From the NCBI GenBank assembly GCA_900316305.1, contig ONCM01000004.1, forward strand, positions 25,132-89,131: a stretch of DNA of 64,000 bases, given 5' to 3'. The notes under the pieces are model-generated. The model was not told the origin of the DNA. It was given only the letters and a program-made list of their open reading frames with translations, and made no database searches. Positions 1 through 64,000 of this stretch are shown in pieces (within the stretch, counting starts at the first letter, position 1; every line of letters begins with the position of its first letter). The position numbers and the translations under genes were made by a program. The stretch comes from an uncultured Bacteroidales bacterium. Its GTDB lineage: Bacteria; Bacteroidota; Bacteroidia; Bacteroidales; WCHB1-69.

Positions 1-3000
1 GCCGAACTGCCGTTGAAAGCGTTGGCGATTTGCACGGTCTTCACGATGGGCAGAATCGGAGAGGGATTGGCACTTCCGGCATTGGCAGGATCCAACGTGC
101 GGAATACCCGCTGCCGGCCATAGACAGTTCCGGAATTGTTGGTGGCAAAAGCACGGACATAGTAAACCGTATTACTCGCCAAATCATTGACTTGAATGGA
201 GTGATCCCCAGCATTTAATGATTCTGAATAGATTATGTTGTCAACTAAAGACGGAGAGGGTTCGGTGCCCCAACAGATACCGTTGGTGATGACCGTGTCG
301 GCATCGTAAACACTGATAGAATAAGGAATTACTGCGGAATTAGTGGTGATGCTGCCGGCCGCATCGGTGATGGCCACTAAGGATGTCATATTCAGCGGCA
401 AATCTCTCAGACATCTCACCGAAGTCATATAATATTGAATGGGGGTCAGAGTTGGAACGTAGTAGGAGTCAAATTTGGAGAGGGAAATCACCAAGAAATT
501 GTTTCCTTCCAAAGTAGAATTGAGAAAAGCGGATTCAATTCCAAAAGCCTCGTAAGAATCGAATGTGTTATATTCGCCGGCGGGTAGCATGGAAAAATCG
601 GTGGCGTTGTTGTTGGAGACGCCATTTCCAATACTACAAAATCCATCATACGATTGCCAGGCATAGTCGGCAGCCAGCGCTTTTGCGAAGTGGTCGCTTT
701 GATTGTTGCAATAGTAAGGGGGCTTGCTGCGCACATAGTTGAAAAGGACATTCCACTCATCATAACTGGGGACGTGCCAGCCATCGGGACAGATGCCTTG
801 ATTATTTGCGGGCGGGTTTCCGTGCATGGCCGCGTACCAACTGTACAGATATCCGTATTGGGCCACGTTGATGGGGTTCCCGTTTGGATAGCAGCGAATG
901 GATGTTGTGGCGGAGACATTGGTGCCCAGCGGGATAAGAGTTCCGTCAGCGTAGTGGGTACTCCGCATATTCTCCTTCATCCAGCATTGTGTACCCAAGG
1001 CGAGGGTGTGGTAGCGGTTTTCGTCATAATCGCGGACGGTGGAAACCCCGCAGAAGAACTCGTTGTCGTCCGTGACAAAGGTAACCGTATTTCCATACGC
1101 AGTTGCAATAGCGTTGGTGGCGTAAGTGCGGACATAGTAAAGTGTGTTCGGTTCAAGATCAGTCAACATGTAGGTGAAGTCACCCAAACCCGCTCCTATT
1201 GGTGCAAATTGATCATCCAAGGAGGGTTCCGGTTGAGTACCCCAACAGATACCCCGTTCGGTGACGGGTATTCCCCCGTCATAGACCACCGTACCGCCGA
1301 CAGTAGCCGAAGAGTTGGTGAAGTCGTGGGCGGTAGCTGTGGTGACGAAGGGTTTGGAAGTGGTTGTAAAGGTGACATCTGCGCTGTAATTGGTGCCGGC
1401 ATTGTTGGTGGCGAAAGCGTTCAGGTAGTAGGTGGTACCGGGAACTAACCCGCTGATACGGCTGGAGAAAGATCCTGTTGAAGTCTCAGACACTACGGTG
1501 TGATTGTCTTGGAGGGTCGGTGACGGCGTGGTGCTCCAGCAGAACCCTCTTTCAGTGATATTGTTGCCGCCGTCATCAGTAATAGAGCCGGTGACATCGG
1601 CTTCGGTGTTGGAGACGTATGTGTAGTTTGCCGTAATGCCATCGGGAAGGCTTATAGTGGTGAACGTCCTCATATTGCCGTAAGCGGTGCCTACTTGGTT
1701 GGTGGCGTACGCGCGCACGTGATAGGTGTGTCCGGAGACTAACCCTCCCATAGTGCACGTGAACGGTGACGTATTTGTCCCGGCTGCGACATGGAAGTCC
1801 GCAAGGGTAGGGGTTGTTTGCGTCTCACTCCAACACAAACCCTGTTCCAGAATAGGCGTTCCACCATTATTCGAGACGGTGCCACCTGAGACCGCGGAAG
1901 TGTCAAGGATATTGGTGACATTGGAGGTGTTGACGTAAGGTAGGGTGTAAGCTACGGTAGAAAAAGAACTGTTTTCTCCGTAAGCCGTGCCGGAGGCGTT
2001 GGTTGCATAGGCTCTGTAGTAGTAGATAGTGCCGGCCGTGAGGTTGGTCAAGTTCGAAGAAAAGGTACCCATCCCTTGACCTTCAACCGTGTGCAGGGAT
2101 GCCGTTGTGGGGTTGGGCTCGGTGTCCCAGCAGATACCACGTTCGGTGACCGTCTGCAAGCCGTCATACAACACGGTGCCGCTACAGGTGGCAGAGTAGT
2201 AGCCGATGGACGTTGCATTCCCTGTAATTACAGTAGGAATGCTCACTTGGACGTCAGCGGAATCTGACGGAAATGCGAGTTCGGCTTCCACAATGTAGCC
2301 GTTGTCCTGGCTCCATCCGTCAATGATCTTGATCTGCCAGAGACCGTTCATCGGACAACCGATTAGCGAGGCAAAGGACTGGTCGGGATGATAGACGTTG
2401 GTCATATTGGCGACATCTGTGGAATCCGCATACGAATTGTTGCTTAGGCCGTTTGGCGAGGGATTGTTTGCGTAGATGCGGCTACAGGATTCATAGACTA
2501 ACGCATTGGAACAGGCATATTGGTATCCTTCGGAAACATTATTGGACCAGCAGTAGTTCCAACAAATTCCTATGGGGTTTAGCCCAAGATTACATGGATC
2601 ATAGCCGTCGGGTTTGTAATATTGCCCGAAGCGGAGGACAGGAGAGTCGTTTGTTTGCCATCCCCAATCATCCGAAGGTATTAACGAGGTACAATTGTTG
2701 CTGCCGCCAGAGTTATGTTTTCTCAGGATGGCGGCGGACTGTCCGTTGGGACAGGTGAGCGAAATCCACAAGTCGCCCACGTAGGAATGTTCCATTTTTA
2801 ACCGTATATAGCGGATGGTTTCTTCACTTTGTATGGTTTTTCCAGAGGGATAGCCGCTTACCATAAAGTCAATGGTGCCAAGACAGGTGTTGTTGCAGGC
2901 CATCCCATCAGGGATGAACAAGGTGTCCGTGTTGACGAAATGCCCATCTACCGTGGTATGCTCCCATAGATGGAATACCAATTCAATGGTCTCGTCTCCG

Positions 3001-3641
3001 TAAAGTTCTTGTTCAATGGTGTCGCTGTAGTAAGGGGTGTTGTCATTCAGGATGATGCCGGTGTAGCGCATCAGGTCGCCGGGGACGTAAGGATGTTCGC
3101 CGCTCATGGTCCGTTTCAGGGTATAGGTTAGCGGACCGGCGTTGAGGTACTCGATGTGGTTATGGCCGGCATTCCCGTTGTTCACCATCTTGATGGAGGC
3201 CCCATCGCGGCTGGTCTTCACTGTCAGCAGATAGGATTGCGGGGTGTTCAGCCAAATGCGGAACGTGTGCGTTCCCGCGTGCAGTCGAACGGACTTTTCT
3301 GTTACTTTTCGTCCTGACATGTCTGTCACCGTTATGACAACGTGATCGTCATACGGCATCGTCATGTTGAAGTCTGTCACCCCATCGAAAGGGTTCGGGA
3401 CATTCTGCGAAAGCGAGAATGCTGAGACATTCTCGTAGTCATTCAAGCCCGCGCCTGACAGGATAAGGATCGTGTCAGGATAGTAGAGCGTGTCTGCCCA
3501 GTTTTGTGTAAGGTTCTCAACCACAACATGATGCAACTGCACATAGTTGTCAAGATTGTCTTTCCCCGTGAAGGTGAGGGTGGTTTGTGCTGTCAGTGTT
3601 CCAAAACAGCAGAGTACCATCCAAATGAATAGTCTTTTCAT
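1..3641 (-). CDS. Large secreted FISUMP/P-domain protein, 3' end outside window
   Basis: The frame is open from an ATG at 3641 to the left edge (over 1210 codons, no stop seen), so the C-terminus is missing. It starts with a short signal peptide (MKRLFIWMVLCCFGTLTAQ). Residues about 75-146 resemble a type A sorting-domain fold (FSLSQNVPNPFDG), here near the N-terminus. Residues about 260-460 look like a proprotein-convertase P-domain (RYIRLKMEHSYVGDLWISL, ending GLWQIKIIDGWSQDNGY). Four fibronectin-like repeats follow, each with a GICW-type motif and a YYxRAYATN-type motif. A FISUMP domain (GTQCWMKENM, GICPDGWHVPS, VRCLRDL) spans about residues 863-1083, and a fifth repeat follows it. Such proteins are surface-exposed and probably exported; the ligand is unknown. 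A T9SS signal, if any, lies outside the window. Confidence 0.85.
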   Translation of the reverse strand, partial: MKRLFIWMVLCCFGTLTAQTTLTFTGKDNLDNYVQLHHVVVENLTQNWADTLYYPDTILILSGAGLNDYENVSAFSLSQNVPNPFDGVTDFNMTMPYDDHVVITVTDMSGRKVTEKSVRLHAGTHTFRIWLNTPQSYLLTVKTSRDGASIKMVNNGNAGHNHIEYLNAGPLTYTLKRTMSGEHPYVPGDLMRYTGIILNDNTPYYSDTIEQELYGDETIELVFHLWEHTTVDGHFVNTDTLFIPDGMACNNTCLGTIDFMVSGYPSGKTIQSEETIRYIRLKMEHSYVGDLWISLTCPNGQSAAILRKHNSGGSNNCTSLIPSDDWGWQTNDSPVLRFGQYYKPDGYDPCNLGLNPIGICWNYCWSNNVSEGYQYACSNALVYESCSRIYANNPSPNGLSNNSYADSTDVANMTNVYHPDQSFASLIGCPMNGLWQIKIIDGWSQDNGYIVEAELAFPSDSADVQVSIPTVITGNATSIGYYSATCSGTVLYDGLQTVTERGICWDTEPNPTTASLHTVEGQGMGTFSSNLTNLTAGTIYYYRAYATNASGTAYGENSSFSTVAYTLPYVNTSNVTNILDTSAVSGGTVSNNGGTPILEQGLCWSETQTTPTLADFHVAAGTNTSPFTCTMGGLVSGHTYHVRAYATNQVGTAYGNMRTFTTISLPDGITANYTYVSNTEADVTGSITDDGGNNITERGFCWSTTPSPTLQDNHTVVSETSTGSFSSRISGLVPGTTYYLNAFATNNAGTNYSADVTFTTTSKPFVTTATAHDFTNSSATVGGTVVYDGGIPVTERGICWGTQPEPSLDDQFAPIGAGLGDFTYMLTDLEPNTLYYVRTYATNAIATAYGNTVTFVTDDNEFFCGVSTVRDYDENRYHTLALGTQCWMKENMRSTHYADGTLIPLGTNVSATTSIRCYPNGNPINVAQYGYLYSWYAAMHGNPPANNQGICPDGWHVPSYDEWNVLFNYVRSKPPYYCNNQSDHFAKALAADYAWQSYDGFCSIGNGVSNNNATDFSMLPAGEYNTFDSYEAFGIESAFLNSTLEGNNFLVISLSKFDSYYVPTLTPIQYYMTSVRCLRDLPLNMTSLVAITDAAGSITTNSAVIPYSISVYDADTVITNGICWGTEPSPSLVDNIIYSESLNAGDHSIQVNDLASNTVYYVRAFATNNSGTVYGRQRVFRTLDPANAGSANPSPILPIVKTVQIANAFNGSS

Positions 3642-3753
3642 AGTGTTTTATTTTGTTAATATATCATTATAACGGAGGAAACAACAGCCGTTCCCGGTTA
3701 TATGATACAAAAGTGCCAAAGGGTTGCACTTTGTTGAAAAATTTTTTGTGTCT

Positions 3754-5514
3754 CTACCGTTTGGGCTCTTCCATGGGCGGTTCCAATCCTACTATTCTGC
3801 TCTGTGTCTTGCCGTTGATGACGAAATCGAGGCGGTAGAACTGGTATGGCTGTTTTTTGGACAATTTGGGCAGGACGAGTTCGTGTGAAAGGAAGCCTTT
3901 CGTAGTCTGTATCGTTTTGTATTTCAGTTTGATCGTTTTACCTTCAACTATTTGCCCGTTGACGAATGTGATGGGCGTGGCTGTCACAGATTCAGGGAAC
4001 ACGCCGTTTTCAGTGATGGCGTGGAGGTCTCGGTCTTGTGTGCTGTAGCCGCAATTTGCCAAAATGACGACATCTTTTTCGCCGTATTTCAGGATGTTAT
4101 AGGCTCTAAGGAAGTCGGTGATACCATAGCCGTAGCCGTTTTCAACATCCACCTCAGTGATAGATTTGCCGTTAATACTCATGTTGCGGTCGCCGGCTTG
4201 GCGCACGGCCGCCATGATCTCGTAGTTGCTCTTTTCGGGGAAGGCCTGCCACAGACAGGTGACCATGCCGGAGAGCATCGGGGAGGAGAAGGAGGTGCCA
4301 TCGGCCATGGTGATGACCCCTTTGGGTGTGCTGAGGTAGGTGTTGCGGCCCACGGCGCACGCGTCGGGCTTGATGCGGCCGTCGGCGGTGGGACCGAACG
4401 AGCTGAAATACGCCCGCCCGCCCTTGATGTTGACGGCACCCACGGTGAGGATGTCCTTGGCATCTGCCGGAGCACCGATATATTTCCACTTTTTGCCGCC
4501 CTCGTTGCCCGCACTGTTGCAGATCAGCAAACCTTTGCTGGCGGCGATGGTGGCGGCGCGGGAGGCACGGCTCACCTCACCCGTGAGGTCTTCGTAGGTA
4601 CGCTGGTTCACGCTGTCGTCGAAGGTGGTGTAGCCTAATGAGGAGTTAAGAGTCTGACAACCAAGACTGTCGGCGTATTCCAAGCCGGCCACCCAGTTGT
4701 CCTCTTCCACGCGGTCCTCACTACCAGACTCTTCGGTTTGTGCCACATAAACCTGCACCATCGGGGCGGTGCCGACGAGTTTTCCGGGGATGTAGGAGGC
4801 GATGCAGGAGAGCACCATCGTGCCGTGCGAGTGCTTGCGCATCGGGTCTTTCTCGGGTTGCACGAAGTTGCGGGCACCGAGCAGACGATGGTCGTTGCGC
4901 AGGATGTCGAAGCAGGAGATGGAGTCGATGTTTTCGAAGCCGCCATCGAGGACCATCATCTGCATACCCTCGCCGCGGAAGCCCATGCGGTGCAACCAAT
5001 GCACGTTGTTGACACGCACCTGCAGTTTTGCTTTACCGTAGTCAAAGTCGTTATTTTGTTGTATGTCAGTTTGATAGGAGTATGTTGGTTGGCCACCGCT
5101 GCCAGGAAAGACGTAGGCTGGCTCAACAGGCGGCAGGGGCTCTTTCGGGACATCGGTGCGCTGCACGGAATCCACGAAAGGCAGCTTTTCGATGGCCTCC
5201 TTCATGTCCTCGCGCAGGGCATAGACGGTCATGCCGTTGAGCCACTTGGAGGTGGTGAAGCAGCGGGCGGCGGTGTCGAGGGCGAGCACCTGCCGCACGT
5301 ATTCGGGGTTCACGGGCAGGTCGCGCTCGTCGATGGCGATGCCGCGGACCTTGCGTAGTTCGAGGGCGCGGGGCGACAGAAATGCCTCGGGTTTGTCAAT
5401 GGAGTAGGGGGTTCCCTTTTTGTCGGTGAACGCCACCCAGTACTTCGCGGGGGTCTGGGCGAAGGTGGCGGCCGCAAGGATGGTCGCCAAGGCTAAGAGG
5501 AGGAGTTTTTTCAT
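3754..5514 (-). CDS. Secreted subtilisin-like serine protease (S8 family)
   Basis: The 586-residue protein has a signal peptide (MKKLLLLALATILAAATFAQ) and a pro-region that includes the Bacteroidota-type segment around residues 40-60 (AFLSPRALELR). The catalytic triad is visible: Asp190 (VLDGG), His230 (HSHGT) and Ser408 (GTSFSSP), with oxyanion Asn337 (SAGNEGG). An all-beta tail of about 120 residues follows the protease domain; it has no clear T9SS signal. It is expected to act outside the cell or in the periplasm. The next gene upstream on the same strand starts at 6517, leaving about 150 bp that hold a structured element (5535-5600), so co-transcription is uncertain. Confidence 0.93.
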   Translation of the reverse strand: MKKLLLLALATILAAATFAQTPAKYWVAFTDKKGTPYSIDKPEAFLSPRALELRKVRGIAIDERDLPVNPEYVRQVLALDTAARCFTTSKWLNGMTVYALREDMKEAIEKLPFVDSVQRTDVPKEPLPPVEPAYVFPGSGGQPTYSYQTDIQQNNDFDYGKAKLQVRVNNVHWLHRMGFRGEGMQMMVLDGGFENIDSISCFDILRNDHRLLGARNFVQPEKDPMRKHSHGTMVLSCIASYIPGKLVGTAPMVQVYVAQTEESGSEDRVEEDNWVAGLEYADSLGCQTLNSSLGYTTFDDSVNQRTYEDLTGEVSRASRAATIAASKGLLICNSAGNEGGKKWKYIGAPADAKDILTVGAVNIKGGRAYFSSFGPTADGRIKPDACAVGRNTYLSTPKGVITMADGTSFSSPMLSGMVTCLWQAFPEKSNYEIMAAVRQAGDRNMSINGKSITEVDVENGYGYGITDFLRAYNILKYGEKDVVILANCGYSTQDRDLHAITENGVFPESVTATPITFVNGQIVEGKTIKLKYKTIQTTKGFLSHELVLPKLSKKQPYQFYRLDFVINGKTQSRIVGLEPPMEEPKR

Positions 5515-5534
5515 AATTATGTTATTTTGATGTG

Positions 5535-5600
5535 CCCCACACTGCGGCTATCGCCTTGTGTGGGGTTAATTGCGCTTCGCGCGTTTTGCCCCTCCGGGGC
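5535..5600. repeat. Structured GC-rich intergenic element with two hairpins
   Basis: CCCCACAC (5535-5542) pairs with GTGTGGGG (5558-5565), and GCCCC (5588-5592) pairs with GGGGC (5596-5600). A small GCGCTTCGCGC palindrome lies between them. The arrangement resembles the element at 7146-7201. It could act as a terminator for the gene upstream or be a mobile extragenic repeat; I cannot tell which. Confidence 0.5.
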
Positions 5601-5665
5601 TGCTTAAGGAATTATGTTTTAAAATATGGGGGTTAACACATTCATAATTCATCATTCTACATTCA

Positions 5666-6517
5666 TCATTCTTCATTTTTCCGCAGGTACTCTTCCGCAT
5701 ACCGGTAGAATTTCATCGCCATTTCCTTGTTGCCGCGCTTTTCGGCCTCGCGGGCGATGGTGAGGTACGACTCATAGACGCCCTCGCGGGAACGCAGGAT
5801 GCCTTTGTAATAGTCGTCGTTGCAGTAGCCGCTGGGCATGTTGTTGCAGAAGTGCTCCAGGGCGAGGAAGACCTCCAGAGCCTCCGCTGCATGACCGTTT
5901 TTCACCAGCTCGTCGCCGTGCGTGTAAAGTCGGTCGTAAAGCATCAGCGTGAAGTCAGAGACCGCCATCTCCTGCTCGTCGGTGAGGGTGGTCTGCGTAT
6001 AGACTTTGTGGATGAGATCGACGCAAGGCTGGTATTGTCGTTGTGCCAGCAGAATCTTGCACTTCAGCAGCATGGCATCGGGGTTAAGCGGGTTGTATTG
6101 CAGTGCCCGATCGAGATTGTACATGGCTCGGTTGGTGTCATAGAACGACATCTCCTCCACGGCGCGGACGTAAAAATCCTGGTCCACCCGTGCCTTGCGC
6201 GCGGCAAAGATTTCGTTCATACGCTCTGCTTTGCTGCGAACGCGTACGTATGCTTGCTTGGTGGCGTAGAAATCCATCCGGGGGTTCCGTGCCAACGTGG
6301 TGTTCAGCTGCGGGGCAATCTTGTCCATCTCCTTGAGGATGTCCCGCAGGAATAGGTAGTGTAGCGATACAATCTCAGGATCCTCGTACTCCAGCTCATT
6401 CAGCCGACTGTCCCAACGCTGGAACATCACCGGTAGCGAGTCTGCGGGAACGGGCTTCTGTGCCTGCAGTTCGAAAACCACCGGCAACAGGAAGAGGAAA
6501 AGGATCCTTGTTCTCAT
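5666..6517 (-). CDS. Secreted TPR-like protein of unknown function
   Basis: I chose the ATG at 6517 because it gives a clean signal peptide (MRTRILFLFLLPVVFELQAQ); an ATG at 6562 adds 15 uncharged residues read partly from the 28-bp palindrome at 6551-6578. The mature protein (about 260 residues) is helical and shows tetratricopeptide-like spacing, for example around NLDRALQYNPLNPDAMLLKCKILLAQ and the C-terminal helix AEKRGNKEMAMKFYRYAEEYL. The last codons (RKNEE) are formed by an AT-rich intergenic repeat that runs across the stop. I do not recognise a specific family. The neighbours, a subtilase and a thioredoxin lipoprotein, also suggest a job in the envelope. Confidence 0.7.
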   Translation of the reverse strand: MRTRILFLFLLPVVFELQAQKPVPADSLPVMFQRWDSRLNELEYEDPEIVSLHYLFLRDILKEMDKIAPQLNTTLARNPRMDFYATKQAYVRVRSKAERMNEIFAARKARVDQDFYVRAVEEMSFYDTNRAMYNLDRALQYNPLNPDAMLLKCKILLAQRQYQPCVDLIHKVYTQTTLTDEQEMAVSDFTLMLYDRLYTHGDELVKNGHAAEALEVFLALEHFCNNMPSGYCNDDYYKGILRSREGVYESYLTIAREAEKRGNKEMAMKFYRYAEEYLRKNEE

Positions 6518-6550
6518 TCTTAAATGGTTAATGGTTGTTAAATGGGTGTC

Positions 6551-6578
6551 GTAGAGACGCAAAATCCTGCGTCTCTAC
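6551..6578. repeat. 28-bp palindromic repeat, copy 1
   Basis: Arms GTAGAGACG and CGTCTCTAC flank the core CAAAATCCTG. It is one of eight copies in the window, all exactly 28 bp. It lies just upstream of the chosen start of the TPR-like gene. Confidence 0.9.
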
Positions 6579-6596
6579 AATACCCTAATCCGAATA

Positions 6597-7121
6597 TTAT
6601 TTGATGAAATCTTCAATGGCATTCACCAGTTCGGCCTCTGAAGGAGCACCGACCATCTTGCCGGGTTGGGTGTTGGATTTCAGGAAGATAAGAGTGGGGA
6701 TGCTGCTGATGCCGAGACTTTGGCAGATGTCTTGCGCCCTGTCAACATTGATCTTGTAGATGATCAGTTTTCCCTTGTACTTTTCGGCGAGTTTCTCCGT
6801 GATGGGCTTCAGCTGCATACACGGTTTGCACCAGTCGGCGTAGAAATCGACGATGCAAGGAGTGCTGCCCTTGTAGCGGAGTCCGAGTTCGGGGTTCATG
6901 TCGGCGACGCGATCCCGGAATTCTTCGGCGGTGAGGGCGATGACCTTGCCGGAGAGGTCTTCCTTCTGGGCGGGAGTTGCCTCTTGGCCCGGATTCAGAT
7001 GGCTGTAGTCGTTGGCCGTTTCTGTTTGGGTCGGATCTTGATTCTGGTCCGTTTTGTTTTTCTGTCCGCAGGCGGTGAACATCATTGCCGCGAGGGTGAG
7101 GATGAGGATGTGTTTTTTCAT
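6597..7121 (-). CDS. Thioredoxin-like lipoprotein
   Basis: The 174-residue protein has a lipoprotein signal with the modified Cys at 18 (FTAC), then a Q/N/T-rich linker to about residue 45 and a thioredoxin fold with active site WCKPC (Cys98, Cys101). The cis-proline loop (SIPTLIF) is present. WCKPC is less common than the WCGPC of cytoplasmic thioredoxins and is seen in extracytoplasmic relatives. It should work as a membrane-anchored thiol-disulfide protein in the periplasm. Its partner is unknown. It lies between murD and the TPR-like gene on the same strand. Confidence 0.88.
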   Translation of the reverse strand: MKKHILILTLAAMMFTACGQKNKTDQNQDPTQTETANDYSHLNPGQEATPAQKEDLSGKVIALTAEEFRDRVADMNPELGLRYKGSTPCIVDFYADWCKPCMQLKPITEKLAEKYKGKLIIYKINVDRAQDICQSLGISSIPTLIFLKSNTQPGKMVGAPSEAELVNAIEDFIK

Positions 7122-7145
7122 ATTGATTACTGGTTTGTTCTGATG

Positions 7146-7201
7146 ACCCTAGGGCTCGACTTCGTCTCACCCTAGGTTGACACGTGTCGGGCTTGCAGCC
7201 C
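7146..7201. repeat. Structured intergenic element with two hairpins
   Basis: Two CCCTAGG-type palindromes (7147-7154 and 7170-7176) enclose GCTCGACTTCGTCTCA and are followed by GGGCT/AGCCC (7189-7201). The two-hairpin layout matches the element at 5535-5600. It sits between murD and the thioredoxin gene. Confidence 0.45.
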
Positions 7202-7216
7202 TCTTGGAATGTACTA

Positions 7217-8593
7217 CTAACTGCCAACTACTAACTGTTTGAAGTACGTTCCGCGTTGTTCGAAGTTCTTGAACTGGTTGTAGCTGGCGGCGGCGGGGGA
7301 GAGGAGGACGATGCCGCCTTCGGGGGTCTTGTCGAAGGCGAAACGGACGATGGCCTCCCAGTCGTCGGTTTCGATGAAGTTGGTCGGCATGGCGTTTTGC
7401 TCGCGGCACATCTCCAGCATCCGGTGGCCGGCAGGACCCGTGAAGGCGATGTTCTCAATCGGATTCTTCTTGAGGAAGTCGATGAGCACCTGGTAGTCGA
7501 TGCCGCGGTCGTGACCACCGAGGATAAGGGTCTCCACGCCACGCAGGGCTTTCACCGCCGCGATGGCCGACTCGGGGATCGTGGAGATGCTGTCGTTGTA
7601 GAACTCGATGCCCTTGAAAGTGCCTACGAACTCAATGCGGTGCGGCAACCCCTTGAAGGTCAGCAGTGCATCCATGATGTCGTTGTGCGCGACACCGAAC
7701 CGGCGGCTAATGGCGATGGCAGCCATGATGTTGAAATAATTGTGCGTGCCGGGCAGGTTCTTGTAGTCGATGAGGTCGTATTCATCGATGATTTCGCCGT
7801 CGTTGAAGAAGCGGACGAGGTGGTTATGACAGCGGGCGTGCAGACCGGGATGGATTTGCGTGCCGAAGACGCAGGTGTCGCTCTCGGGTTTGTTGCCCTT
7901 CACCCAACCGGGGATATGTTCGTCGTCGCCGTTGTAAACCAAGAAGTTGCCGGCATGTTGGAACTTGAAGATGTTGGTTTTGGCGTTCTGGTAGTTGTTG
8001 AACGAGTTGAAGTGGTCGAGGTGCTCTTGGTAGATGTTGAGCAGCACAGCGTAGTCGGGGGAGTGGTGCGTGAACTCCAGCTGGTGGGCCGAAAGCTCCG
8101 CCACCACGATGGATTCGGGAGTGAGCTGCTCCACGATGTCGAAAAACGGGGTACCGATGTTGCCCGCCAGAAAGACGTTTTCGCGCACATGGCTCAGGAT
8201 GTGGTAGATCAGCGAGGCCGTGGTGCTCTTGCCCTTCGTCCCCGTGATGCCCACCACCTGCTCGTGGAAATACTCCAAAAAGAGGTTCGTCTGCGAGGTG
8301 ATTCGCTCATTGTCGATGTAATAGTCCAGCATATTGAAGCTGATGCCCGGACTTTTGAAAATCAGGTCGTAGTTGTTGAGGTTGCGGTCGTACTCCTTGC
8401 CTTTGATGATTTTGAGGTGCTTGTCCTCGGCAAAGTCATCGGTTTTCAGGTTCTCGTTGCCGTCAGCGACCACCAGTTTCATTTTCGGGAAGTGCCGGCG
8501 GATAAAACGGTAGGTGGAGATTCCTTCCTTACCGAATCCTAATATAATAACTTTTTGATTCTCAATTCTTTCGAGAAGTTGCTCTAAGGCCAT
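7217..8593 (-). CDS. murD: UDP-N-acetylmuramoyl-L-alanine--D-glutamate ligase
   Basis: This cytoplasmic Mur ligase adds D-glutamate to UDP-MurNAc-L-alanine during peptidoglycan precursor synthesis. It has the N-terminal Rossmann-like domain (VIILGFGKEG), the ATP-binding loop GTKGKST at residues 118-124, the substrate-binding segment AELSAHQLE and the C-terminal LILGGHDRG region. I chose the ATG at 8593 (458 residues), since the ATG at 8626 adds 11 residues that overlap the promoter. It stands apart from a dcw cluster. A -7 box is at 8615-8622, back to back with the acetyltransferase promoter. Confidence 0.95.
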   Translation of the reverse strand: MALEQLLERIENQKVIILGFGKEGISTYRFIRRHFPKMKLVVADGNENLKTDDFAEDKHLKIIKGKEYDRNLNNYDLIFKSPGISFNMLDYYIDNERITSQTNLFLEYFHEQVVGITGTKGKSTTASLIYHILSHVRENVFLAGNIGTPFFDIVEQLTPESIVVAELSAHQLEFTHHSPDYAVLLNIYQEHLDHFNSFNNYQNAKTNIFKFQHAGNFLVYNGDDEHIPGWVKGNKPESDTCVFGTQIHPGLHARCHNHLVRFFNDGEIIDEYDLIDYKNLPGTHNYFNIMAAIAISRRFGVAHNDIMDALLTFKGLPHRIEFVGTFKGIEFYNDSISTIPESAIAAVKALRGVETLILGGHDRGIDYQVLIDFLKKNPIENIAFTGPAGHRMLEMCREQNAMPTNFIETDDWEAIVRFAFDKTPEGGIVLLSPAAASYNQFKNFEQRGTYFKQLVVGS

Positions 8594-8614
8594 AGGTGGT
8601 TTGGTTTTAAGGCA

Positions 8615-8622
8615 CAAAAATA
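8615..8622 (-). promoter_or_regulatory. -7 box for murD
   Basis: Minus-strand TATTTTTG (TAnnTTTG) lies 22 bp before the murD ATG. No clear -33 TTTG is visible. Confidence 0.6.
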
Positions 8623-8674
8623 ACAAAAAATGTGATTCACGAGGAAATAACGGCGTATGTCCGCAAAGATTGTA

Positions 8675-8682
8675 TATCTTTG
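8675..8682 (+). promoter_or_regulatory. -7 box for the acetyltransferase gene
   Basis: TATCTTTG matches TAnnTTTG and lies 25 bp before the ATG at 8708. It supports that start over the upstream ATG at 8657, which would precede the promoter. Confidence 0.65.
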
Positions 8683-8707
8683 CGCCTCAATTGAAAAATT
8701 TAAGATT

Positions 8708-9142
8708 ATGCAAGAATATCAGATACGATTGATGACGATGGACGACTACGACCAGGTATATGCGTTGTGGTCGATCACGGAAGGCATGGCGTTGCGCGGC
8801 TACGATGACTCCGCGGAAGGCATCGCCAAGTTCCTGAAAAAGAACCCCACCTCCAATTTTGTAGCGGTTATGGACGGTGAAATTGTAGGTGTGATCATGT
8901 GCGGCATGGACGGTCGCCGCGCCTACATCTACCACACGGTCGTGCGCAAGGACCTCCGTCAGCGCGGCATCGGCAAAGCCCTGCTCAACATGGTCTATCA
9001 CGCCATCGAACAGGAGGGCATCAAGAAGAACGGCTTATTGGTGCTGAAAAACAACGAAATCGGTAATAAGTTCTGGCAAATGCAGGGCTGGACGGAGAGG
9101 GTGGATCTTAATTATTACAGCAAAAATAACGTGGAACAATAG
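8708..9142 (+). CDS. GNAT-family N-acetyltransferase
   Basis: The 144-residue single-domain protein has the acetyl-CoA binding motif R-Q-R-G-I-G at residues 84-89 (after the strand YIYHTVVRKDL) and the typical C-terminal strand with GLLVLKNN and FWQMQGWTERV. The acceptor substrate cannot be told from sequence. The ATG at 8708 sits just downstream of the -7 box at 8675. The gene is divergent from murD and converges on the str operon. The 28-bp palindrome at 9162 and the terminator at 9206 follow it. Confidence 0.9.
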   Translation: MQEYQIRLMTMDDYDQVYALWSITEGMALRGYDDSAEGIAKFLKKNPTSNFVAVMDGEIVGVIMCGMDGRRAYIYHTVVRKDLRQRGIGKALLNMVYHAIEQEGIKKNGLLVLKNNEIGNKFWQMQGWTERVDLNYYSKNNVEQ

Positions 9143-9161
9143 AGACACAGTGTTCCCGTAT

Positions 9162-9189
9162 GTAGAGACGCGGTGCACCACGTCTCTAC
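9162..9189. repeat. 28-bp palindromic repeat, copy 2
   Basis: Arms GTAGAGACG and CGTCTCTAC flank the core CGGTGCACCA. The flanking TAT/ATA bases extend the dyad. It lies between the convergent acetyltransferase gene and tRNA-Ala. Confidence 0.9.
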
Positions 9190-9205
9190 ATATGGGTTGA
9201 ACGAT

Positions 9206-9239
9206 AAAAAAAACGGTTTCTTTCGAAACCGTTTTTTTT
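9206..9239. terminator. Bidirectional intrinsic terminator
   Basis: CGGTTTC (9214-9220) pairs with GAAACCG (9225-9231), with A8 before and T8 after. It is a strong stem with U-tracts on both strands, placed to end the acetyltransferase transcript and the str operon/tRNA-Ala transcript. Confidence 0.9.
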
Positions 9240-9246
9240 ACGTACG

Positions 9247-9320
9247 TGGAGCGTATGAGAATCGAACTCACGACCTCTTGACTGCCAGTCAAACGCTCTA
9301 GCCAACTGAGCTAACGCCCC
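9247..9320 (-). tRNA. tRNA-Ala (anticodon GGC)
   Basis: All 74 nt fold as a cloverleaf: acceptor GGGGCGT/ACGCTCC, D-stem GCTC/GAGC, anticodon stem TTTGA/TCAAG with loop CTGGCAG, and T-stem GTGAG/CTCAT. The acceptor has the G3:U70 wobble pair that marks alanine tRNAs. The CCA end is not encoded. It lies 34 bp after the rpsJ stop with no terminator between them, so it is probably co-transcribed with the ribosomal protein operon. Confidence 0.95.
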
Positions 9321-9354
9321 AGAGTTAGCCTGATGTTCAGGCTGTTTGTTTACT

Positions 9355-9669
9355 TCAGACTTTGATTTCAACGTCAACGCCGCTGGGCAATTCCAGCTTC
9401 ATCAGAGCGTCGATGGTCTGAGTGGTGGTACCGTAGATGTCCAGGATTCTCTTGTAGGTGGAGAGCTGGAACTGTTCTCTAGACTTCTTGTTGACGAAGG
9501 TAGAGCGGTTCACGGTGAAGATTTTCTTGTGGGTCGGAAGCGGAATAGGGCCAACGAGCACCACTTTGTCGTCCTTCACGCTGTTCACAGTCTTGACGAT
9601 CTTCTCGGCAGACTTGTCAACCAACGTGTGGTCGAATGATTTCAGTTTAATTCTAATTCTATGAGCCAT
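9355..9669 (-). CDS. rpsJ: 30S ribosomal protein uS10
   Basis: The 104-residue protein is full length for uS10 ([46 protein letters not shown]). It is part of the 30S head and also takes part in NusB-dependent antitermination. It is the last protein gene of the str cluster. In most Bacteroidota it is followed by rplC and the S10/spc genes, but here tRNA-Ala and a terminator follow. The 85-bp gap before it (to fusA) is filled with short TTTACTG/AGCTTAG-type word repeats. Confidence 0.98.
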
Positions 9670-9754
9670 TTATCTTTATTGTTTAATTGTTTACTGTTTA
9701 CTGTTTAAGGGTTAAAGCTTAGTAGCTTAGAAGCTTAATAGCTTAGATTCAAAG

Positions 9755-11848
9755 TTATAAAATAAAACGTCCAACGTTCATGATGTAGTCTTTGATCTCA
9801 GGGGTGACCTCCGCGTATTTCAGGAATTCCATACTGAAGGTGGCGCGTCCTGAGGTGATGGAGCGTAACGTAGTCACATATCCGAACATTTCAGCCAAGG
9901 GCACTTGCGCCGTGATGATTTGGAAACCGACTTTGGCGTCGATTTGTTCCAGCACGGAGCGTCTGCGGTTGAGGTCGCCGGTGACGTTGCCGATGTACTC
10001 GTCCGGGGTGGTGATTTCCACCTTCATGATGGGTTCGAGTATGGCGGTGTCGATGTCTTTCAGTGCTTCGCGGAAGCCGATCTTCGCGCAGACCTCGAAC
10101 GACAGAGCGTCAGAGTCTGTGGGGTGCGATTCGCCGTCCGTGACGGTGACTGAGAGAGCCTCCAACGGAAAACCGTATTTGCCGTTGGACATGGCGATTT
10201 TGAATCCTTTTTCCGCACCGATGATGTAGTTCTTCGGCACGAGGTCGCCCTTGATTTCGTTGCTGAATTGCAACCCTTTGGCGTCGAGGGGCAGCGGGTC
10301 GATATGGAAGTCCAGCACTGCGAAGGATCCGCGTCCGCCGTTTTGGCGTTTGTAGGCTTCGCGGTGTTGCACGGGTACCAGTACGGCCTCCTTGTAGGCG
10401 ACGCGCGGTTTACCGTGGTTGCAATCGACGTTGAACTCGCGTTTGAGGCGGTCCAACAGGATTTCCAAGTGCAACTCGCCCATGCCGCTGATCAGCGTTT
10501 GTCCGGATTCGGAGTCCTCCTTCACTTGGAAGGTGGGATCCTCATCAGCCAGCTTGCTGAGGGCCAGCGTCATCTTCTCCTCATCGTCTTTGGTTTTGGG
10601 CTCGATGGCGATTTGGATCACGGGTTCGGGGAACACGATGTTCTCCAGAATCACGGGATGCCGTTCGTCCGTCAAGCTGTCGCCGGTGTGAATGTCTTTC
10701 ATGCCGACGAGGGCGACGATATTTCCTGCGGTAGCGCTTTCCAACGGTTGTTGCTTGTTGGAGTGCATTTGCAGAATCTTGGCTGCGCGCTCTTTTTTGC
10801 CGGAGGTGACATTGAAAACGTTCTCGCCTGCTTTCAGTTCGCCGGAATAGACCTTGATGAAGGTCAGTTTTCCGATATAAGGATCGGTTGCGATTTTGAA
10901 AGCGAGGGCTGCAAACGGTTCGTTGACATCAGCCTTGCGGGTCTCTTTCTCCTCGGTTTTGGGGTTAATGCCTTCGATTGCAGGCATGTCCAAAGGGGAG
11001 GGGAGGTACTTCACGATGGCGTCAATGACACGTTGCACCCCTTTGTTCTTGAAAGAGGACCCGCAGAGTACGGGTTCGATCTTGCGGGCGAGGGTCGCCT
11101 CGCGAATCGTGGCCTCCATCTCCTCGATGGTGATGCTGTCAGGATCTTCGAAGTATTTCTCCATGATGGATTCGTTGAGCTCTGACAGAGTCTCGAGAAG
11201 GAGGGTGCGGTATTGGTTGACATCGTCCTGCATGTCGGCGGGGATGGGGATTTCGTGGTAGGTGCTACCGAGGTCATCCTCGTCCCATTCGTATGCCTTC
11301 ATTTCGAGGAGGTCAACAATGCCGGTGAAGTTGTCTTCGCTGCCGATGGGCAGTTGGAGGGGCAGGGGGTGGGCTTTCAGTTTGTCTTGAATCTGGTTGA
11401 CGACGGCGTAGAAGTTAGCGCCGGCGCGGTCCATCTTGTTGACGTAGCAGATGCGTGCCACGTCGTACTTGTTAGCCTGCCGCCATACGGTCTCCGACTG
11501 TGCTTCCACGCCTCCGACGGCGCAGAATATGGCTACAGCTCCATCCAATATTCTCAAAGAACGTTCGACTTCGACGGTGAAATCAACGTGACCTGGAGTG
11601 TCGATGATGTTGATTTTATAGTCTTGGTCGTTGTATTTCCACATCACTGTGGTGGCCGCGCTGGTGATGGTGATTCCGCGTTCTTGCTCCTGCACCATCC
11701 AGTCCATCGTGGCAGTTCCCTCATCCACCTCACCGATCTTATAGCTTTTTCCGGTGTAGTACAGAATCCGTTCGGTGGTGGTCGTCTTGCCGGCGTCAAT
11801 ATGGGCCATTATGCCGATATTGCGTATCTGATGCAAATCTTCTGCCAT
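9755..11848 (-). CDS. fusA: Translation elongation factor G
   Basis: EF-G is the GTPase that drives translocation on the ribosome. I chose the ATG at 11848 (697 residues, [18 protein letters not shown]). Visible motifs are the P-loop [12 protein letters not shown] near residue 15, the switch region [13 protein letters not shown] and NKMD. All C-terminal EF-G domains are present, ending [24 protein letters not shown]. Its position between rpsG and rpsJ marks it as the main translational EF-G. A 16-residue upstream extension to 11896 would reach the rpsG stop and is unlikely. Confidence 0.97.
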
Positions 11849-11896
11849 CTTAGCGAATGCTGTTTTAAGGTGAAATGAATGGGAGGCTGACGCCAA

Positions 11897-12364
11897 CTAC
11901 ATGCGCATGTGTGCGAATGCCTTGTTGGCTTCGGCCATTCTGTGAATTTCCTCTTTCTTCTTGAAAGCGGCGCCTTCACTCTTATATGCAGCCATGATCT
12001 CCTGAGCAAGCTTGTCGGCCATGGTTTTCTCATGACGTTTGCGTGCGAAGGCGATCAGGTTCTTCATACCTACGGACTGCTTTCTGCCCGGTTTGATTTC
12101 CTCAGGGACGGGGAGGGTGGTACCGCCGACGCGCTTACTCTTGACCTCCACGCTGGGGGTGACGTTTTCGAGGGCTTTCTTCCACACTTCGAGACCGTTC
12201 TCGTTGGTCTTCTCGCTCACGATGTCGATAGCGTTGTAGAAGATTTCGAAAGCAAGGTTCTTTTTGCCTTTCAACATGATGTTATTGACGAATTTCGTTA
12301 CTTGTTCGTCATTGAATTTCGGATCCGGAAGAATGATCCTTTTCTTTGCATGTGAATTTCTCAT
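11897..12364 (-). CDS. rpsG: 30S ribosomal protein uS7
   Basis: The 155-residue protein is the usual length for uS7 ([58 protein letters not shown]). It organises the 3' major domain of 16S rRNA at the decoding and exit sites, and in other bacteria it represses its own operon. It lies between rpsL (81 bp gap) and fusA (48 bp gap). Confidence 0.98.
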
Positions 12365-12446
12365 ACTCTTGTATCTTCAATAATTGGGTTATTTACTCTT
12401 GAATCGCCAATCGCGGCGTTCAATTTACATTAATTTTAGGGAATTA

Positions 12447-12833
12447 TTATTTGCTAGGGGCTTTTTTGGGACGTTTGGCACCGTATTTGGAGCGTCCTTG
12501 CAGACGGCCGTCAACGCCGGCGGAGTCAAGGGCACCGCGAACGATGTGGTAACGGACACCAGGAAGGTCTTTCACACGGCCTCCGCGAACCAGCACGATG
12601 CTGTGTTCCTGAAGGTTGTGGCCTTCACCGGGGATGTAGGCGTTCACCTCTTTACCGTTGGTCATTCTAACTCTGGCCACCTTACGCATGGCTGAATTAG
12701 GTTTTTTCGGCGTCGTGGTGTACACTCTCAAGCAAACACCGCGTCTTTGCGGACATGCGTCCAAAGCCTTGGACTTACTTTGCGAAGTAAGCTTTTTTCT
12801 TCCCTTTCTTACTAATTGTTGAATGGTAGGCAT
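12447..12833 (-). CDS. rpsL: 30S ribosomal protein uS12
   Basis: The 128-residue protein is first in the str operon and carries the decoding-centre loops [10 protein letters not shown] and [12 protein letters not shown]. The lysines known from other bacteria to decide streptomycin sensitivity (in PKKPNSA and RVKDLPG) are unaltered. The -7 box at 12895-12902 should drive rpsL-rpsG-fusA-rpsJ-tRNA-Ala as one transcript. Confidence 0.98.
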
Positions 12834-12894
12834 AAATTTTTTTTCCTTTTAATTTTTTGATTTTAAGTTCTTTTTGTTCTAAAATTTCGGGCTG

Positions 12895-12902
12895 CAAAAA
12901 TA
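12895..12902 (-). promoter_or_regulatory. -7 box of the str operon
   Basis: Minus-strand TATTTTTG, followed by a GC, lies 62 bp before the rpsL ATG. No clear -33 element is visible. Confidence 0.6.
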
Positions 12903-12965
12903 CACTTTTTTTGATTCTGATTTGTGGTCGCAAACTTTTTTTTTCAACAGGTGTTAAAAAGAGGT

Positions 12966-13016
12966 TACAAGTTTAGAAGCTTAGGAGTTTAGGTGGTTAG
13001 AAGTTTACAAGTTTAT
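12966..13016. repeat. AGTTTANN word repeat
   Basis: Degenerate tandem copies of GTTTAGAAG/GTTTACAA-type words, the same family as at 28690-28789. They sit in the 224-bp gap between the giant gene's stop and rpsL. Confidence 0.6.
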
Positions 13017-13033
13017 AGGGATGGTGTCCCGTT

Positions 13034-13061
13034 GTAGAGACGCGCCATGGCACGTCTCTAC
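13034..13061. repeat. 28-bp palindromic repeat, copy 3, overlapping a stop codon
   Basis: Arms GTAGAGACG and CGTCTCTAC flank the core CGCCATGGCA. The right arm supplies the TAG stop of the giant gene (13058-13060), so the repeat has set or moved the end of that reading frame. Confidence 0.9.
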
Positions 13062-16000
13062 TGGGAGATCTTCCGGATGCAGCGCACGCCTTGAAGGTCG
13101 GTCTTTGGATGATTGCTGAACAATCCCTCATTACAATAATATTGTATAACGGCGCTGTTGAAAGTGCTGGTGTTGGTCCCGGGCATCCAGAAGTAGCTGC
13201 CGGTCAGCTGGTCTTCGTAACGTTGGGACACACTGTTGAAGTGGCCGTTGGCGCGTGCGTTGAAGCCCGTGTTCGGGACGGTGCCCTCGTGGCCGCTCAG
13301 CCAATACTGCGTGCCCGGATCCTTCAGCAGTTCGGTGCCGCCGGCGGTAGCGTTCAGCAGGGCGAAGTCGGCCTCGTTGGCCACCGCCCAGCCGTCGGGA
13401 CAGATACCCTGCACGTAGGGTTCGCCGTCGTAGCCGATCTGTGTCGCGGGAACAGCGTTATTGTCGTTCTCGGGTACGCCCATGGCGGTGTACCAGCTGT
13501 AGAGATAGCCGAACTTCTCCACATTGGCATCGTCGTCTCCGAATGCTTTATGTTTGCCGGTGGCCCACTGCAGGTTCTCGGTGAACCAGCACTGCGTGCC
13601 GATGCGAACAGCGTCGTAGATATGGCCGTAGAACTCCATCCCGGAGCATTCGGCGAGATTCTGCTCAATGAGGAGCGTGACATCGAAGGCGGGAGCGTAA
13701 CTGGAGGTCACATTCGAAGAAGTGGCATCTAGGACAAAGAGGGACTTTTCGATGGTACCGGTTTCCATGAAAGCCTGGGAAGAGCCATCATGGCTGACAT
13801 ACACGCCCGGGGCTGCACTTGACGTCCATAGTTGGCCGCTAAGCGATTGTCCCTCCACTAATCCCGTCACATGGAGCTGATCAGCAGTGACGGTGAAAAT
13901 CTCGCCATCATACACCTTGCTGGAATCGAGAGAAATGCTAATGGACTTCTTGGTGATCTTCAGCCAACCGTCCGTCACATCGAAAGAAACATCATAGTTG
14001 GTGTTCGTTGCGCTGAACTGCTCGGCCGTCAATCCCATCATGTACTTGCCACCGTTTTCAGAGGTCACATTCGTGCCGCGGGCCACTGCTTCAGGACCAA
14101 CGATGTCATTTTCGGTCAATGTTGTCCCGGTGGGGATGTTGACGGTATAACCCGTCACGCTCTGCTCACTGCCGTTGTAGGTCTTCGAGGCCGTGTTGCC
14201 GGTGATGGTGACCGTTACGGACGCTGGTTTCACGGTAATCGTCTGCTCCTTTGTGGTTGCATTCTGACAGGTGTCCGTCATCGTCCAGCTTCTGACGATG
14301 GTCAGGGAGCCGTCAGGATTTGTAGCAGGGGCGGAATCCTGATAAGTTGTATCGGCCGTTGAACAGGTGGCCGACACATTACTGACCGTTCCAGTGATCG
14401 CCGGATCAATGTCATAAGTGCTGTCCAAGTTGCGGAAAACGGTGATATTATTGGGCGCGGCAAAAGTGGGTGCCGTCGTGTTGCCACCACTCACGCTTTG
14501 CGTCTTCGTTTCCGTGACACAGCCGTTTGTGATGGTGAAGGTACGGGTCACTTTCCAAGAACAGTTGCTGGCACTCTCCACAACATCTTCGGAGGTGACA
14601 GATAGACTATGGATGTTGTTGCAATCGGTGGAGTACATATTCCAGACATCGCCATTGGTTTTGAGATGCGAAGTCACATCTGCTGAGTAACAAGCGTTGC
14701 CCAAAGTCACATCTGTCAGGTCGTTGTCGGTGAAATGCAGCTGTGAAGGCAGGACATGGTACGTATAATACCACTGGAATACCTTGCCCGCACAATCTTG
14801 ATAGGTGTAATTATAGGTAAAATCACCGGTGCAGGAAGACGATTGGTAGTTGTTGCTCAGCGTAGGTTCGCCCGGCTCGAGCACATTACCACAAGTATCC
14901 ACCACCATCGGCATTGCGATATTGGAATTTTCATGCGGCGGGATGATTTCATCCACATAGCAATATACCTCAGAAGAGGTGGGCACAGGTTCGCCAACTT
15001 CGTGGGGTGCTTCATTATGGGTGATATTAATAACCTGGGATACTGTCACACTGTCGCTGCAACCGTCCGAGATGGTGTAATATCTCGTCACTGAGGAGCA
15101 GGCGGCACCCGTGTGTACATCGTGGCTGGAGATATGGAGATCGCCCGGGCAGTCGCCTTGGATGGTCAGACCGGCGGATTCGAGTCCCTCCACTGTCGTA
15201 TAAGGTGCTGGCGCATCGCTTGCGGTGCAACCGTTGACCGTAACAGTCTCCAATGTGCCGACAACGATGAGGGTGTCGTCCACAATCGTCAGCACACCAG
15301 GCAGATAGGTAATATTGTAGTTACCCTGTTTGATCGCGCCGGAGGGCGTAATGGCATACGTTCCGACCGTGTCTCCAGGCTCTCGAGTGATGGTGTCGGA
15401 AATCACACTTTCGGAATCGCCATTCTTCAGACCAGTAACGGTGGCGGTCAATGGCGGATCGGGTGTGCCACGCACTTTCTCCTTGTTATCGGCCATCACC
15501 ATAGCGGTAGCCGGGGTGATGGTGAAGCTGCCCGGGACGGTTGCCACCTCATAGTTCGGATTGCTGCCGAGGGTGACGGAGATGGGGTAGGTGCCGACAT
15601 TCTCGCCTTCGGTTCGGGACAAGGTGAAAGCAATAACATCGCTTCCCACAGTGCCGGTGACCGTGGCGGTGAGTGTCGGGTCGGCATTGCCGTAAATCTT
15701 ACCCTTGTTGTTGGCGACCACAGTGGCAGGTTTCTTGTTGATGGTGAAAGTGCCAGATGTGGTGGTTACCTCGTAGTTGGGGTTGTTGCCAAGGGTGACG
15801 GAGATGGGGTAGGTGCCGGCGTTCTCGCCTTCGGATCGGGACAAGGTGTAGGCGATGGCATCGCTTCCCACAGAACCGATTACGGTAGCAGTGAGGGTCG
15901 GGTCAGAGTTGCCGTAGGTTTTGCTAGCATTATTAGCGGTTACGGTGGCAGGCTTCTTGTTGATGGTGAAGGTACCGGTGATTGTGGTCACGTCGTAGTT

Positions 16001-19000
16001 GGGGTTGTTGCCAAGGGTGACGGTGATGGGGTAGGTGCCCGCGTTCTCGCCTTCGGCTCGGGACAAGGTGAAGGCGATGGTATCGCCTTCCACGGAACCT
16101 TCCACAGAAACGGAGAATTCGGGATCAGGGGTGCCGTAGGTTTTGCTGTTATCAATGGCCGTTACCATGGCAGGTTTTTTGTCGATAAAGAAGACACCGT
16201 TCGTTGGGGTCACCTCGTAGTTGGGATTGTAACCGGGGGTGACGGTGATGGGGTAAGTGCCGGCGTTCTCACCTTCGGCGCGGGATAAGGAGAAAGCGAT
16301 GGCATCTCCTTCCACGGAACCTACTATGGTAGCCGTTAGTTCGGGGTCGGTGTCACTGTAGGTTTTGCTAACATTTTCGGCGGTGATGGTGGCAGGCCGT
16401 TTGTTGATGGTGAAGGTGCCGTTGGTCGGTGTAACCTCGTAGTTCGGGTTGTTGCCGAGGGTGACGGTAATGGGGTAGGTGCCGACCGTTTCGCCAGCTT
16501 CGCGGCTCAACGAGAAGGCGATGGTATCGCCTTCGACAGTGCCTGTGATCGTGGCGGTGAGCGTCGGGTCGGTGTTGCCGTAGGTTTTCGACGAATCATC
16601 GGCTGTCACCGTGGCCGGAGCCTTGGTAATGGTCTGCCAACCATCTTCCGTCACAATGAAGTTCACATGGGGGAAGTTGGTGTTCGTATTGGAGAACTGA
16701 TTTGCATTCAACCCCATCGGCGTTGTACCCACATCCGTTCTTGCCGCTGATGCAGAACCGCTAAAAGTAAAGTCGTGTTCTGTATATGACGGATTGCTGA
16801 CACTGACCACATCATACCCGATAACGGAATGTTCAACACCATTGTAAACCGCTGTGTCGCGATGACCGGCAATTCTCACTTCTATCGCATCCGAGGAGGT
16901 GATCGTCAGCGTACCGGGTACGTAATTCACATTGTAATTGCCCTGAACGGCATTACCACTCGGAGTGATGGCATACGTGCCGACATCCTCGCCTTCGGCT
17001 CGGGACAAGGTGAAAGCGATGGCATCGTTTTCCAAGGTACCAGAGATGGTAGCGGAGAATTCGGGGTCGGGGTCACCGTAGGCTTTGGCGGTGTCATGGG
17101 CGGTGACGGTGGCAGCTTTCCTGTTGATGGTGAAGGTGCCGTTTGTGGCGGTCACTTCGTAGTTGGGGTTGCTGCCGAGGGTGACGGTGATGGGGTAGGT
17201 GCCCGCGTTCTCGCCTTCGGCTCGGGACAAGGTGAAGGCGATGGTTTCGCTTTCCACAGAACCTGTGACCGTGGCGGTGAGGGTGGGGTCGGTTTCACCG
17301 TAGGTTTTGCTCTTGTTGTCGGCAACCACCGTCGCAGGAGCTGGGGTTATAGTCTGGTAGCCATCTGTCACAATGAACGTCACATCAAAGCTTCCATTAT
17401 TGTTGATAAACTGCCCTGCAGCCAATCCCATATAGCTGGTGCCGACATACGTTCTTTCGGCTTCGGTAGTAGTGCCATTAAAGTCGAAATCATTTTCCGT
17501 ATAGTCCGGATTGCTGATAGAGACGACATCGTAACCGTTCACGCTATGTCCCTCTCCGTCGTAAGCGGTTGTATTGCTATGGCCGACAATTCTCACCACC
17601 ACCTCGGTGGAAGAGGTGATCGTGAGCGTACCGGGCACGTAGGTCACATCGTAGTTGCCTTGCACGGCATCGCCCGAAGGCGTGATGGCGTATGTGCCAA
17701 CCGTCTCACCAGCCTCTCTGTTCAGTGTATAAGTAATGACACTTGCTGCATCGTTATTTTGCAGGCCGCTAACCGTGGCGGTCAGTTCAGGATCTATCGC
17801 ATCTTTCACTTTCTCTTTGTCATCGGCCGTAACCGTCGCGGTAGCTCTAGTGATGGTGAATGTGCCGGGGGTAGCGGTCACTGTGTAGTTGGGGTTGGTG
17901 CCGAGGGTGACGGAGATGGGGTAGGTGCCGGTCGTTTCGCCGGCTTCGCGGGATAAGGTGAAATCAATAACATCGCTTTCCACAGTACCGGTGACCGTGG
18001 CGGTGAGTTCGGGATCGCTATCGCCGTAGGTTTTGCTCTTGTTGTCGGCGGTCACTGTCACGGGGGCGGGTGTCACCTTCAGCACACCGAGATTGTCGCT
18101 AATCTCGTAGTTGTTCGGATTAGTAGTGCCCCAGTCGATGGTGTAGGTGTTGGCACTCTCGCCGACTTCCGTCTGGCTGCCAGTGGTGGTCACAGTAATG
18201 CTTTCATTCGAGGCCAGGCCAGAGATGCTGCCCGCCCCTGTGGAGGGATCGAATGCGGCGGTGAGCGCGGTGCCGTCGTAGGGCTTGGTGGCGGACGGGG
18301 TGGTGATGAAGAGATCGGTTGGCTCCACGGTCAGCGTGCCCGCGACTGTGGTCACATTGGTGAAGTAGTCGGTCTTAGTCTCGCCATTGGCGTTCTTGAT
18401 CACGTAACTGGTCACCTCGTTTGCGCTGGTGCCGACATCGGTCTGGCTGCCGCTCGTGGTGGCTTCCACATAGAAGTCGTTGGGCAGACCAGTGGCGACT
18501 ACGGTGTCGTTGGTCAATGCGGTACCATCGTACTTTTTGCTAGCGCTTTTCGCGGTCAGTGTTATTGGCTGTGTGTTGGGGGTGACAGTGAGCGTACCGA
18601 AATGATTGATCACCGTGTAGTTTTTCTGCTGCGCTATGTTCTCGTCCCAGGGACCGGGATTGCCCCAGTCAATATAGCAGGTGTTGGGGCTGGAGCCCAC
18701 ATCCGTCAGGCTGGCGGAGGGCATACACCAGACGTGCTCGCCATTCTGCAGTCCCTGAACATTCCAGTCGTAGCTGGTCAGCTCCGTGCCGTCGTACTCT
18801 TTGGTGGCACTACCTGTGAAGAGCGTCAGCGTCGCGGGCACGATGACGATACAGCTGTCGATGGGATAGAAGTGGTAGAGGCAGGTCTTGTCTTTACCCG
18901 TCTCCGCGTCTTTGATACTCCAACCTACAATTTTGTTTCTCACGCTGTCCACATCCTTGATCATCATATCCGGGTTCGAAAGAGACACTATCAGCGAGTC

Positions 19001-22000
19001 TCCAATCCTGAGGGCGAGCTGCCTCCACTGGTCACTGGTAACATAGTATTCAGCCCGTTCCGGAACCTTCCAATTATCGTCATATTCCACGACGTTGATG
19101 CTGTTGAGCGAGACAGGGATGCCGTCATAGACCTTTTTGAAACCCTTGGCGCGAAGTGTCATCTTGGGGTTGATAGGATCGTTGACTTTAATCTGTTTAT
19201 CTTGATAGCACCCCAAACTGTCAGTGATAGTAATGTAATACAAGCCGTTGGCGAGGTTGAACAGGGTGTCGTAGCCTTTCGGTACACCGGATTCGTCGGG
19301 GGGATTGAGGGCGGGGATCGTGTCGTCGGCTATTAACCTATGGTTCGAATCCCAGCACATAATCGAATACGGCGAACCGTCCCTGTTGAATTCGAACTGC
19401 CTGATCACAAGCTCAATCCAGCCGTCGTCAGTATCGACGCAGTTGCCCCATTTGGTTGCGAGGTAGTTAAAGGAATATTCATCAACCAATATGGTGTCGT
19501 GAGCTTGGCACAAAGGAGCGTTAATATCAGTGGTGGTGAGATAGTAGGTGTCGGAGGAGAGGTAGCGGAGGGAGTCGGGATGACCGGCAATGAAAGATTC
19601 ATTGTCAATGGTGCCATTCGCCCTTGACCATTCGTAGGTATATTCTGTGCTGGTATGTTCTGTGCTGAATCCGCCGCCGATGACCGTCGCTTTCAGGAAT
19701 CCGATGTTGTGCCCGTATTTACTCCAATAGCTATCCATGCAGGCATCTTGCTTGGCGAGGGTCGTCTCCAGCGGTGTTGAGAAGAACAGTTCGATGGCCT
19801 TTGTGCTGTCGCAATCCTCACCTTCGGGACTATAGGAATAGAAACCGGGTTCGTCCAAGATTTCGGTGTGGTCGTTGGTCGGCTTCCAAGCATAAGCGGA
19901 GCAGGCCAGTATGGTGTCGATCTTGATATTTGCCGCTGCGACGTTCAGCGGCATCACACGGCGTTCGCAGCTGATACTACCCGACAGAACCACCATTAGC
20001 GAATCTTCGCCGCAGGTAAAAAGCGAGAATTCGCCGTTGGTGGTTTCTGGATCGGGAGTATTTAACGCGGTGCCCGTACCGTAGCGATACCATTTGGCAT
20101 CGGCGGTAGTGTCGGCGGTGAAATCCGCCACAATGTTGTTCACCGTCATGTGTCCGGGCAGGTAAATAGGCTTCACCGAGGCAATGGCCGCAGGGGAATT
20201 ATGAATGATGAATTCTGAATTCTGAATAGTTTTGAGACGAGGGTATTCATTCTCGTTATAGGACCAGTAAGTGTCGCCTAACTCAGTTTTAAGGCTGTCG
20301 CCAATCATTTCGGCGGTTGAGTGGGCGGTGGGGCCCTCTGCATCCTGCAGATGTTTATCTTTCAGAGGACAGAGCTGTTTGTCGAAATAACAATGATGAA
20401 TGTTGAATGATGAATTCTGAATTAAATTGACAAATGGATCTGTCACGGTGTCGCCACTAACATATCCCGCGTTGTAACAATTGTACATGGTACATTGTGC
20501 ATTGTACAGTGCACCGGCAAGGCCGCCAACTTGCGTTTTACCGTTAATTGCTCCGGTATTGTAACAATTCTGAATTCTGAATTCTGAATTCTGAATTGAA
20601 CCAATCATACCGCCAACCCGACTGTCATTATCGGAGCCGCTGACCATTCCATAATTGAAACTTTGCTTTATAGACCCCAGATAATTATCATTTATCAATT
20701 CTTCATTATCAATTAAACCGACAATTCCGCCTACGGATTGATTGCCGCGCACATTGCTGCCGTTATAGCAGTCGAAGATTTGGGAAAAGAATGCTTCGCC
20801 GATGAGGCCGCCCACAGCAGTTTGGCCTTTAACGACGGGAGTGGAGCTGCAGCTGGACAGGGTGCCGCAGTGGCTGACAGTACCGTTGCAGTATCCGGCC
20901 AGGGCGCCCACGCGGTTGTTGGCCGAGAGGAGGGAGACGTCGTAGAGGAAGAGGTTTTTCACGCGGCCCTGGAGATAGCCGAAGAGGCCCCAGAAGTCCA
21001 AGTCCTCGCTAGTGTTTATGAAACTGACGTGGACCGCGTGCCCGCCGCCGTCGAGGTAGCCGCGGAAAGGATGTTCTTCGGTGCCGATGGGCAACCAACT
21101 ATAGTCAATGTAATTCACATCGTTATTGAGGCGGAAGTAGAAGCCGTCGGCGTCTGCGGGAATGGGGGTGGCATCGGTCAATAGTTGATTACTACCATAG
21201 AAAGATCCATTGGAGTAATAGAACGTCTGGCCGTTTTTGATATAAATCCTGAGTTGCGGGAAGCCAACACTGTTTACGATAAGGGGCTGCTGTTCAGAGA
21301 TGCCGAAGGAGAGCTGTACGGCGCGGAGAGGGATGGTATGGTTTTCCCCATTACTAAATATAGATTTCGTGGCTTTGATGCGCATGAAGTTGCGCATACC
21401 AGAGGGAGTGAGGGTGGTGCCCGAAAGAGTGGCTGCGTTGTCGCTGTTTTTGACCTTGCTCCATTTGAAGTTGGTGCCTGTAACAGGGGTGTAGGAAGGC
21501 AATGTGTAGGAAGTGTCGGGGGAGAAGGACAAGTTATAGATATCGCCAATCTGCAACGCAAGTGCCGAGACCTGGCTGGCATCAGTGTTGGAAATGGTGG
21601 ACAGACGCGGGTACATACCCTCGCCGTATATCCACGGACGGTCGCTACCGAAGGTGACTCCCATCATCTCGGAGGTGGAATGTGCCGTAACCCCCGTCAC
21701 ATCCTCCTCGTTCACGCCCTTGTAGGAACACATCTGCTTGTCGTAATGGAGGTTGTGGAACATGGTCGTGTCCGATGTGTAACCGCACACGGCACCGACC
21801 ATCGAGGATCCCTCGACCCAGCCGGCGGAGTAACCATAGCCGGAGGCCACGGTGGGATCAAGCTGCGAACCAACGATACCACCTACCTGCGAAATGCCTT
21901 TCACGATGCCCGTGTGGTAACAATCGGTGAAATGGCAGGCCTCCGACAGATGTCCTATCAGGCCCCCCACAAAGTAGCGACCCATCACCAAACCGCTGTT

Positions 22001-25000
22001 GAAGCATGCACTGACATTGGAAGAATCTGTCAATGAGCCGACGATACCGCCGACGTAATCGTCTGACTTCGATTCGCAGACAGTACCCGCGTTGAAGCAC
22101 CCGTTGATGCGGGTGCCTTTGGTACAAAGGCCTGCGATGCCGCCAATGTAGTTGCCCTCAGCGATGATGGTGCCCAAGTGCTCACAACCGTCGATAATAC
22201 CGTTATCCATCTTGCCCACGACGCCGCCGATATAGTTGCCATGCGAAGGAACCCTACTTTGTTCGTCCACATAGCAGCTGCGGATTTCCGACTGCGTGCC
22301 GTTGGAATAACCGGCAATGCAACCGACGTATGACATAATGGATTTATTGTAACTGTTGTTATAAGAGGTGTCGGCCACCAAGATGCCGTTGTGGTTGTAT
22401 CCTACGATGCCACCGACGGTGTCAATGGTAACACCGGGGTTAATTGACAAGTGCGAGCGACAAGAGTCGATAGTGCCGAAGTCGTTGTAGCCGCAGATGC
22501 CGCCGAAGCAGGAGCCGTGGGTATACGTGGCGTTCTCGATTTGGGTCATATCTGTCTGGCAACGAACAATGCGACCGTAGTGGTTGGTGCCACAGATGAA
22601 ACCGAGGTTGCGGCCGGTGACAGCAGAAAGCCTGCTGGGGCTATGGTAGTTAATGCCGACATCTTGAGTTATGAAACAGTTGCGGATGGTGCCGCTATTG
22701 TTGTATCCGCAGAGGATGCCGCGGTGGTCGCCCGTGGTATTATGGTTGGTGATGGCGCCAGCAATGGTGAGGTTCTTCACCGTGCCGCCGTTGATATAGC
22801 CGAAGAAGCCCTGATTGTCGCTTCCCGGAACGAGGAAGCTTAAGACGGTGTGGTTGCCGCCGTCGAAATGGCCACGGAAGGGACGGGTCTTGGTACCGAT
22901 AGAGGTCCACAGGTCAAGGACATTGTAAGGTTGCCCACTACTGGTGGTGCCATGGAAAGCGAGGTCAACATCGGCCGTTAATTTGAAGTAGAGGTTGCGG
23001 CCGCCGTCGGTGATTCTCACGCACGTCGAGGTATTGTTGGGTGTCGAAGTGAAGAAAGTTTGGTCGGTGTAACGATAATAACCAGACCCTTGGTTGATGA
23101 TGGTGCGGAATTTCTTTAATTCATCCGCATTTTTGATAATTATCGGATTCGCCTCGGTAAGGTTCACCCACAGCTGCACCTTGCGATAAACAGGATCGTT
23201 GGTACCGGCGCCCCGGAAGCCCAACGTAACAAAGCCCTGAGCAGGATGATTGTCGGTGCTGGGGATGGTGACGGCTATAAGGTTGTTGCTGGGAGTCGTC
23301 CCTATCGACACACAATTGCTGCCGCCAATACGTTGCCAGCTGCCGCCATCGGAATAATTCACCGAGAATTGGTGGGAGACGGTGCTGTAGGTCTCGGTAG
23401 TGTACAACTTGGCCCTCATGGCAGAGGCTTTGGAAAGTATGGCGTTGATGCTTTGAACGCCCTTGAGTTGGGGATAATAATCGTCTTGGTAGTACCAGAT
23501 ACTGTCGCTGCTGTCATCTCCCAACAGAGGTTTCATATATTGCTCTCCCATCATGGTATCAGTAGGCAAACCTTTGGCCACGCCTGTCTGATCGCTGCCG
23601 TCAATGCCACCTGCTGTTGACATTTGCTTGTCGTAGTAACAATTATGAATGGTTATGGGTGATGGGTTATTGGTTATTGAGGAGCCGACGATGGAGCCGA
23701 GATGGAGGCCAGTAGAGCGTACGGTGTTGGAAACGTAGCAATTTTGAATGGTTATGGGTGATGGGTTATTGGTTGTTGAGCCGTCTATGGCGCCGCAAAT
23801 ACCACCGACGTATTTCCTATTTTCACCATTAACGATTCCAGCGTTATAGCAATTCTGAAATTTGCATTCAGGATTCTGAATTAATCCCACGAGACCGCCG
23901 ACGTAATTGTCGACTAAGGCGTTGCCGGGTTGGGCAGTCACAATGCCAGTGTTGAAACAATTGTACATCGTACATTGTTCATTGTTCATTGTGCCTATAA
24001 GGCCGCCGATATAGGGACAATCGGCATTACCGGTGATGTCGCCTAAGTTGGCGGAATTCTTCACATTGCCATCCTTGGCGATAATACCGCCGATACATTG
24101 GATACCCATGACATCGACGTAGTTGAAGCAGCCGATGATGCTGTCGTCTGCGGTCAATGAGACACCGGCGATGCCGCCGACGGTAACACCGTACATGTTG
24201 TCGCTTGTATTATTATATTTTTTGACGGAGCAGTTCTCAATGCGACCGCCGTTGAGAATGGCGCAGACGGCACCGGCAGTGTCGGCACCGACGATGGTTT
24301 CGACAGTGATGTTTAGGTCATACACCTTGCCCGTAAGGGTGCCGAAAAGGCCGACCACAGACCGGGTTGAATTAAGTCGGGCGAGAGTATGGTTATTGCC
24401 AAGGAATGTGCCCGCGAACCGTTTCGTGCCGATAGGAATCCAGTTGGATGTGATATCGGACAAGTTGATGTCGTTGGTGAGGCTGAAGACGATGTCCTGC
24501 ACATAATGCGGAAGGAGATAGTCTTTATAGATTACCATGTAGTTCCCGTTCACGATGTTTCGCAGATTATTCAGATCATGAAAGTTGTCAACGGTCATCG
24601 TGTCGGACAGCGGGAGACTGTCTAACGCTAATCGTGGTGTGCAGGCGGCGATGGCGTCCATGCGGACGGACGAGCTGTCGGTCCAAGTCAGTCGAGGGTA
24701 GCGCCCCTCCTCGTAGAGCCAGTCGTCGTCGCCCATATACTCTCGCACAAGGGCTTCGGGACCGATGAAGTAGCGTGTAGCTACTTTTGTCGCCCCTTCA
24801 CAGACGGGATTGACATGGTAGTCGTTGTAAAACGTTGTATACGCTGATTCTACCTCCACTTGATTGCCAGTAAGCACACCGGCATTGTAACAATCTGTAG
24901 AGACGTGGTGCACCGCGTCTCTACAGTGTCCAACCAGGGGGTGTACGGTGCCATTGGCGGCCGTGATGTCCCCCGTGTTGAAGCATCGTTCGATGATGCA

Positions 25001-27274
25001 GGTATCGGCGTACACATGACCCACCAGACCGGCAGCGTACCCGCTGCCACTATTGACCACTTTGCAGCTGTTGAAACAGCCCGTGATGCGGATGCTGCTG
25101 AGTGCCTCACTGTCTGTTCCCACCGAGCCTATCAGAGCGGCACAGTTGTCGCCGTTGAACTGTAGGGGCGTACCTGCGTGTGCGCCCTTGACCACGGCGC
25201 AATTCTCGAAAGAACCGCCCATGACGTTGGTGGCCAAGGCGGCCGACGAACCTCTGCAGCCGGTGATGTGCGGGTCTTCGAGGATCAAATTGCTTATCTC
25301 GCCCTTGCTATAAACAAAGAGTGCACGATCGGTGCCGTTCGTCATCGTAAGGTTCATCAGCTTATGCCCCCGGCCGTCGTAAAAACCGGTGAAACAGGTG
25401 TCGGCGTTCTTGCCGATGGAGACCCAGTCACCCACGCTGGCAAGGTCGATGTCGGCGGTCTGTATCCAGTGAATGTGCGGAAGAGAGTCGTGAGGAATCA
25501 GGAAGCGGTGGTAAACGAAGTCCTGGTTTGCGTTGATGCCGTCGCGGAAGGCGAGGAAGTCTTCCAGATTGCTGATGAGGAAGGGGTTCTCGGCGGAACC
25601 GACGTACGGGGGGATGTTGATCACCGCATCGTAATAGCGGGTGCGTCCAGCCACCTCTACGGTGAGGCGCACCACACCCTGCTTTTGCAGATAGACATTC
25701 CAGCTGTTGTTGGGCGCATAGAACACTCTGCTGACAGCATCGGGCCAGAGACTGTCGATGGTCCACGTAACATCCAGACTGTCACACCCTTTCCACAGCG
25801 CGAAGGACTCGGTGAGGTTGGAGAGTTTCATGTGCTTGCGCTCTTGGTCATTCATGTTGTTGATGGTACTTTGGCCGTTGCCATTCGGTTTCATGAAGAC
25901 ATCGAGAAACGGAACGAGGGTGGCGGTCACAATGGAATCTTGGGGGTAATCCAATTCGAGGCGGTAGGTGACATTTATCGGATCGTTGAATGGATCCGGG
26001 TAGGGGTAAACATTGCACAGATAGGTGTTTTTCCACAAGCTGGGCTTCTGATTTTTGATGTCGAAATACATCATGCTGTAATAGGTCATGTCGTAGGTGC
26101 TGAGGGCTGCGGCACCCCTATTGGCCCGCCAATCTGCCGGCACCCATGACGATCCAGGAATTGACGGAAGGTCGCTCAGCTGCCAGTCGAAGTAGCAGGT
26201 GTCCACCCGGATGCTATCAACATCCGGATCATAGCTATTGGTGCTGTTAGGGGAGAGCGCATAGCCGTAGATGCCACCTATGTGGTTGTTGACAATTTCT
26301 TCGTCGGTGCCGATACCGCCGTGGGTCGGGTTTGCACCCGAGAGGGCTGTGCCGACCATATCGGTGGTGCGGACAATCATGGAGGAGTAGCACTGACGCA
26401 CGGTGCCCTTCTCCACCTTGCCGACCAAGCCGGCGACATAGTCACCGGTGCAATCGACATGCCCGGAAGCGAAGCAAACGCTGACTTCGGGCAATAGAGT
26501 GGAAGACTGCGCCCCCGCAGTTGTATCATCATACGCTGTCATCAGTCCGATGAAGCCGCCCACATTGCTGCCGTTTGTGCGGATGCTGCCCTCGAAGAAA
26601 CAGTCGTTGATATGGCCTCCGGAGAGTTCGCCCACCATACCTCCGATGTTGCTGGCACCACCTCTGATGTAGGAATTGACAATGCCGAGTTTTTCGATGT
26701 GTGCATCCCCCTCCATTTTCGAAAAGAAGCCTACACCCACAGTGCCGTCCGGACGGTCGATGTACATACCGCTGATCGTATGCCTATCACCGAGTAAGTA
26801 GCCTTTGAACACGCCAGTCTCGGGCCATACCGTCCAATTGGGGTCAATCTCGCCGTCGCAAGCGGCCAGATTCCCCTCGTTGAGGGTGATGTCATTCGGT
26901 ATCAAGAAATACTTACCTTCGCCGTAGGCGGGAATGGTGTCGTAGGTACCGCTGGTGGGAGGCGTTGTGCTACAGATCCACTCTTTGCTGTAGCCATATC
27001 TATAAAAGTAGAACTCGTTGCCAGTACTGAGGCAGTTGGCAAAGGCCACTAACTCTTCAGCCTTACGGATCCGGTACGGATTATTGGGCGTGCCATGACC
27101 ACCCTGTGCATTCGCCGTGCCCCCGGCGAACAGAAGCAAGCAGAAAGGCAGAAGAAGGAAGATGGTCTCTTCAGGGTGATTACGGCGATAGCGCCCTGCA
27201 CGGATGAGCATGCACGCAAGGGCTATGAGTACCAAAGCTCCAATAATCAGAAGGACAATCAGTTTTGTGGACAT
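13058..27274 (-). CDS. Giant surface protein with GLUG, MBG and FISUMP domains
   Basis: One uninterrupted frame encodes 4738 residues. In order: two hydrophobic segments (residues 4-24 and about 37-57, the second ending TANAQ like a signal-peptide cleavage site); more than twenty GLUG-type repeats (VGGLVG...NCYNAG) to about residue 2365; a SprB-like segment ending DSLGCYQDKQIKV near 2700; three YDGT-type repeats (about 2715-3066); ten MBG units (TVTADNKSKTYGDSDP type) interleaved with two related repeats at about 3067-4000; a Cys-containing linker region; and a C-terminal FISUMP domain (GTQCWFTENLQW, GICPDGWAV, GVRCIRKISQ). No T9SS C-terminal signal is visible. It is probably a fibrous adhesin-like surface protein. 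An ATG at 27211 would give a single ordinary signal peptide and is a fair alternative start. Confidence 0.88.
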   Translation of the reverse strand: MSTKLIVLLIIGALVLIALACMLIRAGRYRRNHPEETIFLLLPFCLLLFAGGTANAQGGHGTPNNPYRIRKAEELVAFANCLSTGNEFYFYRYGYSKEWICSTTPPTSGTYDTIPAYGEGKYFLIPNDITLNEGNLAACDGEIDPNWTVWPETGVFKGYLLGDRHTISGMYIDRPDGTVGVGFFSKMEGDAHIEKLGIVNSYIRGGASNIGGMVGELSGGHINDCFFEGSIRTNGSNVGGFIGLMTAYDDTTAGAQSSTLLPEVSVCFASGHVDCTGDYVAGLVGKVEKGTVRQCYSSMIVRTTDMVGTALSGANPTHGGIGTDEEIVNNHIGGIYGYALSPNSTNSYDPDVDSIRVDTCYFDWQLSDLPSIPGSSWVPADWRANRGAAALSTYDMTYYSMMYFDIKNQKPSLWKNTYLCNVYPYPDPFNDPINVTYRLELDYPQDSIVTATLVPFLDVFMKPNGNGQSTINNMNDQERKHMKLSNLTESFALWKGCDSLDVTWTIDSLWPDAVSRVFYAPNNSWNVYLQKQGVVRLTVEVAGRTRYYDAVINIPPYVGSAENPFLISNLEDFLAFRDGINANQDFVYHRFLIPHDSLPHIHWIQTADIDLASVGDWVSIGKNADTCFTGFYDGRGHKLMNLTMTNGTDRALFVYSKGEISNLILEDPHITGCRGSSAALATNVMGGSFENCAVVKGAHAGTPLQFNGDNCAALIGSVGTDSEALSSIRITGCFNSCKVVNSGSGYAAGLVGHVYADTCIIERCFNTGDITAANGTVHPLVGHCRDAVHHVSTDCYNAGVLTGNQVEVESAYTTFYNDYHVNPVCEGATKVATRYFIGPEALVREYMGDDDWLYEEGRYPRLTWTDSSSVRMDAIAACTPRLALDSLPLSDTMTVDNFHDLNNLRNIVNGNYMVIYKDYLLPHYVQDIVFSLTNDINLSDITSNWIPIGTKRFAGTFLGNNHTLARLNSTRSVVGLFGTLTGKVYDLNITVETIVGADTAGAVCAILNGGRIENCSVKKYNNTSDNMYGVTVGGIAGVSLTADDSIIGCFNYVDVMGIQCIGGIIAKDGNVKNSANLGDITGNADCPYIGGLIGTMNNEQCTMYNCFNTGIVTAQPGNALVDNYVGGLVGLIQNPECKFQNCYNAGIVNGENRKYVGGICGAIDGSTTNNPSPITIQNCYVSNTVRSTGLHLGSIVGSSITNNPSPITIHNCYYDKQMSTAGGIDGSDQTGVAKGLPTDTMMGEQYMKPLLGDDSSDSIWYYQDDYYPQLKGVQSINAILSKASAMRAKLYTTETYSTVSHQFSVNYSDGGSWQRIGGSNCVSIGTTPSNNLIAVTIPSTDNHPAQGFVTLGFRGAGTNDPVYRKVQLWVNLTEANPIIIKNADELKKFRTIINQGSGYYRYTDQTFFTSTPNNTSTCVRITDGGRNLYFKLTADVDLAFHGTTSSGQPYNVLDLWTSIGTKTRPFRGHFDGGNHTVLSFLVPGSDNQGFFGYINGGTVKNLTIAGAITNHNTTGDHRGILCGYNNSGTIRNCFITQDVGINYHSPSRLSAVTGRNLGFICGTNHYGRIVRCQTDMTQIENATYTHGSCFGGICGYNDFGTIDSCRSHLSINPGVTIDTVGGIVGYNHNGILVADTSYNNSYNKSIMSYVGCIAGYSNGTQSEIRSCYVDEQSRVPSHGNYIGGVVGKMDNGIIDGCEHLGTIIAEGNYIGGIAGLCTKGTRINGCFNAGTVCESKSDDYVGGIVGSLTDSSNVSACFNSGLVMGRYFVGGLIGHLSEACHFTDCYHTGIVKGISQVGGIVGSQLDPTVASGYGYSAGWVEGSSMVGAVCGYTSDTTMFHNLHYDKQMCSYKGVNEEDVTGVTAHSTSEMMGVTFGSDRPWIYGEGMYPRLSTISNTDASQVSALALQIGDIYNLSFSPDTSYTLPSYTPVTGTNFKWSKVKNSDNAATLSGTTLTPSGMRNFMRIKATKSIFSNGENHTIPLRAVQLSFGISEQQPLIVNSVGFPQLRIYIKNGQTFYYSNGSFYGSNQLLTDATPIPADADGFYFRLNNDVNYIDYSWLPIGTEEHPFRGYLDGGGHAVHVSFINTSEDLDFWGLFGYLQGRVKNLFLYDVSLLSANNRVGALAGYCNGTVSHCGTLSSCSSTPVVKGQTAVGGLIGEAFFSQIFDCYNGSNVRGNQSVGGIVGLIDNEELINDNYLGSIKQSFNYGMVSGSDNDSRVGGMIGSIQNSEFRIQNCYNTGAINGKTQVGGLAGALYNAQCTMYNCYNAGYVSGDTVTDPFVNLIQNSSFNIHHCYFDKQLCPLKDKHLQDAEGPTAHSTAEMIGDSLKTELGDTYWSYNENEYPRLKTIQNSEFIIHNSPAAIASVKPIYLPGHMTVNNIVADFTADTTADAKWYRYGTGTALNTPDPETTNGEFSLFTCGEDSLMVVLSGSISCERRVMPLNVAAANIKIDTILACSAYAWKPTNDHTEILDEPGFYSYSPEGEDCDSTKAIELFFSTPLETTLAKQDACMDSYWSKYGHNIGFLKATVIGGGFSTEHTSTEYTYEWSRANGTIDNESFIAGHPDSLRYLSSDTYYLTTTDINAPLCQAHDTILVDEYSFNYLATKWGNCVDTDDGWIELVIRQFEFNRDGSPYSIMCWDSNHRLIADDTIPALNPPDESGVPKGYDTLFNLANGLYYITITDSLGCYQDKQIKVNDPINPKMTLRAKGFKKVYDGIPVSLNSINVVEYDDNWKVPERAEYYVTSDQWRQLALRIGDSLIVSLSNPDMMIKDVDSVRNKIVGWSIKDAETGKDKTCLYHFYPIDSCIVIVPATLTLFTGSATKEYDGTELTSYDWNVQGLQNGEHVWCMPSASLTDVGSSPNTCYIDWGNPGPWDENIAQQKNYTVINHFGTLTVTPNTQPITLTAKSASKKYDGTALTNDTVVATGLPNDFYVEATTSGSQTDVGTSANEVTSYVIKNANGETKTDYFTNVTTVAGTLTVEPTDLFITTPSATKPYDGTALTAAFDPSTGAGSISGLASNESITVTTTGSQTEVGESANTYTIDWGTTNPNNYEISDNLGVLKVTPAPVTVTADNKSKTYGDSDPELTATVTGTVESDVIDFTLSREAGETTGTYPISVTLGTNPNYTVTATPGTFTITRATATVTADDKEKVKDAIDPELTATVSGLQNNDAASVITYTLNREAGETVGTYAITPSGDAVQGNYDVTYVPGTLTITSSTEVVVRIVGHSNTTAYDGEGHSVNGYDVVSISNPDYTENDFDFNGTTTEAERTYVGTSYMGLAAGQFINNNGSFDVTFIVTDGYQTITPAPATVVADNKSKTYGETDPTLTATVTGSVESETIAFTLSRAEGENAGTYPITVTLGSNPNYEVTATNGTFTINRKAATVTAHDTAKAYGDPDPEFSATISGTLENDAIAFTLSRAEGEDVGTYAITPSGNAVQGNYNVNYVPGTLTITSSDAIEVRIAGHRDTAVYNGVEHSVIGYDVVSVSNPSYTEHDFTFSGSASAARTDVGTTPMGLNANQFSNTNTNFPHVNFIVTEDGWQTITKAPATVTADDSSKTYGNTDPTLTATITGTVEGDTIAFSLSREAGETVGTYPITVTLGNNPNYEVTPTNGTFTINKRPATITAENVSKTYSDTDPELTATIVGSVEGDAIAFSLSRAEGENAGTYPITVTPGYNPNYEVTPTNGVFFIDKKPAMVTAIDNSKTYGTPDPEFSVSVEGSVEGDTIAFTLSRAEGENAGTYPITVTLGNNPNYDVTTITGTFTINKKPATVTANNASKTYGNSDPTLTATVIGSVGSDAIAYTLSRSEGENAGTYPISVTLGNNPNYEVTTTSGTFTINKKPATVVANNKGKIYGNADPTLTATVTGTVGSDVIAFTLSRTEGENVGTYPISVTLGSNPNYEVATVPGSFTITPATAMVMADNKEKVRGTPDPPLTATVTGLKNGDSESVISDTITREPGDTVGTYAITPSGAIKQGNYNITYLPGVLTIVDDTLIVVGTLETVTVNGCTASDAPAPYTTVEGLESAGLTIQGDCPGDLHISSHDVHTGAACSSVTRYYTISDGCSDSVTVSQVINITHNEAPHEVGEPVPTSSEVYCYVDEIIPPHENSNIAMPMVVDTCGNVLEPGEPTLSNNYQSSSCTGDFTYNYTYQDCAGKVFQWYYTYHVLPSQLHFTDNDLTDVTLGNACYSADVTSHLKTNGDVWNMYSTDCNNIHSLSVTSEDVVESASNCSWKVTRTFTITNGCVTETKTQSVSGGNTTAPTFAAPNNITVFRNLDSTYDIDPAITGTVSNVSATCSTADTTYQDSAPATNPDGSLTIVRSWTMTDTCQNATTKEQTITVKPASVTVTITGNTASKTYNGSEQSVTGYTVNIPTGTTLTENDIVGPEAVARGTNVTSENGGKYMMGLTAEQFSATNTNYDVSFDVTDGWLKITKKSISISLDSSKVYDGEIFTVTADQLHVTGLVEGQSLSGQLWTSSAAPGVYVSHDGSSQAFMETGTIEKSLFVLDATSSNVTSSYAPAFDVTLLIEQNLAECSGMEFYGHIYDAVRIGTQCWFTENLQWATGKHKAFGDDDANVEKFGYLYSWYTAMGVPENDNNAVPATQIGYDGEPYVQGICPDGWAVANEADFALLNATAGGTELLKDPGTQYWLSGHEGTVPNTGFNARANGHFNSVSQRYEDQLTGSYFWMPGTNTSTFNSAVIQYYCNEGLFSNHPKTDLQGVRCIRKISQ
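15275..18075 (-). repeat. Array of ten MBG-domain repeats within the giant gene
   Basis: Ten coding units of about 75-80 codons share KTYG(N/D)xDPxLTATVxG, LSRxEGExxGTYPIxVTLGxNPNY and GTFTI segments. Several are nearly identical at the DNA level, for example around 15,780-16,080. Two AYDGEGHSV/VYNGVEHSV-type units interrupt the array. Such direct repeats are prone to recombination and assembly collapse, so the copy number may vary between isolates. Confidence 0.85.
20196..20718. repeat. Cluster of AT-rich word repeats inside the giant coding sequence
   Basis: Five runs at 20196-20229, 20390-20422, 20479-20510, 20566-20598 and 20681-20718 consist of tandem words such as AATTCTG, TGAATGATGAA and TGTACATTG. 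They are read in frame as peptides such as QNSEFIIHNS, QNSSFNIHH, NAQCTMYN and QNSEFRIQN, most lying just before a CY(N/F) motif of a GLUG repeat. The same words fill intergenic spaces at 5640-5675, 47738-47788 and 59136-59150. Confidence 0.8.
23640..23994. repeat. Second cluster of in-frame word repeats in the giant gene
   Basis: Runs at 23640-23680 and 23740-23780 are near-identical ATGGTTATGGGTGATGGG-type repeats read as TNNPSPITI(Q/H)N. Runs at 23850-23886 and 23958-23994 are read as QNPECKFQN and NNEQCTMYN. Each falls just before a CY or CFN motif. The GGTTATGGGTTATTGG words also occur in intergenic DNA at 43905-43935 and 52558-52600. Confidence 0.8.
24897..24924. repeat. 28-bp palindromic repeat, copy 4, in frame inside the giant gene
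   Basis: Arms GTAGAGACG and CGTCTCTAC flank the core TGGTGCACCG. It is read on the minus strand as CRDAVHHVST between VHPLVGH and DCYNAG of a GLUG repeat. With its flanking T and A it spans 30 bp, which keeps the frame. Confidence 0.92.
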
Positions 27275-27284
27275 TTCTTTAATG

Positions 27285-27395
27285 GTTATAGGTTATAGGT
27301 TATTGGTTATTGGTTTTTCATCGTTTTTCATCGTAATTCATCGTTTTTCATCGTAATTCATCGTTTTTCATCGTAATTCATCGTAATTCTTCATC
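27285..27395. repeat. Word repeats upstream of the giant gene
   Basis: GGTTATAGG/GGTTATTGG words (27285-27318) are followed by TTCATCGTTT/TTCATCGTAA in tandem with a 10-bp period (to 27395). They fill much of the 282-bp gap between the AraC-type gene and the giant gene. Confidence 0.75.
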
Positions 27396-27410
27396 GTTAA
27401 AACGAAGCGG

Positions 27411-27418
27411 CAAAAGTA
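27411..27418 (-). promoter_or_regulatory. -7 box for the giant gene
   Basis: Minus-strand TACTTTTG (TAnnTTTG) lies 137 bp before the ATG at 27274. The long leader between them holds the 10-bp TCATCG repeats. Confidence 0.5.
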
Positions 27419-27514
27419 CTATATTATTATAAAACCATTTTTCCTTTGGCGGAAAATTCCACGAAAGGAAAAGGATTTTTCGGTTATAGGAAAAGGAATA
27501 CGATAAGAGGAAAC

Positions 27515-27542
27515 GTAGAGACGCAAAATTTTGCGTCTCTAC
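27515..27542. repeat. 28-bp palindromic repeat, copy 5
   Basis: Arms GTAGAGACG and CGTCTCTAC flank the core CAAAATTTTG, making a perfect 28-bp palindrome. It lies 14 bp after the stop of the AraC-type regulator gene (minus strand). Confidence 0.95.
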
Positions 27543-27556
27543 AACGTGCGGGTACG

Positions 27557-28675
27557 TTACATTATCCGGTAACTCGATGGCGTCTCCTTCCCCTGCGCCT
27601 TGAAGGCCTTGGTCATGGAGGCTTGGGAGGAGAAACCGCAGCGCGCGGCGATGTCGGCGAGGCGCTCGTTGGGGTGTTGGTGGATAAGGCTGATGGCGTG
27701 GCGCACGCGGTGCTGGCTGATCATGTCGTAGAACGACTGGTAGCCGCTGCGGCGGATCACCTCGGCGAGGTACTTGCTGTTGGTGCTCAGGCGCGAGATG
27801 AGCACGTCACTGGTGATGTGCGGCTCGGTAAAGATTTTCTCTTCCGTGAGCAGGATTTCCAAACGACGGGCAAGGTCGTCGAAGCGGGCGTTGGTTACCT
27901 GCCGGACGGCGCTGTCTGAAGGTGTCGGAAGCTCCTTCTCTTCAGGGATTTCTGTCTGTTCCGGCAATCCCGACACTACCTTTCGCCATGGGTTCAGCGT
28001 GAGGATGCAGAACCCGACATTGCCGATGACGAACAGGATGTCGCGACCGAACTTCACCCACGGGTCGTCGGCGTAGAAATTGATGGCCAACAGCACGAGA
28101 ACCAGCGTGGGCACCCAGCGGATGAGGTTGGCGAAGCGCACGGGGAAGTCGTCGCTGTCTGCGTATTGGTCCTCGTTGGCACGCCGCACGGCGTTCCTGA
28201 TTCTCAGCGCCATGCGCACGGAGAGACTGAAGTAGGCAACGAAGAGGAGGCTCACCGCCCCCACGCTCCAAACACGCCACCCTTCGGGCATGTCAATAAG
28301 GTTTACCGCCTGCAGGAACATCGGCAGCAACACTAATATGGCGGGAATAAACAGCCAGTAGCCATTGAGCCGGTGCTTGATTTCGGGGAAAAAGTAGTCC
28401 TCGCACATGATGAGCATCTGGATGGAGAAGAAGAGCAACGAGAAAGCGTTGACGTATAGCAGCGCGTCGCTGTCGCCAATCTGCAGCAGGTAAGGAAGTT
28501 CGAAGATTTGCAGCAAGTAGATGATTCCCACCGCTTTCCGGGCCGGAAACAGTTCGTGATAATGCTCCTTGTATGCCTCTGGCTTGTAGAACCACTTCAG
28601 CAACCACCCGTAGAGATGGGTGATGATGAAGGCCAGGTTGGCGGAGAATAGTATCATGTAGGTGGTGTCAGTCAT
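27557..28675 (-). CDS. Membrane-embedded AraC-family regulator
   Basis: The 372-residue protein has about six predicted membrane segments in residues 1-230 (for example YMILFSANLAFIITHLYGWLL and VGAVSLLFVAYFSLSV) and a C-terminal AraC-type double helix-turn-helix (about 270-372, ending ADIAARCGFSSQASMTKAFKAQGKETPSSYRIM). Proteins of this layout are common in Bacteroidota and are thought to sense a signal in or across the inner membrane and control transcription; the ligand is unknown. It may regulate nearby surface-protein genes, but nothing here proves that. Its upstream gap is filled by the 24-bp word repeat at 28690. Confidence 0.88.
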   Translation of the reverse strand: MTDTTYMILFSANLAFIITHLYGWLLKWFYKPEAYKEHYHELFPARKAVGIIYLLQIFELPYLLQIGDSDALLYVNAFSLLFFSIQMLIMCEDYFFPEIKHRLNGYWLFIPAILVLLPMFLQAVNLIDMPEGWRVWSVGAVSLLFVAYFSLSVRMALRIRNAVRRANEDQYADSDDFPVRFANLIRWVPTLVLVLLAINFYADDPWVKFGRDILFVIGNVGFCILTLNPWRKVVSGLPEQTEIPEEKELPTPSDSAVRQVTNARFDDLARRLEILLTEEKIFTEPHITSDVLISRLSTNSKYLAEVIRRSGYQSFYDMISQHRVRHAISLIHQHPNERLADIAARCGFSSQASMTKAFKAQGKETPSSYRIM

Positions 28676-28689
28676 TGTGAGGTTGCTAG

Positions 28690-28789
28690 TTTACAAGTTT
28701 AGGAGTTTAGAAGTTTACAAGTTTAGGAGTTTAGAAGTTTACAAGTTTAGGAGTTTAGAAGTTTACAAGTTTAGGGGCTTAGAAGTTTA
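28690..28789. repeat. Tandem AGTTTANN word repeat (24-bp period)
   Basis: About four copies of a 24-bp unit built of three 8-bp words (TTTACAAG, TTTAGGAG, TTTAGAAG) occupy the gap between two minus-strand genes. The same words recur at 12966-13016. Confidence 0.85.
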
Positions 28790-29821
28790 TTATCGTGTGA
28801 CGACTTCGCCGGTTAAGGCAATGGTATAGACCTGCTCTCCATCGTCGTGCATGACGATCACGCGGATGAGTGCGGGTTCCGTTTCCACGCGCACGTTGGC
28901 GTTGGGCGACTGTGCCTCGGCCTCCACCTGCGGGATATGGCCGCTGTTGTCGCAGAACCAAGCGTAGTCAGTGCGGTCGGGATCGAAATCCGGCAGCGGC
29001 TGCCCGTCAATCTTGAGGTAGGAGAGCCGCTTGTTGTATATCATCTCTATGTCGTCGATGATCAGTTTGTCGCCGCTGTTGCCGCCTTTGGCAACTTTGT
29101 TGGTCGAGAAGCAGACAAGGATGTAGGAGGGCGTGCGTGTGGTAGATTTTACCACACGGTTTTGCTCATCGTAGTAGGTGAAGGCGAATTTGTAGCGGTG
29201 CCATTTCTGGTCGTTCGGATCCTTGAACTCGCAGAAGGCGTTTCCGATTTTGCCTTTCTGTGGGGTGGAAGCCGTATGCGTGGAAATGTCTTTGTACGCT
29301 AAGTTGCCATGTAAGTGAAATTTGGCGATGGCTACCGTGGAAGGTTTCTTCATGTCAAATTTGCACCAGAAATAGACCGAGTCGGGACGGCCGGTGAACG
29401 TCATCGCAGCCTTGTGCCCGCACTTGTTCTCCTTATCGGTGTAGGTGCAGTTGTCCGAACTCTTGTTGTCGGGCGAAGCAAATTGCATCTGGCCTGTGGT
29501 GAGTACCCCGTTGACGAGGTTGCCGGCGATGGTCACCGCGTAAATCTCGCAGCCGTAGCCGGTATGGCCGGTCACGCGGTTACTGTGATTCTTGGTCGTC
29601 TGTCCGCAACCCCACGAGTAGATGCCCTTGAGCTGACAGTCGCCGTCGCCGTAGGAGTGCCAGGATTTGGGCACTGCATTGCCCTTGTCGGTGGTGGTCC
29701 ACTGCTCGAAACCCTTGTTCAGGACCTGCGTCTGCGCAGAAGTGGAATTGCAAATTAATACTTGAAGGCTGATAATAAGACCCGCCATCACGAGCCAAAA
29801 CCCTCTATTTCGTCTATTCAT
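28790..29821 (-). CDS. Secreted PCMD-like protein
   Basis: I chose the ATG at 29821, giving 343 residues with a signal peptide (MNRRNRGFWLVMAGLIIS...). Five or more further in-frame ATGs lie upstream in a 12-bp tandem repeat and would only add MNNT units. The mature protein has a beta-rich ligand-binding-like domain (FEQWTTTDKGNAVPKSWHSYG, PDSVYFWCKFDM, KLIIDDIEMIY) that resembles the PCMD (putative carbohydrate metabolism) family, then a short Ig-like tail (residues about 255-343). The function is unproven. The neighbouring secreted esterase suggests a role in glycan use. Confidence 0.7.
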   Translation of the reverse strand: MNRRNRGFWLVMAGLIISLQVLICNSTSAQTQVLNKGFEQWTTTDKGNAVPKSWHSYGDGDCQLKGIYSWGCGQTTKNHSNRVTGHTGYGCEIYAVTIAGNLVNGVLTTGQMQFASPDNKSSDNCTYTDKENKCGHKAAMTFTGRPDSVYFWCKFDMKKPSTVAIAKFHLHGNLAYKDISTHTASTPQKGKIGNAFCEFKDPNDQKWHRYKFAFTYYDEQNRVVKSTTRTPSYILVCFSTNKVAKGGNSGDKLIIDDIEMIYNKRLSYLKIDGQPLPDFDPDRTDYAWFCDNSGHIPQVEAEAQSPNANVRVETEPALIRVIVMHDDGEQVYTIALTGEVVTR

Positions 29822-29928
29822 CGTATTATTCATCGTATTATTCATCGTATTATTCATCGTATTATTCATCGTATTATTCATCGTCATTCATCGTCATTAT
29901 TCATCGCTCATTCATCGTGTTATTCATC
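29817..29928. repeat. 12-bp tandem repeat at the start of the PCMD-like gene
   Basis: The minus strand reads ATGAATAATACG repeated about five times, then degenerate copies. The same unit (ATGAATGRTACG) forms the array before ftsY at 41141-41245. The array supplies several in-frame ATGs upstream of the likely start and reaches into the 3' end of the esterase gene. Confidence 0.9.
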
Positions 29929-31072
29929 GTTGGTTCCAAAACAGTGTCTGGGCATATTCGGTGAAATAGACACGCCAGTTGCGCCAGGTGTGGCCGCCCT
30001 TGGTGTTATACATGGTGTAAAGGATATGTTTGCGCTGCATTCTTTTGCGAAACTTGTTGATACGGTGGTGGAAGAAATCTGCCGTGCCGCCGCCAATCCA
30101 ATAGTAGGCGTAATTGTTGTTCGGGAGCTGCTTGCCACCTACCACGGGCGAGAACAGTCCGATGGACGAGAACGTGCTGTCGTACATGTTGGCCAGGTTG
30201 GCGGACTGTTTGGCACCGGCGGAGAGTCCTGCCACGGCGCGGCTACCCTGCTTTTGCGAGAAACGGTATAAGCCACTTAGGTAGGCGTCCATTTCTGGGT
30301 AGCAGTGCTCGAATTCCAGATCGTTCCAAGCAGGGTAGAGGAAAATGTTCTTCAATAGGCCGATGTTCTCCTTCTGGGCGATCAAGCTGACGGGGTTGGC
30401 GTCGGGCATCACCATGATCATCGGTTTTGCGCGACGCTCTACGATGAGGTTGTCGAGCACCTGCGCGGCACGACCACGGTCCATCCACGCGGTCTCATTG
30501 CCGTTGAGCCCGTGCAACAGGTAAAGAACAGGGTAGTCCTGACCGCTTTCGGCGTATTGGGGTGGGGTATAGACGATTATCCTGCGGATTTTCTCTTCAT
30601 TGGAAGACTGGAACTCCACGGTGTCTAACCGGCCATGGAGCGGATCCCAGAGGTACATATCGGTCTGCGGGGTGCCGCCGATGATGAAAACGCTCCGTCT
30701 TTCATCATGCACACGCACGGAATCCGGGTTGGCGGGGTCGCAGATTCTCTTGCCGTTTCGTTCGAATTGGTAGGTATAAACCTCGGGCGCCATCGGAGGC
30801 GTGGTGTAAGTCCAAATCCCGTCGCTGTCCTTGGTCATCCGCACGGAATGGTAGTCCTCGGTCAGTATGGTTTTGGTCTCTTTTTTCAACTCGCCGTCAC
30901 AGAATAATTTGACGGAAAAAGCCGTGCTGTCCGCATAACGGAACACCACTGTCCGGTCTGGATTGATGGTCAACGACACATTCTGCGCCTGAATGCCTGC
31001 AACAAGGGCAAAGAATGTGATGAAAAATGCAACAAAAAATTTATATTTTATTCTTAACTTATTCAAAATCAT
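29924..31072 (-). CDS. Secreted esterase (alpha/beta hydrolase, feruloyl/enterochelin esterase-like)
   Basis: The 382-residue protein has a signal peptide (residues 1-29, ending AGIQAQ), an N-terminal Ig-like domain to about residue 120 of the CBM48/E-set type, and an esterase domain. The nucleophile elbow is GLSAG, and a late GGHTW holds the likely catalytic His. LYLLHGLNGNETAW forms the oxyanion region. Relatives include the esterase domains of xylanases and Fes-type hydrolases, so an ester on a plant polysaccharide is a reasonable substrate guess. It is divergent from the CNNM gene and upstream of the PCMD-like gene on the same strand. Confidence 0.88.
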   Translation of the reverse strand: MILNKLRIKYKFFVAFFITFFALVAGIQAQNVSLTINPDRTVVFRYADSTAFSVKLFCDGELKKETKTILTEDYHSVRMTKDSDGIWTYTTPPMAPEVYTYQFERNGKRICDPANPDSVRVHDERRSVFIIGGTPQTDMYLWDPLHGRLDTVEFQSSNEEKIRRIIVYTPPQYAESGQDYPVLYLLHGLNGNETAWMDRGRAAQVLDNLIVERRAKPMIMVMPDANPVSLIAQKENIGLLKNIFLYPAWNDLEFEHCYPEMDAYLSGLYRFSQKQGSRAVAGLSAGAKQSANLANMYDSTFSSIGLFSPVVGGKQLPNNNYAYYWIGGGTADFFHHRINKFRKRMQRKHILYTMYNTKGGHTWRNWRVYFTEYAQTLFWNQR

Positions 31073-31101
31073 ACCCTTTACGCAACTCTCAATTGGGGCT
31101 G

Positions 31102-31109
31102 CAAAAATA
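31102..31109 (-). promoter_or_regulatory. -7 box for the esterase gene
   Basis: Minus-strand TATTTTTG (TAnnTTTG) lies 30 bp before the ATG at 31072. Confidence 0.6.
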
Positions 31110-31149
31110 CAATATTTTTATATAGGTTATAAAGCATTCATAGAAATTG

Positions 31150-31157
31150 TATCTTTG
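31150..31157 (+). promoter_or_regulatory. -7 box for the CNNM/CorC-type gene
   Basis: TATCTTTG (TAnnTTTG) is followed by GCAC. It is divergent from the esterase box 40 bp away and leaves a leader of about 95 nt that contains a short reading frame (31195-31251). Confidence 0.6.
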
Positions 31158-31194
31158 CACCGTTTTTTAACAAAAGCAATATTCGCATAAAATA

Positions 31195-31251
31195 ATGAAT
31201 GTCAGTATTTTCGAGATATTAATCACCAATATTCTGCCTGAGAATAGATAG
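31195..31251 (+). CDS. Possible 18-codon leader peptide before the CNNM gene
   Basis: ATG at 31195 reads MNVSIFEILITNILPENR and stops at 31249-31251, two bases before the ATG of the next gene, in another frame. The tight spacing would allow translational coupling. It may equally be chance; I know of no family. Confidence 0.25.
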   Translation: MNVSIFEILITNILPENR

Positions 31252-31253
31252 CC

Positions 31254-32555
31254 ATGATACGTCTTCTTGTCATCCTTTTACTGATTTTGGCCAACGGCTT
31301 TTTCTCGATGAGCGAGATTGCCATCGTCTCGTTTAGGAAAATCCGTATCGACAAATATGCCGAGAAACATCCCAAAGCTGTTCGCAAAGCCCTGTTCTTG
31401 CAGGATCATCAGGAGGAGTTCCTAGCCTCCATTCAGGTCTGCAGCACCCTCACCAGCCTGTTGACGGGTTTCATCGGCGGTGCCGCTCTGTCGCCCTACT
31501 TGGAGACGCTGTTCCTTTGGATGAACATGTCCGCGCCGCTGGCCTCTACCACCGCTCTGATTCTCGGCTTCTTGATTGTCACGTATGTTACCATCGTGCT
31601 GGGCGAGCTAGTGCCCAAAACCATCGGCCTTTCCAAACCCGAGCGTGTCTCTGTGTCTGTGGCTCCCATCATGGACTTCATTCGCGTGGTTTTCAAGCCC
31701 GCTGTGAAAGCCCTTTCCGGTACTACGGTGCTGATTGACAAGATTCTCGGTGTCAAGGCAAACGAAGACCATTTGACTGAGGATGAATTGCTGGATATTA
31801 TCAAGGAGGCTGGCGAAACCGATGTCATTGAGGAGGAACAGAGCGAGATGCACGAGAATATCTTCACCTTCGCCGACAAACGCGCCGTGCATGTCATGAT
31901 CCACCGTTCTGAAATCGAGTGGATTGACATCAACCAGTCGGAGGAGGAGTTTATCAAGCAGCTGTACGACTTCACCGTTAGTCGTGTGCTTGTGTGTGAC
32001 AAACATGTGGAAAACTACCTCGGTGTGCTGAATATCAAGGATTTCTTCATGGAATTGCAGAAGAACGGCAAGGCTGACATCCGCTCCATGTTGGATGAGC
32101 CGCTGGTCTTCACGGAGAACACCGATGCGCAGGACATCCTCAACGCCTTCCGCCAGAAACAGTACTACTTTGGTATTGTGGTCGATGAGTTCGGCGACTT
32201 GGCCGGTATCGTCACGTTGCACGATATTATCGAAAATATTATCGGCGAGATGCCTGAGGAAGAGGAAGTTGTGGAGCCCGATATCACTGAGTGCGAAGAT
32301 CATTCCGTATTGGTGAAGGGCGATGCCCCCATCGATGTGCTCACCGACGTGATTGACGGCTACGAGGTCGATTACGATGAAATCGACTACTCCACGGTGG
32401 CCGGTTTCATGGTCGATCATCTTGAAACCATCCCGAAAGTTGGAGATTCGTTCGAATTCATGGGCTACCACCTCGAAATTGTTAAAATGGACCACAATCG
32501 CATCGACGAGGTCCGCGTGAAATATATCACGGATTCAGAAAATGAATCCAATTAA
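31254..32555 (+). CDS. CNNM/CorC-type membrane protein with CBS domains
   Basis: The 433-residue protein has an N-terminal DUF21/CNNM membrane domain (residues about 1-170, with FFSMSEIAIVSFRKIRID and the conserved VLGELVPKTIGLS), a CBS pair (about 200-330) and a C-terminal CorC_HlyC domain (about 345-430). The family is linked to magnesium and cobalt efflux or homeostasis; the older label hemolysin is misleading. It is divergent from the esterase gene. A 28-bp palindrome separates it from the lipoprotein gene downstream, so it may not share a transcript with that gene. Confidence 0.93.
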   Translation: MIRLLVILLLILANGFFSMSEIAIVSFRKIRIDKYAEKHPKAVRKALFLQDHQEEFLASIQVCSTLTSLLTGFIGGAALSPYLETLFLWMNMSAPLASTTALILGFLIVTYVTIVLGELVPKTIGLSKPERVSVSVAPIMDFIRVVFKPAVKALSGTTVLIDKILGVKANEDHLTEDELLDIIKEAGETDVIEEEQSEMHENIFTFADKRAVHVMIHRSEIEWIDINQSEEEFIKQLYDFTVSRVLVCDKHVENYLGVLNIKDFFMELQKNGKADIRSMLDEPLVFTENTDAQDILNAFRQKQYYFGIVVDEFGDLAGIVTLHDIIENIIGEMPEEEEVVEPDITECEDHSVLVKGDAPIDVLTDVIDGYEVDYDEIDYSTVAGFMVDHLETIPKVGDSFEFMGYHLEIVKMDHNRIDEVRVKYITDSENESN

Positions 32556-32560
32556 CCCAT

Positions 32561-32588
32561 GTAGAGACGTTTCCTGAAACGTCTCTAC
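32561..32588. repeat. 28-bp palindromic repeat, copy 6
   Basis: Arms GTAGAGACG and CGTCTCTAC flank the core TTTCCTGAAA. It starts 5 bp after the CNNM stop and could act as a terminator-like hairpin. Confidence 0.92.
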
Positions 32589-32597
32589 AATTGTTTG

Positions 32598-33017
32598 ATG
32601 ATTATGATAATGAACAAATTACGTCAGAAAAAACAACAAATATTGCGGTTCCTGTTCGGATCATTTTCCGTGACCGCCCTCATGTTCACCTTCCAGGCCT
32701 GCTACGGGATGCCGGATGATTATCGATATCCGATGGAAGGGAAGGTCGTTTCGGAGTCTACTGAAGAACCCATTCCTGACATCCGGGTCATTGCGGAGAG
32801 AAACGGCGTCATGGTCGATAAAATTATTAGCACGGATTCTAATGGATATTTTGAACTCAATGTGGAGGCTCTGAAATTGGATTCGGTGAACATCCATTTA
32901 AAGGATGAGGACGGGGAAAATAATGGTCTCTATGCCGATTTGGACACGGTATTAAGCGTTGAGGACGCCATTTGTCATCTGAATGTCTTGAAAATGAAGG
33001 GGAAAAGTGTCGAATAG
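32598..33017 (+). CDS. Radical SAM-associated putative lipoprotein
   Basis: The protein is about 139 residues; several ATGs (32598, 32604, 32610) could be the start. A basic N-terminus and hydrophobic stretch lead to a lipobox-like FQAC, with the mature chain beginning CYGMPDDYRYP. The rest is a small beta-sandwich resembling a carboxypeptidase-regulatory/transthyretin-like domain (MEGKVVSESTEEPIPDIRVIAE). It overlaps the radical SAM gene by 11 bp. The pair matches, as far as I recall, the Bacteroidota rSAM/lipoprotein system, in which the lipoprotein may be the substrate or partner of the enzyme. The function of the system is not known to me. Confidence 0.75.
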   Translation: MIMIMNKLRQKKQQILRFLFGSFSVTALMFTFQACYGMPDDYRYPMEGKVVSESTEEPIPDIRVIAERNGVMVDKIISTDSNGYFELNVEALKLDSVNIHLKDEDGENNGLYADLDTVLSVEDAICHLNVLKMKGKSVE

Positions 33018-34077
33018 TCACATCAAGCCCTTCAAGCGCTGGCTGTTTCGGGTTTTCCGCAAAAACGAGACAGAAATCCACGAGTTGAATTACCTTTTTT
33101 GGGAATGCACGTGGCGTTGCAACTTGTCTTGCCGTCATTGCGGCTCGGATTGCAAATCAGAGAGTTGCGTTCCCGATATGCCTTTCCATGACTTTCTGAA
33201 GGCGGTGGAACCGTTAGCGCAACGCTATCCCCGCAACACGGTGATTGTGGCCATCACCGGTGGCGAACCTTTGCTGCGACCCGATTTGGCGGAATGTGGC
33301 AAGGCGTTGAGGGAAAAAGGGTTACGTTGGGGAATCGTCACCAACGGGATGCTGTACGACGAGGCAAAGCACGCCAAGCTGCTCGCCGCGGGACTCTCCT
33401 CCATCACGGTGAGTTTGGACGGTTTGGAAGCGACCCACAACTGGCTGCGCAACCATCCCGAAAGCTTCCAGAGGGCATTGCGCGCCTTGCGGCTTATCGC
33501 ACTTACCTCCGGACTTTCGTATGACGTGGTGACCTGCGTGCACCAGCGAAATCTTCCGGAACTCCCTCAGCTCAAAGAACTTCTGATAGAAAATGGGATT
33601 AAGAACTGGCGGCTGTTTACGATTTCTCCCATCGGGCGGGCAGCGCACAACGACGAACTGCAGCTTTCCCGCGCGCAGGTAGAAGAGGTGATGCGGTTCA
33701 TTGCCGAAACGCGTCGCGAAAACCGTATCCATCTGACGTTCAGCTGCGAAGCCTACACGGGCAAGTACGAGGAGCAGGTCCGCGACAGCTACTTCTTCTG
33801 CCGGGCGGGCATCAACATCGGCAGCGTGCTGATCAACGGCGACATCTCCGCCTGCCCTAACATCGACCGCAGTTTCGTGCAGGGCAACATCTATCAAGAT
33901 GATCTGCTGGATGTTTGGGACAACCGGTTCCAACTCATGCGCGAACGGACGTGGATGCGCACGGGTATGTGTGAAAAATGCAAAGACTTCAAACAGTGCC
34001 TCGGTGGCGCGATGCATCTTCGGCCGTCAGCAAATGACAATATATTAAGATGTTACAATTTTCGGGCGGTGAAATGA
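33007..34077 (+). CDS. Radical SAM/SPASM enzyme paired with the lipoprotein
   Basis: This 356-residue protein starts at a GTG inside the end of the lipoprotein gene (11-bp overlap). The radical SAM cluster motif C-x3-C-x2-C is at Cys38, Cys42 and Cys45 (RCNLSCRHCG), followed by ITGGEPLLRPDL and VSLDG. C-terminal Cys residues (FFCRAGIN, ISACPNI, MCEKCKDFKQCLGG and a last RCYNF) form a SPASM domain for auxiliary Fe-S clusters. SPASM enzymes usually modify peptides or proteins. The fixed pairing points to the lipoprotein as target or co-factor; that is inference. Confidence 0.9.
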   Translation: MSNSHIKPFKRWLFRVFRKNETEIHELNYLFWECTWRCNLSCRHCGSDCKSESCVPDMPFHDFLKAVEPLAQRYPRNTVIVAITGGEPLLRPDLAECGKALREKGLRWGIVTNGMLYDEAKHAKLLAAGLSSITVSLDGLEATHNWLRNHPESFQRALRALRLIALTSGLSYDVVTCVHQRNLPELPQLKELLIENGIKNWRLFTISPIGRAAHNDELQLSRAQVEEVMRFIAETRRENRIHLTFSCEAYTGKYEEQVRDSYFFCRAGINIGSVLINGDISACPNIDRSFVQGNIYQDDLLDVWDNRFQLMRERTWMRTGMCEKCKDFKQCLGGAMHLRPSANDNILRCYNFRAVK

Positions 34078-34156
34078 AACTTTTTTGCTCCAACTTCGTC
34101 TAACAAAAGTATAGAAAGCCAACAGCTAATAGCTAATAGCCAAAGTAATAGATGGA

Positions 34157-34774
34157 ATGATGAAAAATATAGCTTACATATATTTAGTACTACTTGCGAT
34201 GCTGCTCTCCCATGCGGGATTGTACGCGCAAGAGGCTGACAGTGTGACAGTTCCTGCCGACACCACTGTCTTGCCGATGGCTACTGGCTACGACTGGATC
34301 ACTTATCGAGGGAAGGCTGACATCATTGACACGGGTGGCACGCGGACTTGCAACTTCTACATGGTCAACCGCACTGACAGCATCCTCTACCTGAACATCC
34401 ACGCGTATGGCGTCGAGGTGATGCGGGCGGTCTTCACTCCGGACAGTGTCATTTACGTCAACAAACTGACCAGCCAATATTATCGGGATACGTATAAGCC
34501 TATTAACAAGTTTTTGCCGTTTTCCATTGATTTTCAGACTGTTCAGGCGTTGTTTAATGGCAGAACGGAGATGCTCCCGCAAGGACAGAAACTGTCGTAC
34601 GAGTATTCGGCTTTCGCGCCCGTGGATAGTGCCAGCTCCTTCTTTACGGAGTTCGTTTTCAAGGAGTTGAATCGTGTCATAGAGGTGCGTGGCAAGATCA
34701 AGGTCATCCGCTTGAATGTGCCTGGGGTGACGAATATCAGAATTCCCGAGAAGTTTGAGCGTATCACCTTGTAA
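34157..34774 (+). CDS. DUF4292-like envelope protein
   Basis: The 205-residue protein has a signal peptide (ending AGLYAQ) and a LolA-like beta structure typical of DUF4292: a repeated pattern of hydrophobic strands with LNIHAYGVEVMRAVFTPDSVIYVNKLTSQYY. Unlike many family members it has no lipobox Cys. A role in the envelope is likely; any lipid or lipoprotein handling is inferred from the fold only. It ends two bases before the queG-kdsD start, so the two are probably co-transcribed. Confidence 0.72.
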   Translation: MMKNIAYIYLVLLAMLLSHAGLYAQEADSVTVPADTTVLPMATGYDWITYRGKADIIDTGGTRTCNFYMVNRTDSILYLNIHAYGVEVMRAVFTPDSVIYVNKLTSQYYRDTYKPINKFLPFSIDFQTVQALFNGRTEMLPQGQKLSYEYSAFAPVDSASSFFTEFVFKELNRVIEVRGKIKVIRLNVPGVTNIRIPEKFERITL

Positions 34775-34776
34775 GT

Positions 34777-36675
34777 ATGGATCTCGAAGCACTTAGTTCA
34801 CAGCAGATTAAGTCTTGGGCGACGGACGTTGGTTTCCAAGACTGTGGCATTGCGCGTGCGCGGGTGCTTACGGAGGCGGAGGCAGAGTTCCAACATTCCA
34901 TTGAAAGTGGGCTGCACGCCGACATGCACTACTTGGAACGCAACATCGACAACCGGTTCAATCCCGAGAGCCTCTTGTCCGATTGCAAATCGGTTATCGT
35001 GGTGACATACAACTATTTGACGGATTTAGAACCGAAATCCGACAAGTATCGTACCGCCCGCTATACGTGGATTCAGGATTACCATATTTTGGTGAAAAAT
35101 CTGTTGGAACAGTTGGCGGTTAGGATTGTAAAAGAGTATCCTACCGTAAAATATAGGTCAACCGTGGATAGCTCTGCCATTTCCGAAAAACGCTGGGCGA
35201 TGGAGGCCGGGGTTGGGTGTATGGGCAAGAACGGTCTAATTCACAATCAGCATGGATCTTTCTTCGTGATTGGCATCCTGTTATTGGATCAGTTTTGCGA
35301 CCAATATGACGAATCTTTGCGAAAATCGGACTGTGGAGCATGTGAAATTTGCGTAAAAAGCTGTCCGGTAAATGCTTTGGAAACCCCTTTCCAAGTGGAC
35401 GCGAGACGGTGTGTTTCTTATCATAATACAGAAGATAAAACGCCGAATTACAATGAGTTGGCAGATGATAAGTACGTCTTCGGTTGTGACATTTGTCAGG
35501 AGGTTTGCCCTCGGAACAAGAAAAAAAATCCGAACCCGCTGAACGTATCGAAAAATTCCTTATTTTTGCCGCTCGAAAATGATGACTTGGAAACGCTGAC
35601 TGAAACGGATTTCAAGCGTTATTTTTCGGATACTTCGATTCTTAGAAGGAAGTATGCAAGATTTCGTTCTTTGATAGAAGCAAAAAGGCAACGAGAGCAT
35701 CTTTATAGAATGGAACCACAAGAAATTATCCAATATGCCACGAAAGTGGTGCGCGAGGAGGCCGAAGCGGTAGCGAAGCTTGCTGAGTACATGGATGACA
35801 ATTTTGTGAAAGCCGTTCAAGAGATTATCAAGAGCAAAGGTCGCGTCATCGTGACGGGAATAGGGAAGAGCGCCATCATCGGTCAGAAGATCGTGGGGAC
35901 GTTCAACTCAACAGGAACGCCGGCTGTGTTTATGCACGCCGCCGATGCTGTTCACGGCGACTTGGGCATCATTCAGAAAGATGATATTGTGGTCTGCATC
36001 TCCAAAAGCGGGAACACGCCGGAAATAGCCCTGCTGATTCCGTTTTTGAAAGCCAACGGAAACCTTCTCATCGCCATTGTCGGTGATATGGAGTCACTCT
36101 TGGCAAAAGAAGCCCACTGTGTGTTGAACTGCACAGTGTCGCGGGAAGCAAGTCCCAATCATCTGGCCCCGACCAGTAGTGCTATGGCTCAGTTGGCTAT
36201 CGGCGATGCCCTGGCTTCAACGCTGATCAAGATGCGCGGATTCTCCACGGAGGACTTCGCGAAATTGCATCCGGGTGGTATCCTCGGCAAACGGACCCGC
36301 ATGAAAGTGCTGGATCTGTATAAACTGAACGAGGTGCCCGCCGTCAGCAAGGAAGCGGGAATGCAGGAGATTATTTTGGAAATCTCCGGAAAACGCTTGG
36401 GCGTTACGGCAGTCGTCGAAGGTGGAAAGGTGATCGGTGCCATCACTGACGGTGATCTCCGCCGCGCCATCCAACATCACCAGGAAATCATGTCCCTCAA
36501 AGCTGAGGACATTATGACCCGGAAACCCAAAACCATCCACGAGAACACCCTCGCCGTGGATGCGTTGCAAATGATGAAAAATCATCAGATCACCAACATC
36601 TTTGTGGTGAGCGATGATGACAAGTACTTGGGTGTGATTCACATCCACGACATCATCAAGGAGGGTATTTATTAA
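34777..36675 (+). CDS. QueG-KdsD fusion: epoxyqueuosine reductase plus arabinose-5-phosphate isomerase
   Basis: One 632-residue frame holds two normally separate enzymes. Residues 1-311 are QueG, the cobalamin-dependent last step of queuosine synthesis in tRNA: Asp131 in VDSSAISEKRW, and ferredoxin-like cysteines 186, 189, 192, 196 and 212, 237, 240, 244. Residues 312-632 are KdsD/KpsF, which makes arabinose-5-phosphate for Kdo and lipopolysaccharide: SIS domain (GIGKSAIIGQK, SKSGNTPE) and two CBS domains. The KdsD part begins at its own ATG (35710) in frame, with no stop or linker. Either the two are truly fused, or the isomerase is also made from the internal start. I find no frameshift sign; a lost stop codon would explain it. 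Confidence 0.9.
   Translation: MDLEALSSQQIKSWATDVGFQDCGIARARVLTEAEAEFQHSIESGLHADMHYLERNIDNRFNPESLLSDCKSVIVVTYNYLTDLEPKSDKYRTARYTWIQDYHILVKNLLEQLAVRIVKEYPTVKYRSTVDSSAISEKRWAMEAGVGCMGKNGLIHNQHGSFFVIGILLLDQFCDQYDESLRKSDCGACEICVKSCPVNALETPFQVDARRCVSYHNTEDKTPNYNELADDKYVFGCDICQEVCPRNKKKNPNPLNVSKNSLFLPLENDDLETLTETDFKRYFSDTSILRRKYARFRSLIEAKRQREHLYRMEPQEIIQYATKVVREEAEAVAKLAEYMDDNFVKAVQEIIKSKGRVIVTGIGKSAIIGQKIVGTFNSTGTPAVFMHAADAVHGDLGIIQKDDIVVCISKSGNTPEIALLIPFLKANGNLLIAIVGDMESLLAKEAHCVLNCTVSREASPNHLAPTSSAMAQLAIGDALASTLIKMRGFSTEDFAKLHPGGILGKRTRMKVLDLYKLNEVPAVSKEAGMQEIILEISGKRLGVTAVVEGGKVIGAITDGDLRRAIQHHQEIMSLKAEDIMTRKPKTIHENTLAVDALQMMKNHQITNIFVVSDDDKYLGVIHIHDIIKEGIY
35561..35568 (+). promoter_or_regulatory. 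Possible internal -7 box upstream of the KdsD part
   Basis: TATTTTTG (TAnnTTTG) lies inside the queG part, 141 bp before the kdsD ATG at 35710. No -33 element is clear. It could permit separate expression of the isomerase. Confidence 0.3.
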
Positions 36676-36758
36676 GCCCAGGTGGCGGAATGGTAGACGC
36701 GCTACATTCAGGGTGTAGTATCCGAACGGATGTGCAAGTTCGACTCTTGTTCTGGGCA
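36676..36758 (+). tRNA. tRNA-Leu (anticodon CAG)
   Basis: The 83-nt gene folds with acceptor GCCCAGG/TCTGGGC, anticodon stem CTACA/TGTAG with loop TTCAGGG, and a long variable arm as in class II leucine tRNAs. The CCA end is not encoded. It starts on the base after the TAA of the queG-kdsD gene, so it must be cut from that transcript or have a promoter within the gene. Confidence 0.93.
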
Positions 36759-36765
36759 CTTTCAA

Positions 36766-36791
36766 GAAAGACGGTTAAATGGCCGTCTTTC
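36766..36791 (+). terminator. Hairpin after tRNA-Leu
   Basis: GAAAGACGG (36766-36774) pairs with CCGTCTTTC (36783-36791). The T-tract after it is weak (ATTGTTTT), so some read-through into rsmI is likely. Confidence 0.6.
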
Positions 36792-36813
36792 ATTGTTTTA
36801 GAATATTCCTGTT

Positions 36814-37476
36814 ATGGCAAAACTCTTTATTGTGCCGACTCCGATCGGTAATCTTGAGGATATCACCCTCCGCGCACTCAATGTCTTGAAGTCGGCGGAT
36901 CTCATCCTTTGCGAGGACACCCGCACCACTAAAAATCTGCTCCAGCATTACCAAATTGAGGGCAAGCGCTGCATGGCTTACCACATCTTCAACGAGCATG
37001 AGCAGGTGGGGAATTATATCCGTCAGATTCAGCAGTGCGAGACGGCCGCTTTGGTGAGCGATGCCGGTACCCCCGGCATTTCCGACCCTGGTTTCCTGCT
37101 GGTGCGCGAGGCCCTCAAACAGGATGTGGAGGTGGAATGCCTTCCCGGTGCCACCGCCTTCGTGCCTGCACTCGTGCAGTCTGGATTTCCCTGCAGCAGC
37201 TTCTATTTTTTCGGTTTTCTGCCCCATAAAAAAGGTAAAGAAACCCTCCTCAAACGCTTCTCTGAAATGGAGGAGACGGTCATTTTCTACGAATCCCCGC
37301 ACCGTCTGCTGAAAACATTGGCCAAAATGGTCGAGATTATGGGTCCCGACCGACAGATTGCTGTGGCGAAAGAATTGACGAAGTTGCATGCCTTCACCTT
37401 TAGAGGAACGTTGGCGGAAGCGGTACAATATTTTGAGAGTCAACCTATAAAAGGGGAGTTTGTAGTGGTCTTGTGA
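36814..37476 (+). CDS. rsmI: 16S rRNA (cytidine1402-2'-O)-methyltransferase
   Basis: The 220-residue SAM-dependent enzyme methylates the ribose of C1402 in the decoding centre of 16S rRNA. Family motifs are LFIVPTPIGNLEDIT, LCEDTRTTKNLL, VSDAGTPGISDPG, CLPGATAFVPAL and FYESPHRL. It lacks the C-terminal extension of the longer E. coli protein, as is common in Bacteroidota. It lies just after tRNA-Leu and converges on the T9SS gene at 37643. Confidence 0.96.
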   Translation: MAKLFIVPTPIGNLEDITLRALNVLKSADLILCEDTRTTKNLLQHYQIEGKRCMAYHIFNEHEQVGNYIRQIQQCETAALVSDAGTPGISDPGFLLVREALKQDVEVECLPGATAFVPALVQSGFPCSSFYFFGFLPHKKGKETLLKRFSEMEETVIFYESPHRLLKTLAKMVEIMGPDRQIAVAKELTKLHAFTFRGTLAEAVQYFESQPIKGEFVVVL

Positions 37477-37642
37477 AAAAAATACATATCAAAATCTATG
37501 AAAACAAAAACACATGAAAACCAAAATGAACCAGAGATATTTGACCATACAATACTCCCCCTTTTACCATACAAAACAAAGTATTGTTTACCAACCAAAA
37601 CGAAATTTAACCTATTTTTCTATAGAAACACCTCCTTTCCTT

Positions 37643-38977
37643 TTATTGGATAATTAGTTTTTTCGTTATTTTGCCTCGAGTGGTTTCCGCTTTGAGTAGA
37701 TAGCTTCCGGGCGCGATGCCAGACACGCTCAAACTGCTGCCGTCTGGTACATTCTGCCATTCGCGGACCAGATTCCCTGAGATGTCATAGAGTTGGATAC
37801 GTTGCGCATCCTCGCAGAGATTCCATTGGAACGCCGTGACCGTGGGGTTAGGGTAGGGGTTTTCTCCTCCCGGATTGGTGGGCTCGTTTATTCCGGAGCC
37901 GTTCTCTCTTTTCGTGATGACGATGTTGTTCAGCTGGGTGTTGCCGCTTTCCGCCTCGGCCAGTTGCCAGCGCACGTAGCGGGTTTCCTCCGACAAATTG
38001 TACGGTCCTTGCTGAATGAAATCTTCCGTGCTGATATCGTTGTCATAAAGAGTGGCGATCGTGGACCATTGCTCCCCGTCGGCGGATTCACTCACATTGA
38101 AGACGACCCCGCTGTAGGAAGACGGAGATCCGCTCTTTACGCCTTTCAAATCGAAAGCCAGTGTACCTGGCGAGCTGTCCAGATGGGCTGTCAAAGTTGC
38201 CGATCCCGCATTCTTGGTCTCGAATTTGACGGAGCCGTTCGCGTAGGAGCTACCCAGCTTGTAGCCTGTGAATCCGTTCATATTCTTGATCTCGGCGTGC
38301 GTGGAGTCGCTGTTGCCGGTGAGATCGAACGGCAGGGTGACCAGCGAACTGGTGTCGGAATCCACCACATTATTCGTATCCGTGGTGTCATCGTCGTTAA
38401 TCACTTCATCGCCATCCACAATACGGATGTCGTCCAGCCGGTAATCCACGTTGTGCCGGTTCGAGAAGCGGAGGTGCAGATGCGGGTGCGCAGGCACGTT
38501 GGGGAAGCATACGCGGTACCATTTGCCGGTCCCGGTGCCGGTCGGGAGGGTGTCCGACATCGGCAGACGCACCCACACGAGGCTGTCTGTGGAGTATTCG
38601 ACCACGAAGTTGCTCCCGTTTTCCGTGCTGGTCTTGCGTAATCCGCAATAGAGTTTCACAGTCGGCAGGGTCGCGGTGGTGTTCAGTCCGGAAATCTGGA
38701 ACCATTTCACCGTATCGTTGATCATGACGTTTCCGTTGCCCGATGCGCCTGCGTAACCGGTTGAAGCGCTGGATTTCCGAACGTCGCAGGTGCCGTTTCC
38801 GACGTAGATGACCGAACTGTTCTGCCATCCGGTGTAGTTCTCGATGAGCGTGTTGGTCGTGGGTGTCCCGATGTTCTCCTCATATAATATGGTCTGTGCA
38901 TTGCCGACGGTCGCCCATCTGAGGATGGTTATCAAGGAGAGGATTCCTATCATTAAGTGAGTAAATTGTTGCTTCAT
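37643..38977 (-). CDS. T9SS-exported protein with type A sorting domain
   Basis: I chose the ATG at 38977 (444 residues), which begins a signal peptide ending VGNAQ; the frame also opens at 39049, upstream of the promoter. Two jelly-roll-like regions are visible (KWYRVCFPNVPAHPHLHLRFSNRHNVDYRLDDIRIVDG and TRYVRWQLAEAESGNTQLNNIVITK). The last 75 residues are a type A T9SS signal (NPYPNPTVTAFQW, IQLYDISGNLVREW, GSYLLKAETTRGKITKKLIIQ). It should be displayed on the cell surface or released. The ligand is unknown. Confidence 0.88.
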   Translation of the reverse strand: MKQQFTHLMIGILSLITILRWATVGNAQTILYEENIGTPTTNTLIENYTGWQNSSVIYVGNGTCDVRKSSASTGYAGASGNGNVMINDTVKWFQISGLNTTATLPTVKLYCGLRKTSTENGSNFVVEYSTDSLVWVRLPMSDTLPTGTGTGKWYRVCFPNVPAHPHLHLRFSNRHNVDYRLDDIRIVDGDEVINDDDTTDTNNVVDSDTSSLVTLPFDLTGNSDSTHAEIKNMNGFTGYKLGSSYANGSVKFETKNAGSATLTAHLDSSPGTLAFDLKGVKSGSPSSYSGVVFNVSESADGEQWSTIATLYDNDISTEDFIQQGPYNLSEETRYVRWQLAEAESGNTQLNNIVITKRENGSGINEPTNPGGENPYPNPTVTAFQWNLCEDAQRIQLYDISGNLVREWQNVPDGSSLSVSGIAPGSYLLKAETTRGKITKKLIIQ

Positions 38978-39023
38978 TTTTTTGCTTGTTTTTTGTCTGA
39001 CGAATCTTGAATCAAAACCAAGG

Positions 39024-39031
39024 CAAAAGTA
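39024..39031 (-). promoter_or_regulatory. -7 box for the T9SS protein gene
   Basis: Minus-strand TACTTTTG lies 47 bp before the ATG at 38977 and inside the longer frame, which argues for the shorter protein. Confidence 0.55.
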
Positions 39032-39110
39032 CAACAATTTTAATGACAAGTCAATAAAATGTAATAAAAATTTTCAATAAAAATTATAAATCATTGATAA
39101 TTAACGATGT

Positions 39111-39173
39111 GGTTAATTGTTTGTGTGCTAAAATTAACCAAAAATTCTTAATATTAATTTTAATATTAAGAAT
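39111..39173. repeat. Two AT-rich inverted repeats
   Basis: GGTTAATT (39111-39118) pairs with AATTAACC (39132-39139). A near-perfect 30-bp palindrome follows, with 14-bp arms ATTCTTAATATTAA (39144-39157) and its complement (39160-39173). They lie between the ispH stop and the T9SS gene. They could end the ftsY-ispH transcript or bind a regulator. Confidence 0.6.
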
Positions 39174-39224
39174 TAATAGTTAATATTAAGGGTTCGGGGT
39201 GAAGGTAATAAGGGTGAAATCGCG

Positions 39225-40091
39225 CTATTTCGCACATTTGGCCGCAATTTCGCGCATCAGCCACATGGGGGTGGAGGTCGCGCCGCACACACCGACGGTC
39301 TCCGCATCGGACAGATCGAGCTCGTCCAGCTGGTCCGCGTGCGTCAGCATGTAGGTGCGGTCGTTGTGCTGCTTACATATATTATATAGGTATAACCCGT
39401 TGGAACTTTTTTCGCCGGAGACGAACAGGACGACATCGAAGCGGGTGGCGAACTCGGCGATTTGTTTGGCACGCGAGGAGACCTTCCGACAGATGGTGTC
39501 CTCGAATTCGAACCAGTCTGCGTGACCGTCCACCTCGTAGCGAGAACGAATCTGGTCGATCAGTTGGTAGTAGTGCTCGACGCTTTGCGTGGTCTGGGAG
39601 TAGAGTTTCGACGGTTTGGTGAAGTCAATGCGGTCGATGTCTGCAGAAGAAGAAAGGACAATACCGGTGTTGTCAGTCTGTCCCAGCAGCCCGATGACTT
39701 CAGCGTGTCCCTTCTTGCCGAAAATCAGCATTTGACGGTCGGCCGTGTGGGCGTGGTAGTCGTCGGAGATTCTTTTCTGGAGTCGAAGTACGACGGGACA
39801 GGTGGCATCGATGAGGTGGATGCGGTTGTCTTCGGCAATGCGGTATATTTCAGGGGGTTCACCATGTGCACGGATGAGCACGGTGGTATCGCGCAGGGTC
39901 ATGAACTGCTCATGGGTGATGATTTTAAGACCCAGCGAGGAGAGTCGGCGCACCTCCTCGTTGTTGTGGACGATGTCGCCCAAACAATAGAGGTAGTCGT
40001 GGCTCTGCAGGTATTCTTCCGCGGATTTGATGGCGTTGGTCACGCCGAAGCAGAAGCCGGAGTTCTCATCAATGACGACGGTTTTAGGCAT
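39225..40091 (-). CDS. ispH: 4-hydroxy-3-methylbut-2-enyl diphosphate reductase
   Basis: IspH is the Fe-S enzyme of the last step of the MEP isoprenoid pathway, making IPP and DMAPP. In the 288 residues the three cluster cysteines are Cys14 (GFCFGV), Cys98 (DATCPVV) and Cys201 (TICRKVSSR). Substrate-binding His42 (HNNEEV), His76 (RAHGEP) and the HAEVIG segment are present, and SGEKSSNG matches the usual SxxSSN loop. The C-terminal GVCGATSTP replaces the more usual GxTAGASTP. It starts two bases after the ftsY stop, so the two form an operon. Confidence 0.95.
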   Translation of the reverse strand: MPKTVVIDENSGFCFGVTNAIKSAEEYLQSHDYLYCLGDIVHNNEEVRRLSSLGLKIITHEQFMTLRDTTVLIRAHGEPPEIYRIAEDNRIHLIDATCPVVLRLQKRISDDYHAHTADRQMLIFGKKGHAEVIGLLGQTDNTGIVLSSSADIDRIDFTKPSKLYSQTTQSVEHYYQLIDQIRSRYEVDGHADWFEFEDTICRKVSSRAKQIAEFATRFDVVLFVSGEKSSNGLYLYNICKQHNDRTYMLTHADQLDELDLSDAETVGVCGATSTPMWLMREIAAKCAK

Positions 40092-40093
40092 GG

Positions 40094-41077
40094 CTACCAG
40101 TTGTCGGGGAAAAGGGAGTCAACGAATTCCAGCCGGTTGAAGATCTGCAGCTGGTGGATTTTCTCGCCCACGCCGATGTACTTGATGGGTACTTGGAACT
40201 GGTCGGAGATGCCGATGACGACACCGCCTTTCGCGGTTCCGTCCAGTTTGGTGATGGCCAGCGCGTTGACCTCCGTGGCAGCGGTGAACTGCTTGGCCTG
40301 CTCGAAGGCGTTCTGACCGGTGGAGCCGTCGAGGACGAGCAGCACCTCGTGCGGACCGTCAGGGACAAGCTTGCGGATGACGTTCTTGATCTTCACCAGC
40401 TCGTTCATGAGGTTGATCTTGTTGTGGAGACGGCCAGCGGTGTCGATGATGACCACCTGATGGTGGTTGGCGATGGCGGACTTGACGGTATCGTAGGCCA
40501 CGGCGGCAGGGTCGGAGCCCATCTTCTGGGCCACGACGGGCACGTCGCAACGGTTGCCCCACTCCTTGAGCTGGTCGATGGCGGCGGCACGGAACGTGTC
40601 GGCGGCGCCGAGCACCACGGAGTAGCCGTGCTGCTTGTACTGGTAGGCCAGCTTGCCGATGGTCGTGGTCTTGCCCACGCCGTTCACGCCGACCACGAGG
40701 ATGATGTAGGGCGTGTCCATTTCCGGAATCACGAAATCGTTGACCTTTTCGAGGTCGTTCTCAAGGAGCAATCCGGCGATCTCCTCCTTGAGGATCATGT
40801 TCACTTGGTTGGTTCCCAAGTATTTGTCCTTGGAAACGCGCTTCTCGATGCGGTCGATGATCTTGAGGGTGGTCTCCACGCCCACGTCGGATGTGACGAG
40901 TACCTCCTCGAGGTTGTCGAGCACCTCGTCATCGACTTTGGACTTTCCGGCGATGGATTTCGCCAGTTTTTTGAAGAAGTTTTCCTTGGATTTTTCTAAA
41001 CCCTCATTAAGTTCCTTCTTCTGCTCCTCGTTAATTTCCTGTTTTTTATCTCTATTGAAAAAAGAAAAGAATCCCAT
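40094..41077 (-). CDS. ftsY: Signal recognition particle receptor FtsY
   Basis: FtsY is the SRP receptor GTPase that delivers ribosome-nascent chains to the Sec translocon. I chose the ATG at 41077 (327 residues, [13 protein letters not shown]). The frame runs on upstream to 41263 only through a 12-bp tandem repeat, and the -7 box at 41093 lies inside that stretch. A short helical N domain is followed by the G domain with [32 protein letters not shown] and [10 protein letters not shown]. The long acidic A domain of E. coli is absent, as usual in this phylum. Confidence 0.96.
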
Positions 41078-41092
41078 AGCGTAAATTTTCCG

Positions 41093-41100
41093 CAAAAGTA
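41093..41100 (-). promoter_or_regulatory. -7 box for ftsY-ispH
   Basis: Minus-strand TACTTTTG lies 16 bp before the ftsY ATG at 41077 and downstream of the tandem repeat, so the repeat should not be transcribed from it. Confidence 0.6.
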
Positions 41101-41140
41101 CGAATTTTATTGATACGATGAAACGATGGTGCGATGGTGC

Positions 41141-41245
41141 GATGAATGATACGATGAATGGTACGATGAATGGTACGATGAATGGTACGATGAATGATAC
41201 GATGAATGATACGATGAATGATACGATGAATGGTACGATGAAAGG
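41141..41245. repeat. 12-bp tandem repeat upstream of ftsY
   Basis: About eight copies of ATGAATGRTACG lie end to end, with degenerate CGATGAA copies on both sides (to about 41290). It is the same family as 29817-29928. Confidence 0.92.
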
Positions 41246-41293
41246 CGATGAAAGATAATTCATCGAATATATTCATCGCGCTTCATCGTTCCT

Positions 41294-41412
41294 TCATTGT
41301 TTTACCATTTTCCGTACCGCCACGACATTCCCGTCCGCCACGGCCTTGACGAAATAGACGCCGGCGGCGTAATGGGAGAGGTCGATTTGGGTTTGTACGG
41401 ATGAACCGAGTG
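41294..41412 (-). pseudogene. Remnant of a T9SS type A sorting domain
   Basis: Only the end of a sorting domain is left (SSVQTQIDLSHYAAGVYFVKAVADGNVVAVRKMVKQ, then a stop). Upstream of about 41412 the frame continues antisense to the KilA-N remnant and no longer resembles a T9SS protein. A former surface-protein gene has been cut off here. Confidence 0.7.
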
Positions 41413-41924
41413 CAGTGATAGGAAATTGGATGAGGAATCGAAACACCATAGAATATTTAGGTCTGTGGGAAACATTGTATAATCCGAATTTTAAACCCCT
41501 CGAATTCGAGGAGTTTAGAAAACAAGCAGGTCTGAACGCATTTACATTATCTCCCCAAAAATGGATTGGTGCAACAAATGCTGTTGGCATTATATGCAAA
41601 TCAAGTAGATACGGAGGTACTTTTGCGTACAAAGACATAGCTTTCAAGTTTGCGGCTTGGATTTCTATCGAATTTGTGCTGAATGTTGCGCTTTTCGGAA
41701 TGACAGCAAAGCAATGGCGCGACACGAACCCTGGTTTATCTGGCAACATACGAGACCACGCCACAATCAATCAGTTAATATGCCTCTCTAACCTCGAAAA
41801 CCTCAATTCGGTTTTCATTTCTGAGGGTCTTCCACAGAATGAACGGCTGCTAAAACTCAACCAGCTGGCTGTCCACCAAATGACGTTGTTGGAGGAAAAT
41901 GGAGGACGGAAGATGCTAAAATGA
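41413..41924 (+). pseudogene. Truncated, internally deleted KilA-N domain gene
   Basis: The frame begins in the middle of a KilA-N domain (GNWMRNRNTIEYLGLWE; the usual N-terminal strands with the LTDIAK-type motif are missing). It keeps SSRYGGTFAYKDIAFKFAAWIS and then jumps to a C-terminal part typical of the family (WRDTNPGLSGNIRDHATINQLICLSNLENLN, RLLKLNQLAVHQM). The coiled segment normally between these is absent. KilA-N proteins are phage- or mobile-element-linked DNA-binding proteins. It abuts the T9SS remnant and is probably not functional. Confidence 0.75.
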
Positions 41925-41929
41925 GTAGT

Positions 41930-41957
41930 GTAGAGATGCAAAATTTTGCGTCTCTAC
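41930..41957. repeat. 28-bp palindromic repeat, copy 7
   Basis: Arms GTAGAGATG (one change) and CGTCTCTAC flank the core CAAAATTTTG. It lies 5 bp after the KilA-N remnant's stop. Confidence 0.9.
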
Positions 41958-42111
41958 GCCGTGGATGTTCCGTTACGGTTCTCCATGGACGGCTATGTTA
42001 GAGTCTCTATATCTTTCAAAAAAAATCATTGAATAATGTTTGCATATTAAAAAAAATGTATTTTTTCAGCGATGATTCTACGGATTCATCGCCAGAAGGA
42101 GGAATGAGGAA

Positions 42112-42363
42112 TCATTCCTCTGACTTTATATATATCGGAGCATTCTGTCCCGAAACCCATATTTCCGCAATATGCTGCCCATTGGCAACCCTGTTCCTGA
42201 TCACACGTTTCATGTATGCGTTCGTAAGACCACAATCTTCAACGATTAACCTGTTGCATTGAACGAGCCCGTTCGTTACCGTCCCTCCGTTGGGGAAGTT
42301 CGCCACTATTTCGGTGGAAAGGTCAATAGATTTTAAAACGAAAAAAGGCGGGCAGGCGCCCAC
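42112..42363 (-). CDS. Hypothetical 83-residue ORF in the debris island
   Basis: The frame (KSIDLSTEIVANFPNGG..., ending SGQNAPIYIKSEE) has no family I recognise, no signal peptide and no clear start; its first codons overlap the terminator hairpin at 42341. It may be a fragment of a longer gene. The remaining bases of the 41925-42389 gap show nothing else except a GAATGAGGAATCATTCC-type palindrome near 42102-42119. Confidence 0.25.
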   Translation of the reverse strand: MGACPPFFVLKSIDLSTEIVANFPNGGTVTNGLVQCNRLIVEDCGLTNAYMKRVIRNRVANGQHIAEIWVSGQNAPIYIKSEE

Positions 42364-42371
42364 CTTTTTTC
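42341..42371 (-). terminator. Terminator after rpmG-DUF4295
   Basis: AAAAAAGG and CCTTTTTT enclose GGGC/GCCC with one mismatch, forming a long hairpin with A/T tracts on both sides. It lies 19 bp after the DUF4295 stop on the minus strand. Confidence 0.75.
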
Positions 42372-42389
42372 AACCATGAAAACAAAATA

Positions 42390-42545
42390 TTACTTTTTAG
42401 CCAAAAAGTCTTTAACAGCTCCGGATTCCACTACAGTTTCCTTGAAGGTGTAAGCTCCGGTTTTCGGTGAACGTTCCATTTTCACAACGCGGGTGTAGGT
42501 GACGCCACCTTCTCTTTTCAATGATGCAACAACTTTCTTTGCCAT
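42390..42545 (-). CDS. DUF4295 protein (probable small ribosomal protein of Bacteroidota)
   Basis: The 51 residues begin MAKKVVASLKREGGVTYTRV and end AYTFKETVVESGAVKDFLAKK, with the KMERSPKTGAYTFKE segment typical of DUF4295. The protein is small, basic and limited to this phylum, and its gene regularly follows rpmG. I recall that a protein of this kind was seen in a Bacteroidota ribosome structure (bL38), but cannot check that here. It is 17 bp after rpmG. In related genomes ftsY follows directly; here debris intervenes. Confidence 0.85.
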   Translation of the reverse strand: MAKKVVASLKREGGVTYTRVVKMERSPKTGAYTFKETVVESGAVKDFLAKK

Positions 42546-42562
42546 CTCTTATCAGTTTTTTA

Positions 42563-42751
42563 TTATTTAACTTCTTTATGAATCGTCATTTTCTTCAAAT
42601 ACGGATTGTACTTCTTCAGTTCCAATCTGTCAGGAGTGTTTTTTCTGTTCTTTGTCGTAATATATCTTGACATACCCGGCACTCCACTTGCCTTTTGCTC
42701 TGTGCACTCCAAGATAACTTGTTGACGTGCTTCTTTCGTTTTCTTTGCCAT
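42563..42751 (-). CDS. rpmG: 50S ribosomal protein bL33
   Basis: The 62-residue protein matches bL33 ([54 protein letters not shown]). Only one Cys is present, so this is the zinc-free form. Its usual upstream partner rpmB (bL28) is not here: only a promoter and 118 bp of AT-rich DNA separate it from obgE. Confidence 0.96.
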
Positions 42752-42776
42752 TTCTTTCTATCAATTATTTAGGCTG

Positions 42777-42784
42777 CAAAAATA
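42777..42784 (-). promoter_or_regulatory. -7 box for rpmG-DUF4295
   Basis: Minus-strand TATTTTTG, followed by GC, lies 26 bp before the rpmG ATG. Confidence 0.6.
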
Positions 42785-42869
42785 CACTTTTTTTCTATAT
42801 CGTCAATTGTTTTGCCTTTTTTAATATTTTTTTTTATCAACAGCTGTTAATTATCTGAAATTTAGTGTA

Positions 42870-43898
42870 TTATAATTCTTCAGGGTCTTGCAATAATTCC
42901 CATAAGCGGTCTTTCAGTTCCGTTAAATGCCAATTTGTGATTGCCGAGATGCTGATTGTTGGGATAGTTTTTGACATTTTTTGCGCCAAACTGTTCGCAT
43001 CCTTCTCATCCACAAGGTCGCACTTGGTGATTGCCAGCATGTTGTTTTTGTCTAAAAGCTCGGGGTTGAACTGTTTGAGCTCGTTTTGGAGAATCTTCAG
43101 CTCCTTTTTGATTTGCGTGACGGTTTTGACGTTGCCTTCATCGTCTGCGGCGGGGATCATGAACAGCAACGCGGCGTTACGTTCGATGTGACGCAGGAAG
43201 CGCAAACCGATGCCTTTGCCCTCGGACGCGCCTTCGATAATTCCCGGGATGTCGGCGATGACGAACGACTGGAAGTCACGGTAGGCGACCATGCCGAGGT
43301 TGGGCTTCAGCGTGGTGAAGGGGTAGTCGGCGATTTTCGGACGCGCGTTGGAGAGTTGGGTGATCAGGGTTGATTTGCCCGCGTTCGGGAACCCTACCAG
43401 TCCGATGTCGGCCAACACCTTGAGTTCCAGTGAAATCCATCCTTCCGTGCCCTCCTCGCCGGGTTGTGCGAAACGGGGAGTCTGGTGGGTGGCGTTCTTG
43501 AAGTGCACGTTGCCGAGACCGCCGCGGCCGCCCTTCATAACAACCACCTCCTGGCCGTCCTCCAACACCTCGCCCACGTACTCGTCGGTATCGACTAGCC
43601 GGATGATGGTGCCCAGCGGCACTTCGATGTAGGCGTTGTCACCGTCTTTGCCGAAACACTGGTTTTTCTGTCCATTGCCGCCGTGTTCCGCGAACACATG
43701 CTTGGTGTAGCGCAGGTGCAGCAGGGTCCACAGGTTGCGGTTGCCGCGCGCAATAATGCTGCCGCCCTTGCCGCCGTCGCCGCCGTCAGGACCCGCCTTG
43801 GGGTTGTGCGCCGTCCGCGCCAGATGCGCCGAGCCTGCACCGCCGTTTCCGGAACGGCCGAAAATTTTTACGTAGTCTATGAATTGTTCGTCTGCCAT
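42870..43898 (-). CDS. obgE: Obg-family GTPase
   Basis: The 342-residue protein has the glycine-rich Obg domain (residues about 1-158, GGNGQKNQCFGKDGDN, GGRGGLGN) and a G domain with GFPNAGKSTL, DIPGIIEGASEGKGIGLRFLRH and TKCDLVD. ObgE binds the 50S subunit and helps in its late assembly and in growth control. The C-terminal OCT domain is absent. A -7 box at 43941-43948 precedes it, and the gap holds GGTTATAGG word repeats. Confidence 0.96.
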   Translation of the reverse strand: MADEQFIDYVKIFGRSGNGGAGSAHLARTAHNPKAGPDGGDGGKGGSIIARGNRNLWTLLHLRYTKHVFAEHGGNGQKNQCFGKDGDNAYIEVPLGTIIRLVDTDEYVGEVLEDGQEVVVMKGGRGGLGNVHFKNATHQTPRFAQPGEEGTEGWISLELKVLADIGLVGFPNAGKSTLITQLSNARPKIADYPFTTLKPNLGMVAYRDFQSFVIADIPGIIEGASEGKGIGLRFLRHIERNAALLFMIPAADDEGNVKTVTQIKKELKILQNELKQFNPELLDKNNMLAITKCDLVDEKDANSLAQKMSKTIPTISISAITNWHLTELKDRLWELLQDPEEL

Positions 43899-43904
43899 TT
43901 TTAA

Positions 43905-43948
43905 GGGTTATAGGTTATGGGTTATTGGTTATAGAGGCGGCAAAAGTA
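43905..43948 (-). promoter_or_regulatory. obgE upstream region: word repeat and -7 box
   Basis: GGTTATAGG/GGTTATTGG words (43907-43934) are followed by minus-strand TACTTTTG (43941-43948). The box is 42 bp from the ATG. Confidence 0.55.
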
Positions 43949-43963
43949 CGATTTTTTCGGACA

Positions 43964-46900
43964 TTAGCGTATCAGCGTGACATTCCCCTTCAGTTCCTGC
44001 TCGTCGCCGTCCTTGCATTTTCCTTTGAAATAGTAGTCGTAAGTGCCTCGCTGACAGTCTTTCTGTTTGTACGTGCCGTCCCAGCCGATGTTCTGGTCGT
44101 AGGTTTCGAACACTTTCTCGCCCCAGCGGTCATAAATCACGAAATAGCATTCGTCGAGGATGTCGCTGCGCACGTAGAGCACATCATTCATGCCGTCACC
44201 GTTGGGGGTGAAACTGTTGGGGATGAAGATGAACGGCATGTCGCAGGTGATTGGGTTGACCTTGATGGTGACGGTGTCGCTGCGTACGCATCCGAACGTG
44301 TCGGTGACGGTAATGGTGTAGGTGGTCGTTACTTCCGGAGTGGTGATAGTGGTGGGCTGGTTCGGACTGATCAGCGTGGCCGTAGGTGTCCACTGGTAGA
44401 GATAGTCGCTGCCGTAATCCGTTGCGTGCAAGGAGGTTTCGTGATAGGCGATAATCTCGCAAAGTTCGCACCAGGCGTTCAAAGGCTCGGGAAAAGTGCC
44501 CTCCCTGACTGTGATGTGCCCGCCAGCGTTGGCCGTGCAGCCCATGGAATCCGTGACCGTCACGGAATAATCGGTGGAGTGCTGAGGCGACACATGCGGA
44601 TTATCATCGCTGGAAACGGTGCCATCCAACAGTTGCCAATTGTAATGGTAGGGTGGAGTGCCGCCGCTGCAGCTGATGCCCAACTCAAGGTAGTCTTCAA
44701 AGCAGAGCAGATAATCTTGTATGTTGCTGATAATTATTTGATTAACGGTGATATAAACGGTGACGATTCGGGTGCAGAAGTCGGTAGTGATGCGGGCGTA
44801 GTAGAATCCGGAATGCGATGGTACTATATATATATTGTCACCGCCTCCTGAAAGAATGTTCTGGAAGTCAGCTGTGGCGGACCAATCCACTTGGTAGGGA
44901 TCGGAGGATGTCACATGGAGGGATAGCAAAGCGCTGTCGCCCAGACAGATGGAAGCATCTCCTGTGAAGACGGCATCCAACGTATGGATATCCACTTGCT
45001 GGGTGATGGTATCTACGCAGGCATCGGTGGAGGCAATTAACGTGTACAAGGTTGATTCTTCGGGGGTTGCAATGGGATTGGAGAGAGTGGGGTTGCTCAG
45101 GGAGTTCGCGGGTGACCAGAGGTAGTTCACCCCGATGGAGGGCGGAACGCCAATTTCCGCAAAATCGCCCGCGCAGATGCTGATGGTGGGCAGGGTGGAT
45201 TGGGTGTTGGCGAGCACCAATATCCGTTTCTTCAGCGTGTCAGCGAAGTTGCAGCTGCCCAAATCCTGTACGGTCAGGGTCACTTCATAGTAGCCTGTGT
45301 GTTGGTACAGGTGGTGCGGTTCCCATTGAGTGGAGGTCGTGCCGTCACCAAAGTCCCAGTGTATAGCTGTTTGATTACTGATAAGTTGCGAGTAATTCTC
45401 AAAGATAACGCTGTCGGGCAGGCACACGACGTTGGGCATGAGGAAGTCGGCGACGACCACAGGAAGCCCGAAGTCGATTTTGATGGCGCCGAGGTTGCAG
45501 TTATTGCTGCCGTTATGGGTGGCGTAGGCGCTGTCCGTAGTCGGGAAACTGCTTTGCCCGTGGCAGCCGGCGCATACGGCCTGGTAGATTTTGCCGTGCT
45601 TGTCGAAACGGCTGGTGCCGCCGTCCACATGTTCGCGGGCGTATTGGTTGGCACCGCCGAAGTAGGTGGCATAGACCAGATTGCTGACATCGTCGCTGAT
45701 GGCCATGAAGTAGAAATCGTTACCGTCAGTCGTGGATTGGAAGGCGTCTGCGGTGATGGGGAGTCCGTCGGTGCCGCCAAACTGGTTCAAGGCCGCTCCG
45801 CCCCATCCGGAGAGGTAGATGTTGTTGCAGAAATCGACCATCAGGGCGGTGGGGGATATGTCCGGACCGCCGTGGCCAGTGCCGAAGGCCGTGGACCATA
45901 CGGAGCTGCTGAGGTTTTTGGACATCTTGATCAGAAACTGGCCGCCGCCGGGGACGAAATAGGTCGCATTGTGCAGCCATGCGTTGCCTTCCGCGGAGGT
46001 TTGTCCGAAAAGATGCGGGAAATCCTCGTCATCGCCTTTGATTAGGTAGGCTTGGTCATATCCCGTTTTTCCCAAGTAAGTGCAGTGCAGCAGCTGGTTA
46101 CCGTTAGGGGAAAGGTGTACTACGAAACCGTCCGGTGAATTGTCGGCGCGGGCCGTCTGGAAGGCGTTGGGCGTGACCGGCAGGTCGTCGGAGGTAGTGC
46201 CGCCGCAGAAATAGATGCTCTTGTCAGCCGACAGGAACATGCTGTATCCGGCATCGTTGCCCGATCCGCCAAAATAAGTGCTCCAAACCAGCGTGGACAA
46301 ATCCTGGCTCATTTTGAACACACACACATCCTGCTTGCTTGAACTATCTGGTTGAAAGATGGTTGTGGTGATGGGGAAGTCTTTGGAATTCGTGGAGGTG
46401 ACCACATAGACGTTACTGTTCCCATCCACGATAATCTCGCCACGGTGCTCGTCTGCGTAGTTTTTGCGCAGTCCGCTGGCGGACGTATTGACGCCGTCAT
46501 TGCCGCTGCCACCGATAAAAGTGGAGGCAGGCAGCTGGGTACCGTCAGCGCTCAACTTGGCGATGAAAATGTCCGATCCGTTGGAAAACGAGCCGGCAGG
46601 AATGCTGATGTTTGACCCTCCGTTGAAGGTGGTGTCGTAGGCGTTGGCGGTGACGGGAAAATCGCTGGAGCCGGTGGTGCCGAAGATGTAAAGCTCGTCG
46701 TTGTCGTTGACGTACAGACTGTGTGGAACGTCCACGTTACTGCCGCCGAGGTAGGTTGCATAGTGCAGAAAACTGCCAGAAGCGTCGAATTTGGAGATGG
46801 TTACGTCCCAAATGCCGCTGAAATCAACTTGGTAGGCACCCAGTGAGACAGGGTAGCCGATGTCATCGCCGATGCCGCCACCGTAAAGGTTGCCGTGCGA

Positions 46901-47704
46901 ATCGTAGGTGGCGGTGTAGCCCCAGTTGTCGGCGGTGGAACCTGAGTAGGAGGAGAAAACCACGGTCGGGTCGATGACCAGAGTGAGTGTAGGGTCGTAA
47001 TCGCCCAAATCGAAGGTGAGGATGCTCTTCTGTAAATGGTAGTGGCACGTAATAGGAATGGTATCTCCTTTTTTATCAATCTGATAGGCAAACGGATTCA
47101 GCTCCAGGATGCGATCTACGGCGGTGTAGAGTAATAACTCCTCTCCAACTTTGGAGATACTAGTCAGACCGTCGTATTGCATTCTGATTTGCGACGGGTC
47201 GCCACCAGGTGCGATATGGAATTCGTATTTCAGATAGTCGTTGTCGCTTAGGAAGAGCAGGTCGGTTTTGTCATACAATCCTATGTATATTATATTGTTG
47301 TATGCCAAAACATGGGAAGCCCATTGTTTTGGGTTGCCGATATAGTAGTTATAGTAGTGGTCGTAAGGGTTGACGCCCTCCACGGCGGGTGCGGGATTGG
47401 CATCCAGGAACGTGACGCGGTAGGCGGCGGCATCGATGGTGGGAAAGGGAAACGGTTTGCCGTTATGCTTGGCTTCGCGGTTCTCCTCCAGTTGTCCGGG
47501 GTGCAATTGTGTGACGGTTAGGAAGTTGTTCCCGAAAAAGAGGGCTCCGCCGTTCATTCTGGCGGAAAAGCGCACGCTGGAGTTCCACTGTCCAAGGTTC
47601 TGCACAAACTCCCATCGCCCGGCCGACAGGGTATCAGCGGGTTTGCGCGCCCACAACGAGGTGGCGGACAATAGCACGAGCAGTATCAGGATATGTTTCT
47701 TCAT
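43964..47704 (-). CDS. Secreted SBBP/PKD protein with type B T9SS (gliding-type) C-terminus
   Basis: The 1246-residue protein has a signal peptide (ending SLWARKP), an N-terminal region (WEFVQNLGQWNSSVRFSARMNGG) and a beta-propeller of SBBP-like repeats (YATYLGGSNVDVPHSLYVNDNDELYIFGTTGSSDFP and similar, about residues 270-720). A PKD domain (IHWDFGDGTTSTQWEPHHLYQHTGYYEVTLTV) and Ig-like domains follow. The last about 90 residues are the type B signal (IFIPNSFTPNGDGMNDVLYV, FVIYDRWGEKVFET, WDGTYKQKDCQRGTYDYYFKGKC). The ORF is intact. It is likely a cell-surface protein; the function of the propeller is unknown. Confidence 0.92.
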   Translation of the reverse strand: MKKHILILLVLLSATSLWARKPADTLSAGRWEFVQNLGQWNSSVRFSARMNGGALFFGNNFLTVTQLHPGQLEENREAKHNGKPFPFPTIDAAAYRVTFLDANPAPAVEGVNPYDHYYNYYIGNPKQWASHVLAYNNIIYIGLYDKTDLLFLSDNDYLKYEFHIAPGGDPSQIRMQYDGLTSISKVGEELLLYTAVDRILELNPFAYQIDKKGDTIPITCHYHLQKSILTFDLGDYDPTLTLVIDPTVVFSSYSGSTADNWGYTATYDSHGNLYGGGIGDDIGYPVSLGAYQVDFSGIWDVTISKFDASGSFLHYATYLGGSNVDVPHSLYVNDNDELYIFGTTGSSDFPVTANAYDTTFNGGSNISIPAGSFSNGSDIFIAKLSADGTQLPASTFIGGSGNDGVNTSASGLRKNYADEHRGEIIVDGNSNVYVVTSTNSKDFPITTTIFQPDSSSKQDVCVFKMSQDLSTLVWSTYFGGSGNDAGYSMFLSADKSIYFCGGTTSDDLPVTPNAFQTARADNSPDGFVVHLSPNGNQLLHCTYLGKTGYDQAYLIKGDDEDFPHLFGQTSAEGNAWLHNATYFVPGGGQFLIKMSKNLSSSVWSTAFGTGHGGPDISPTALMVDFCNNIYLSGWGGAALNQFGGTDGLPITADAFQSTTDGNDFYFMAISDDVSNLVYATYFGGANQYAREHVDGGTSRFDKHGKIYQAVCAGCHGQSSFPTTDSAYATHNGSNNCNLGAIKIDFGLPVVVADFLMPNVVCLPDSVIFENYSQLISNQTAIHWDFGDGTTSTQWEPHHLYQHTGYYEVTLTVQDLGSCNFADTLKKRILVLANTQSTLPTISICAGDFAEIGVPPSIGVNYLWSPANSLSNPTLSNPIATPEESTLYTLIASTDACVDTITQQVDIHTLDAVFTGDASICLGDSALLSLHVTSSDPYQVDWSATADFQNILSGGGDNIYIVPSHSGFYYARITTDFCTRIVTVYITVNQIIISNIQDYLLCFEDYLELGISCSGGTPPYHYNWQLLDGTVSSDDNPHVSPQHSTDYSVTVTDSMGCTANAGGHITVREGTFPEPLNAWCELCEIIAYHETSLHATDYGSDYLYQWTPTATLISPNQPTTITTPEVTTTYTITVTDTFGCVRSDTVTIKVNPITCDMPFIFIPNSFTPNGDGMNDVLYVRSDILDECYFVIYDRWGEKVFETYDQNIGWDGTYKQKDCQRGTYDYYFKGKCKDGDEQELKGNVTLIR

Positions 47705-47721
47705 TGTGAAAAATGTCGGTG

Positions 47722-47729
47722 CAAAGGTA
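47722..47729 (-). promoter_or_regulatory. -7 box for the SBBP/PKD gene
   Basis: Minus-strand TACCTTTG (TAnnTTTG) lies 18 bp before the ATG at 47704. Confidence 0.6.
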
Positions 47730-47737
47730 CAATTTTT

Positions 47738-47788
47738 TGGAATGTAGAATGAAGAATGTAGAATGAAGAATTATGAATTATGAATAGG
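47738..47788. repeat. AATGTAGAATGAAG word repeat
   Basis: Tandem GAATGTAGAAT, GAAGAAT and GAATTATGAATTATG words fill the gap between the DUF5686 gene and the SBBP/PKD gene. Similar words occur in frame in the giant gene. Confidence 0.75.
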
Positions 47789-47799
47789 GGGTGTATGTA

Positions 47800-50400
47800 C
47801 TAGAAGGATACGCGGAAGGAGATGCGGATGCCGTTTTTTCCCCAGCCGGTGAGGTCTTTGGCGTAGGAGATGCGGCGGACGTAGTCGATGCGGATGAAGC
47901 TGAGGATGTTTTCGATGCCAGCGGTGAACTCCATGTAGGGAACTTTTCCGATCGGGCTGCAGCCGGCGGGCAGCATATACAGTCCCGGGGTGTTCTCATT
48001 CGGTGTGTTCCTTGATGACAGTCCTCCATAGATACCGCTGAAGGAGAGTACTTCGCGGAAATTGAGCCGGTTCCATCCCGGAATGCGGTTGAAAATCCAT
48101 CCTTTCAGATAGTAGGTGGCGTAGAGGGCCACGTATCTGTCCATGATAAACTCCATGGGCTTCATCAGGCAGAAGCTGTTGGGGGTGAGGAACCACGACT
48201 GGTTGGCCGGCGGGACATACAGTTCGGGGAACGGTACTTGGTCCCAGACAATTCCTCCTTCCAGTTTGGCGTCGATATGCCCGAAGGAGGAGAGCCAGAA
48301 CCTCTTTTCCAGAGAAAGTTCCGTGCGGTTGAAAAGGAAGCGTTTGTCCATGAGGCCGATGGTGTGGGTGAGGCTGATCACGGGAGCGTCTTTGGCGAGG
48401 TTGAAGATGGACTTCTCACCCGTTTGCCGGTTGTATTTGGTTTCTCCGGGTGCCCAGCGCAGATTTGCGCACCATTCCAAGTTGTAGAAATCGCGGACAC
48501 GGGTGACTGTTCCGTTGCGGTTGATACGGAAGTAGGCCAGCGAGCCCGTCGCCTCGTTGTTCTCATATTGTATCCAGGTGTCCAATCGCAAGTTGTTCTG
48601 CCATTCCCGCTCGTAACGCAGCCGTGTGCGTCGGACGTACTGCGCGGCGAGCTGCGTGCTGTCCACGGTGAAGGACATCAGCAGGTTGTCGCGATCCATA
48701 TAAGAGTAGCTCTGTCCTTGCAACTCCATCTCATAACCCGAACTGAAGGTGATGGCGTGCTTGGGGGATTCGTTGAGGTGCCGCTGCTTCTTCACAAAGC
48801 TGTATGTAACCGCGAGATTATACTTCAGGCGCAAATCCTTGCAACCGAAGGCGAGATAGCCGTTGACGAACCATTGGTCGTGTAGTTTGGCGGTGGTCAT
48901 GCCGCCAACACGCAGTCGGACGCCTTCAGTGGGGTTGAAGCTTAACATGTCATAGATGGGGCCGATGTCGAAACGGCTTTCCTTGCGGTCTTTGGCGGTG
49001 GCAATGTAGCCAGAACTGAGAATTTCGGCGGTTTTCTCCAATGCTTTGTAAGCCGGCAGCCGGCGCAGCTCCACTCCCAGACTGTCCAGGAAAGACTCCT
49101 TGGCGGAGAGGGGAATCGGCCGCATCTCCTTCCAACGGCCGCTCTTGTACTTGCGGACATCTGGGGAGACAACCTCCTCCACGGACAGCGCACCCGCGAG
49201 CGAGTCGGGGGTCGGGGCGCCCATCTGGTAGTCGTACCATAGGGTGGTCTGCCGGGCGTAAAGCTGGTGTTTCCGTTTAAAAACGGAGAATTTGGCAAAG
49301 GTGTGCGAGATGGCCGGTGCCCATAAATCTATCTCGTTCTTGAAAAAACTCTGGGAAACAGAAAGTTGCGAAACGTAGTTGAGGTTGATGTTCTTTGGGA
49401 CGCTCATGATGTATTGTTTCACGGCGTAGGTGCTGTCGTTGACAATGTACATGCGTCCGTTGAAGCCGAAGGTGTGGGTGTTCACCGGCGTGAAGGTGAG
49501 CTCGATGCAGGAGATTCCGTCAAGTTCGACCGTGTCGGTGATGTAATAATGGTAGTAGGCGACCGCCATGGTGGAGGAGAGCGGACTCACGAACCGGTTG
49601 AGCATCAGCTCGATGTCGTTGTTGAAAATGTTGACTTCCGAGAATATTGCCTTGAGGTTGGCATCCAAACCTTCCATATCAAGCACATCGTCGGCGCCTT
49701 GCATCCTTCGGGCTTTCACGTAGGTGACATCCCGTTTTGGGGTCTGCTGGTGGTAGAGGTCGGCCAGCGTCTCCCGTAACGAGAGGGTCAGCACTGGCAC
49801 GGTGTCGAAGGAGAGCGTGTCGATGTACTTCTCCAGAAAGGAAAGCTGCCGGTTGATACGGTTCTTTTGGAAGTTTATGTTGAATTTTCCGAAGGCCATC
49901 ACCAGCTTTTCGTATCGGGTGACTTTGTACATCTCGGCGGATTCAACGCGATTATCGTTCTTATGCTCAATGACTTGCTTGACCAGCTCCACGGCTGGAT
50001 TCCCTTTGCGGGTGTATTTCTGTCGTTTTTTGGAGATGACAACCTCCTGCAGGGCTTGGGCTGTGTTGACGAAGATGTCGCGCTTGCGTTCTTGTCGGGA
50101 AATCACCAGGGTGTCCGCCTTGTAGAAAGAGTAGCGGACTACCAGCGTGTCGGTTTTGGTGAAGGGCAGATGGTAGGTGCCTTCCGCGTCGGAGTAGGCA
50201 CCCACGGATGTGCCCAGCCACTGCAGCCGGGCCATATAGACCACAGTGGTGTCGCCGTTTTCACTGATGGTAAAGACCTTTCCAGTAAGCTCTTGCGCGG
50301 ATATTTTCCAGGGAAACAGCCATGAAAGAAGGAGACACCCTACCAACAACGACAGGATGTTCCGGCTCTTTTTCTGACAGATATTCCCGGAATTTTTCAT
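47800..50400 (-). CDS. Outer-membrane DUF5686/carboxypeptidase-regulatory protein
   Basis: The 866-residue protein has a signal peptide (ending WKISAQ), an N-terminal carboxypeptidase-regulatory-like domain (residues about 38-120, ELTGKVFTISENGDTTVV) and a long DUF5686 region (GNPAVELVKQVIEHKNDN near 130) ending as a predicted outer-membrane beta-barrel with many YxLxF-type strands and a final aromatic-Val-Ser-Phe (RISFRVSF). The ATG overlaps the rnr stop (ATGA at 50397-50400), which implies translational coupling. The function of the family is unknown; its abundance in Bacteroidota suggests transport or envelope assembly. Confidence 0.88.
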   Translation of the reverse strand: MKNSGNICQKKSRNILSLLVGCLLLSWLFPWKISAQELTGKVFTISENGDTTVVYMARLQWLGTSVGAYSDAEGTYHLPFTKTDTLVVRYSFYKADTLVISRQERKRDIFVNTAQALQEVVISKKRQKYTRKGNPAVELVKQVIEHKNDNRVESAEMYKVTRYEKLVMAFGKFNINFQKNRINRQLSFLEKYIDTLSFDTVPVLTLSLRETLADLYHQQTPKRDVTYVKARRMQGADDVLDMEGLDANLKAIFSEVNIFNNDIELMLNRFVSPLSSTMAVAYYHYYITDTVELDGISCIELTFTPVNTHTFGFNGRMYIVNDSTYAVKQYIMSVPKNINLNYVSQLSVSQSFFKNEIDLWAPAISHTFAKFSVFKRKHQLYARQTTLWYDYQMGAPTPDSLAGALSVEEVVSPDVRKYKSGRWKEMRPIPLSAKESFLDSLGVELRRLPAYKALEKTAEILSSGYIATAKDRKESRFDIGPIYDMLSFNPTEGVRLRVGGMTTAKLHDQWFVNGYLAFGCKDLRLKYNLAVTYSFVKKQRHLNESPKHAITFSSGYEMELQGQSYSYMDRDNLLMSFTVDSTQLAAQYVRRTRLRYEREWQNNLRLDTWIQYENNEATGSLAYFRINRNGTVTRVRDFYNLEWCANLRWAPGETKYNRQTGEKSIFNLAKDAPVISLTHTIGLMDKRFLFNRTELSLEKRFWLSSFGHIDAKLEGGIVWDQVPFPELYVPPANQSWFLTPNSFCLMKPMEFIMDRYVALYATYYLKGWIFNRIPGWNRLNFREVLSFSGIYGGLSSRNTPNENTPGLYMLPAGCSPIGKVPYMEFTAGIENILSFIRIDYVRRISYAKDLTGWGKNGIRISFRVSF

Positions 50401-52550
50401 TCAACCACCCGTTCAAAATCCATTCTGCGTTTGATGATATCGACGGCCACCACACGCACGCGGATGGGGTCGCCGAAACGGAGGTTCTTGCCGTGGTGCA
50501 AGCCGACGAGCGTATAGTTCTCTTCATCAATGTAATAGAAGTCGTCGTCGAAGCTGCGCATCGGGATCATGCCCTCGCAGTGCGACTCCTTCAACTCGGC
50601 ATAGACGCCCCATTTGGAGATGCCTGACACCACTGCGTCGAACTCCTGCCCGATCTTGTCGGCCAGATACTCGGCCTGCTTGTACTTGATGGAGTTGCGC
50701 TCGGCCTCCATCGCCTGCCGCTCCATGTCGGAACAGTGTTTGCAGTAGTCCTCATATTGCTCCTTGTTCACCGACGGCTGATGGGTCAAGTAACGGTCTA
50801 ACAATCTGTGTACCATTAAGTCCGGATAACGGCGGATGGGCGAGGTAAAGTGGGTGTAGTAGGGGAATGCGAGTCCGTAGTGCCCGATGTTGTCGGTAGT
50901 ATAGACGGCGCGCGCCATGATGCGGATAGAGAGTTTGCTCAGCATGTCGTAGTCGGGCTTGCCCTTCTCGTTTTCCAACATCTTGTTCAGCGAGTTGCTG
51001 AAGGCTTTCGTGGAGGTGGTCTTCAGGTCGAAACCCAACTTTTTGACAAAATTCTTGAAAATACCGAGCTTCTCTTCTAACGGTTTGTCGTGCACACGAT
51101 AAACGAAGACGAACTCGGGTTGTGTTGAACTGCGTCTCTTGCCGATCTTTTCAGCCACGCGCTTGTTGGCCAATAACATAAACTCTTCGATGAGCCAGTT
51201 GGCCTCCTTTTGTTCTTTCAAATATACGCCAATAGGCTTACCGTTTTCGTCCAATTTGAATTTGACCTCCTCCGTTTCAAAGCTGATGGCGTTGTTGTCG
51301 AAACGCTGTTTGCGCATCACCTGTGCCAATTTGTGCAGTGGCAGGATGGCTTCGCTGAGGTCGCCCTCTCCGGTCTCGATGATCTGTTGCGCCTGTTCGT
51401 AGTCGAAACGGCGGTTGGAGCGGATGACCGTGTGGCCGAACCACTCTTTGTGCACCTTGGCGTTGTCGTCGAGGTCGAAGACGGCGCTGTAGCAGAGCTT
51501 GTCCTCGTCGGGGCGCAGGGAACAGAGGTTGTTGGAGAGAGCCTCGGGCAGCATCGGGATGGTACGATCGACCAGATAGACGGAAGTGCCTCTGCTGTAA
51601 GCTTCTGCATCGATGCCGGTGCCGGGCTTGACGTAGTAGGAAACATCAGCGATGTGGATGCCCACGCGGTAGAGACCGTTTTCCAGCACCTCAAAGGAGA
51701 GTGCGTCGTCGAAGTCCTTGGCGTCTGCGGGGTCGATGGTGAAGGTGGTGACGTCGCGGAAGTCGCGGCGGCGGAGGATCTCCTTTTCGGGGATCTCTGT
51801 CGGAATCGCCTCGGCTTCCTGTTCGACGGCTTTCGGGAAGGAGACGGGGAAGTCGCTCTCCGCCAGGATGCTGAGCATCTCCACATCGTTGCTGCCGGGC
51901 TTGCCGAGCACGTTGACGACCTCGCCGATGGGGTTGCGGTGGTTGCTGGCCCAGTCGAGGATGCGCACCACGACCTTGTCGCCGGTTTTGGCCTTGCGCA
52001 AGTTCTTGCCGGGGATGATGACATCGCGGCGCAGGATGGTGTTGTCGGGCACGAAGAAGGCAACGCCTTGCTTGATGTGGATAGTGCCGACGAGCTGCCG
52101 TTTGCTGCGTTGCACGACCTCAACGACTTGTCCTTCAATGCGTTTTCCCTTGCGGGCGGGGAAGAGGACGACCTTCACGAGGTCGCCGTTGAGGGCGTTG
52201 CCGAGGTTGCCGTCGGCCACGAAGATGTCGTCGATGGTCGATTCCTCGGGGGTGTCGTCCTGCTTGCCCTGCGGGATGACGAAGGCCATGCCGCTGCGTT
52301 TCTGCTCCACGCGGCCGATGATGTAGTTCTTGCCGGTGGTCTTCGTGTCTTGGAACTTGCTGTTTAACTTATACTTGCCGCGGCCGGCCTTCAGCACGAC
52401 CTTGGCGTTGATGAGCTTGTCGAGCTCTTTCTTCACTTCTTCGCGGCCCTTCTTGTCGAAGATTTTGATCTTGGCCGCTATCTGCTTGTAGTTCAGTTTC
52501 TCGGTGCTGTTCGACAGCACTTCTATGATTTGTTTGTTTAGTTCTTTCAT
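50397..52550 (-). CDS. rnr: Ribonuclease R
   Basis: The 717-residue 3'-5' exoribonuclease degrades structured RNA. In order: an N-terminal helix-turn-helix (residues 1-65), two cold-shock domains, the RNB catalytic domain with DPADAKDFDDALSFE (metal-binding Asp residues) and the downstream Arg segment TSPIRRYPDLMVHRLL, and a C-terminal S1 domain (about 630-715, FDAVVSGISKWGVYAEL). It is typical in length. The stop overlaps the start of the DUF5686 gene. Word repeats (52558-52632) lie upstream, with no clear -7 box. Confidence 0.96.
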   Translation of the reverse strand: MKELNKQIIEVLSNSTEKLNYKQIAAKIKIFDKKGREEVKKELDKLINAKVVLKAGRGKYKLNSKFQDTKTTGKNYIIGRVEQKRSGMAFVIPQGKQDDTPEESTIDDIFVADGNLGNALNGDLVKVVLFPARKGKRIEGQVVEVVQRSKRQLVGTIHIKQGVAFFVPDNTILRRDVIIPGKNLRKAKTGDKVVVRILDWASNHRNPIGEVVNVLGKPGSNDVEMLSILAESDFPVSFPKAVEQEAEAIPTEIPEKEILRRRDFRDVTTFTIDPADAKDFDDALSFEVLENGLYRVGIHIADVSYYVKPGTGIDAEAYSRGTSVYLVDRTIPMLPEALSNNLCSLRPDEDKLCYSAVFDLDDNAKVHKEWFGHTVIRSNRRFDYEQAQQIIETGEGDLSEAILPLHKLAQVMRKQRFDNNAISFETEEVKFKLDENGKPIGVYLKEQKEANWLIEEFMLLANKRVAEKIGKRRSSTQPEFVFVYRVHDKPLEEKLGIFKNFVKKLGFDLKTTSTKAFSNSLNKMLENEKGKPDYDMLSKLSIRIMARAVYTTDNIGHYGLAFPYYTHFTSPIRRYPDLMVHRLLDRYLTHQPSVNKEQYEDYCKHCSDMERQAMEAERNSIKYKQAEYLADKIGQEFDAVVSGISKWGVYAELKESHCEGMIPMRSFDDDFYYIDEENYTLVGLHHGKNLRFGDPIRVRVVAVDIIKRRMDFERVVE

Positions 52551-52557
52551 TTTTGTA

Positions 52558-52640
52558 ATGGTTATTGGTTATGGGTTATTGGTTATTGGTTATTGGTTTA
52601 ATGTTTAATGTTTAAGGTTAATGGTTAATGGTTAATGGGG
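52558..52640. repeat. GGTTATTGG/GGTTAATGG word repeat reaching into hipA
   Basis: Tandem GGTTATTGG and TTTAATG/GGTTAATGG words fill the gap between hipA and rnr and supply the last codons of hipA (TPLTINH, stop at 52618). Confidence 0.75.
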
Positions 52641-53721
52641 TTAGGGTGTGGAGGGTGTCTTTTACCTCACGGATGATTTGTAGACACCGCTCACGACTCA
52701 TCTTGGTGTTCATGCCGACGTTAATCATGTCCTCATCCGATGGTAATCCCTTGTAATTGATGGATGTGGCATGTTCTCCAAGTGTTTGATTATAAGTTAG
52801 GTCGTATGCTGGAGACAATTCCCAATGTCCGTCATGGTAAATGAAGCTGAAATTGCGGGCGTGGTCATCGTAGTTGTGGGCGTAATGGTTGAAAACCATC
52901 CTACGGAATTGTTGTTCCACAGCCGCAGACGATTGTGTGAGGTAGCCGGTGAGCTGCAAGAGCGTGTAGTAATCCATTTTCGGTGGGAAAATGGGCTCGT
53001 TGAGCAGTCCACTGGCCGTAGCCACATGCAGTCGATTGCCATTAGAATCTATATCGAACCGTTTCGTGGCAAAATACTTTCCTTCCATCAATCGGAACTC
53101 AGGCACGTCAATGCCTGCTCGTTTTGCGACCTCATTATAGAGGTATTCCATTTGTCCGATGTCCTGTGGGTCATAGATATGCCGGAATTTGACGAGCCAG
53201 TGCCCATCCGCGTCATGGTAAACACATTTGGGACGGACACCCCCCGAGTTGCCACTGTTCATCAACAGCAGACCGGCGTTCTCGTCTTTTTTTTCCGAAA
53301 GCACCTCCGTCGCCATAGCTTGTATCTCATCAAGCGTGATAGACGAATCCATTTCCATTAGCCTGTTTTCGGGAATGTAGCACAGAGCTCCCATTCCGGA
53401 ACTTCCTACAATACTCAGTCGTTGGATAGGTGTAAGACTTTGATAGTCAATCCCGTTACGGCGCAAAACCTTGTGCAAGAGATAGTCTCCATAACCTCCT
53501 GGAAGACTGTCTTCGAAGATGCCAAAGTTGCCGTTAAAGGGTTGGTAGTCTGCAGTGAAAAGTCCCGTTTTCAAGGGCAAATGTAACGGTGATATAGAAA
53601 AACCGTCGCGAAGCCATTCCCGGTCGTACTCAAACTGACAACACGAATGGATGTCCATGGAAAGTGTTCCCACATTGCGTTCATGGTACATCACACGTAC
53701 ATATTTCACATCTCTTATCAT
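52618..53721 (-). CDS. HipA-type toxin kinase
   Basis: The 367-residue protein resembles HipA: N-terminal HipA-N1-like domain (YHERNVGTL), then a kinase fold. Ser-rich loop NSGNSGGVRPK (155-165), Lys179 (WLVKFR), catalytic HNYDDHARN (282-290, Asp285 or Asp286) and the SPAYD metal motif (Asp307) are all present, so it should be active. HipA kinases phosphorylate aminoacyl-tRNA synthetases and slow growth. Its ATG overlaps the stop of the HTH antitoxin by four bases (ATGA). The word repeat at 52558 forms its C-terminus. Confidence 0.9.
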   Translation of the reverse strand: MIRDVKYVRVMYHERNVGTLSMDIHSCCQFEYDREWLRDGFSISPLHLPLKTGLFTADYQPFNGNFGIFEDSLPGGYGDYLLHKVLRRNGIDYQSLTPIQRLSIVGSSGMGALCYIPENRLMEMDSSITLDEIQAMATEVLSEKKDENAGLLLMNSGNSGGVRPKCVYHDADGHWLVKFRHIYDPQDIGQMEYLYNEVAKRAGIDVPEFRLMEGKYFATKRFDIDSNGNRLHVATASGLLNEPIFPPKMDYYTLLQLTGYLTQSSAAVEQQFRRMVFNHYAHNYDDHARNFSFIYHDGHWELSPAYDLTYNQTLGEHATSINYKGLPSDEDMINVGMNTKMSRERCLQIIREVKDTLHTLTPLTINH

Positions 53722-54029
53722 ACGCCGCGTTTTCTGGTTTTGTTCTTGGTTATTTCCAAAAGTTCCTCCATCGTGTCGTATTTTGGTTCGGCAAGGAGTT
53801 GCATCATCTCTTCGGAGTAGCCGAGGGCCTTTGCCAACCGAACGTAGGATTCCAAGGAAATGGAATGTTTCAGTTCAAACCGTTGGATAGTAGAGGCCGG
53901 CACACCGCTCATTGTCGCCAAACTCTTGGTGGATAGCTTTTTCTCCAAACGACGGGCACGGAGATTCACTGCCAACCGTTGCATGGTCTGCGACAAAGGG
54001 TATGGATCAAATATATATTCGTTACGCAT
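53718..54029 (-). CDS. HipB-like HTH antitoxin
   Basis: The 103-residue protein has an XRE-type helix-turn-helix (residues about 22-75, RLEKKLSTKSLATMSGVPASTIQRFELKHSISLESYVRLAKALGY). It precedes and overlaps hipA, the usual antitoxin-first order. It should neutralise HipA and repress its own promoter through the two dyads at 54022-54045 and 54063-54086. The first of these covers its own start codon. Confidence 0.88.
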   Translation of the reverse strand: MRNEYIFDPYPLSQTMQRLAVNLRARRLEKKLSTKSLATMSGVPASTIQRFELKHSISLESYVRLAKALGYSEEMMQLLAEPKYDTMEELLEITKNKTRKRGV

Positions 54030-54045
54030 ATAATACTGTGTGTAA
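54022..54045. promoter_or_regulatory. HipBA operator 1
   Basis: TTACGCA (54022-54028), ten bases, TGTGTAA (54039-54045): one mismatch to the dyad TTACGCA-N10-TGCGTAA. It spans the hipB start codon (54027-54029). Confidence 0.7.
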
Positions 54046-54062
54046 AAAGATGTTTCGTTGTT

Positions 54063-54086
54063 TTACGCAGCTTATATTGTGCGTAA
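54063..54086. promoter_or_regulatory. HipBA operator 2
   Basis: TTACGCA (54063-54069), ten bases, TGCGTAA (54080-54086) form a perfect dyad. Its centre is 41 bp from operator 1, about four helical turns. Confidence 0.75.
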
Positions 54087-54096
54087 TAATTTTCGG

Positions 54097-54104
54097 CAAA
54101 GATA
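54097..54104 (-). promoter_or_regulatory. -7 box for hipBA
   Basis: Minus-strand TATCTTTG (TAnnTTTG) lies just upstream of operator 2, so bound antitoxin would cover the transcription start region. Confidence 0.6.
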
Positions 54105-54113
54105 CAAAAAATT

Positions 54114-55268
54114 CTATTCAGTATTCCTGATTTTTTTGCCTTGTTTGTCAATATGATAAAAACTCTTGCCATCTAATGAAACAAGGGCTTGACCGTTTTG
54201 AAAAACAGATGATTGTTCGTAAACTATAGGAATCACAACTTCGCCCTGCCTGTTGATGTAGCCACTTTTCCCATGAAGTTCAACCAATGCCAACCCTTCA
54301 TGGAAGGACTCAATATCATCGTATTCAGGATCAATAATGTATTTTCCTTTTTTGTCGATGAGTCCCCACTTCCCGTTCATTTTAACTGGGGCATACCCGT
54401 TGCAGAATGGATATGCATCATCGTACATCGCTTTGATTACCAAATTTTTATCCTTGTCAATATACCCGTACTTTCCTTCTGTTTCAATTATCCCAAGTCC
54501 TTCTTCATCAAGAAAAATTCTTTTCCCATTGTAGTCAACTTCATCAGCGTAAGGAATATCTTCTTCGTCGAACACCTCAGGGCACGGCCTATTCCTTATC
54601 ATTCTGAAAGAAAAGTACAGCATGTTGAGAAACAGTCCCATTAGAAGGGTTACGCCCCATGTTCTGGGATGTGACAATGGATTAACCAAACGATCGCCTA
54701 TGTCATACAATAGTTGAAAAGGGGAGGTAAGGATATCCCAGCTGTTCCACCGCAAATACCTGCCAATATAAATGCCAAAACTGCCGATGAAAAGCAACAG
54801 GACGGAAATGCCGATAACATATTTTTCTTTGAGGCGGTTTCTGAGCAAATCCTCAATATCCCAAAGACTCAGAAAGCCGAACAGAAGTCCTGTCCATGCA
54901 AAAGAGAGAATAAGAACCAAGTCAAACCATACTGGCATGGCTGAAGTGAGACGAAGGTGAAACAAGTCCGTTAGGATGTATGGCGCATTCGGGAAAAAGA
55001 GTAGCCACAAGCAAAGCAAAACGACAAACATCCATTTAGAGCGGCGGAGTTTGGGTTGTATGACCATCAAACTGGAGAAAGCCCAAGGCACAAACGCTAA
55101 AAACAGATTCCAATTCAGGAAAAGAAAGACGTTGGTGTCCGTATATACAAACCGAAAGATGGATATAGCGAAACAGAAAAGGGAAAGCAATCCCATAAAG
55201 ATTGTCTCGTAAAGACGGTTGTATTCTTGTAGTCTCTTCAGTATCATGTTCTTAATCATAGATTGCAA
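54114..55268 (-). CDS. DUF1361 membrane protein fused to WG repeats
   Basis: The 384-residue protein has an N-terminal half with about seven membrane segments of the DUF1361 family (residues about 20-225, FFPNAPYILTDLFHL, WNSWDILTSPFQ) and a C-terminal half (about 240-384) of WG-type repeats (KYGYIDKDKNLVIKAMYDDAYPF, KWGLIDKKGKYIIDPEYDDIESF, KSGYINRQGEVVIPIVYEQSS). DUF1361 proteins usually end after the membrane part, so the WG domain is an unusual addition. WG repeats are protein-binding beta-structures. The function is unknown. An ATG at 55247 is an alternative start. Confidence 0.75.
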   Translation of the reverse strand: MQSMIKNMILKRLQEYNRLYETIFMGLLSLFCFAISIFRFVYTDTNVFLFLNWNLFLAFVPWAFSSLMVIQPKLRRSKWMFVVLLCLWLLFFPNAPYILTDLFHLRLTSAMPVWFDLVLILSFAWTGLLFGFLSLWDIEDLLRNRLKEKYVIGISVLLLFIGSFGIYIGRYLRWNSWDILTSPFQLLYDIGDRLVNPLSHPRTWGVTLLMGLFLNMLYFSFRMIRNRPCPEVFDEEDIPYADEVDYNGKRIFLDEEGLGIIETEGKYGYIDKDKNLVIKAMYDDAYPFCNGYAPVKMNGKWGLIDKKGKYIIDPEYDDIESFHEGLALVELHGKSGYINRQGEVVIPIVYEQSSVFQNGQALVSLDGKSFYHIDKQGKKIRNTE

Positions 55269-55366
55269 CTTTATTCATAATTCATCATTCTTAATTACCT
55301 TCCACCCTCCGTCCTCTTCCGCAACAAAGAACTACGCCTCCAGTTACGTGGTTTTGAGGTTAATGT

Positions 55367-56488
55367 TTATAGGTCCAGTTGTAGCCAAAGGCCCATGACA
55401 GGATCAGATAAAAAGATTTCTTTGTCTTCGGTTAAGATAAGATCCTTGTCTGTGAGGGATTTTTTTATGATAGAAACATTGGCGGATGACCCTAAATGGT
55501 ACTTTTGAATAATTTCAGCAGAGGAGAGTCCTGTGTGGTGCCCGTCCGCGATGGCTCGAAGAAAATTCATTTGATAGGCAGTGAGATCATCGGTTTTAGT
55601 CTCGAAAATGTCATTGCATTGCTCGATCAGTTCACGGAGAGCCTCGTTTAGTATCCCATCCGATACTTTTCGGGTAGTCCGTTGGAACACATACCAGGAA
55701 AGCTGTTGCACGTATGAAGAGTTCCCGTCAACCCGTTCCACAATCCATAGTGCTTGATTTCTTGTGATCTGTTTTTCCTCTTGCTTGAACTTGTCAGTGA
55801 TGTATTTTATCCAGTAGTTAGCGGGGATGCGCTGCAGATACATGATGTCCCCAAATTTGTAAAACGGTTTAGTGTCGTCATCAAAAAGTGCCTCCATCAT
55901 GTGTTTCCTGCTACCAAACAAGCAATAGGATGTTAGTTCGTGATGTTGCCAAACTGATCGCAACTCAGTTTGAAATTGTAAAGAGTCAGTATAATTGCCG
56001 ATTTGCTGAAACTCATCAATACATACGACTATCCGTAGATTTTTTCGTTGAGCAATACGTTCGGGAAGTTGAAGTAAATCCTCCAGAGAACGTTCTTTTG
56101 GAGAAAGTTGCAGCTTTAATGACATTTCGCCCATAGGATCTGGGTTGGCATTGACACCGATACTGAAACGGCTGAGGAAATCTTTGGCATTTTCCATCCA
56201 TTCTTCCATTTTGTTTGCCGTTTGGGTCAGTACGGCTGAAGCAAGACGTTCACAGAACTCTTCCTTGTTGCGGCAACGTTGAACGTCCAAATATACAACT
56301 TTAAGGTTTTTGTTTTCTGTTAATCCTTTCACTTTCTTCACTAAGGATGTTTTTCCCCAACGGCGGGGAGAGACTATGAACGTGTTTACGCCATAATTAA
56401 AATTGGAGATGAGCTTGGTCGTCTCCTTTTCCCTATCTGTGAAAGTGCTGCCGCTGACAGTTTTCCCGAATTCAAATAGTTTCTCCAT
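55367..56488 (-). CDS. STAND/archaeal-type AAA ATPase
   Basis: The 373-residue protein has a Walker A loop at residues 40-49 (SPRRWGKTSL), a Walker B IVVCIDEF near 165, a sensor-like GSRKHMMEALF and a C-terminal winged-helix-like region (SSAEIIQKYHLGSSANVSIIKKSLTDKDLI). This layout matches the ATPase_2 (archaeal ATPase) family, common as single genes in Bacteroidota genomes. The role is unknown. It is more AT-rich than its neighbours apbE and rnr, which may point to transfer. Confidence 0.85.
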   Translation of the reverse strand: MEKLFEFGKTVSGSTFTDREKETTKLISNFNYGVNTFIVSPRRWGKTSLVKKVKGLTENKNLKVVYLDVQRCRNKEEFCERLASAVLTQTANKMEEWMENAKDFLSRFSIGVNANPDPMGEMSLKLQLSPKERSLEDLLQLPERIAQRKNLRIVVCIDEFQQIGNYTDSLQFQTELRSVWQHHELTSYCLFGSRKHMMEALFDDDTKPFYKFGDIMYLQRIPANYWIKYITDKFKQEEKQITRNQALWIVERVDGNSSYVQQLSWYVFQRTTRKVSDGILNEALRELIEQCNDIFETKTDDLTAYQMNFLRAIADGHHTGLSSAEIIQKYHLGSSANVSIIKKSLTDKDLILTEDKEIFLSDPVMGLWLQLDL

Positions 56489-56558
56489 ACTTTTGAGCTA
56501 ATAGGTTTGTAACTAATAAACGTATTAGTTATAGAATTATTGCATAGGGCCAAAAAGA

Positions 56559-57539
56559 TTATCGTTTCATCACGAACTTCCCGTCCTCCCCCGCGATGAT
56601 GAACCACGCCTCCAACTCAGGATGCTGCTTCACGATTTGGGCGGAGCGGTCGTAGCCGAGGACCATGAAGGCAGTGGCGTAGGCGTCGGCGGTGGCGCAG
56701 TCGGGGGCCAGCACGGTGACGCTGAGGAGATTGGTGCGCTCGGGACGGCCGGTGCGCGGGTCGAGGATGTGGGTGTAGCGCACGCCGTCCTCCTCGAAGT
56801 AGTTGCGGTAGTTGCCGCTGGTGGCCACGGCACGGTGGTCGGGCAGTGGGATGCTTTCGAAGCTCTCCCTCGCGCCGTCTGCGGTCTTCGTCGGCACTTG
56901 GATGCCCACTTTCCAAGGTTTGCCGTTCTTGGTGCCGCGGGCCGCCACCTCCCCGCCAATCTCGACGAGTACGTCTTCCCCGTAATGCTCCGCTATCCAG
57001 TCGGCCACCTTATCGACCGCGTATCCCTTCGCCACGGCATTGAAGTTCAGCTGCACGCGCGGATCTTTGCGGAGGATACTGTCGCCCTGCAGGTCAACGA
57101 GTTGGAAGCCCACGAACTCGCGAACCACTGCGAGGGTGTCGTCGCCGACAGTATGTCGCACGCCGTCCTTGCCAAAGCCCCACAGCTGCACCAACGGCTG
57201 CACGGTACAGTCAAACGTGCCGTCTGTGGCCGTGCTGACCGTTTTGGAAAGCCGCAACACCGTCAGAAAATCGTCGTTCAGCTCGACATTTTCCCCCTTA
57301 TTCCACCGGTAAATGAGGGAGTTGGTGTCGAAAATGGAGAACGTGTGGGACAGATCCGCCAGCAGCGAATCGACCTGCTGGTGCAGTTGCGTGTCCAAAA
57401 TTCCGTTTGAACGGTCGATGTAGGTGATGGCATACATTGTGCCAAACGTTTGGCCTTCAAAATGTTTGAGGGTTGGTTGATGGCAGGAACTCGTGATAAG
57501 GAGCAGTGCAGATACTATGCTGATGAATAATTTTTTCAT
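56559..57539 (-). CDS. apbE: FAD:protein FMN transferase (ApbE), lipoprotein
   Basis: ApbE attaches FMN to threonine residues of extracytoplasmic flavoproteins such as the Na+-NQR and RNF subunits. I chose the ATG at 57539 (326 residues) because it gives a lipoprotein signal with Cys19 (LITSSCHQ). Family motifs are FGTMYAITY, FSIFDTNSLIYRWNKG, LNFNAVAKGYAVDKVADWI, EIGGEVAARG, VATSGNYRNYF and YTHILDPRTGRP with the metal-binding ATADAYATAFMVLG. It appears intact. Its promoter is back to back with the fucosidase's. Confidence 0.93.
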   Translation of the reverse strand: MKKLFISIVSALLLITSSCHQPTLKHFEGQTFGTMYAITYIDRSNGILDTQLHQQVDSLLADLSHTFSIFDTNSLIYRWNKGENVELNDDFLTVLRLSKTVSTATDGTFDCTVQPLVQLWGFGKDGVRHTVGDDTLAVVREFVGFQLVDLQGDSILRKDPRVQLNFNAVAKGYAVDKVADWIAEHYGEDVLVEIGGEVAARGTKNGKPWKVGIQVPTKTADGARESFESIPLPDHRAVATSGNYRNYFEEDGVRYTHILDPRTGRPERTNLLSVTVLAPDCATADAYATAFMVLGYDRSAQIVKQHPELEAWFIIAGEDGKFVMKR

Positions 57540-57552
57540 ATTTTTTGGGGTG

Positions 57553-57560
57553 CAAAAATA
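57553..57560 (-). promoter_or_regulatory. -7 box for apbE
   Basis: Minus-strand TATTTTTG lies 14 bp before the apbE ATG at 57539 and 12 bp from the opposite fucosidase box. Confidence 0.6.
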
Positions 57561-57571
57561 CAAAATTTATG

Positions 57572-57579
57572 TATGTTTG
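57572..57579 (+). promoter_or_regulatory. -7 box for the fucosidase gene
   Basis: TATGTTTG (TAnnTTTG) lies 18 bp before the ATG at 57598, supporting that start over the ATG at 57493, which lies within apbE. Confidence 0.6.
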
Positions 57580-57597
57580 CAGTCAAATTTGTCGCGT

Positions 57598-59151
57598 ATG
57601 AAACGATATGGAATCCTCTTGATATGTTGTCTTCTCGCACTTTTCGGGCAGGCGCAGAAGTACGCCCCGAAAGTGAAGTCCGCCGACCTGCCGAAACCGT
57701 ATGGACCCGTGCCGACTGCCGCACAAGTGGCGTGGCAGCGGATGGAGATGAACATGTTCTGTCATTTCGGACCCAACACCTTCACCGGACTGGAGTGGGG
57801 TGAGGGCACGGAGGCGGAGGACATCTTCAACCCCACTGCCCTCAACTGCGACCAGTGGGTGGAGGTGGCTAAGAAGGCTGGTTTCCAGGGAATTATCCTT
57901 ACCGCCAAACACCATGACGGCTTCTGTCTGTGGCCCAATCCCATGAGCACGCACACCGTGCGCGAGAGCGCGTGGCGCAACGGACAGGGCGATGTGCTGA
58001 AGGAACTTTCCGAGGCATGCAGTAGGGGCGGGGTGAAGTTCGGGATTTATATCTCCCCGTGGGACCGCAACGCACCTACCTACGGTACGGATGCCTACAA
58101 CAAGGTATTCCTCAAGACGTTGCAGCATGTGCATACAAATTATGGCCCCATCTTTGAGCAATGGTTCGACGGAGCCAATGGCGAAGGTCCGAACGGCAAG
58201 AAGCAGGTCTATGACTGGAAAAAGTTCAACGCCCAGACGAAAAAGTTGCAACCCAATGCGGTGATCTTCAGTGATGTGGGTCCTGGATGCCGCTGGGTCG
58301 GCAACGAGGAGGGCACCTGCGGGCGCACCTGCTGGTCGCGGCTCGATGTAAAAGGTCGTGAGCCGGGGAAGAACGCCCCATCGCAGGACACCCTCAACGC
58401 CGGCAACTACAACGGTGCGTGCTGGGTTCCCGCCGAGACGGATGTCTCCATCCGTCCGGGCTGGTTCTGGCGCGAGAGCGAGCACCCGAAGTCCGTGCAG
58501 GAACTGCTGAAGATCTACTACAACAGCGTGGGCCGCAACTCGTTGCTGCTGCTCAACGTCCCGCCCGACAACCGCGGCCTCATCCCCGCTGAGGACTCCC
58601 TCCGGCTGATGGAGCTCCGCGCCGCCTTGGACAGCATCTTCGCGCACGATTTGGTGGTTGAAGCAGCGAAAGGTGATGGATATTTCGGGATTTATGTATC
58701 AAATGTTCGCAAAAGCAATCATAGGCATTGTCTTTGCTGGGATAATATCCCTGCTTATATGAAGGGGCATGAAAACAATTGTGATTCTTTTCAATATGGC
58801 CCATTTCATTTGATTGGAGACAACAACTATGACGCCTATTGGGCCACTGACGATACCGTGACTTCTGCTTGGGTGGAACTTGAGTTCAACGACCCGCAAA
58901 CCTTCAACCGAGTTGTGTTGCAAGAGTACATCCCTCTTGGACAGCGGGTGGAAAAGTTCCATATCGAGGTGGAGGACGAGAACGGTAACTGGCGCACTAT
59001 CGCCGAAGAGACCACTATCGGCTATAAACGGATTGTGCTTACGGAGACCGTCACCACCAAGAAAGTGCGCATTGTTATCGACCAGAGTCGGGCGTGTATT
59101 GTGTTGAACAGGGTGGGGCTGTTTTGGGATAGAATTATGAATTATGAATGA
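57598..59151 (+). CDS. Alpha-L-fucosidase (GH29), secreted
   Basis: The 517-residue protein has a signal peptide (MKRYGILLICCLLALFGQAQ) and a GH29 barrel: HFGPNTFTGLEWGEG, LTAKHHDGFCLW and the nucleophile Asp191 in EQWFDGANGEG. A C-terminal F5/8 (CBM32-like) domain (DAYWATDDTVTSAWVELEF, RVEKFHIEVED) follows. It should release fucose from host or plant glycans outside the cytoplasm. A segment at about 58670-58800 is markedly AT-rich compared with the rest, and the last codons (IMNYE) come from an AATTATGAATTATG word repeat. Confidence 0.92.
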   Translation: MKRYGILLICCLLALFGQAQKYAPKVKSADLPKPYGPVPTAAQVAWQRMEMNMFCHFGPNTFTGLEWGEGTEAEDIFNPTALNCDQWVEVAKKAGFQGIILTAKHHDGFCLWPNPMSTHTVRESAWRNGQGDVLKELSEACSRGGVKFGIYISPWDRNAPTYGTDAYNKVFLKTLQHVHTNYGPIFEQWFDGANGEGPNGKKQVYDWKKFNAQTKKLQPNAVIFSDVGPGCRWVGNEEGTCGRTCWSRLDVKGREPGKNAPSQDTLNAGNYNGACWVPAETDVSIRPGWFWRESEHPKSVQELLKIYYNSVGRNSLLLLNVPPDNRGLIPAEDSLRLMELRAALDSIFAHDLVVEAAKGDGYFGIYVSNVRKSNHRHCLCWDNIPAYMKGHENNCDSFQYGPFHLIGDNNYDAYWATDDTVTSAWVELEFNDPQTFNRVVLQEYIPLGQRVEKFHIEVEDENGNWRTIAEETTIGYKRIVLTETVTTKKVRIVIDQSRACIVLNRVGLFWDRIMNYE

Positions 59152-59152
59152 T

Positions 59153-59205
59153 GCGATGAAGGCCGATGAAAACCGATGAAAACCGATGAAAACCGATGAA
59201 AACCG
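59153..59205. repeat. CGATGAAAAC tandem repeat (10-bp period)
   Basis: Four to five copies of CGATGAAAAC follow the fucosidase stop. They belong to the CGATGAA family also seen at 27320-27395, 29817-29928 and 41141-41290. Confidence 0.85.
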
Positions 59206-59233
59206 ATGTATTACCCATCAACCGTGTAACCTT

Positions 59234-60205
59234 CTAACCGTTAACCGTTAGCAAAGATATTTCGTCAACGGTTAGGCCGGTGATTTCTGCAACAAGGGCA
59301 GGATCAATACCTTTTTCGAGCATGTTGCGGGCGAGTTGGCGTTTTTCGTCAGCGCGTCCTTCTTCGCGTCCTTCTTTTCGCGCAATGTCGCGTTCGCACA
59401 TCATCATCTCCTGGACGTCTTCATACTCCAACACACTTTTTACATATTCTTGTTTTTCCATATCCGTAAGGTTTGTTATTCGGCACTCTTCGTAAAATCG
59501 TCGGAAAATCGAATTCTGGTCGGGCATCTCGCGCTCCTTGATGGTCATCACATGGGTGAACATATAGAGCCATCGGTTCTGTACGTCGGTCATATCTAGC
59601 ATTTCCAACTGGGCGGCAAACTTACGAAATTCTATGAAATACAAAACAATTCCTTTGGAAAAAATCTGATTGTCGTTGTCTTTTTGATAAACCGTCCAGA
59701 AAAAACGGTCTCGGCCTTGGAACTCGGCCATGTTGTAATCCATGAGGTTGACGGAATAAACCCTAGGTACGGTTTTGTAAACGGAGTCGCCCCTTTTCAC
59801 ACTGTTGGTGATGGCCCGGCTCGTATAGGCTCTGATGCGGTTGGCGTAGTATGCCTGTCGTCCACGCTGCATTTCAATAATGATGTGATCGTTGCCTGCA
59901 GTCTTACAATAGAGGTCGAACCGGACTCTTTTTTCGTCAGGGGTGACCCCAATCTGGCTAGTTGGGAGGAAGGTGACATCAACGATGATCCCTGCATCGT
60001 TGGAGATAAAGGTGTTGAGGAAGCCTATCAGGATGTCCTTGTTGCGCTCTGTGGCCATCAGTCGCTTGAAGCCAAAATCCGAAAGTGGATCGATGATGGT
60101 GATTTTCCGCTCGGCAATAAATTCTTCTGCTATCTGGATGGTTATCTCAGACGTAGTGGATACAATTTGGTCATCCGTTGTTTCTTTTTGTTTGTTTTCC
60201 TTCAT
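59234..60205 (-). CDS. Rpn-family PD-(D/E)XK nuclease/putative transposase
   Basis: The 323-residue protein begins with an acidic leader, then IDPLSDFGFKRLMATERNKDILIGFLNTFI, the hallmark of the Rpn/PDDEXK_2 family. Catalytic residues fit RVRFDLYCKTAGNDHIIIEMQ (Asp, then Glu-x-Gln). The C-terminal half has a charged helix with ARKEGREEGRADEKRQLARNMLEKG, a common tail that varies between copies. Members promote recA-independent recombination or act in phage defence in other bacteria. No terminal inverted repeats or target duplications are obvious, so I call a chromosomal gene rather than an intact transposon. Confidence 0.9.
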   Translation of the reverse strand: MKENKQKETTDDQIVSTTSEITIQIAEEFIAERKITIIDPLSDFGFKRLMATERNKDILIGFLNTFISNDAGIIVDVTFLPTSQIGVTPDEKRVRFDLYCKTAGNDHIIIEMQRGRQAYYANRIRAYTSRAITNSVKRGDSVYKTVPRVYSVNLMDYNMAEFQGRDRFFWTVYQKDNDNQIFSKGIVLYFIEFRKFAAQLEMLDMTDVQNRWLYMFTHVMTIKEREMPDQNSIFRRFYEECRITNLTDMEKQEYVKSVLEYEDVQEMMMCERDIARKEGREEGRADEKRQLARNMLEKGIDPALVAEITGLTVDEISLLTVNG

Positions 60206-60257
60206 TTTTTGTTTTTTTAGGTTAGTGATTTTTGTTTATTTAGGTCCTTCGGTCGTC

Positions 60258-60285
60258 TGTAGAGACGTTTCATGAAACGTCTCTA
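60258..60285. repeat. 28-bp palindromic repeat, copy 8
   Basis: Arms GTAGAGACG and CGTCTCTAC flank the core TTTCATGAAA. It is almost identical to copy 6 (32561-32588). Confidence 0.93.
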
Positions 60286-60328
60286 CAACGGTGGTTCCCA
60301 TTTCTTCTGACAACCGTTTTTCCATCTG

Positions 60329-60336
60329 CAAAGATA
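60329..60336 (-). promoter_or_regulatory. -7 box for the Rpn gene
   Basis: Minus-strand TATCTTTG, followed by GC, is 123 bp before the ATG at 60205, leaving a long leader that includes the palindrome copy 8. Confidence 0.5.
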
Positions 60337-60521
60337 CATCATGAGAACACCATTGTCAAGGTTTTTGTGAAATTTTTTCGATTCTGAGAATCAATGGTTT
60401 GGAAAATACTGTTAATAATTCGGGTTTGAATTGTAAATTTTTGAGTTTGGTTTTCGCAGGAAATGGCGATGATAATGCAGAATGTAGAATGTAGAATAGG
60501 GGGGATTCCGCGAAAAATTTT

Positions 60522-60554
60522 TTTGTTGTGCGAATAAGAAAAAATGTATTTTTG
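60522..60554 (+). promoter_or_regulatory. Full Bacteroidota-type promoter for the SPFH gene
   Basis: A -33 TTTG (60522-60525) and -7 TATTTTTG (60547-60554) are separated by 21 bp, matching the consensus spacing. The box is 52 bp before the ATG at 60607. Confidence 0.7.
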
Positions 60555-60606
60555 CAGCGATATTAATTTGATATCATTTCAATGTCTAATATTAAATTAT
60601 AACGTT

Positions 60607-61578
60607 ATGGAATCCAAAGAGTTCAACAAAACAATGAATGGCGGAAACAACGGTTTTCTGCATCTGTTCCTCAACATCGCGCTGCTGGTTTTCTTCATCT
60701 GGCTAGTGGTCCGCTTCGCCCATTTCGATTGCATGAAGGATGCCGAAGGGGAGGTCACGCCGTGGATCCTGCTGCCCATCGTGAGCGGATTCGTGCTGCT
60801 CATGACCTACATCCTGCACCTAGCCGGCTTCATCACCGTGCAGCCCAACGAGTCGCGGGTGCTCACCTTCTTCGGCAAATACTCCGGTACGGTGAAGCAG
60901 AACGGTTTCTTCTGGGTCAATCCCTTCTATAGCAAGGAGAAACTCTCGTTGCGCGCCAAAAACATGGACGTGGAGCCCATCAAGGTGAACGACAAGAACG
61001 GTAATCCCATCATGATTGGCCTCGTCTTGGTGTGGAAAATCTGCGACACCTACAAAGCCTGTTTCGAGGTGGATTCGGACGTCCGCAGCACCATCACCGA
61101 AAACTCAATGAAGTCGGTCAAGAGCTTTGACTCGTTCGTGCGCGTGCAGAGCGATGCCGCGTTGCGCAAGCTGGCGGGTCTGTACGCCTACGACAACATC
61201 GACCGCGCGGATGAGGGCGTGACCTTGCGTTCGGGCGGCGAGGAGATCAACGAGCGGCTGGAAGAGGAGCTGCGCAAGCATCTGGAAATCGCCGGCATCG
61301 AAGTCGTGGAGGCCCGCATCAACTACTTGGCCTACGCCGCCGAAATCGCCAGCGTGATGCTGCGCCGCCAACAGGCCGACGCCATCATCTCCGCCCGCGA
61401 GAAGATTGTGGAGGGTGCCGTCAGCATGGTCGATCTCGCCCTGAAGAAACTCTCTGCCGACAAAATCGTGGAACTCGACGAGGAACGCAAGGCCGCGATG
61501 GTCTCCAACCTCTTGGTCGTGCTCTGCGCCGACGAGTCCGCGTCTCCCGTCATCAATACCGGGACGTTGTACCAATAG
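60607..61578 (+). CDS. SPFH (band 7/stomatin) membrane protein
   Basis: I chose the ATG at 60607 (323 residues, MESKEFNKTMNGGNNG). Two hydrophobic segments (LFLNIALLVFFIWLVVRFA; ILLPIVSGFVLLMTYILHLAGF) are followed by an SPFH domain (VQPNESRVLTFFGKYSGTVKQNGFFWVNPFY, GNPIMIGLVLVWKI) and a C-terminal helical part (INYLAYAAEIASVMLRRQQADAIISAREKIVEGAV). It should form large membrane-bound oligomers. The gene is followed by a small Arc-like gene, an arrangement I have seen in other bacteria. A full promoter precedes it. Confidence 0.92.
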   Translation: MESKEFNKTMNGGNNGFLHLFLNIALLVFFIWLVVRFAHFDCMKDAEGEVTPWILLPIVSGFVLLMTYILHLAGFITVQPNESRVLTFFGKYSGTVKQNGFFWVNPFYSKEKLSLRAKNMDVEPIKVNDKNGNPIMIGLVLVWKICDTYKACFEVDSDVRSTITENSMKSVKSFDSFVRVQSDAALRKLAGLYAYDNIDRADEGVTLRSGGEEINERLEEELRKHLEIAGIEVVEARINYLAYAAEIASVMLRRQQADAIISAREKIVEGAVSMVDLALKKLSADKIVELDEERKAAMVSNLLVVLCADESASPVINTGTLYQ

Positions 61579-61582
61579 TTGA

Positions 61583-61690
61583 CTTGTGACGTAGGACTTG
61601 TGACTTGTGACTTATGACTTATGAATATAGTACTACCTCACGTCAAAAGTCACAAGTCGAACGTCAAAAGTCACAAGTCAAACGTCCTTA
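61583..61690. repeat. GACTTGTGAC words and their inverted copies
   Basis: Copies of GACTTGTGAC/GACTTATGAC (61583-61622) face two copies of ACGTCAAAAGTCACAAGTC-type words (61641-61684). The two halves are complementary and could form a stem in the SPFH/Arc transcript just before the Arc-like gene's start. Confidence 0.7.
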
Positions 61691-61701
61691 AACAACAGAT
61701 T

Positions 61702-61893
61702 ATGAAAAAGAATTTCGCCTTACGTGTGGATTCCGAGATCTACGAGGCCATCGAAAAATGGGCTGCCGACGAGTTCCGCAGCACGAACGGCCAGATCGAA
61801 TGGATTCTGCATGCGGCGTTGAAGAAGGCGGGACGGTTGCCGAAAACGAAAAAAGAGGCCTCCGGTCCAGCTGACCGAAAGCCCCAATCTTAG
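61702..61893 (+). CDS. Arc-like small DNA-binding protein
   Basis: I chose the ATG at 61702, giving 63 residues (MKKNFALRVDSEIYEAIEKWA...); the frame opens at 61621 but that part is word repeat. The core FALRVDSEIYEAIEKWAADEFRSTNGQIEWILHAALKKAG fits a ribbon-helix-helix fold with a short beta-strand then two helices. It lies 123 bp after the SPFH gene and is probably co-transcribed. It may control that gene; the target is unknown. Confidence 0.82.
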   Translation: MKKNFALRVDSEIYEAIEKWAADEFRSTNGQIEWILHAALKKAGRLPKTKKEASGPADRKPQS

Positions 61894-61910
61894 CTATCCA
61901 TTTCCGTATC

Positions 61911-63152
61911 CTACTTGTCTTTGAACGAGAAAATCGAGCTCTCGAACTTTTCCTTTGCGTAAGCTTCGTCGACCTCGATTTTCTTTTTGTTGAGGCTCGG
62001 GAACTCGAACATCGCGTCGGTCATGATTTTCTCGACGATGGCACGGAGACCGCGGGCGCCAAGCTGAAGTTCCACGGCTTTGTCAACGATGTAGTCGAGA
62101 CAGTCTTCGGTGAAGGTCAGCGTGATACCGTCCATTTTGAACAATGCGATATACTGTTTCACCAAGGCGTTCTTCGGCTCGATGAGGATGCGTTTCAATG
62201 CGACACGGTCGAGTGCGTTCAGCGAGGTGATCACCGGGAAACGGCCGCAGAGCTCCGGAATCAACCCGAAGTCCTTGACATCCTGCGCGCTGACATACTT
62301 CAACGCCTCTTGCGGGTTGAAGTTGATGTTCTTGGTGTTGTAGCCGATGGCATGCGTGTTCATGCGGTCGCAGATGATATTCGACAGGTTGTTGAACGCA
62401 CCGCTACCGATAAAGAGGATATGGCGTGTATTGACCTGGATGAACTCCTGCTCGGGATGTTTGCGGCCTCCTTGCGGCGGCACATTCACGACCGATCCTT
62501 CCAAGAGCTTCAACAACGACTGTTGCACGCCCTCGCCTGACACGTCGCGCGTAATGGACGGATTCTCAGAACCTTTGCGAGCTATCTTGTCGATTTCGTC
62601 AATAAAGACGATACCGCGTTCCGCACGGGCCACATCGTAGTCGGAAGCCTGCAACAGACGGGTGAGGATGCTTTCCACGTCCTCGCCCACATAGCCGGCC
62701 TGCGTGAAGACGGTGGCGTCGGCGATGCAGAACGGAACGTCCAACAAATTCGCTATCGTTTTGGCCAACAACGTCTTACCCGTTCCCGTCTCACCAATCA
62801 GCAGCACGTTGGACTTCTCGATGTCCACATCGGGGTCCTTCTCGTCCCTCTCCTGCATCAGACGTTTATAATGGTTATAGACTGCCACGGAAAGCACCTT
62901 CTTGGCCTCTTCCTGCCCGATGACATAATCGTCCAGCTTGGCTTTTATCTCCTTCGGTTTCAAGAGTTTGAGTTTGATATCCGAAATCGCTTTATGCTGG
63001 GTTTCGGTCTGGTGCTGATGAAAAATATCCATCGCTGCCTCGAGGCAATCGCTGCAGATCATCGCATCCAAGCCGCCGATAATAAATTTGTCGCGGGGAA
63101 TTTCCCGACCGCAGAAACTGCACGTTCTGTATGTATTCTGTTTTTTTGCCAT
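61911..63152 (-). CDS. clpX: ATP-dependent Clp protease ATPase subunit ClpX
   Basis: ClpX unfolds substrates and feeds them to ClpP. I chose the ATG at 63152 (413 residues, [15 protein letters not shown]). The N-terminal zinc finger is C-x2-C...C-x2-C (CSFCGRE, CSDCLEA). AAA+ motifs follow: Walker [11 protein letters not shown], Walker [10 protein letters not shown], the pore loop GYVGEDVES and sensor segment [13 protein letters not shown]-type ClpP-binding loop is present as [10 protein letters not shown]-region in a shortened form, so that detail is uncertain. It follows clpP on the same strand with 80 bp and a hairpin between. Confidence 0.95.
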
Positions 63153-63165
63153 ATTCGTTTTATAC

Positions 63166-63207
63166 GAGAAAACCGGCACCTGGACATTTCCGGAAGCCGG
63201 TTTTCTC
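63166..63207 (-). terminator. 12-bp perfect hairpin between clpP and clpX
   Basis: GAGAAAACCGGC (63166-63177) pairs perfectly with GCCGGTTTTCTC (63196-63207) around an 18-nt loop. No long U-tract follows it on the minus strand. It may reduce read-through from clpP or set transcript ends, so clpX can differ in level from clpP. Confidence 0.65.
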
Positions 63208-63232
63208 TATTTCAAGATATTGAAATCACTGA

Positions 63233-64000
63233 TTATTTGCGCTGGTCACGTCCCAGCACCTGGTCGATCATGCCGTACTCTTTGGCTTCGGCGGCCGTCA
63301 TCCAGTAGTCGCGGTCGCTGTCTTTCCACACCTGGTCATAGTCTTTGCCGGTGTGGTAGGCGATGATCTCGTAGAGCTCCTTCTTGATTTTCTGGATCTC
63401 GCGGGCCTCGATTTCGATGTCGGAAGCCTGGCCTTGCGCACCGCCCATAGGCTGGTGAATCATCACGCGGGAGTGCGGGAGGGCGAAACGTTTGCCTTTC
63501 GCACCAGCGCACATCAGCACGGCGGCCATGGAAGCGGCCATACCGGTGCAAATCGTGGAGACATCGGGTTTCAGATACTGCATCGTGTCGTAGATGCCCA
63601 AGCCGGCATAGACCATACCGCCGGGGCTGTTGACGTAGATCTGGATGTCGCGCTCGGAATCCTGGGATTCGAGGAACAGGAGCTGGGCTTGGATGATATT
63701 GGCCACATCGTCGTCAATCGGCACACCCATGAAGATGATACGGTCTTTCATCAGGCGGGAAAAGACGTCCAACTGGGTGATATTCATCGGGCGCTCTTCA
63801 ATGAGCAGATGGGTGCAGCCTTTGAACCGGGCCGCCCGGAACCTGGAGGGAATGTTCTTACGATACCAGATCACCAGCTCCGGGGGGAACAGAGATCCGG
63901 GATCGGGATAAAAGTAGGTCAGCGGAACCTGGAGGTTCCTGCACGCGTCCCGGCAGTCGATCTCCTTCATGGAAGCGGCAAGCTGCTTCAGGACCTCCTC
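63233..64000 (-). CDS. clpP: ATP-dependent Clp protease proteolytic subunit ClpP, 5' end at or beyond the window edge
   Basis: The serine-protease core is clear: nucleophile Ser147 (GMAASMAA), His172 ([12 protein letters not shown]) and Asp221 (DRDYWMTA), numbered from the ATG at 63970. The frame stays open upstream of that ATG to the right edge ([11 protein letters not shown]), so the true start may lie outside. The core normally begins near residue 60 ([16 protein letters not shown]); the 60 residues before it ([32 protein letters not shown]) do not match the short N-terminus I expect of Bacteroidota ClpP. ClpP forms the chamber of the Clp protease with ClpX. Confidence 0.9.

Follow-up and report, generated by a model that had tools for sequence, protein, structure and literature searches.

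The window, a 64,000-nucleotide stretch of DNA from an uncultured Bacteroidales bacterium, raises the question of how tandem repeats of a type that is mostly non-coding come to lie inside a very long protein gene. The giant ORF (13058..27274, minus strand) is open throughout and encodes 4738 aa, with GLUG blocks in the N-terminal half followed by MBG_2 repeats (10 stretches), HYR_4C and a C-terminal Fib_succ_major. The Pfam GLUG profile (PF07581) scores 36.7 bits on the whole protein against a cut-off of 20.5, with no single stretch passing alone. The first-pass annotation had counted about nine AT-rich tandem runs in this gene, together with a palindrome at 24897, and the count is confirmed. 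The runs are short and mostly built of 7-nt words; TRF finds eight of period 7, from 20196 to 23992, and the ninth (23852-23885), degenerate in the window, is clearer in G021. The palindrome has 28 nt and occupies exactly 24897-24924. All runs are in frame, as had been claimed, but this is automatic for any run within an ORF.

Orthologous stretches with run sites are present in six other genomes. There the codon positions of a run are taken up by another 7-nt word, by an 8-nt word or by a 28-nt palindrome (GTAG-type REP), or lack a repeat altogether. The comparison leaves out homologues below 60% identity (G006, G017 with its C133, G029, G030, G037, G039 and others), and contig C2 of G017 covers only the first 451 residues of the giant protein, with no run site. 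At residue ~2226 of the window's protein, the AATTCAG run encoding SIQNSEFRIQN (20566..20597, minus strand, as are all runs below) has a counterpart in all six sequences holding the site, the window counted, with five different words of equal length. The TGTACAA run at ~2254 (20480..20514, YNAQCTMYN) is replaced by TTCACAA in G003 and by other words in L077-L079. At ~2284, the run encoding IQNSSFNIHH (20392..20423) is also found in G036, while G003 has a REP palindrome and L078 and L079 have 8-nt words. The degenerate AATTCAG run at ~1131 (23852..23885, IQNPECKFQN) corresponds to an AAAGTGG word in L078 and an 8-nt word in L079. Other runs are present or absent: the AATTCAG/CATTCAT run at ~2350 (20196..20227, TIQNSEFIIHN, +21 nt) is missing from all five orthologues holding the site; the ACCCATA/AACCAAT run at ~1199 (23651..23679, ITNNPSPIT) and the run at ~1166 (23750..23778, TTNNPSPIT) are not in L077, L078 or L079; and the ACAATGA/ACAATGT run at ~1095 (23960..23992, TMNNEQCTMYN) is common to the window and G021 and missing in G003, L077, L078 and L079. 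A weak run (69% matches) at ~2191 encodes DNEELINDN (20683..20715). The in-frame REP-like palindrome at 24897..24924 (no strand assigned, residues ~787-795) recurs in G021, and L079 has an 8-nt word at the same site. The first-pass annotation had named identical peptides at identical sites in all orthologues as a sign of ancient descent; the runs vary instead, and because word, palindrome or absence differ at the same codons, ancient descent alone is refuted as the origin of the in-gene runs, as judged from the aligned sequences.

Whole arrays change their word in concert and at constant length at two of the three tested sites, where neighbouring units within an array are more alike (mean identity 0.79 and 0.77) than units between orthologues (0.63 and 0.56; flanks 0.70 and 0.67); at site 1131 the within-array identity of 0.70 does not exceed the 0.74 between orthologues. 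Sites 2226 and 2255 keep both register and length. Unit mismatches climb from 1.13 to 2.44 of 7 as unit separation grows from 1 to 5, a trend partly built in, since tracts were chosen by neighbour similarity. Words also recur within one gene, with AATTCAG-type words at four sites in the window and one 8-nt word at four sites in L079, whose word CAGTCAC has period 8. The gene tree (support 91-100) does not group same-genus genomes apart from L077-L079, a mixing that may reflect recombination. Presence had been considered to mean gain at sites 1166 and 1199, and this reading was dropped because the tree gives no simple split.

The runs occupy recurring positions in the GLUG blocks. A CY-type motif adjoins the end of six of the seven scored tracts, against a base rate of 0.068 for this motif, which was picked post hoc, and in four runs 11 codons separate the G from C-Y/F. 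The proposed placement before a CYN or CYF motif thus stands for most tracts but not for the run 20196-20227, which has no CY motif beside it. The related claim of ten insertions at one structural position is to be revised likewise: GLUG positions do recur, but the runs mostly replace native sequence and do not extend it. Tolerant surface loops had been suggested as their location. The structure prediction instead places three runs in the strand-turn-strand of a β-helix rung with 29-residue spacing, not in floppy loops, in a model of moderate quality (mean pLDDT 71; five models ranging from 71 to 37). The top fold matches of the run-bearing block are β-helices of the GLUG/IgA1-protease type, best pdb 3n6z (E 9e-5, TM 0.52, 18% identity) and also 6xja (E 3.6e-3). 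Native GLUG rungs already encode I-x-N-C-Y.

The likeness of the runs to intergenic DNA goes beyond chance. Our sample of the window's genome comprises 389,696 nt (~12% of the genome) and contains 70 intergenic and 16 in-ORF period-7 tracts (score at least 12), whereas a single Markov-shuffled version has none of either kind. A second count in this genome places 74 of 93 tracts in intergenic DNA and 19 in association with ORFs, seven of the latter in the giant gene; ORF calling followed a simple greedy rule, so that some of the in-ORF tracts close to a start may not be coding. The 14-mers of the giant-gene runs have 76 exact matches in 36.8 kb of intergenic DNA, where 200 shuffles average 0.075, so that the word similarity postulated by the first-pass annotation persists in this sample for four of the nine runs, two of which have one common word. 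Column-permuted arrays give a mean of 7.8 intergenic matches, and 1 of 500 reaches 76. The other five runs have no 14-mer match in the intergenic DNA of the ~12% sample. The commonest tandem words of this genome are AACTGCT, AACTACT and AATGATG. Own-genome tracts are the best match for the gene words in three of four genomes (the diagonal ranks first among 24 permutations, with shared ancestry not removed), the exception being G036, for which the own tracts are the poorest match of the four. Intergenic arrays themselves differ at orthologous places in two of the five gaps with a colinear relative, 17 gaps having been tried and 12 having given none.

The palindromes likewise form a genome-wide population. 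GTAG-tagged palindromes occur at 212 places in G000, versus 2 for the reversed control, and 66 of 69 from four genome samples are 28 nt long; the G042 sample has no 28-nt GTAG palindromes. Y1_Tnp genes are present in 36 of 40 genomes, and their count correlates with that of palindromes (Spearman 0.59, n=40). RAYT genes as a nearby palindrome source were considered and set aside, since a palindrome lies within 2.5 kb of 3 of the 9 Y1_Tnp genes looked at, close to the density expectation (~0.3 per locus, estimated from 212 per 3.28 Mb); the link stays a correlation.

Array change is also found outside the surface-type protein. G042 has 45 tracts once runs of N are excluded, of which 20 lie well within ORFs, a count that over-long starts or spurious ORFs may inflate. 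Its arrays fall inside PfkB kinase, radical-SAM enzyme, ThrE exporter and SpoIIE/HATPase genes, whose relatives have no array or another repeat; no evident array seed is seen in the relatives' PfkB, radical-SAM and ThrE genes. The notion that the phenomenon is special to a surface protein is therefore contradicted, and these arrays speak for a general turnover of repeats that spills into genes rather than for a system evolved to create antigenic or binding diversity. One 14-mer word of G042 (TTTCGAA) is confined to that genome, with no occurrence in 7 others, and its three arrays are all inside ORFs (the giant gene, the PfkB kinase and a 901-aa ORF), so that this word gives no intergenic source. 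The idea that intergenic repeats enter the gene thus holds in part: extragenic-type repeats come, go and swap at recurring GLUG positions, and gene words partly follow their own genome, but the direction from intergenic DNA to gene is inferred, and the G042 word speaks against it.

Based on the above data, we propose that genome-wide turnover of tandem words and REP palindromes probably spills into genes, where selection would keep the copies that fold. Short tandem arrays (most of 7-nt words, some of 8 or 10 nt) and ~28-nt GTAG-type REPs populate these Bacteroidales genomes throughout; they would arise, vanish and be overwritten at many loci, chiefly between genes, presumably by local copying and by exchange or insertion between sites, as the patterns suggest. 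No insertion event, donor or enzyme came to light. Some of these events would strike genes. By simple arithmetic, tandem copies of a 7-nt word read as the same 7-residue peptide whichever of a strand's three frames is used, and a word free of stops on that strand would consequently fit any frame as long as the length changes by a multiple of 3 overall. Purifying selection would then retain the copies that still fold. The GLUG β-helix may be an unusually tolerant host, as its rung would accept an ~11-residue strand-turn-strand ending in x-I-x-N-C-Y; many words encode such a rung, which would explain why word swaps there leave the length unchanged. Consequences for binding or antigenicity, if any, would be incidental. 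A bolder and less likely version is that an as yet unrecognised DNA-synthesis process overwrites short chromosome stretches, genes included, with tandem words and is a continuing source of new in-frame peptides; it could be break repair or gap filling in which templates of 7, 8 or 10 nt are copied repeatedly, with drift. Peptide segments would then be renewed in both surface and housekeeping proteins.

Other explanations account for parts of these observations. Module exchange between orthologous or paralogous genes, spreading words from gene to gene, is in our estimate doubtful: it would rationalize the recurrence of words within a gene, the three ORFs with TTTCGAA and the mixed gene tree, but flanks remain site-specific while the array changes, and arrays in unrelated genes have common words with no flanking module noticed in an unsystematic look. 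Ancient descent combined with slippage, in which native IxNCYN codons expanded in place into arrays that then drifted, with no sequence brought in from outside, is unlikely. The I-x-N-C-Y of native rungs, the conserved register and length at two sites, the drift along arrays and the confinement of the G042 word to ORFs agree with it; the same-site palindromes in G003, the window and G021 are not expected from it, the exact intergenic 14-mers exceed the column-permutation null, and the PfkB, radical-SAM and ThrE arrays arise without an evident seed in relatives.

A dedicated mechanism that copies extragenic repeats into the rungs of the GLUG protein to vary an adhesin-like surface is distinctly improbable. 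The giant gene's share of the ORF-associated tracts, the many words at the same sites and the placement beside CY motifs would suit it, but enzyme and transporter genes of G042 change likewise, intergenic arrays vary between relatives too, no dedicated enzyme came to light in an unsystematic look, and a tolerant repeat protein would give equal enrichment. Antigenic diversification through word turnover is possible; as the main purpose it was ranked lower once arrays had turned up in the genes for PfkB, radical-SAM, ThrE and SpoIIE/ATPase proteins. Chance likeness of AT-rich coding sequence, or an assembly artefact, is scarcely credible: all compared genomes are drafts and the words are AT-rich, but shuffles yield neither the tracts nor the word matches, and separately deposited assemblies are concordant on flanks and frame.

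Cyanobacterial short tandem heptanucleotide repeats are named STRR. Heptamer repeats, some within ORFs, and in-frame palindromes are already known elsewhere. TAACTGA arrays are reported to occur in cyanobacteria, Beggiatoaceae and some Bacteroidetes, are mainly intergenic and strain-specific with other heptamers mixed in, and inside ORFs take the stop-free orientation, giving LSVISYQ peptides mostly near protein ends (MacGregor 2015, PMC4679880). The arrays studied here share with them the 7-nt unit, the many loci and the mainly intergenic location with some copies in ORFs; unlike those described, they use many words, they sit deep within folded domains, and at orthologous codons they give way to a different word, an 8-nt word or a REP (PMC4679880). 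TAACTGA is not among the 40 words listed for the window's genome. In the Nostoc/Calothrix tRNA-Leu intron, a 7-nt block of P6b is replaced wholesale by another class (I/II) with the fold kept; both cases are a wholesale 7-nt swap at one site, there in an RNA stem-loop and here in protein segments (PMC4476775). Rickettsia palindromic elements (Ogata et al.), as outlined in a review, are in-frame insertions of ~150 bp in unrelated protein genes (PMC10969869). The palindromes here are likewise repeats in frame within protein genes, but are not such elements, having ~28 nt instead of ~150 bp with a conserved peptide ORF, and tandem arrays occupy the same sites. They do conform to the outline of GTAG-type REPs, which are short GTAG-tagged palindromes (~20-40 nt) in many copies, some inside genes, described together with RAYT transposases, and differ from the REPs described there in alternating with tandem arrays at orthologous sites (PMC3733652). 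The titles and abstract starts listed in searches of open-licence PMC papers yielded neither word swapping at orthologous coding sites nor these repeats in rumen Bacteroidales. Word swapping and the interchange of tandem arrays with palindromes at orthologous codons, as read from alignments, thus look new.

These data suggest that repeats of a mostly non-coding type turn into folded protein segments again and again, at positions that recur from one related genome to the next, and in ordinary enzymes as well. Two old questions become testable: how bacterial 7-nt tandem repeats originate, and whether proteins regularly acquire new sequence from repeat DNA. The variability of segments in such proteins should be read with caution, since it may stem from repeat turnover and not from host-driven selection. 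Lastly, the giant gene contains a further palindrome, overlooked by the first-pass annotation: a degenerate 28-nt REP-like element at 25162..25189 (no strand assigned), in frame at residue ~697 (KGAHAGTPLQ), at whose site L078 has half a REP, as judged by eye, and L077 an 8-nt word.

The giant gene of the window, which belongs to a draft genome of 3.28 Mb (G000), is a 4738-residue ORF on the minus strand (13058-27274) in which Pfam recognizes GLUG, ten MBG_2 stretches, HYR_4C and a C-terminal Fib_succ_major domain. TRF locates eight period-7 runs in it, from 20196 to 23992; a ninth, at 23852-23885, is degenerate in the window and clear in the related genome G021. The 28-nt palindrome that the first-pass annotation placed at 24897 spans 24897-24924 and is one of seven matches to its pattern within the window; a second, degenerate one inside the gene at 25162-25189 had been overlooked. 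A 28-nt REP palindrome at 13034-13061 also overlaps the last bases of the ORF (stop codon). A CY-type motif, defined after the data had been seen, adjoins the end of six of the seven scored tracts against a base rate of 0.068.

The arrays are non-random. A 389,696-nt sample of G000 (seven contigs or contig parts including the window; 328 greedily called ORFs; 91% coding) contains 70 intergenic period-7 tracts and 16 in ORFs at a score of at least 12, versus none in a control of one Markov shuffle per class (intergenic, ORF). Other periods are rarer, with 18 intergenic tracts and one in ORFs for period 10 and eight and three, respectively, for period 8; period 14 is a harmonic of 7. Lowering the cut-off to 11 gives 93 tracts, 74 intergenic and 19 ORF-associated, seven of the latter in the giant gene. 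Taken together, the nine runs keep the originally claimed similarity to intergenic DNA when tested against shuffles: their 270 distinct 14-mers have 76 matches in 36.8 kb of intergenic G000 DNA, compared with a mean of 0.075 over 200 shuffles. Column-permuted arrays gave a mean of 7.8 matches and reached 76 in one of 500 cases, and giant-gene pieces outside the runs gave a mean of 1.2 and a maximum of 49. These matches come from four runs, two of which represent one common word; the other five have no 14-mer match in the sampled 36.8 kb. The AATTCAG word has three more exact tandem places elsewhere in G000, and AAGACTTAAGACTT, the reversed control for its pattern, is a frequent 7-nt word in its own right in two relatives (13+10 places in G003, 20+17 in G036). 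Longer intergenic or gene-edge arrays lie at 27313-27398, 28688-28789, 29815-29930 and 41111-41242, with TRF units of 10, 8/24, 12 and 12/24/36 nt, respectively; several hold TTCATCGT-type words, related to the 7-nt arrays yet different.

The arrays differ between species. We compared sites present in six other genomes, all uncultured Bacteroidales or Bacteroidetes MAGs: G021, G003 and G036 of the same genus, and G040, G041 and G042, represented by the giant-gene stretches L077, L078 and L079. A site was chosen if one sequence or more has a repeat there; coverage is uneven, as some orthologues miss some sites, G017 does not extend beyond residue 451 and less similar homologues lie outside the alignment. 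The kind or word of repeat varies at 14 of 15 sites, and at 10 of the 11 where the window carries one, so that the orthologues do not all carry the same peptides, the outcome that would have refuted the first-pass annotation. At W697 (numbered by residue of the window's protein), a degenerate palindrome in the window and G021 faces half a palindrome, judged by eye, in L078 and an 8-nt word in L077; at W791 the palindrome of the window and G021 corresponds to an 8-nt word in L079. At W2285 the window and G036 share a 7-nt run, where G003 has a complete 28-nt palindrome and L078 and L079 have 8-nt words. W1131 is of AATTCAG type in the window, G021, G003 and L077, with AAAGTGG in L078 and an 8-nt word in L079. 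A run occupies W2226 in all six sequences holding the site, with five words and 11 codons every time, and W2255 in six of six, with at least four words. Runs are present at W1095 in the window and G021 (absent in G003 and L077-L079), and at W1166 in the window, G021, G003 and G036 (absent in L077-L079); W1199 shows two words plus a degenerate form in G036 and is empty in L077-L079. A palindrome-like insert at W1720 occurs only in G003 and is absent in six others, and runs are confined to L079 at W1748, to L078 and L079 at W1775 and to the window at W2350 (absent in five; the G021 contig stops before the site); W1833 has an 8-nt word only in L079. W2191 is weak and was left out as evidence. Near 5500-5600 of L043 (contig C62 of G036), about 1.4 kb of the giant gene (window 23803-25242) is missing and the flanking frames are mismatched; the gene looks broken or misassembled there.

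Published reports describe heptamer repeats, stop-free ORF copies among them, in Beggiatoaceae, cyanobacteria and a few Bacteroidetes (PMC4679880), a Nostoc tRNA intron in which one 7-nt class was swapped for another with the fold kept (PMC4476775), in-frame palindromes in Rickettsia (PMC10969869) and heptamer-derived families in a prokaryote satellite survey (PMC6749651). Among the open-licence papers listed by our searches, we found none on words being swapped, or on tandem arrays and palindromes replacing each other, at orthologous positions of coding sequence.

Concerted change is seen at two of the three sites tested. Units agree with their neighbours in the array more than with orthologues at the same positions at W2226 (0.79 vs 0.63; flanks 0.70) and W2255 (0.77 vs 0.56; flanks 0.67), and not at W1131 (0.70 vs 0.74). 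In tracts of four genomes, the mismatches between two units rise from 1.13 to 2.44 of 7 the farther apart the units lie, which is compatible with local copying with errors, a growth partly built in because tract selection uses neighbour-unit similarity. Intergenic arrays can differ as well. A colinear relative was found for five of 17 intergenic gaps tried, and two of these five contain arrays: the words of the window, G003 and G017 differ at 43899-43963, and at 27275-27556 arrays occur in G017 and G003 and none in G036 and G021.

AlphaFold2 was run on W2040-2310 with five orthologues. The top model has a mean pLDDT of 71 and a pTM of 0.75 (other models, 55-37), and its three runs map to E185-189/E192-196, E214-218/E221-225 and E243-247/E250-254, spaced by 29 residues. 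They are thus predicted to be structural strand-turn-strand segments, a role that would explain their fixed length. Selection for foldability probably acts on array-coded segments. The best PDB match of the block, and the only one of 411 Foldseek matches with E ≤0.001, is 3n6z, a putative IgA1 protease of Bacteroides ovatus (E 9e-5, TM 0.52), followed by IgA1 protease and parallel beta-helix enzymes.

The words are partly genome-specific. When gene words were compared with tract samples of four genomes, their own genome was favoured in G000, G003 and G042 (N runs removed from the last) and ranked last of four in G036; the own-genome diagonal ranked first among 24 permutations. One giant-gene word of G042, TTTCGAA, has four places in that genome and none in seven others. 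These places fall in three arrays, in the giant gene, a PfkB kinase and, near its C-terminal end, a 901-residue ORF (1585-4290 of L116, G042 C1). Because all three lie inside ORFs, we can only infer a flow of words from intergenic DNA into genes, the route of which would be insertion or conversion.

Arrays also occur in housekeeping-type genes, the G042 tracts close to ORF starts being possibly non-coding. The PfkB-family kinase of G042 carries a 7-nt array, adding six codons, where two orthologues of 88% identity and a relative of 79% identity in the same genome have a short native stretch. In the G042 SpoIIE/HATPase protein, an insert of 10 codons is encoded by an array and one stretch is replaced (closest relative in the set, 53% identical), and the ThrE exporter of this genome has eight additional codons versus relatives of 52-54% identity. 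In a UPF0004 and Radical_SAM enzyme, which we take to be MtaB-like, G042 has a 7-nt array, G040 (82%) a 10-nt array of score 31 and G041 (84-86%) none. The GTACAAT word appears in five large G036 proteins (L152, L144, L105), some 65-85 residues ahead of the C-terminus and, in the three scanned with Pfam, within the Por_Secre_tail sorting domain; shared descent may account for this common position. The first-pass annotation saw the insertions in the giant gene as a possible source of antigenic or binding diversity. The cases in other genes speak for a giant gene that tolerates the arrays and against its being their purpose; a dedicated diversification function is probably absent. In G000 C40 (L089-L092, 56627-66633), adjacent ORFs start with variable sequence followed by a FSAKEKD.ETGLSYFG-type motif, presumably RHS-core-like, at least the start of which is visible in three ORFs; the same AACTGCT-type array lies near the start of three ORFs and an ATTCATC-type array near that of one.

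The palindrome pattern GTAGNGNCG-N4-16-CGNCNCTAC has 212 matches in G000 versus two for its reversed control and is present in all 40 genomes of the genus. Samples of four genomes, with the giant gene excluded for G000 and G042, contain 69 palindromes, of which 66 are 28 nt long and 11 are located well within called ORFs; none comes from G042. The palindromes resemble the GTAG REPs described in PMC3733652. Y1_Tnp (RAYT-type) genes are found in 36 of the 40 genomes, and their number correlates with that of palindromes (Spearman 0.59 over 40 genomes, some of them incomplete), but only three of nine looked at have a palindrome nearby (within 2.5 kb). REP palindromes are few (5, 17, 5 and 4) in G002, G011, G033 and G034, the four genomes that lack a Y1_Tnp match (range of the rest, 2-276).
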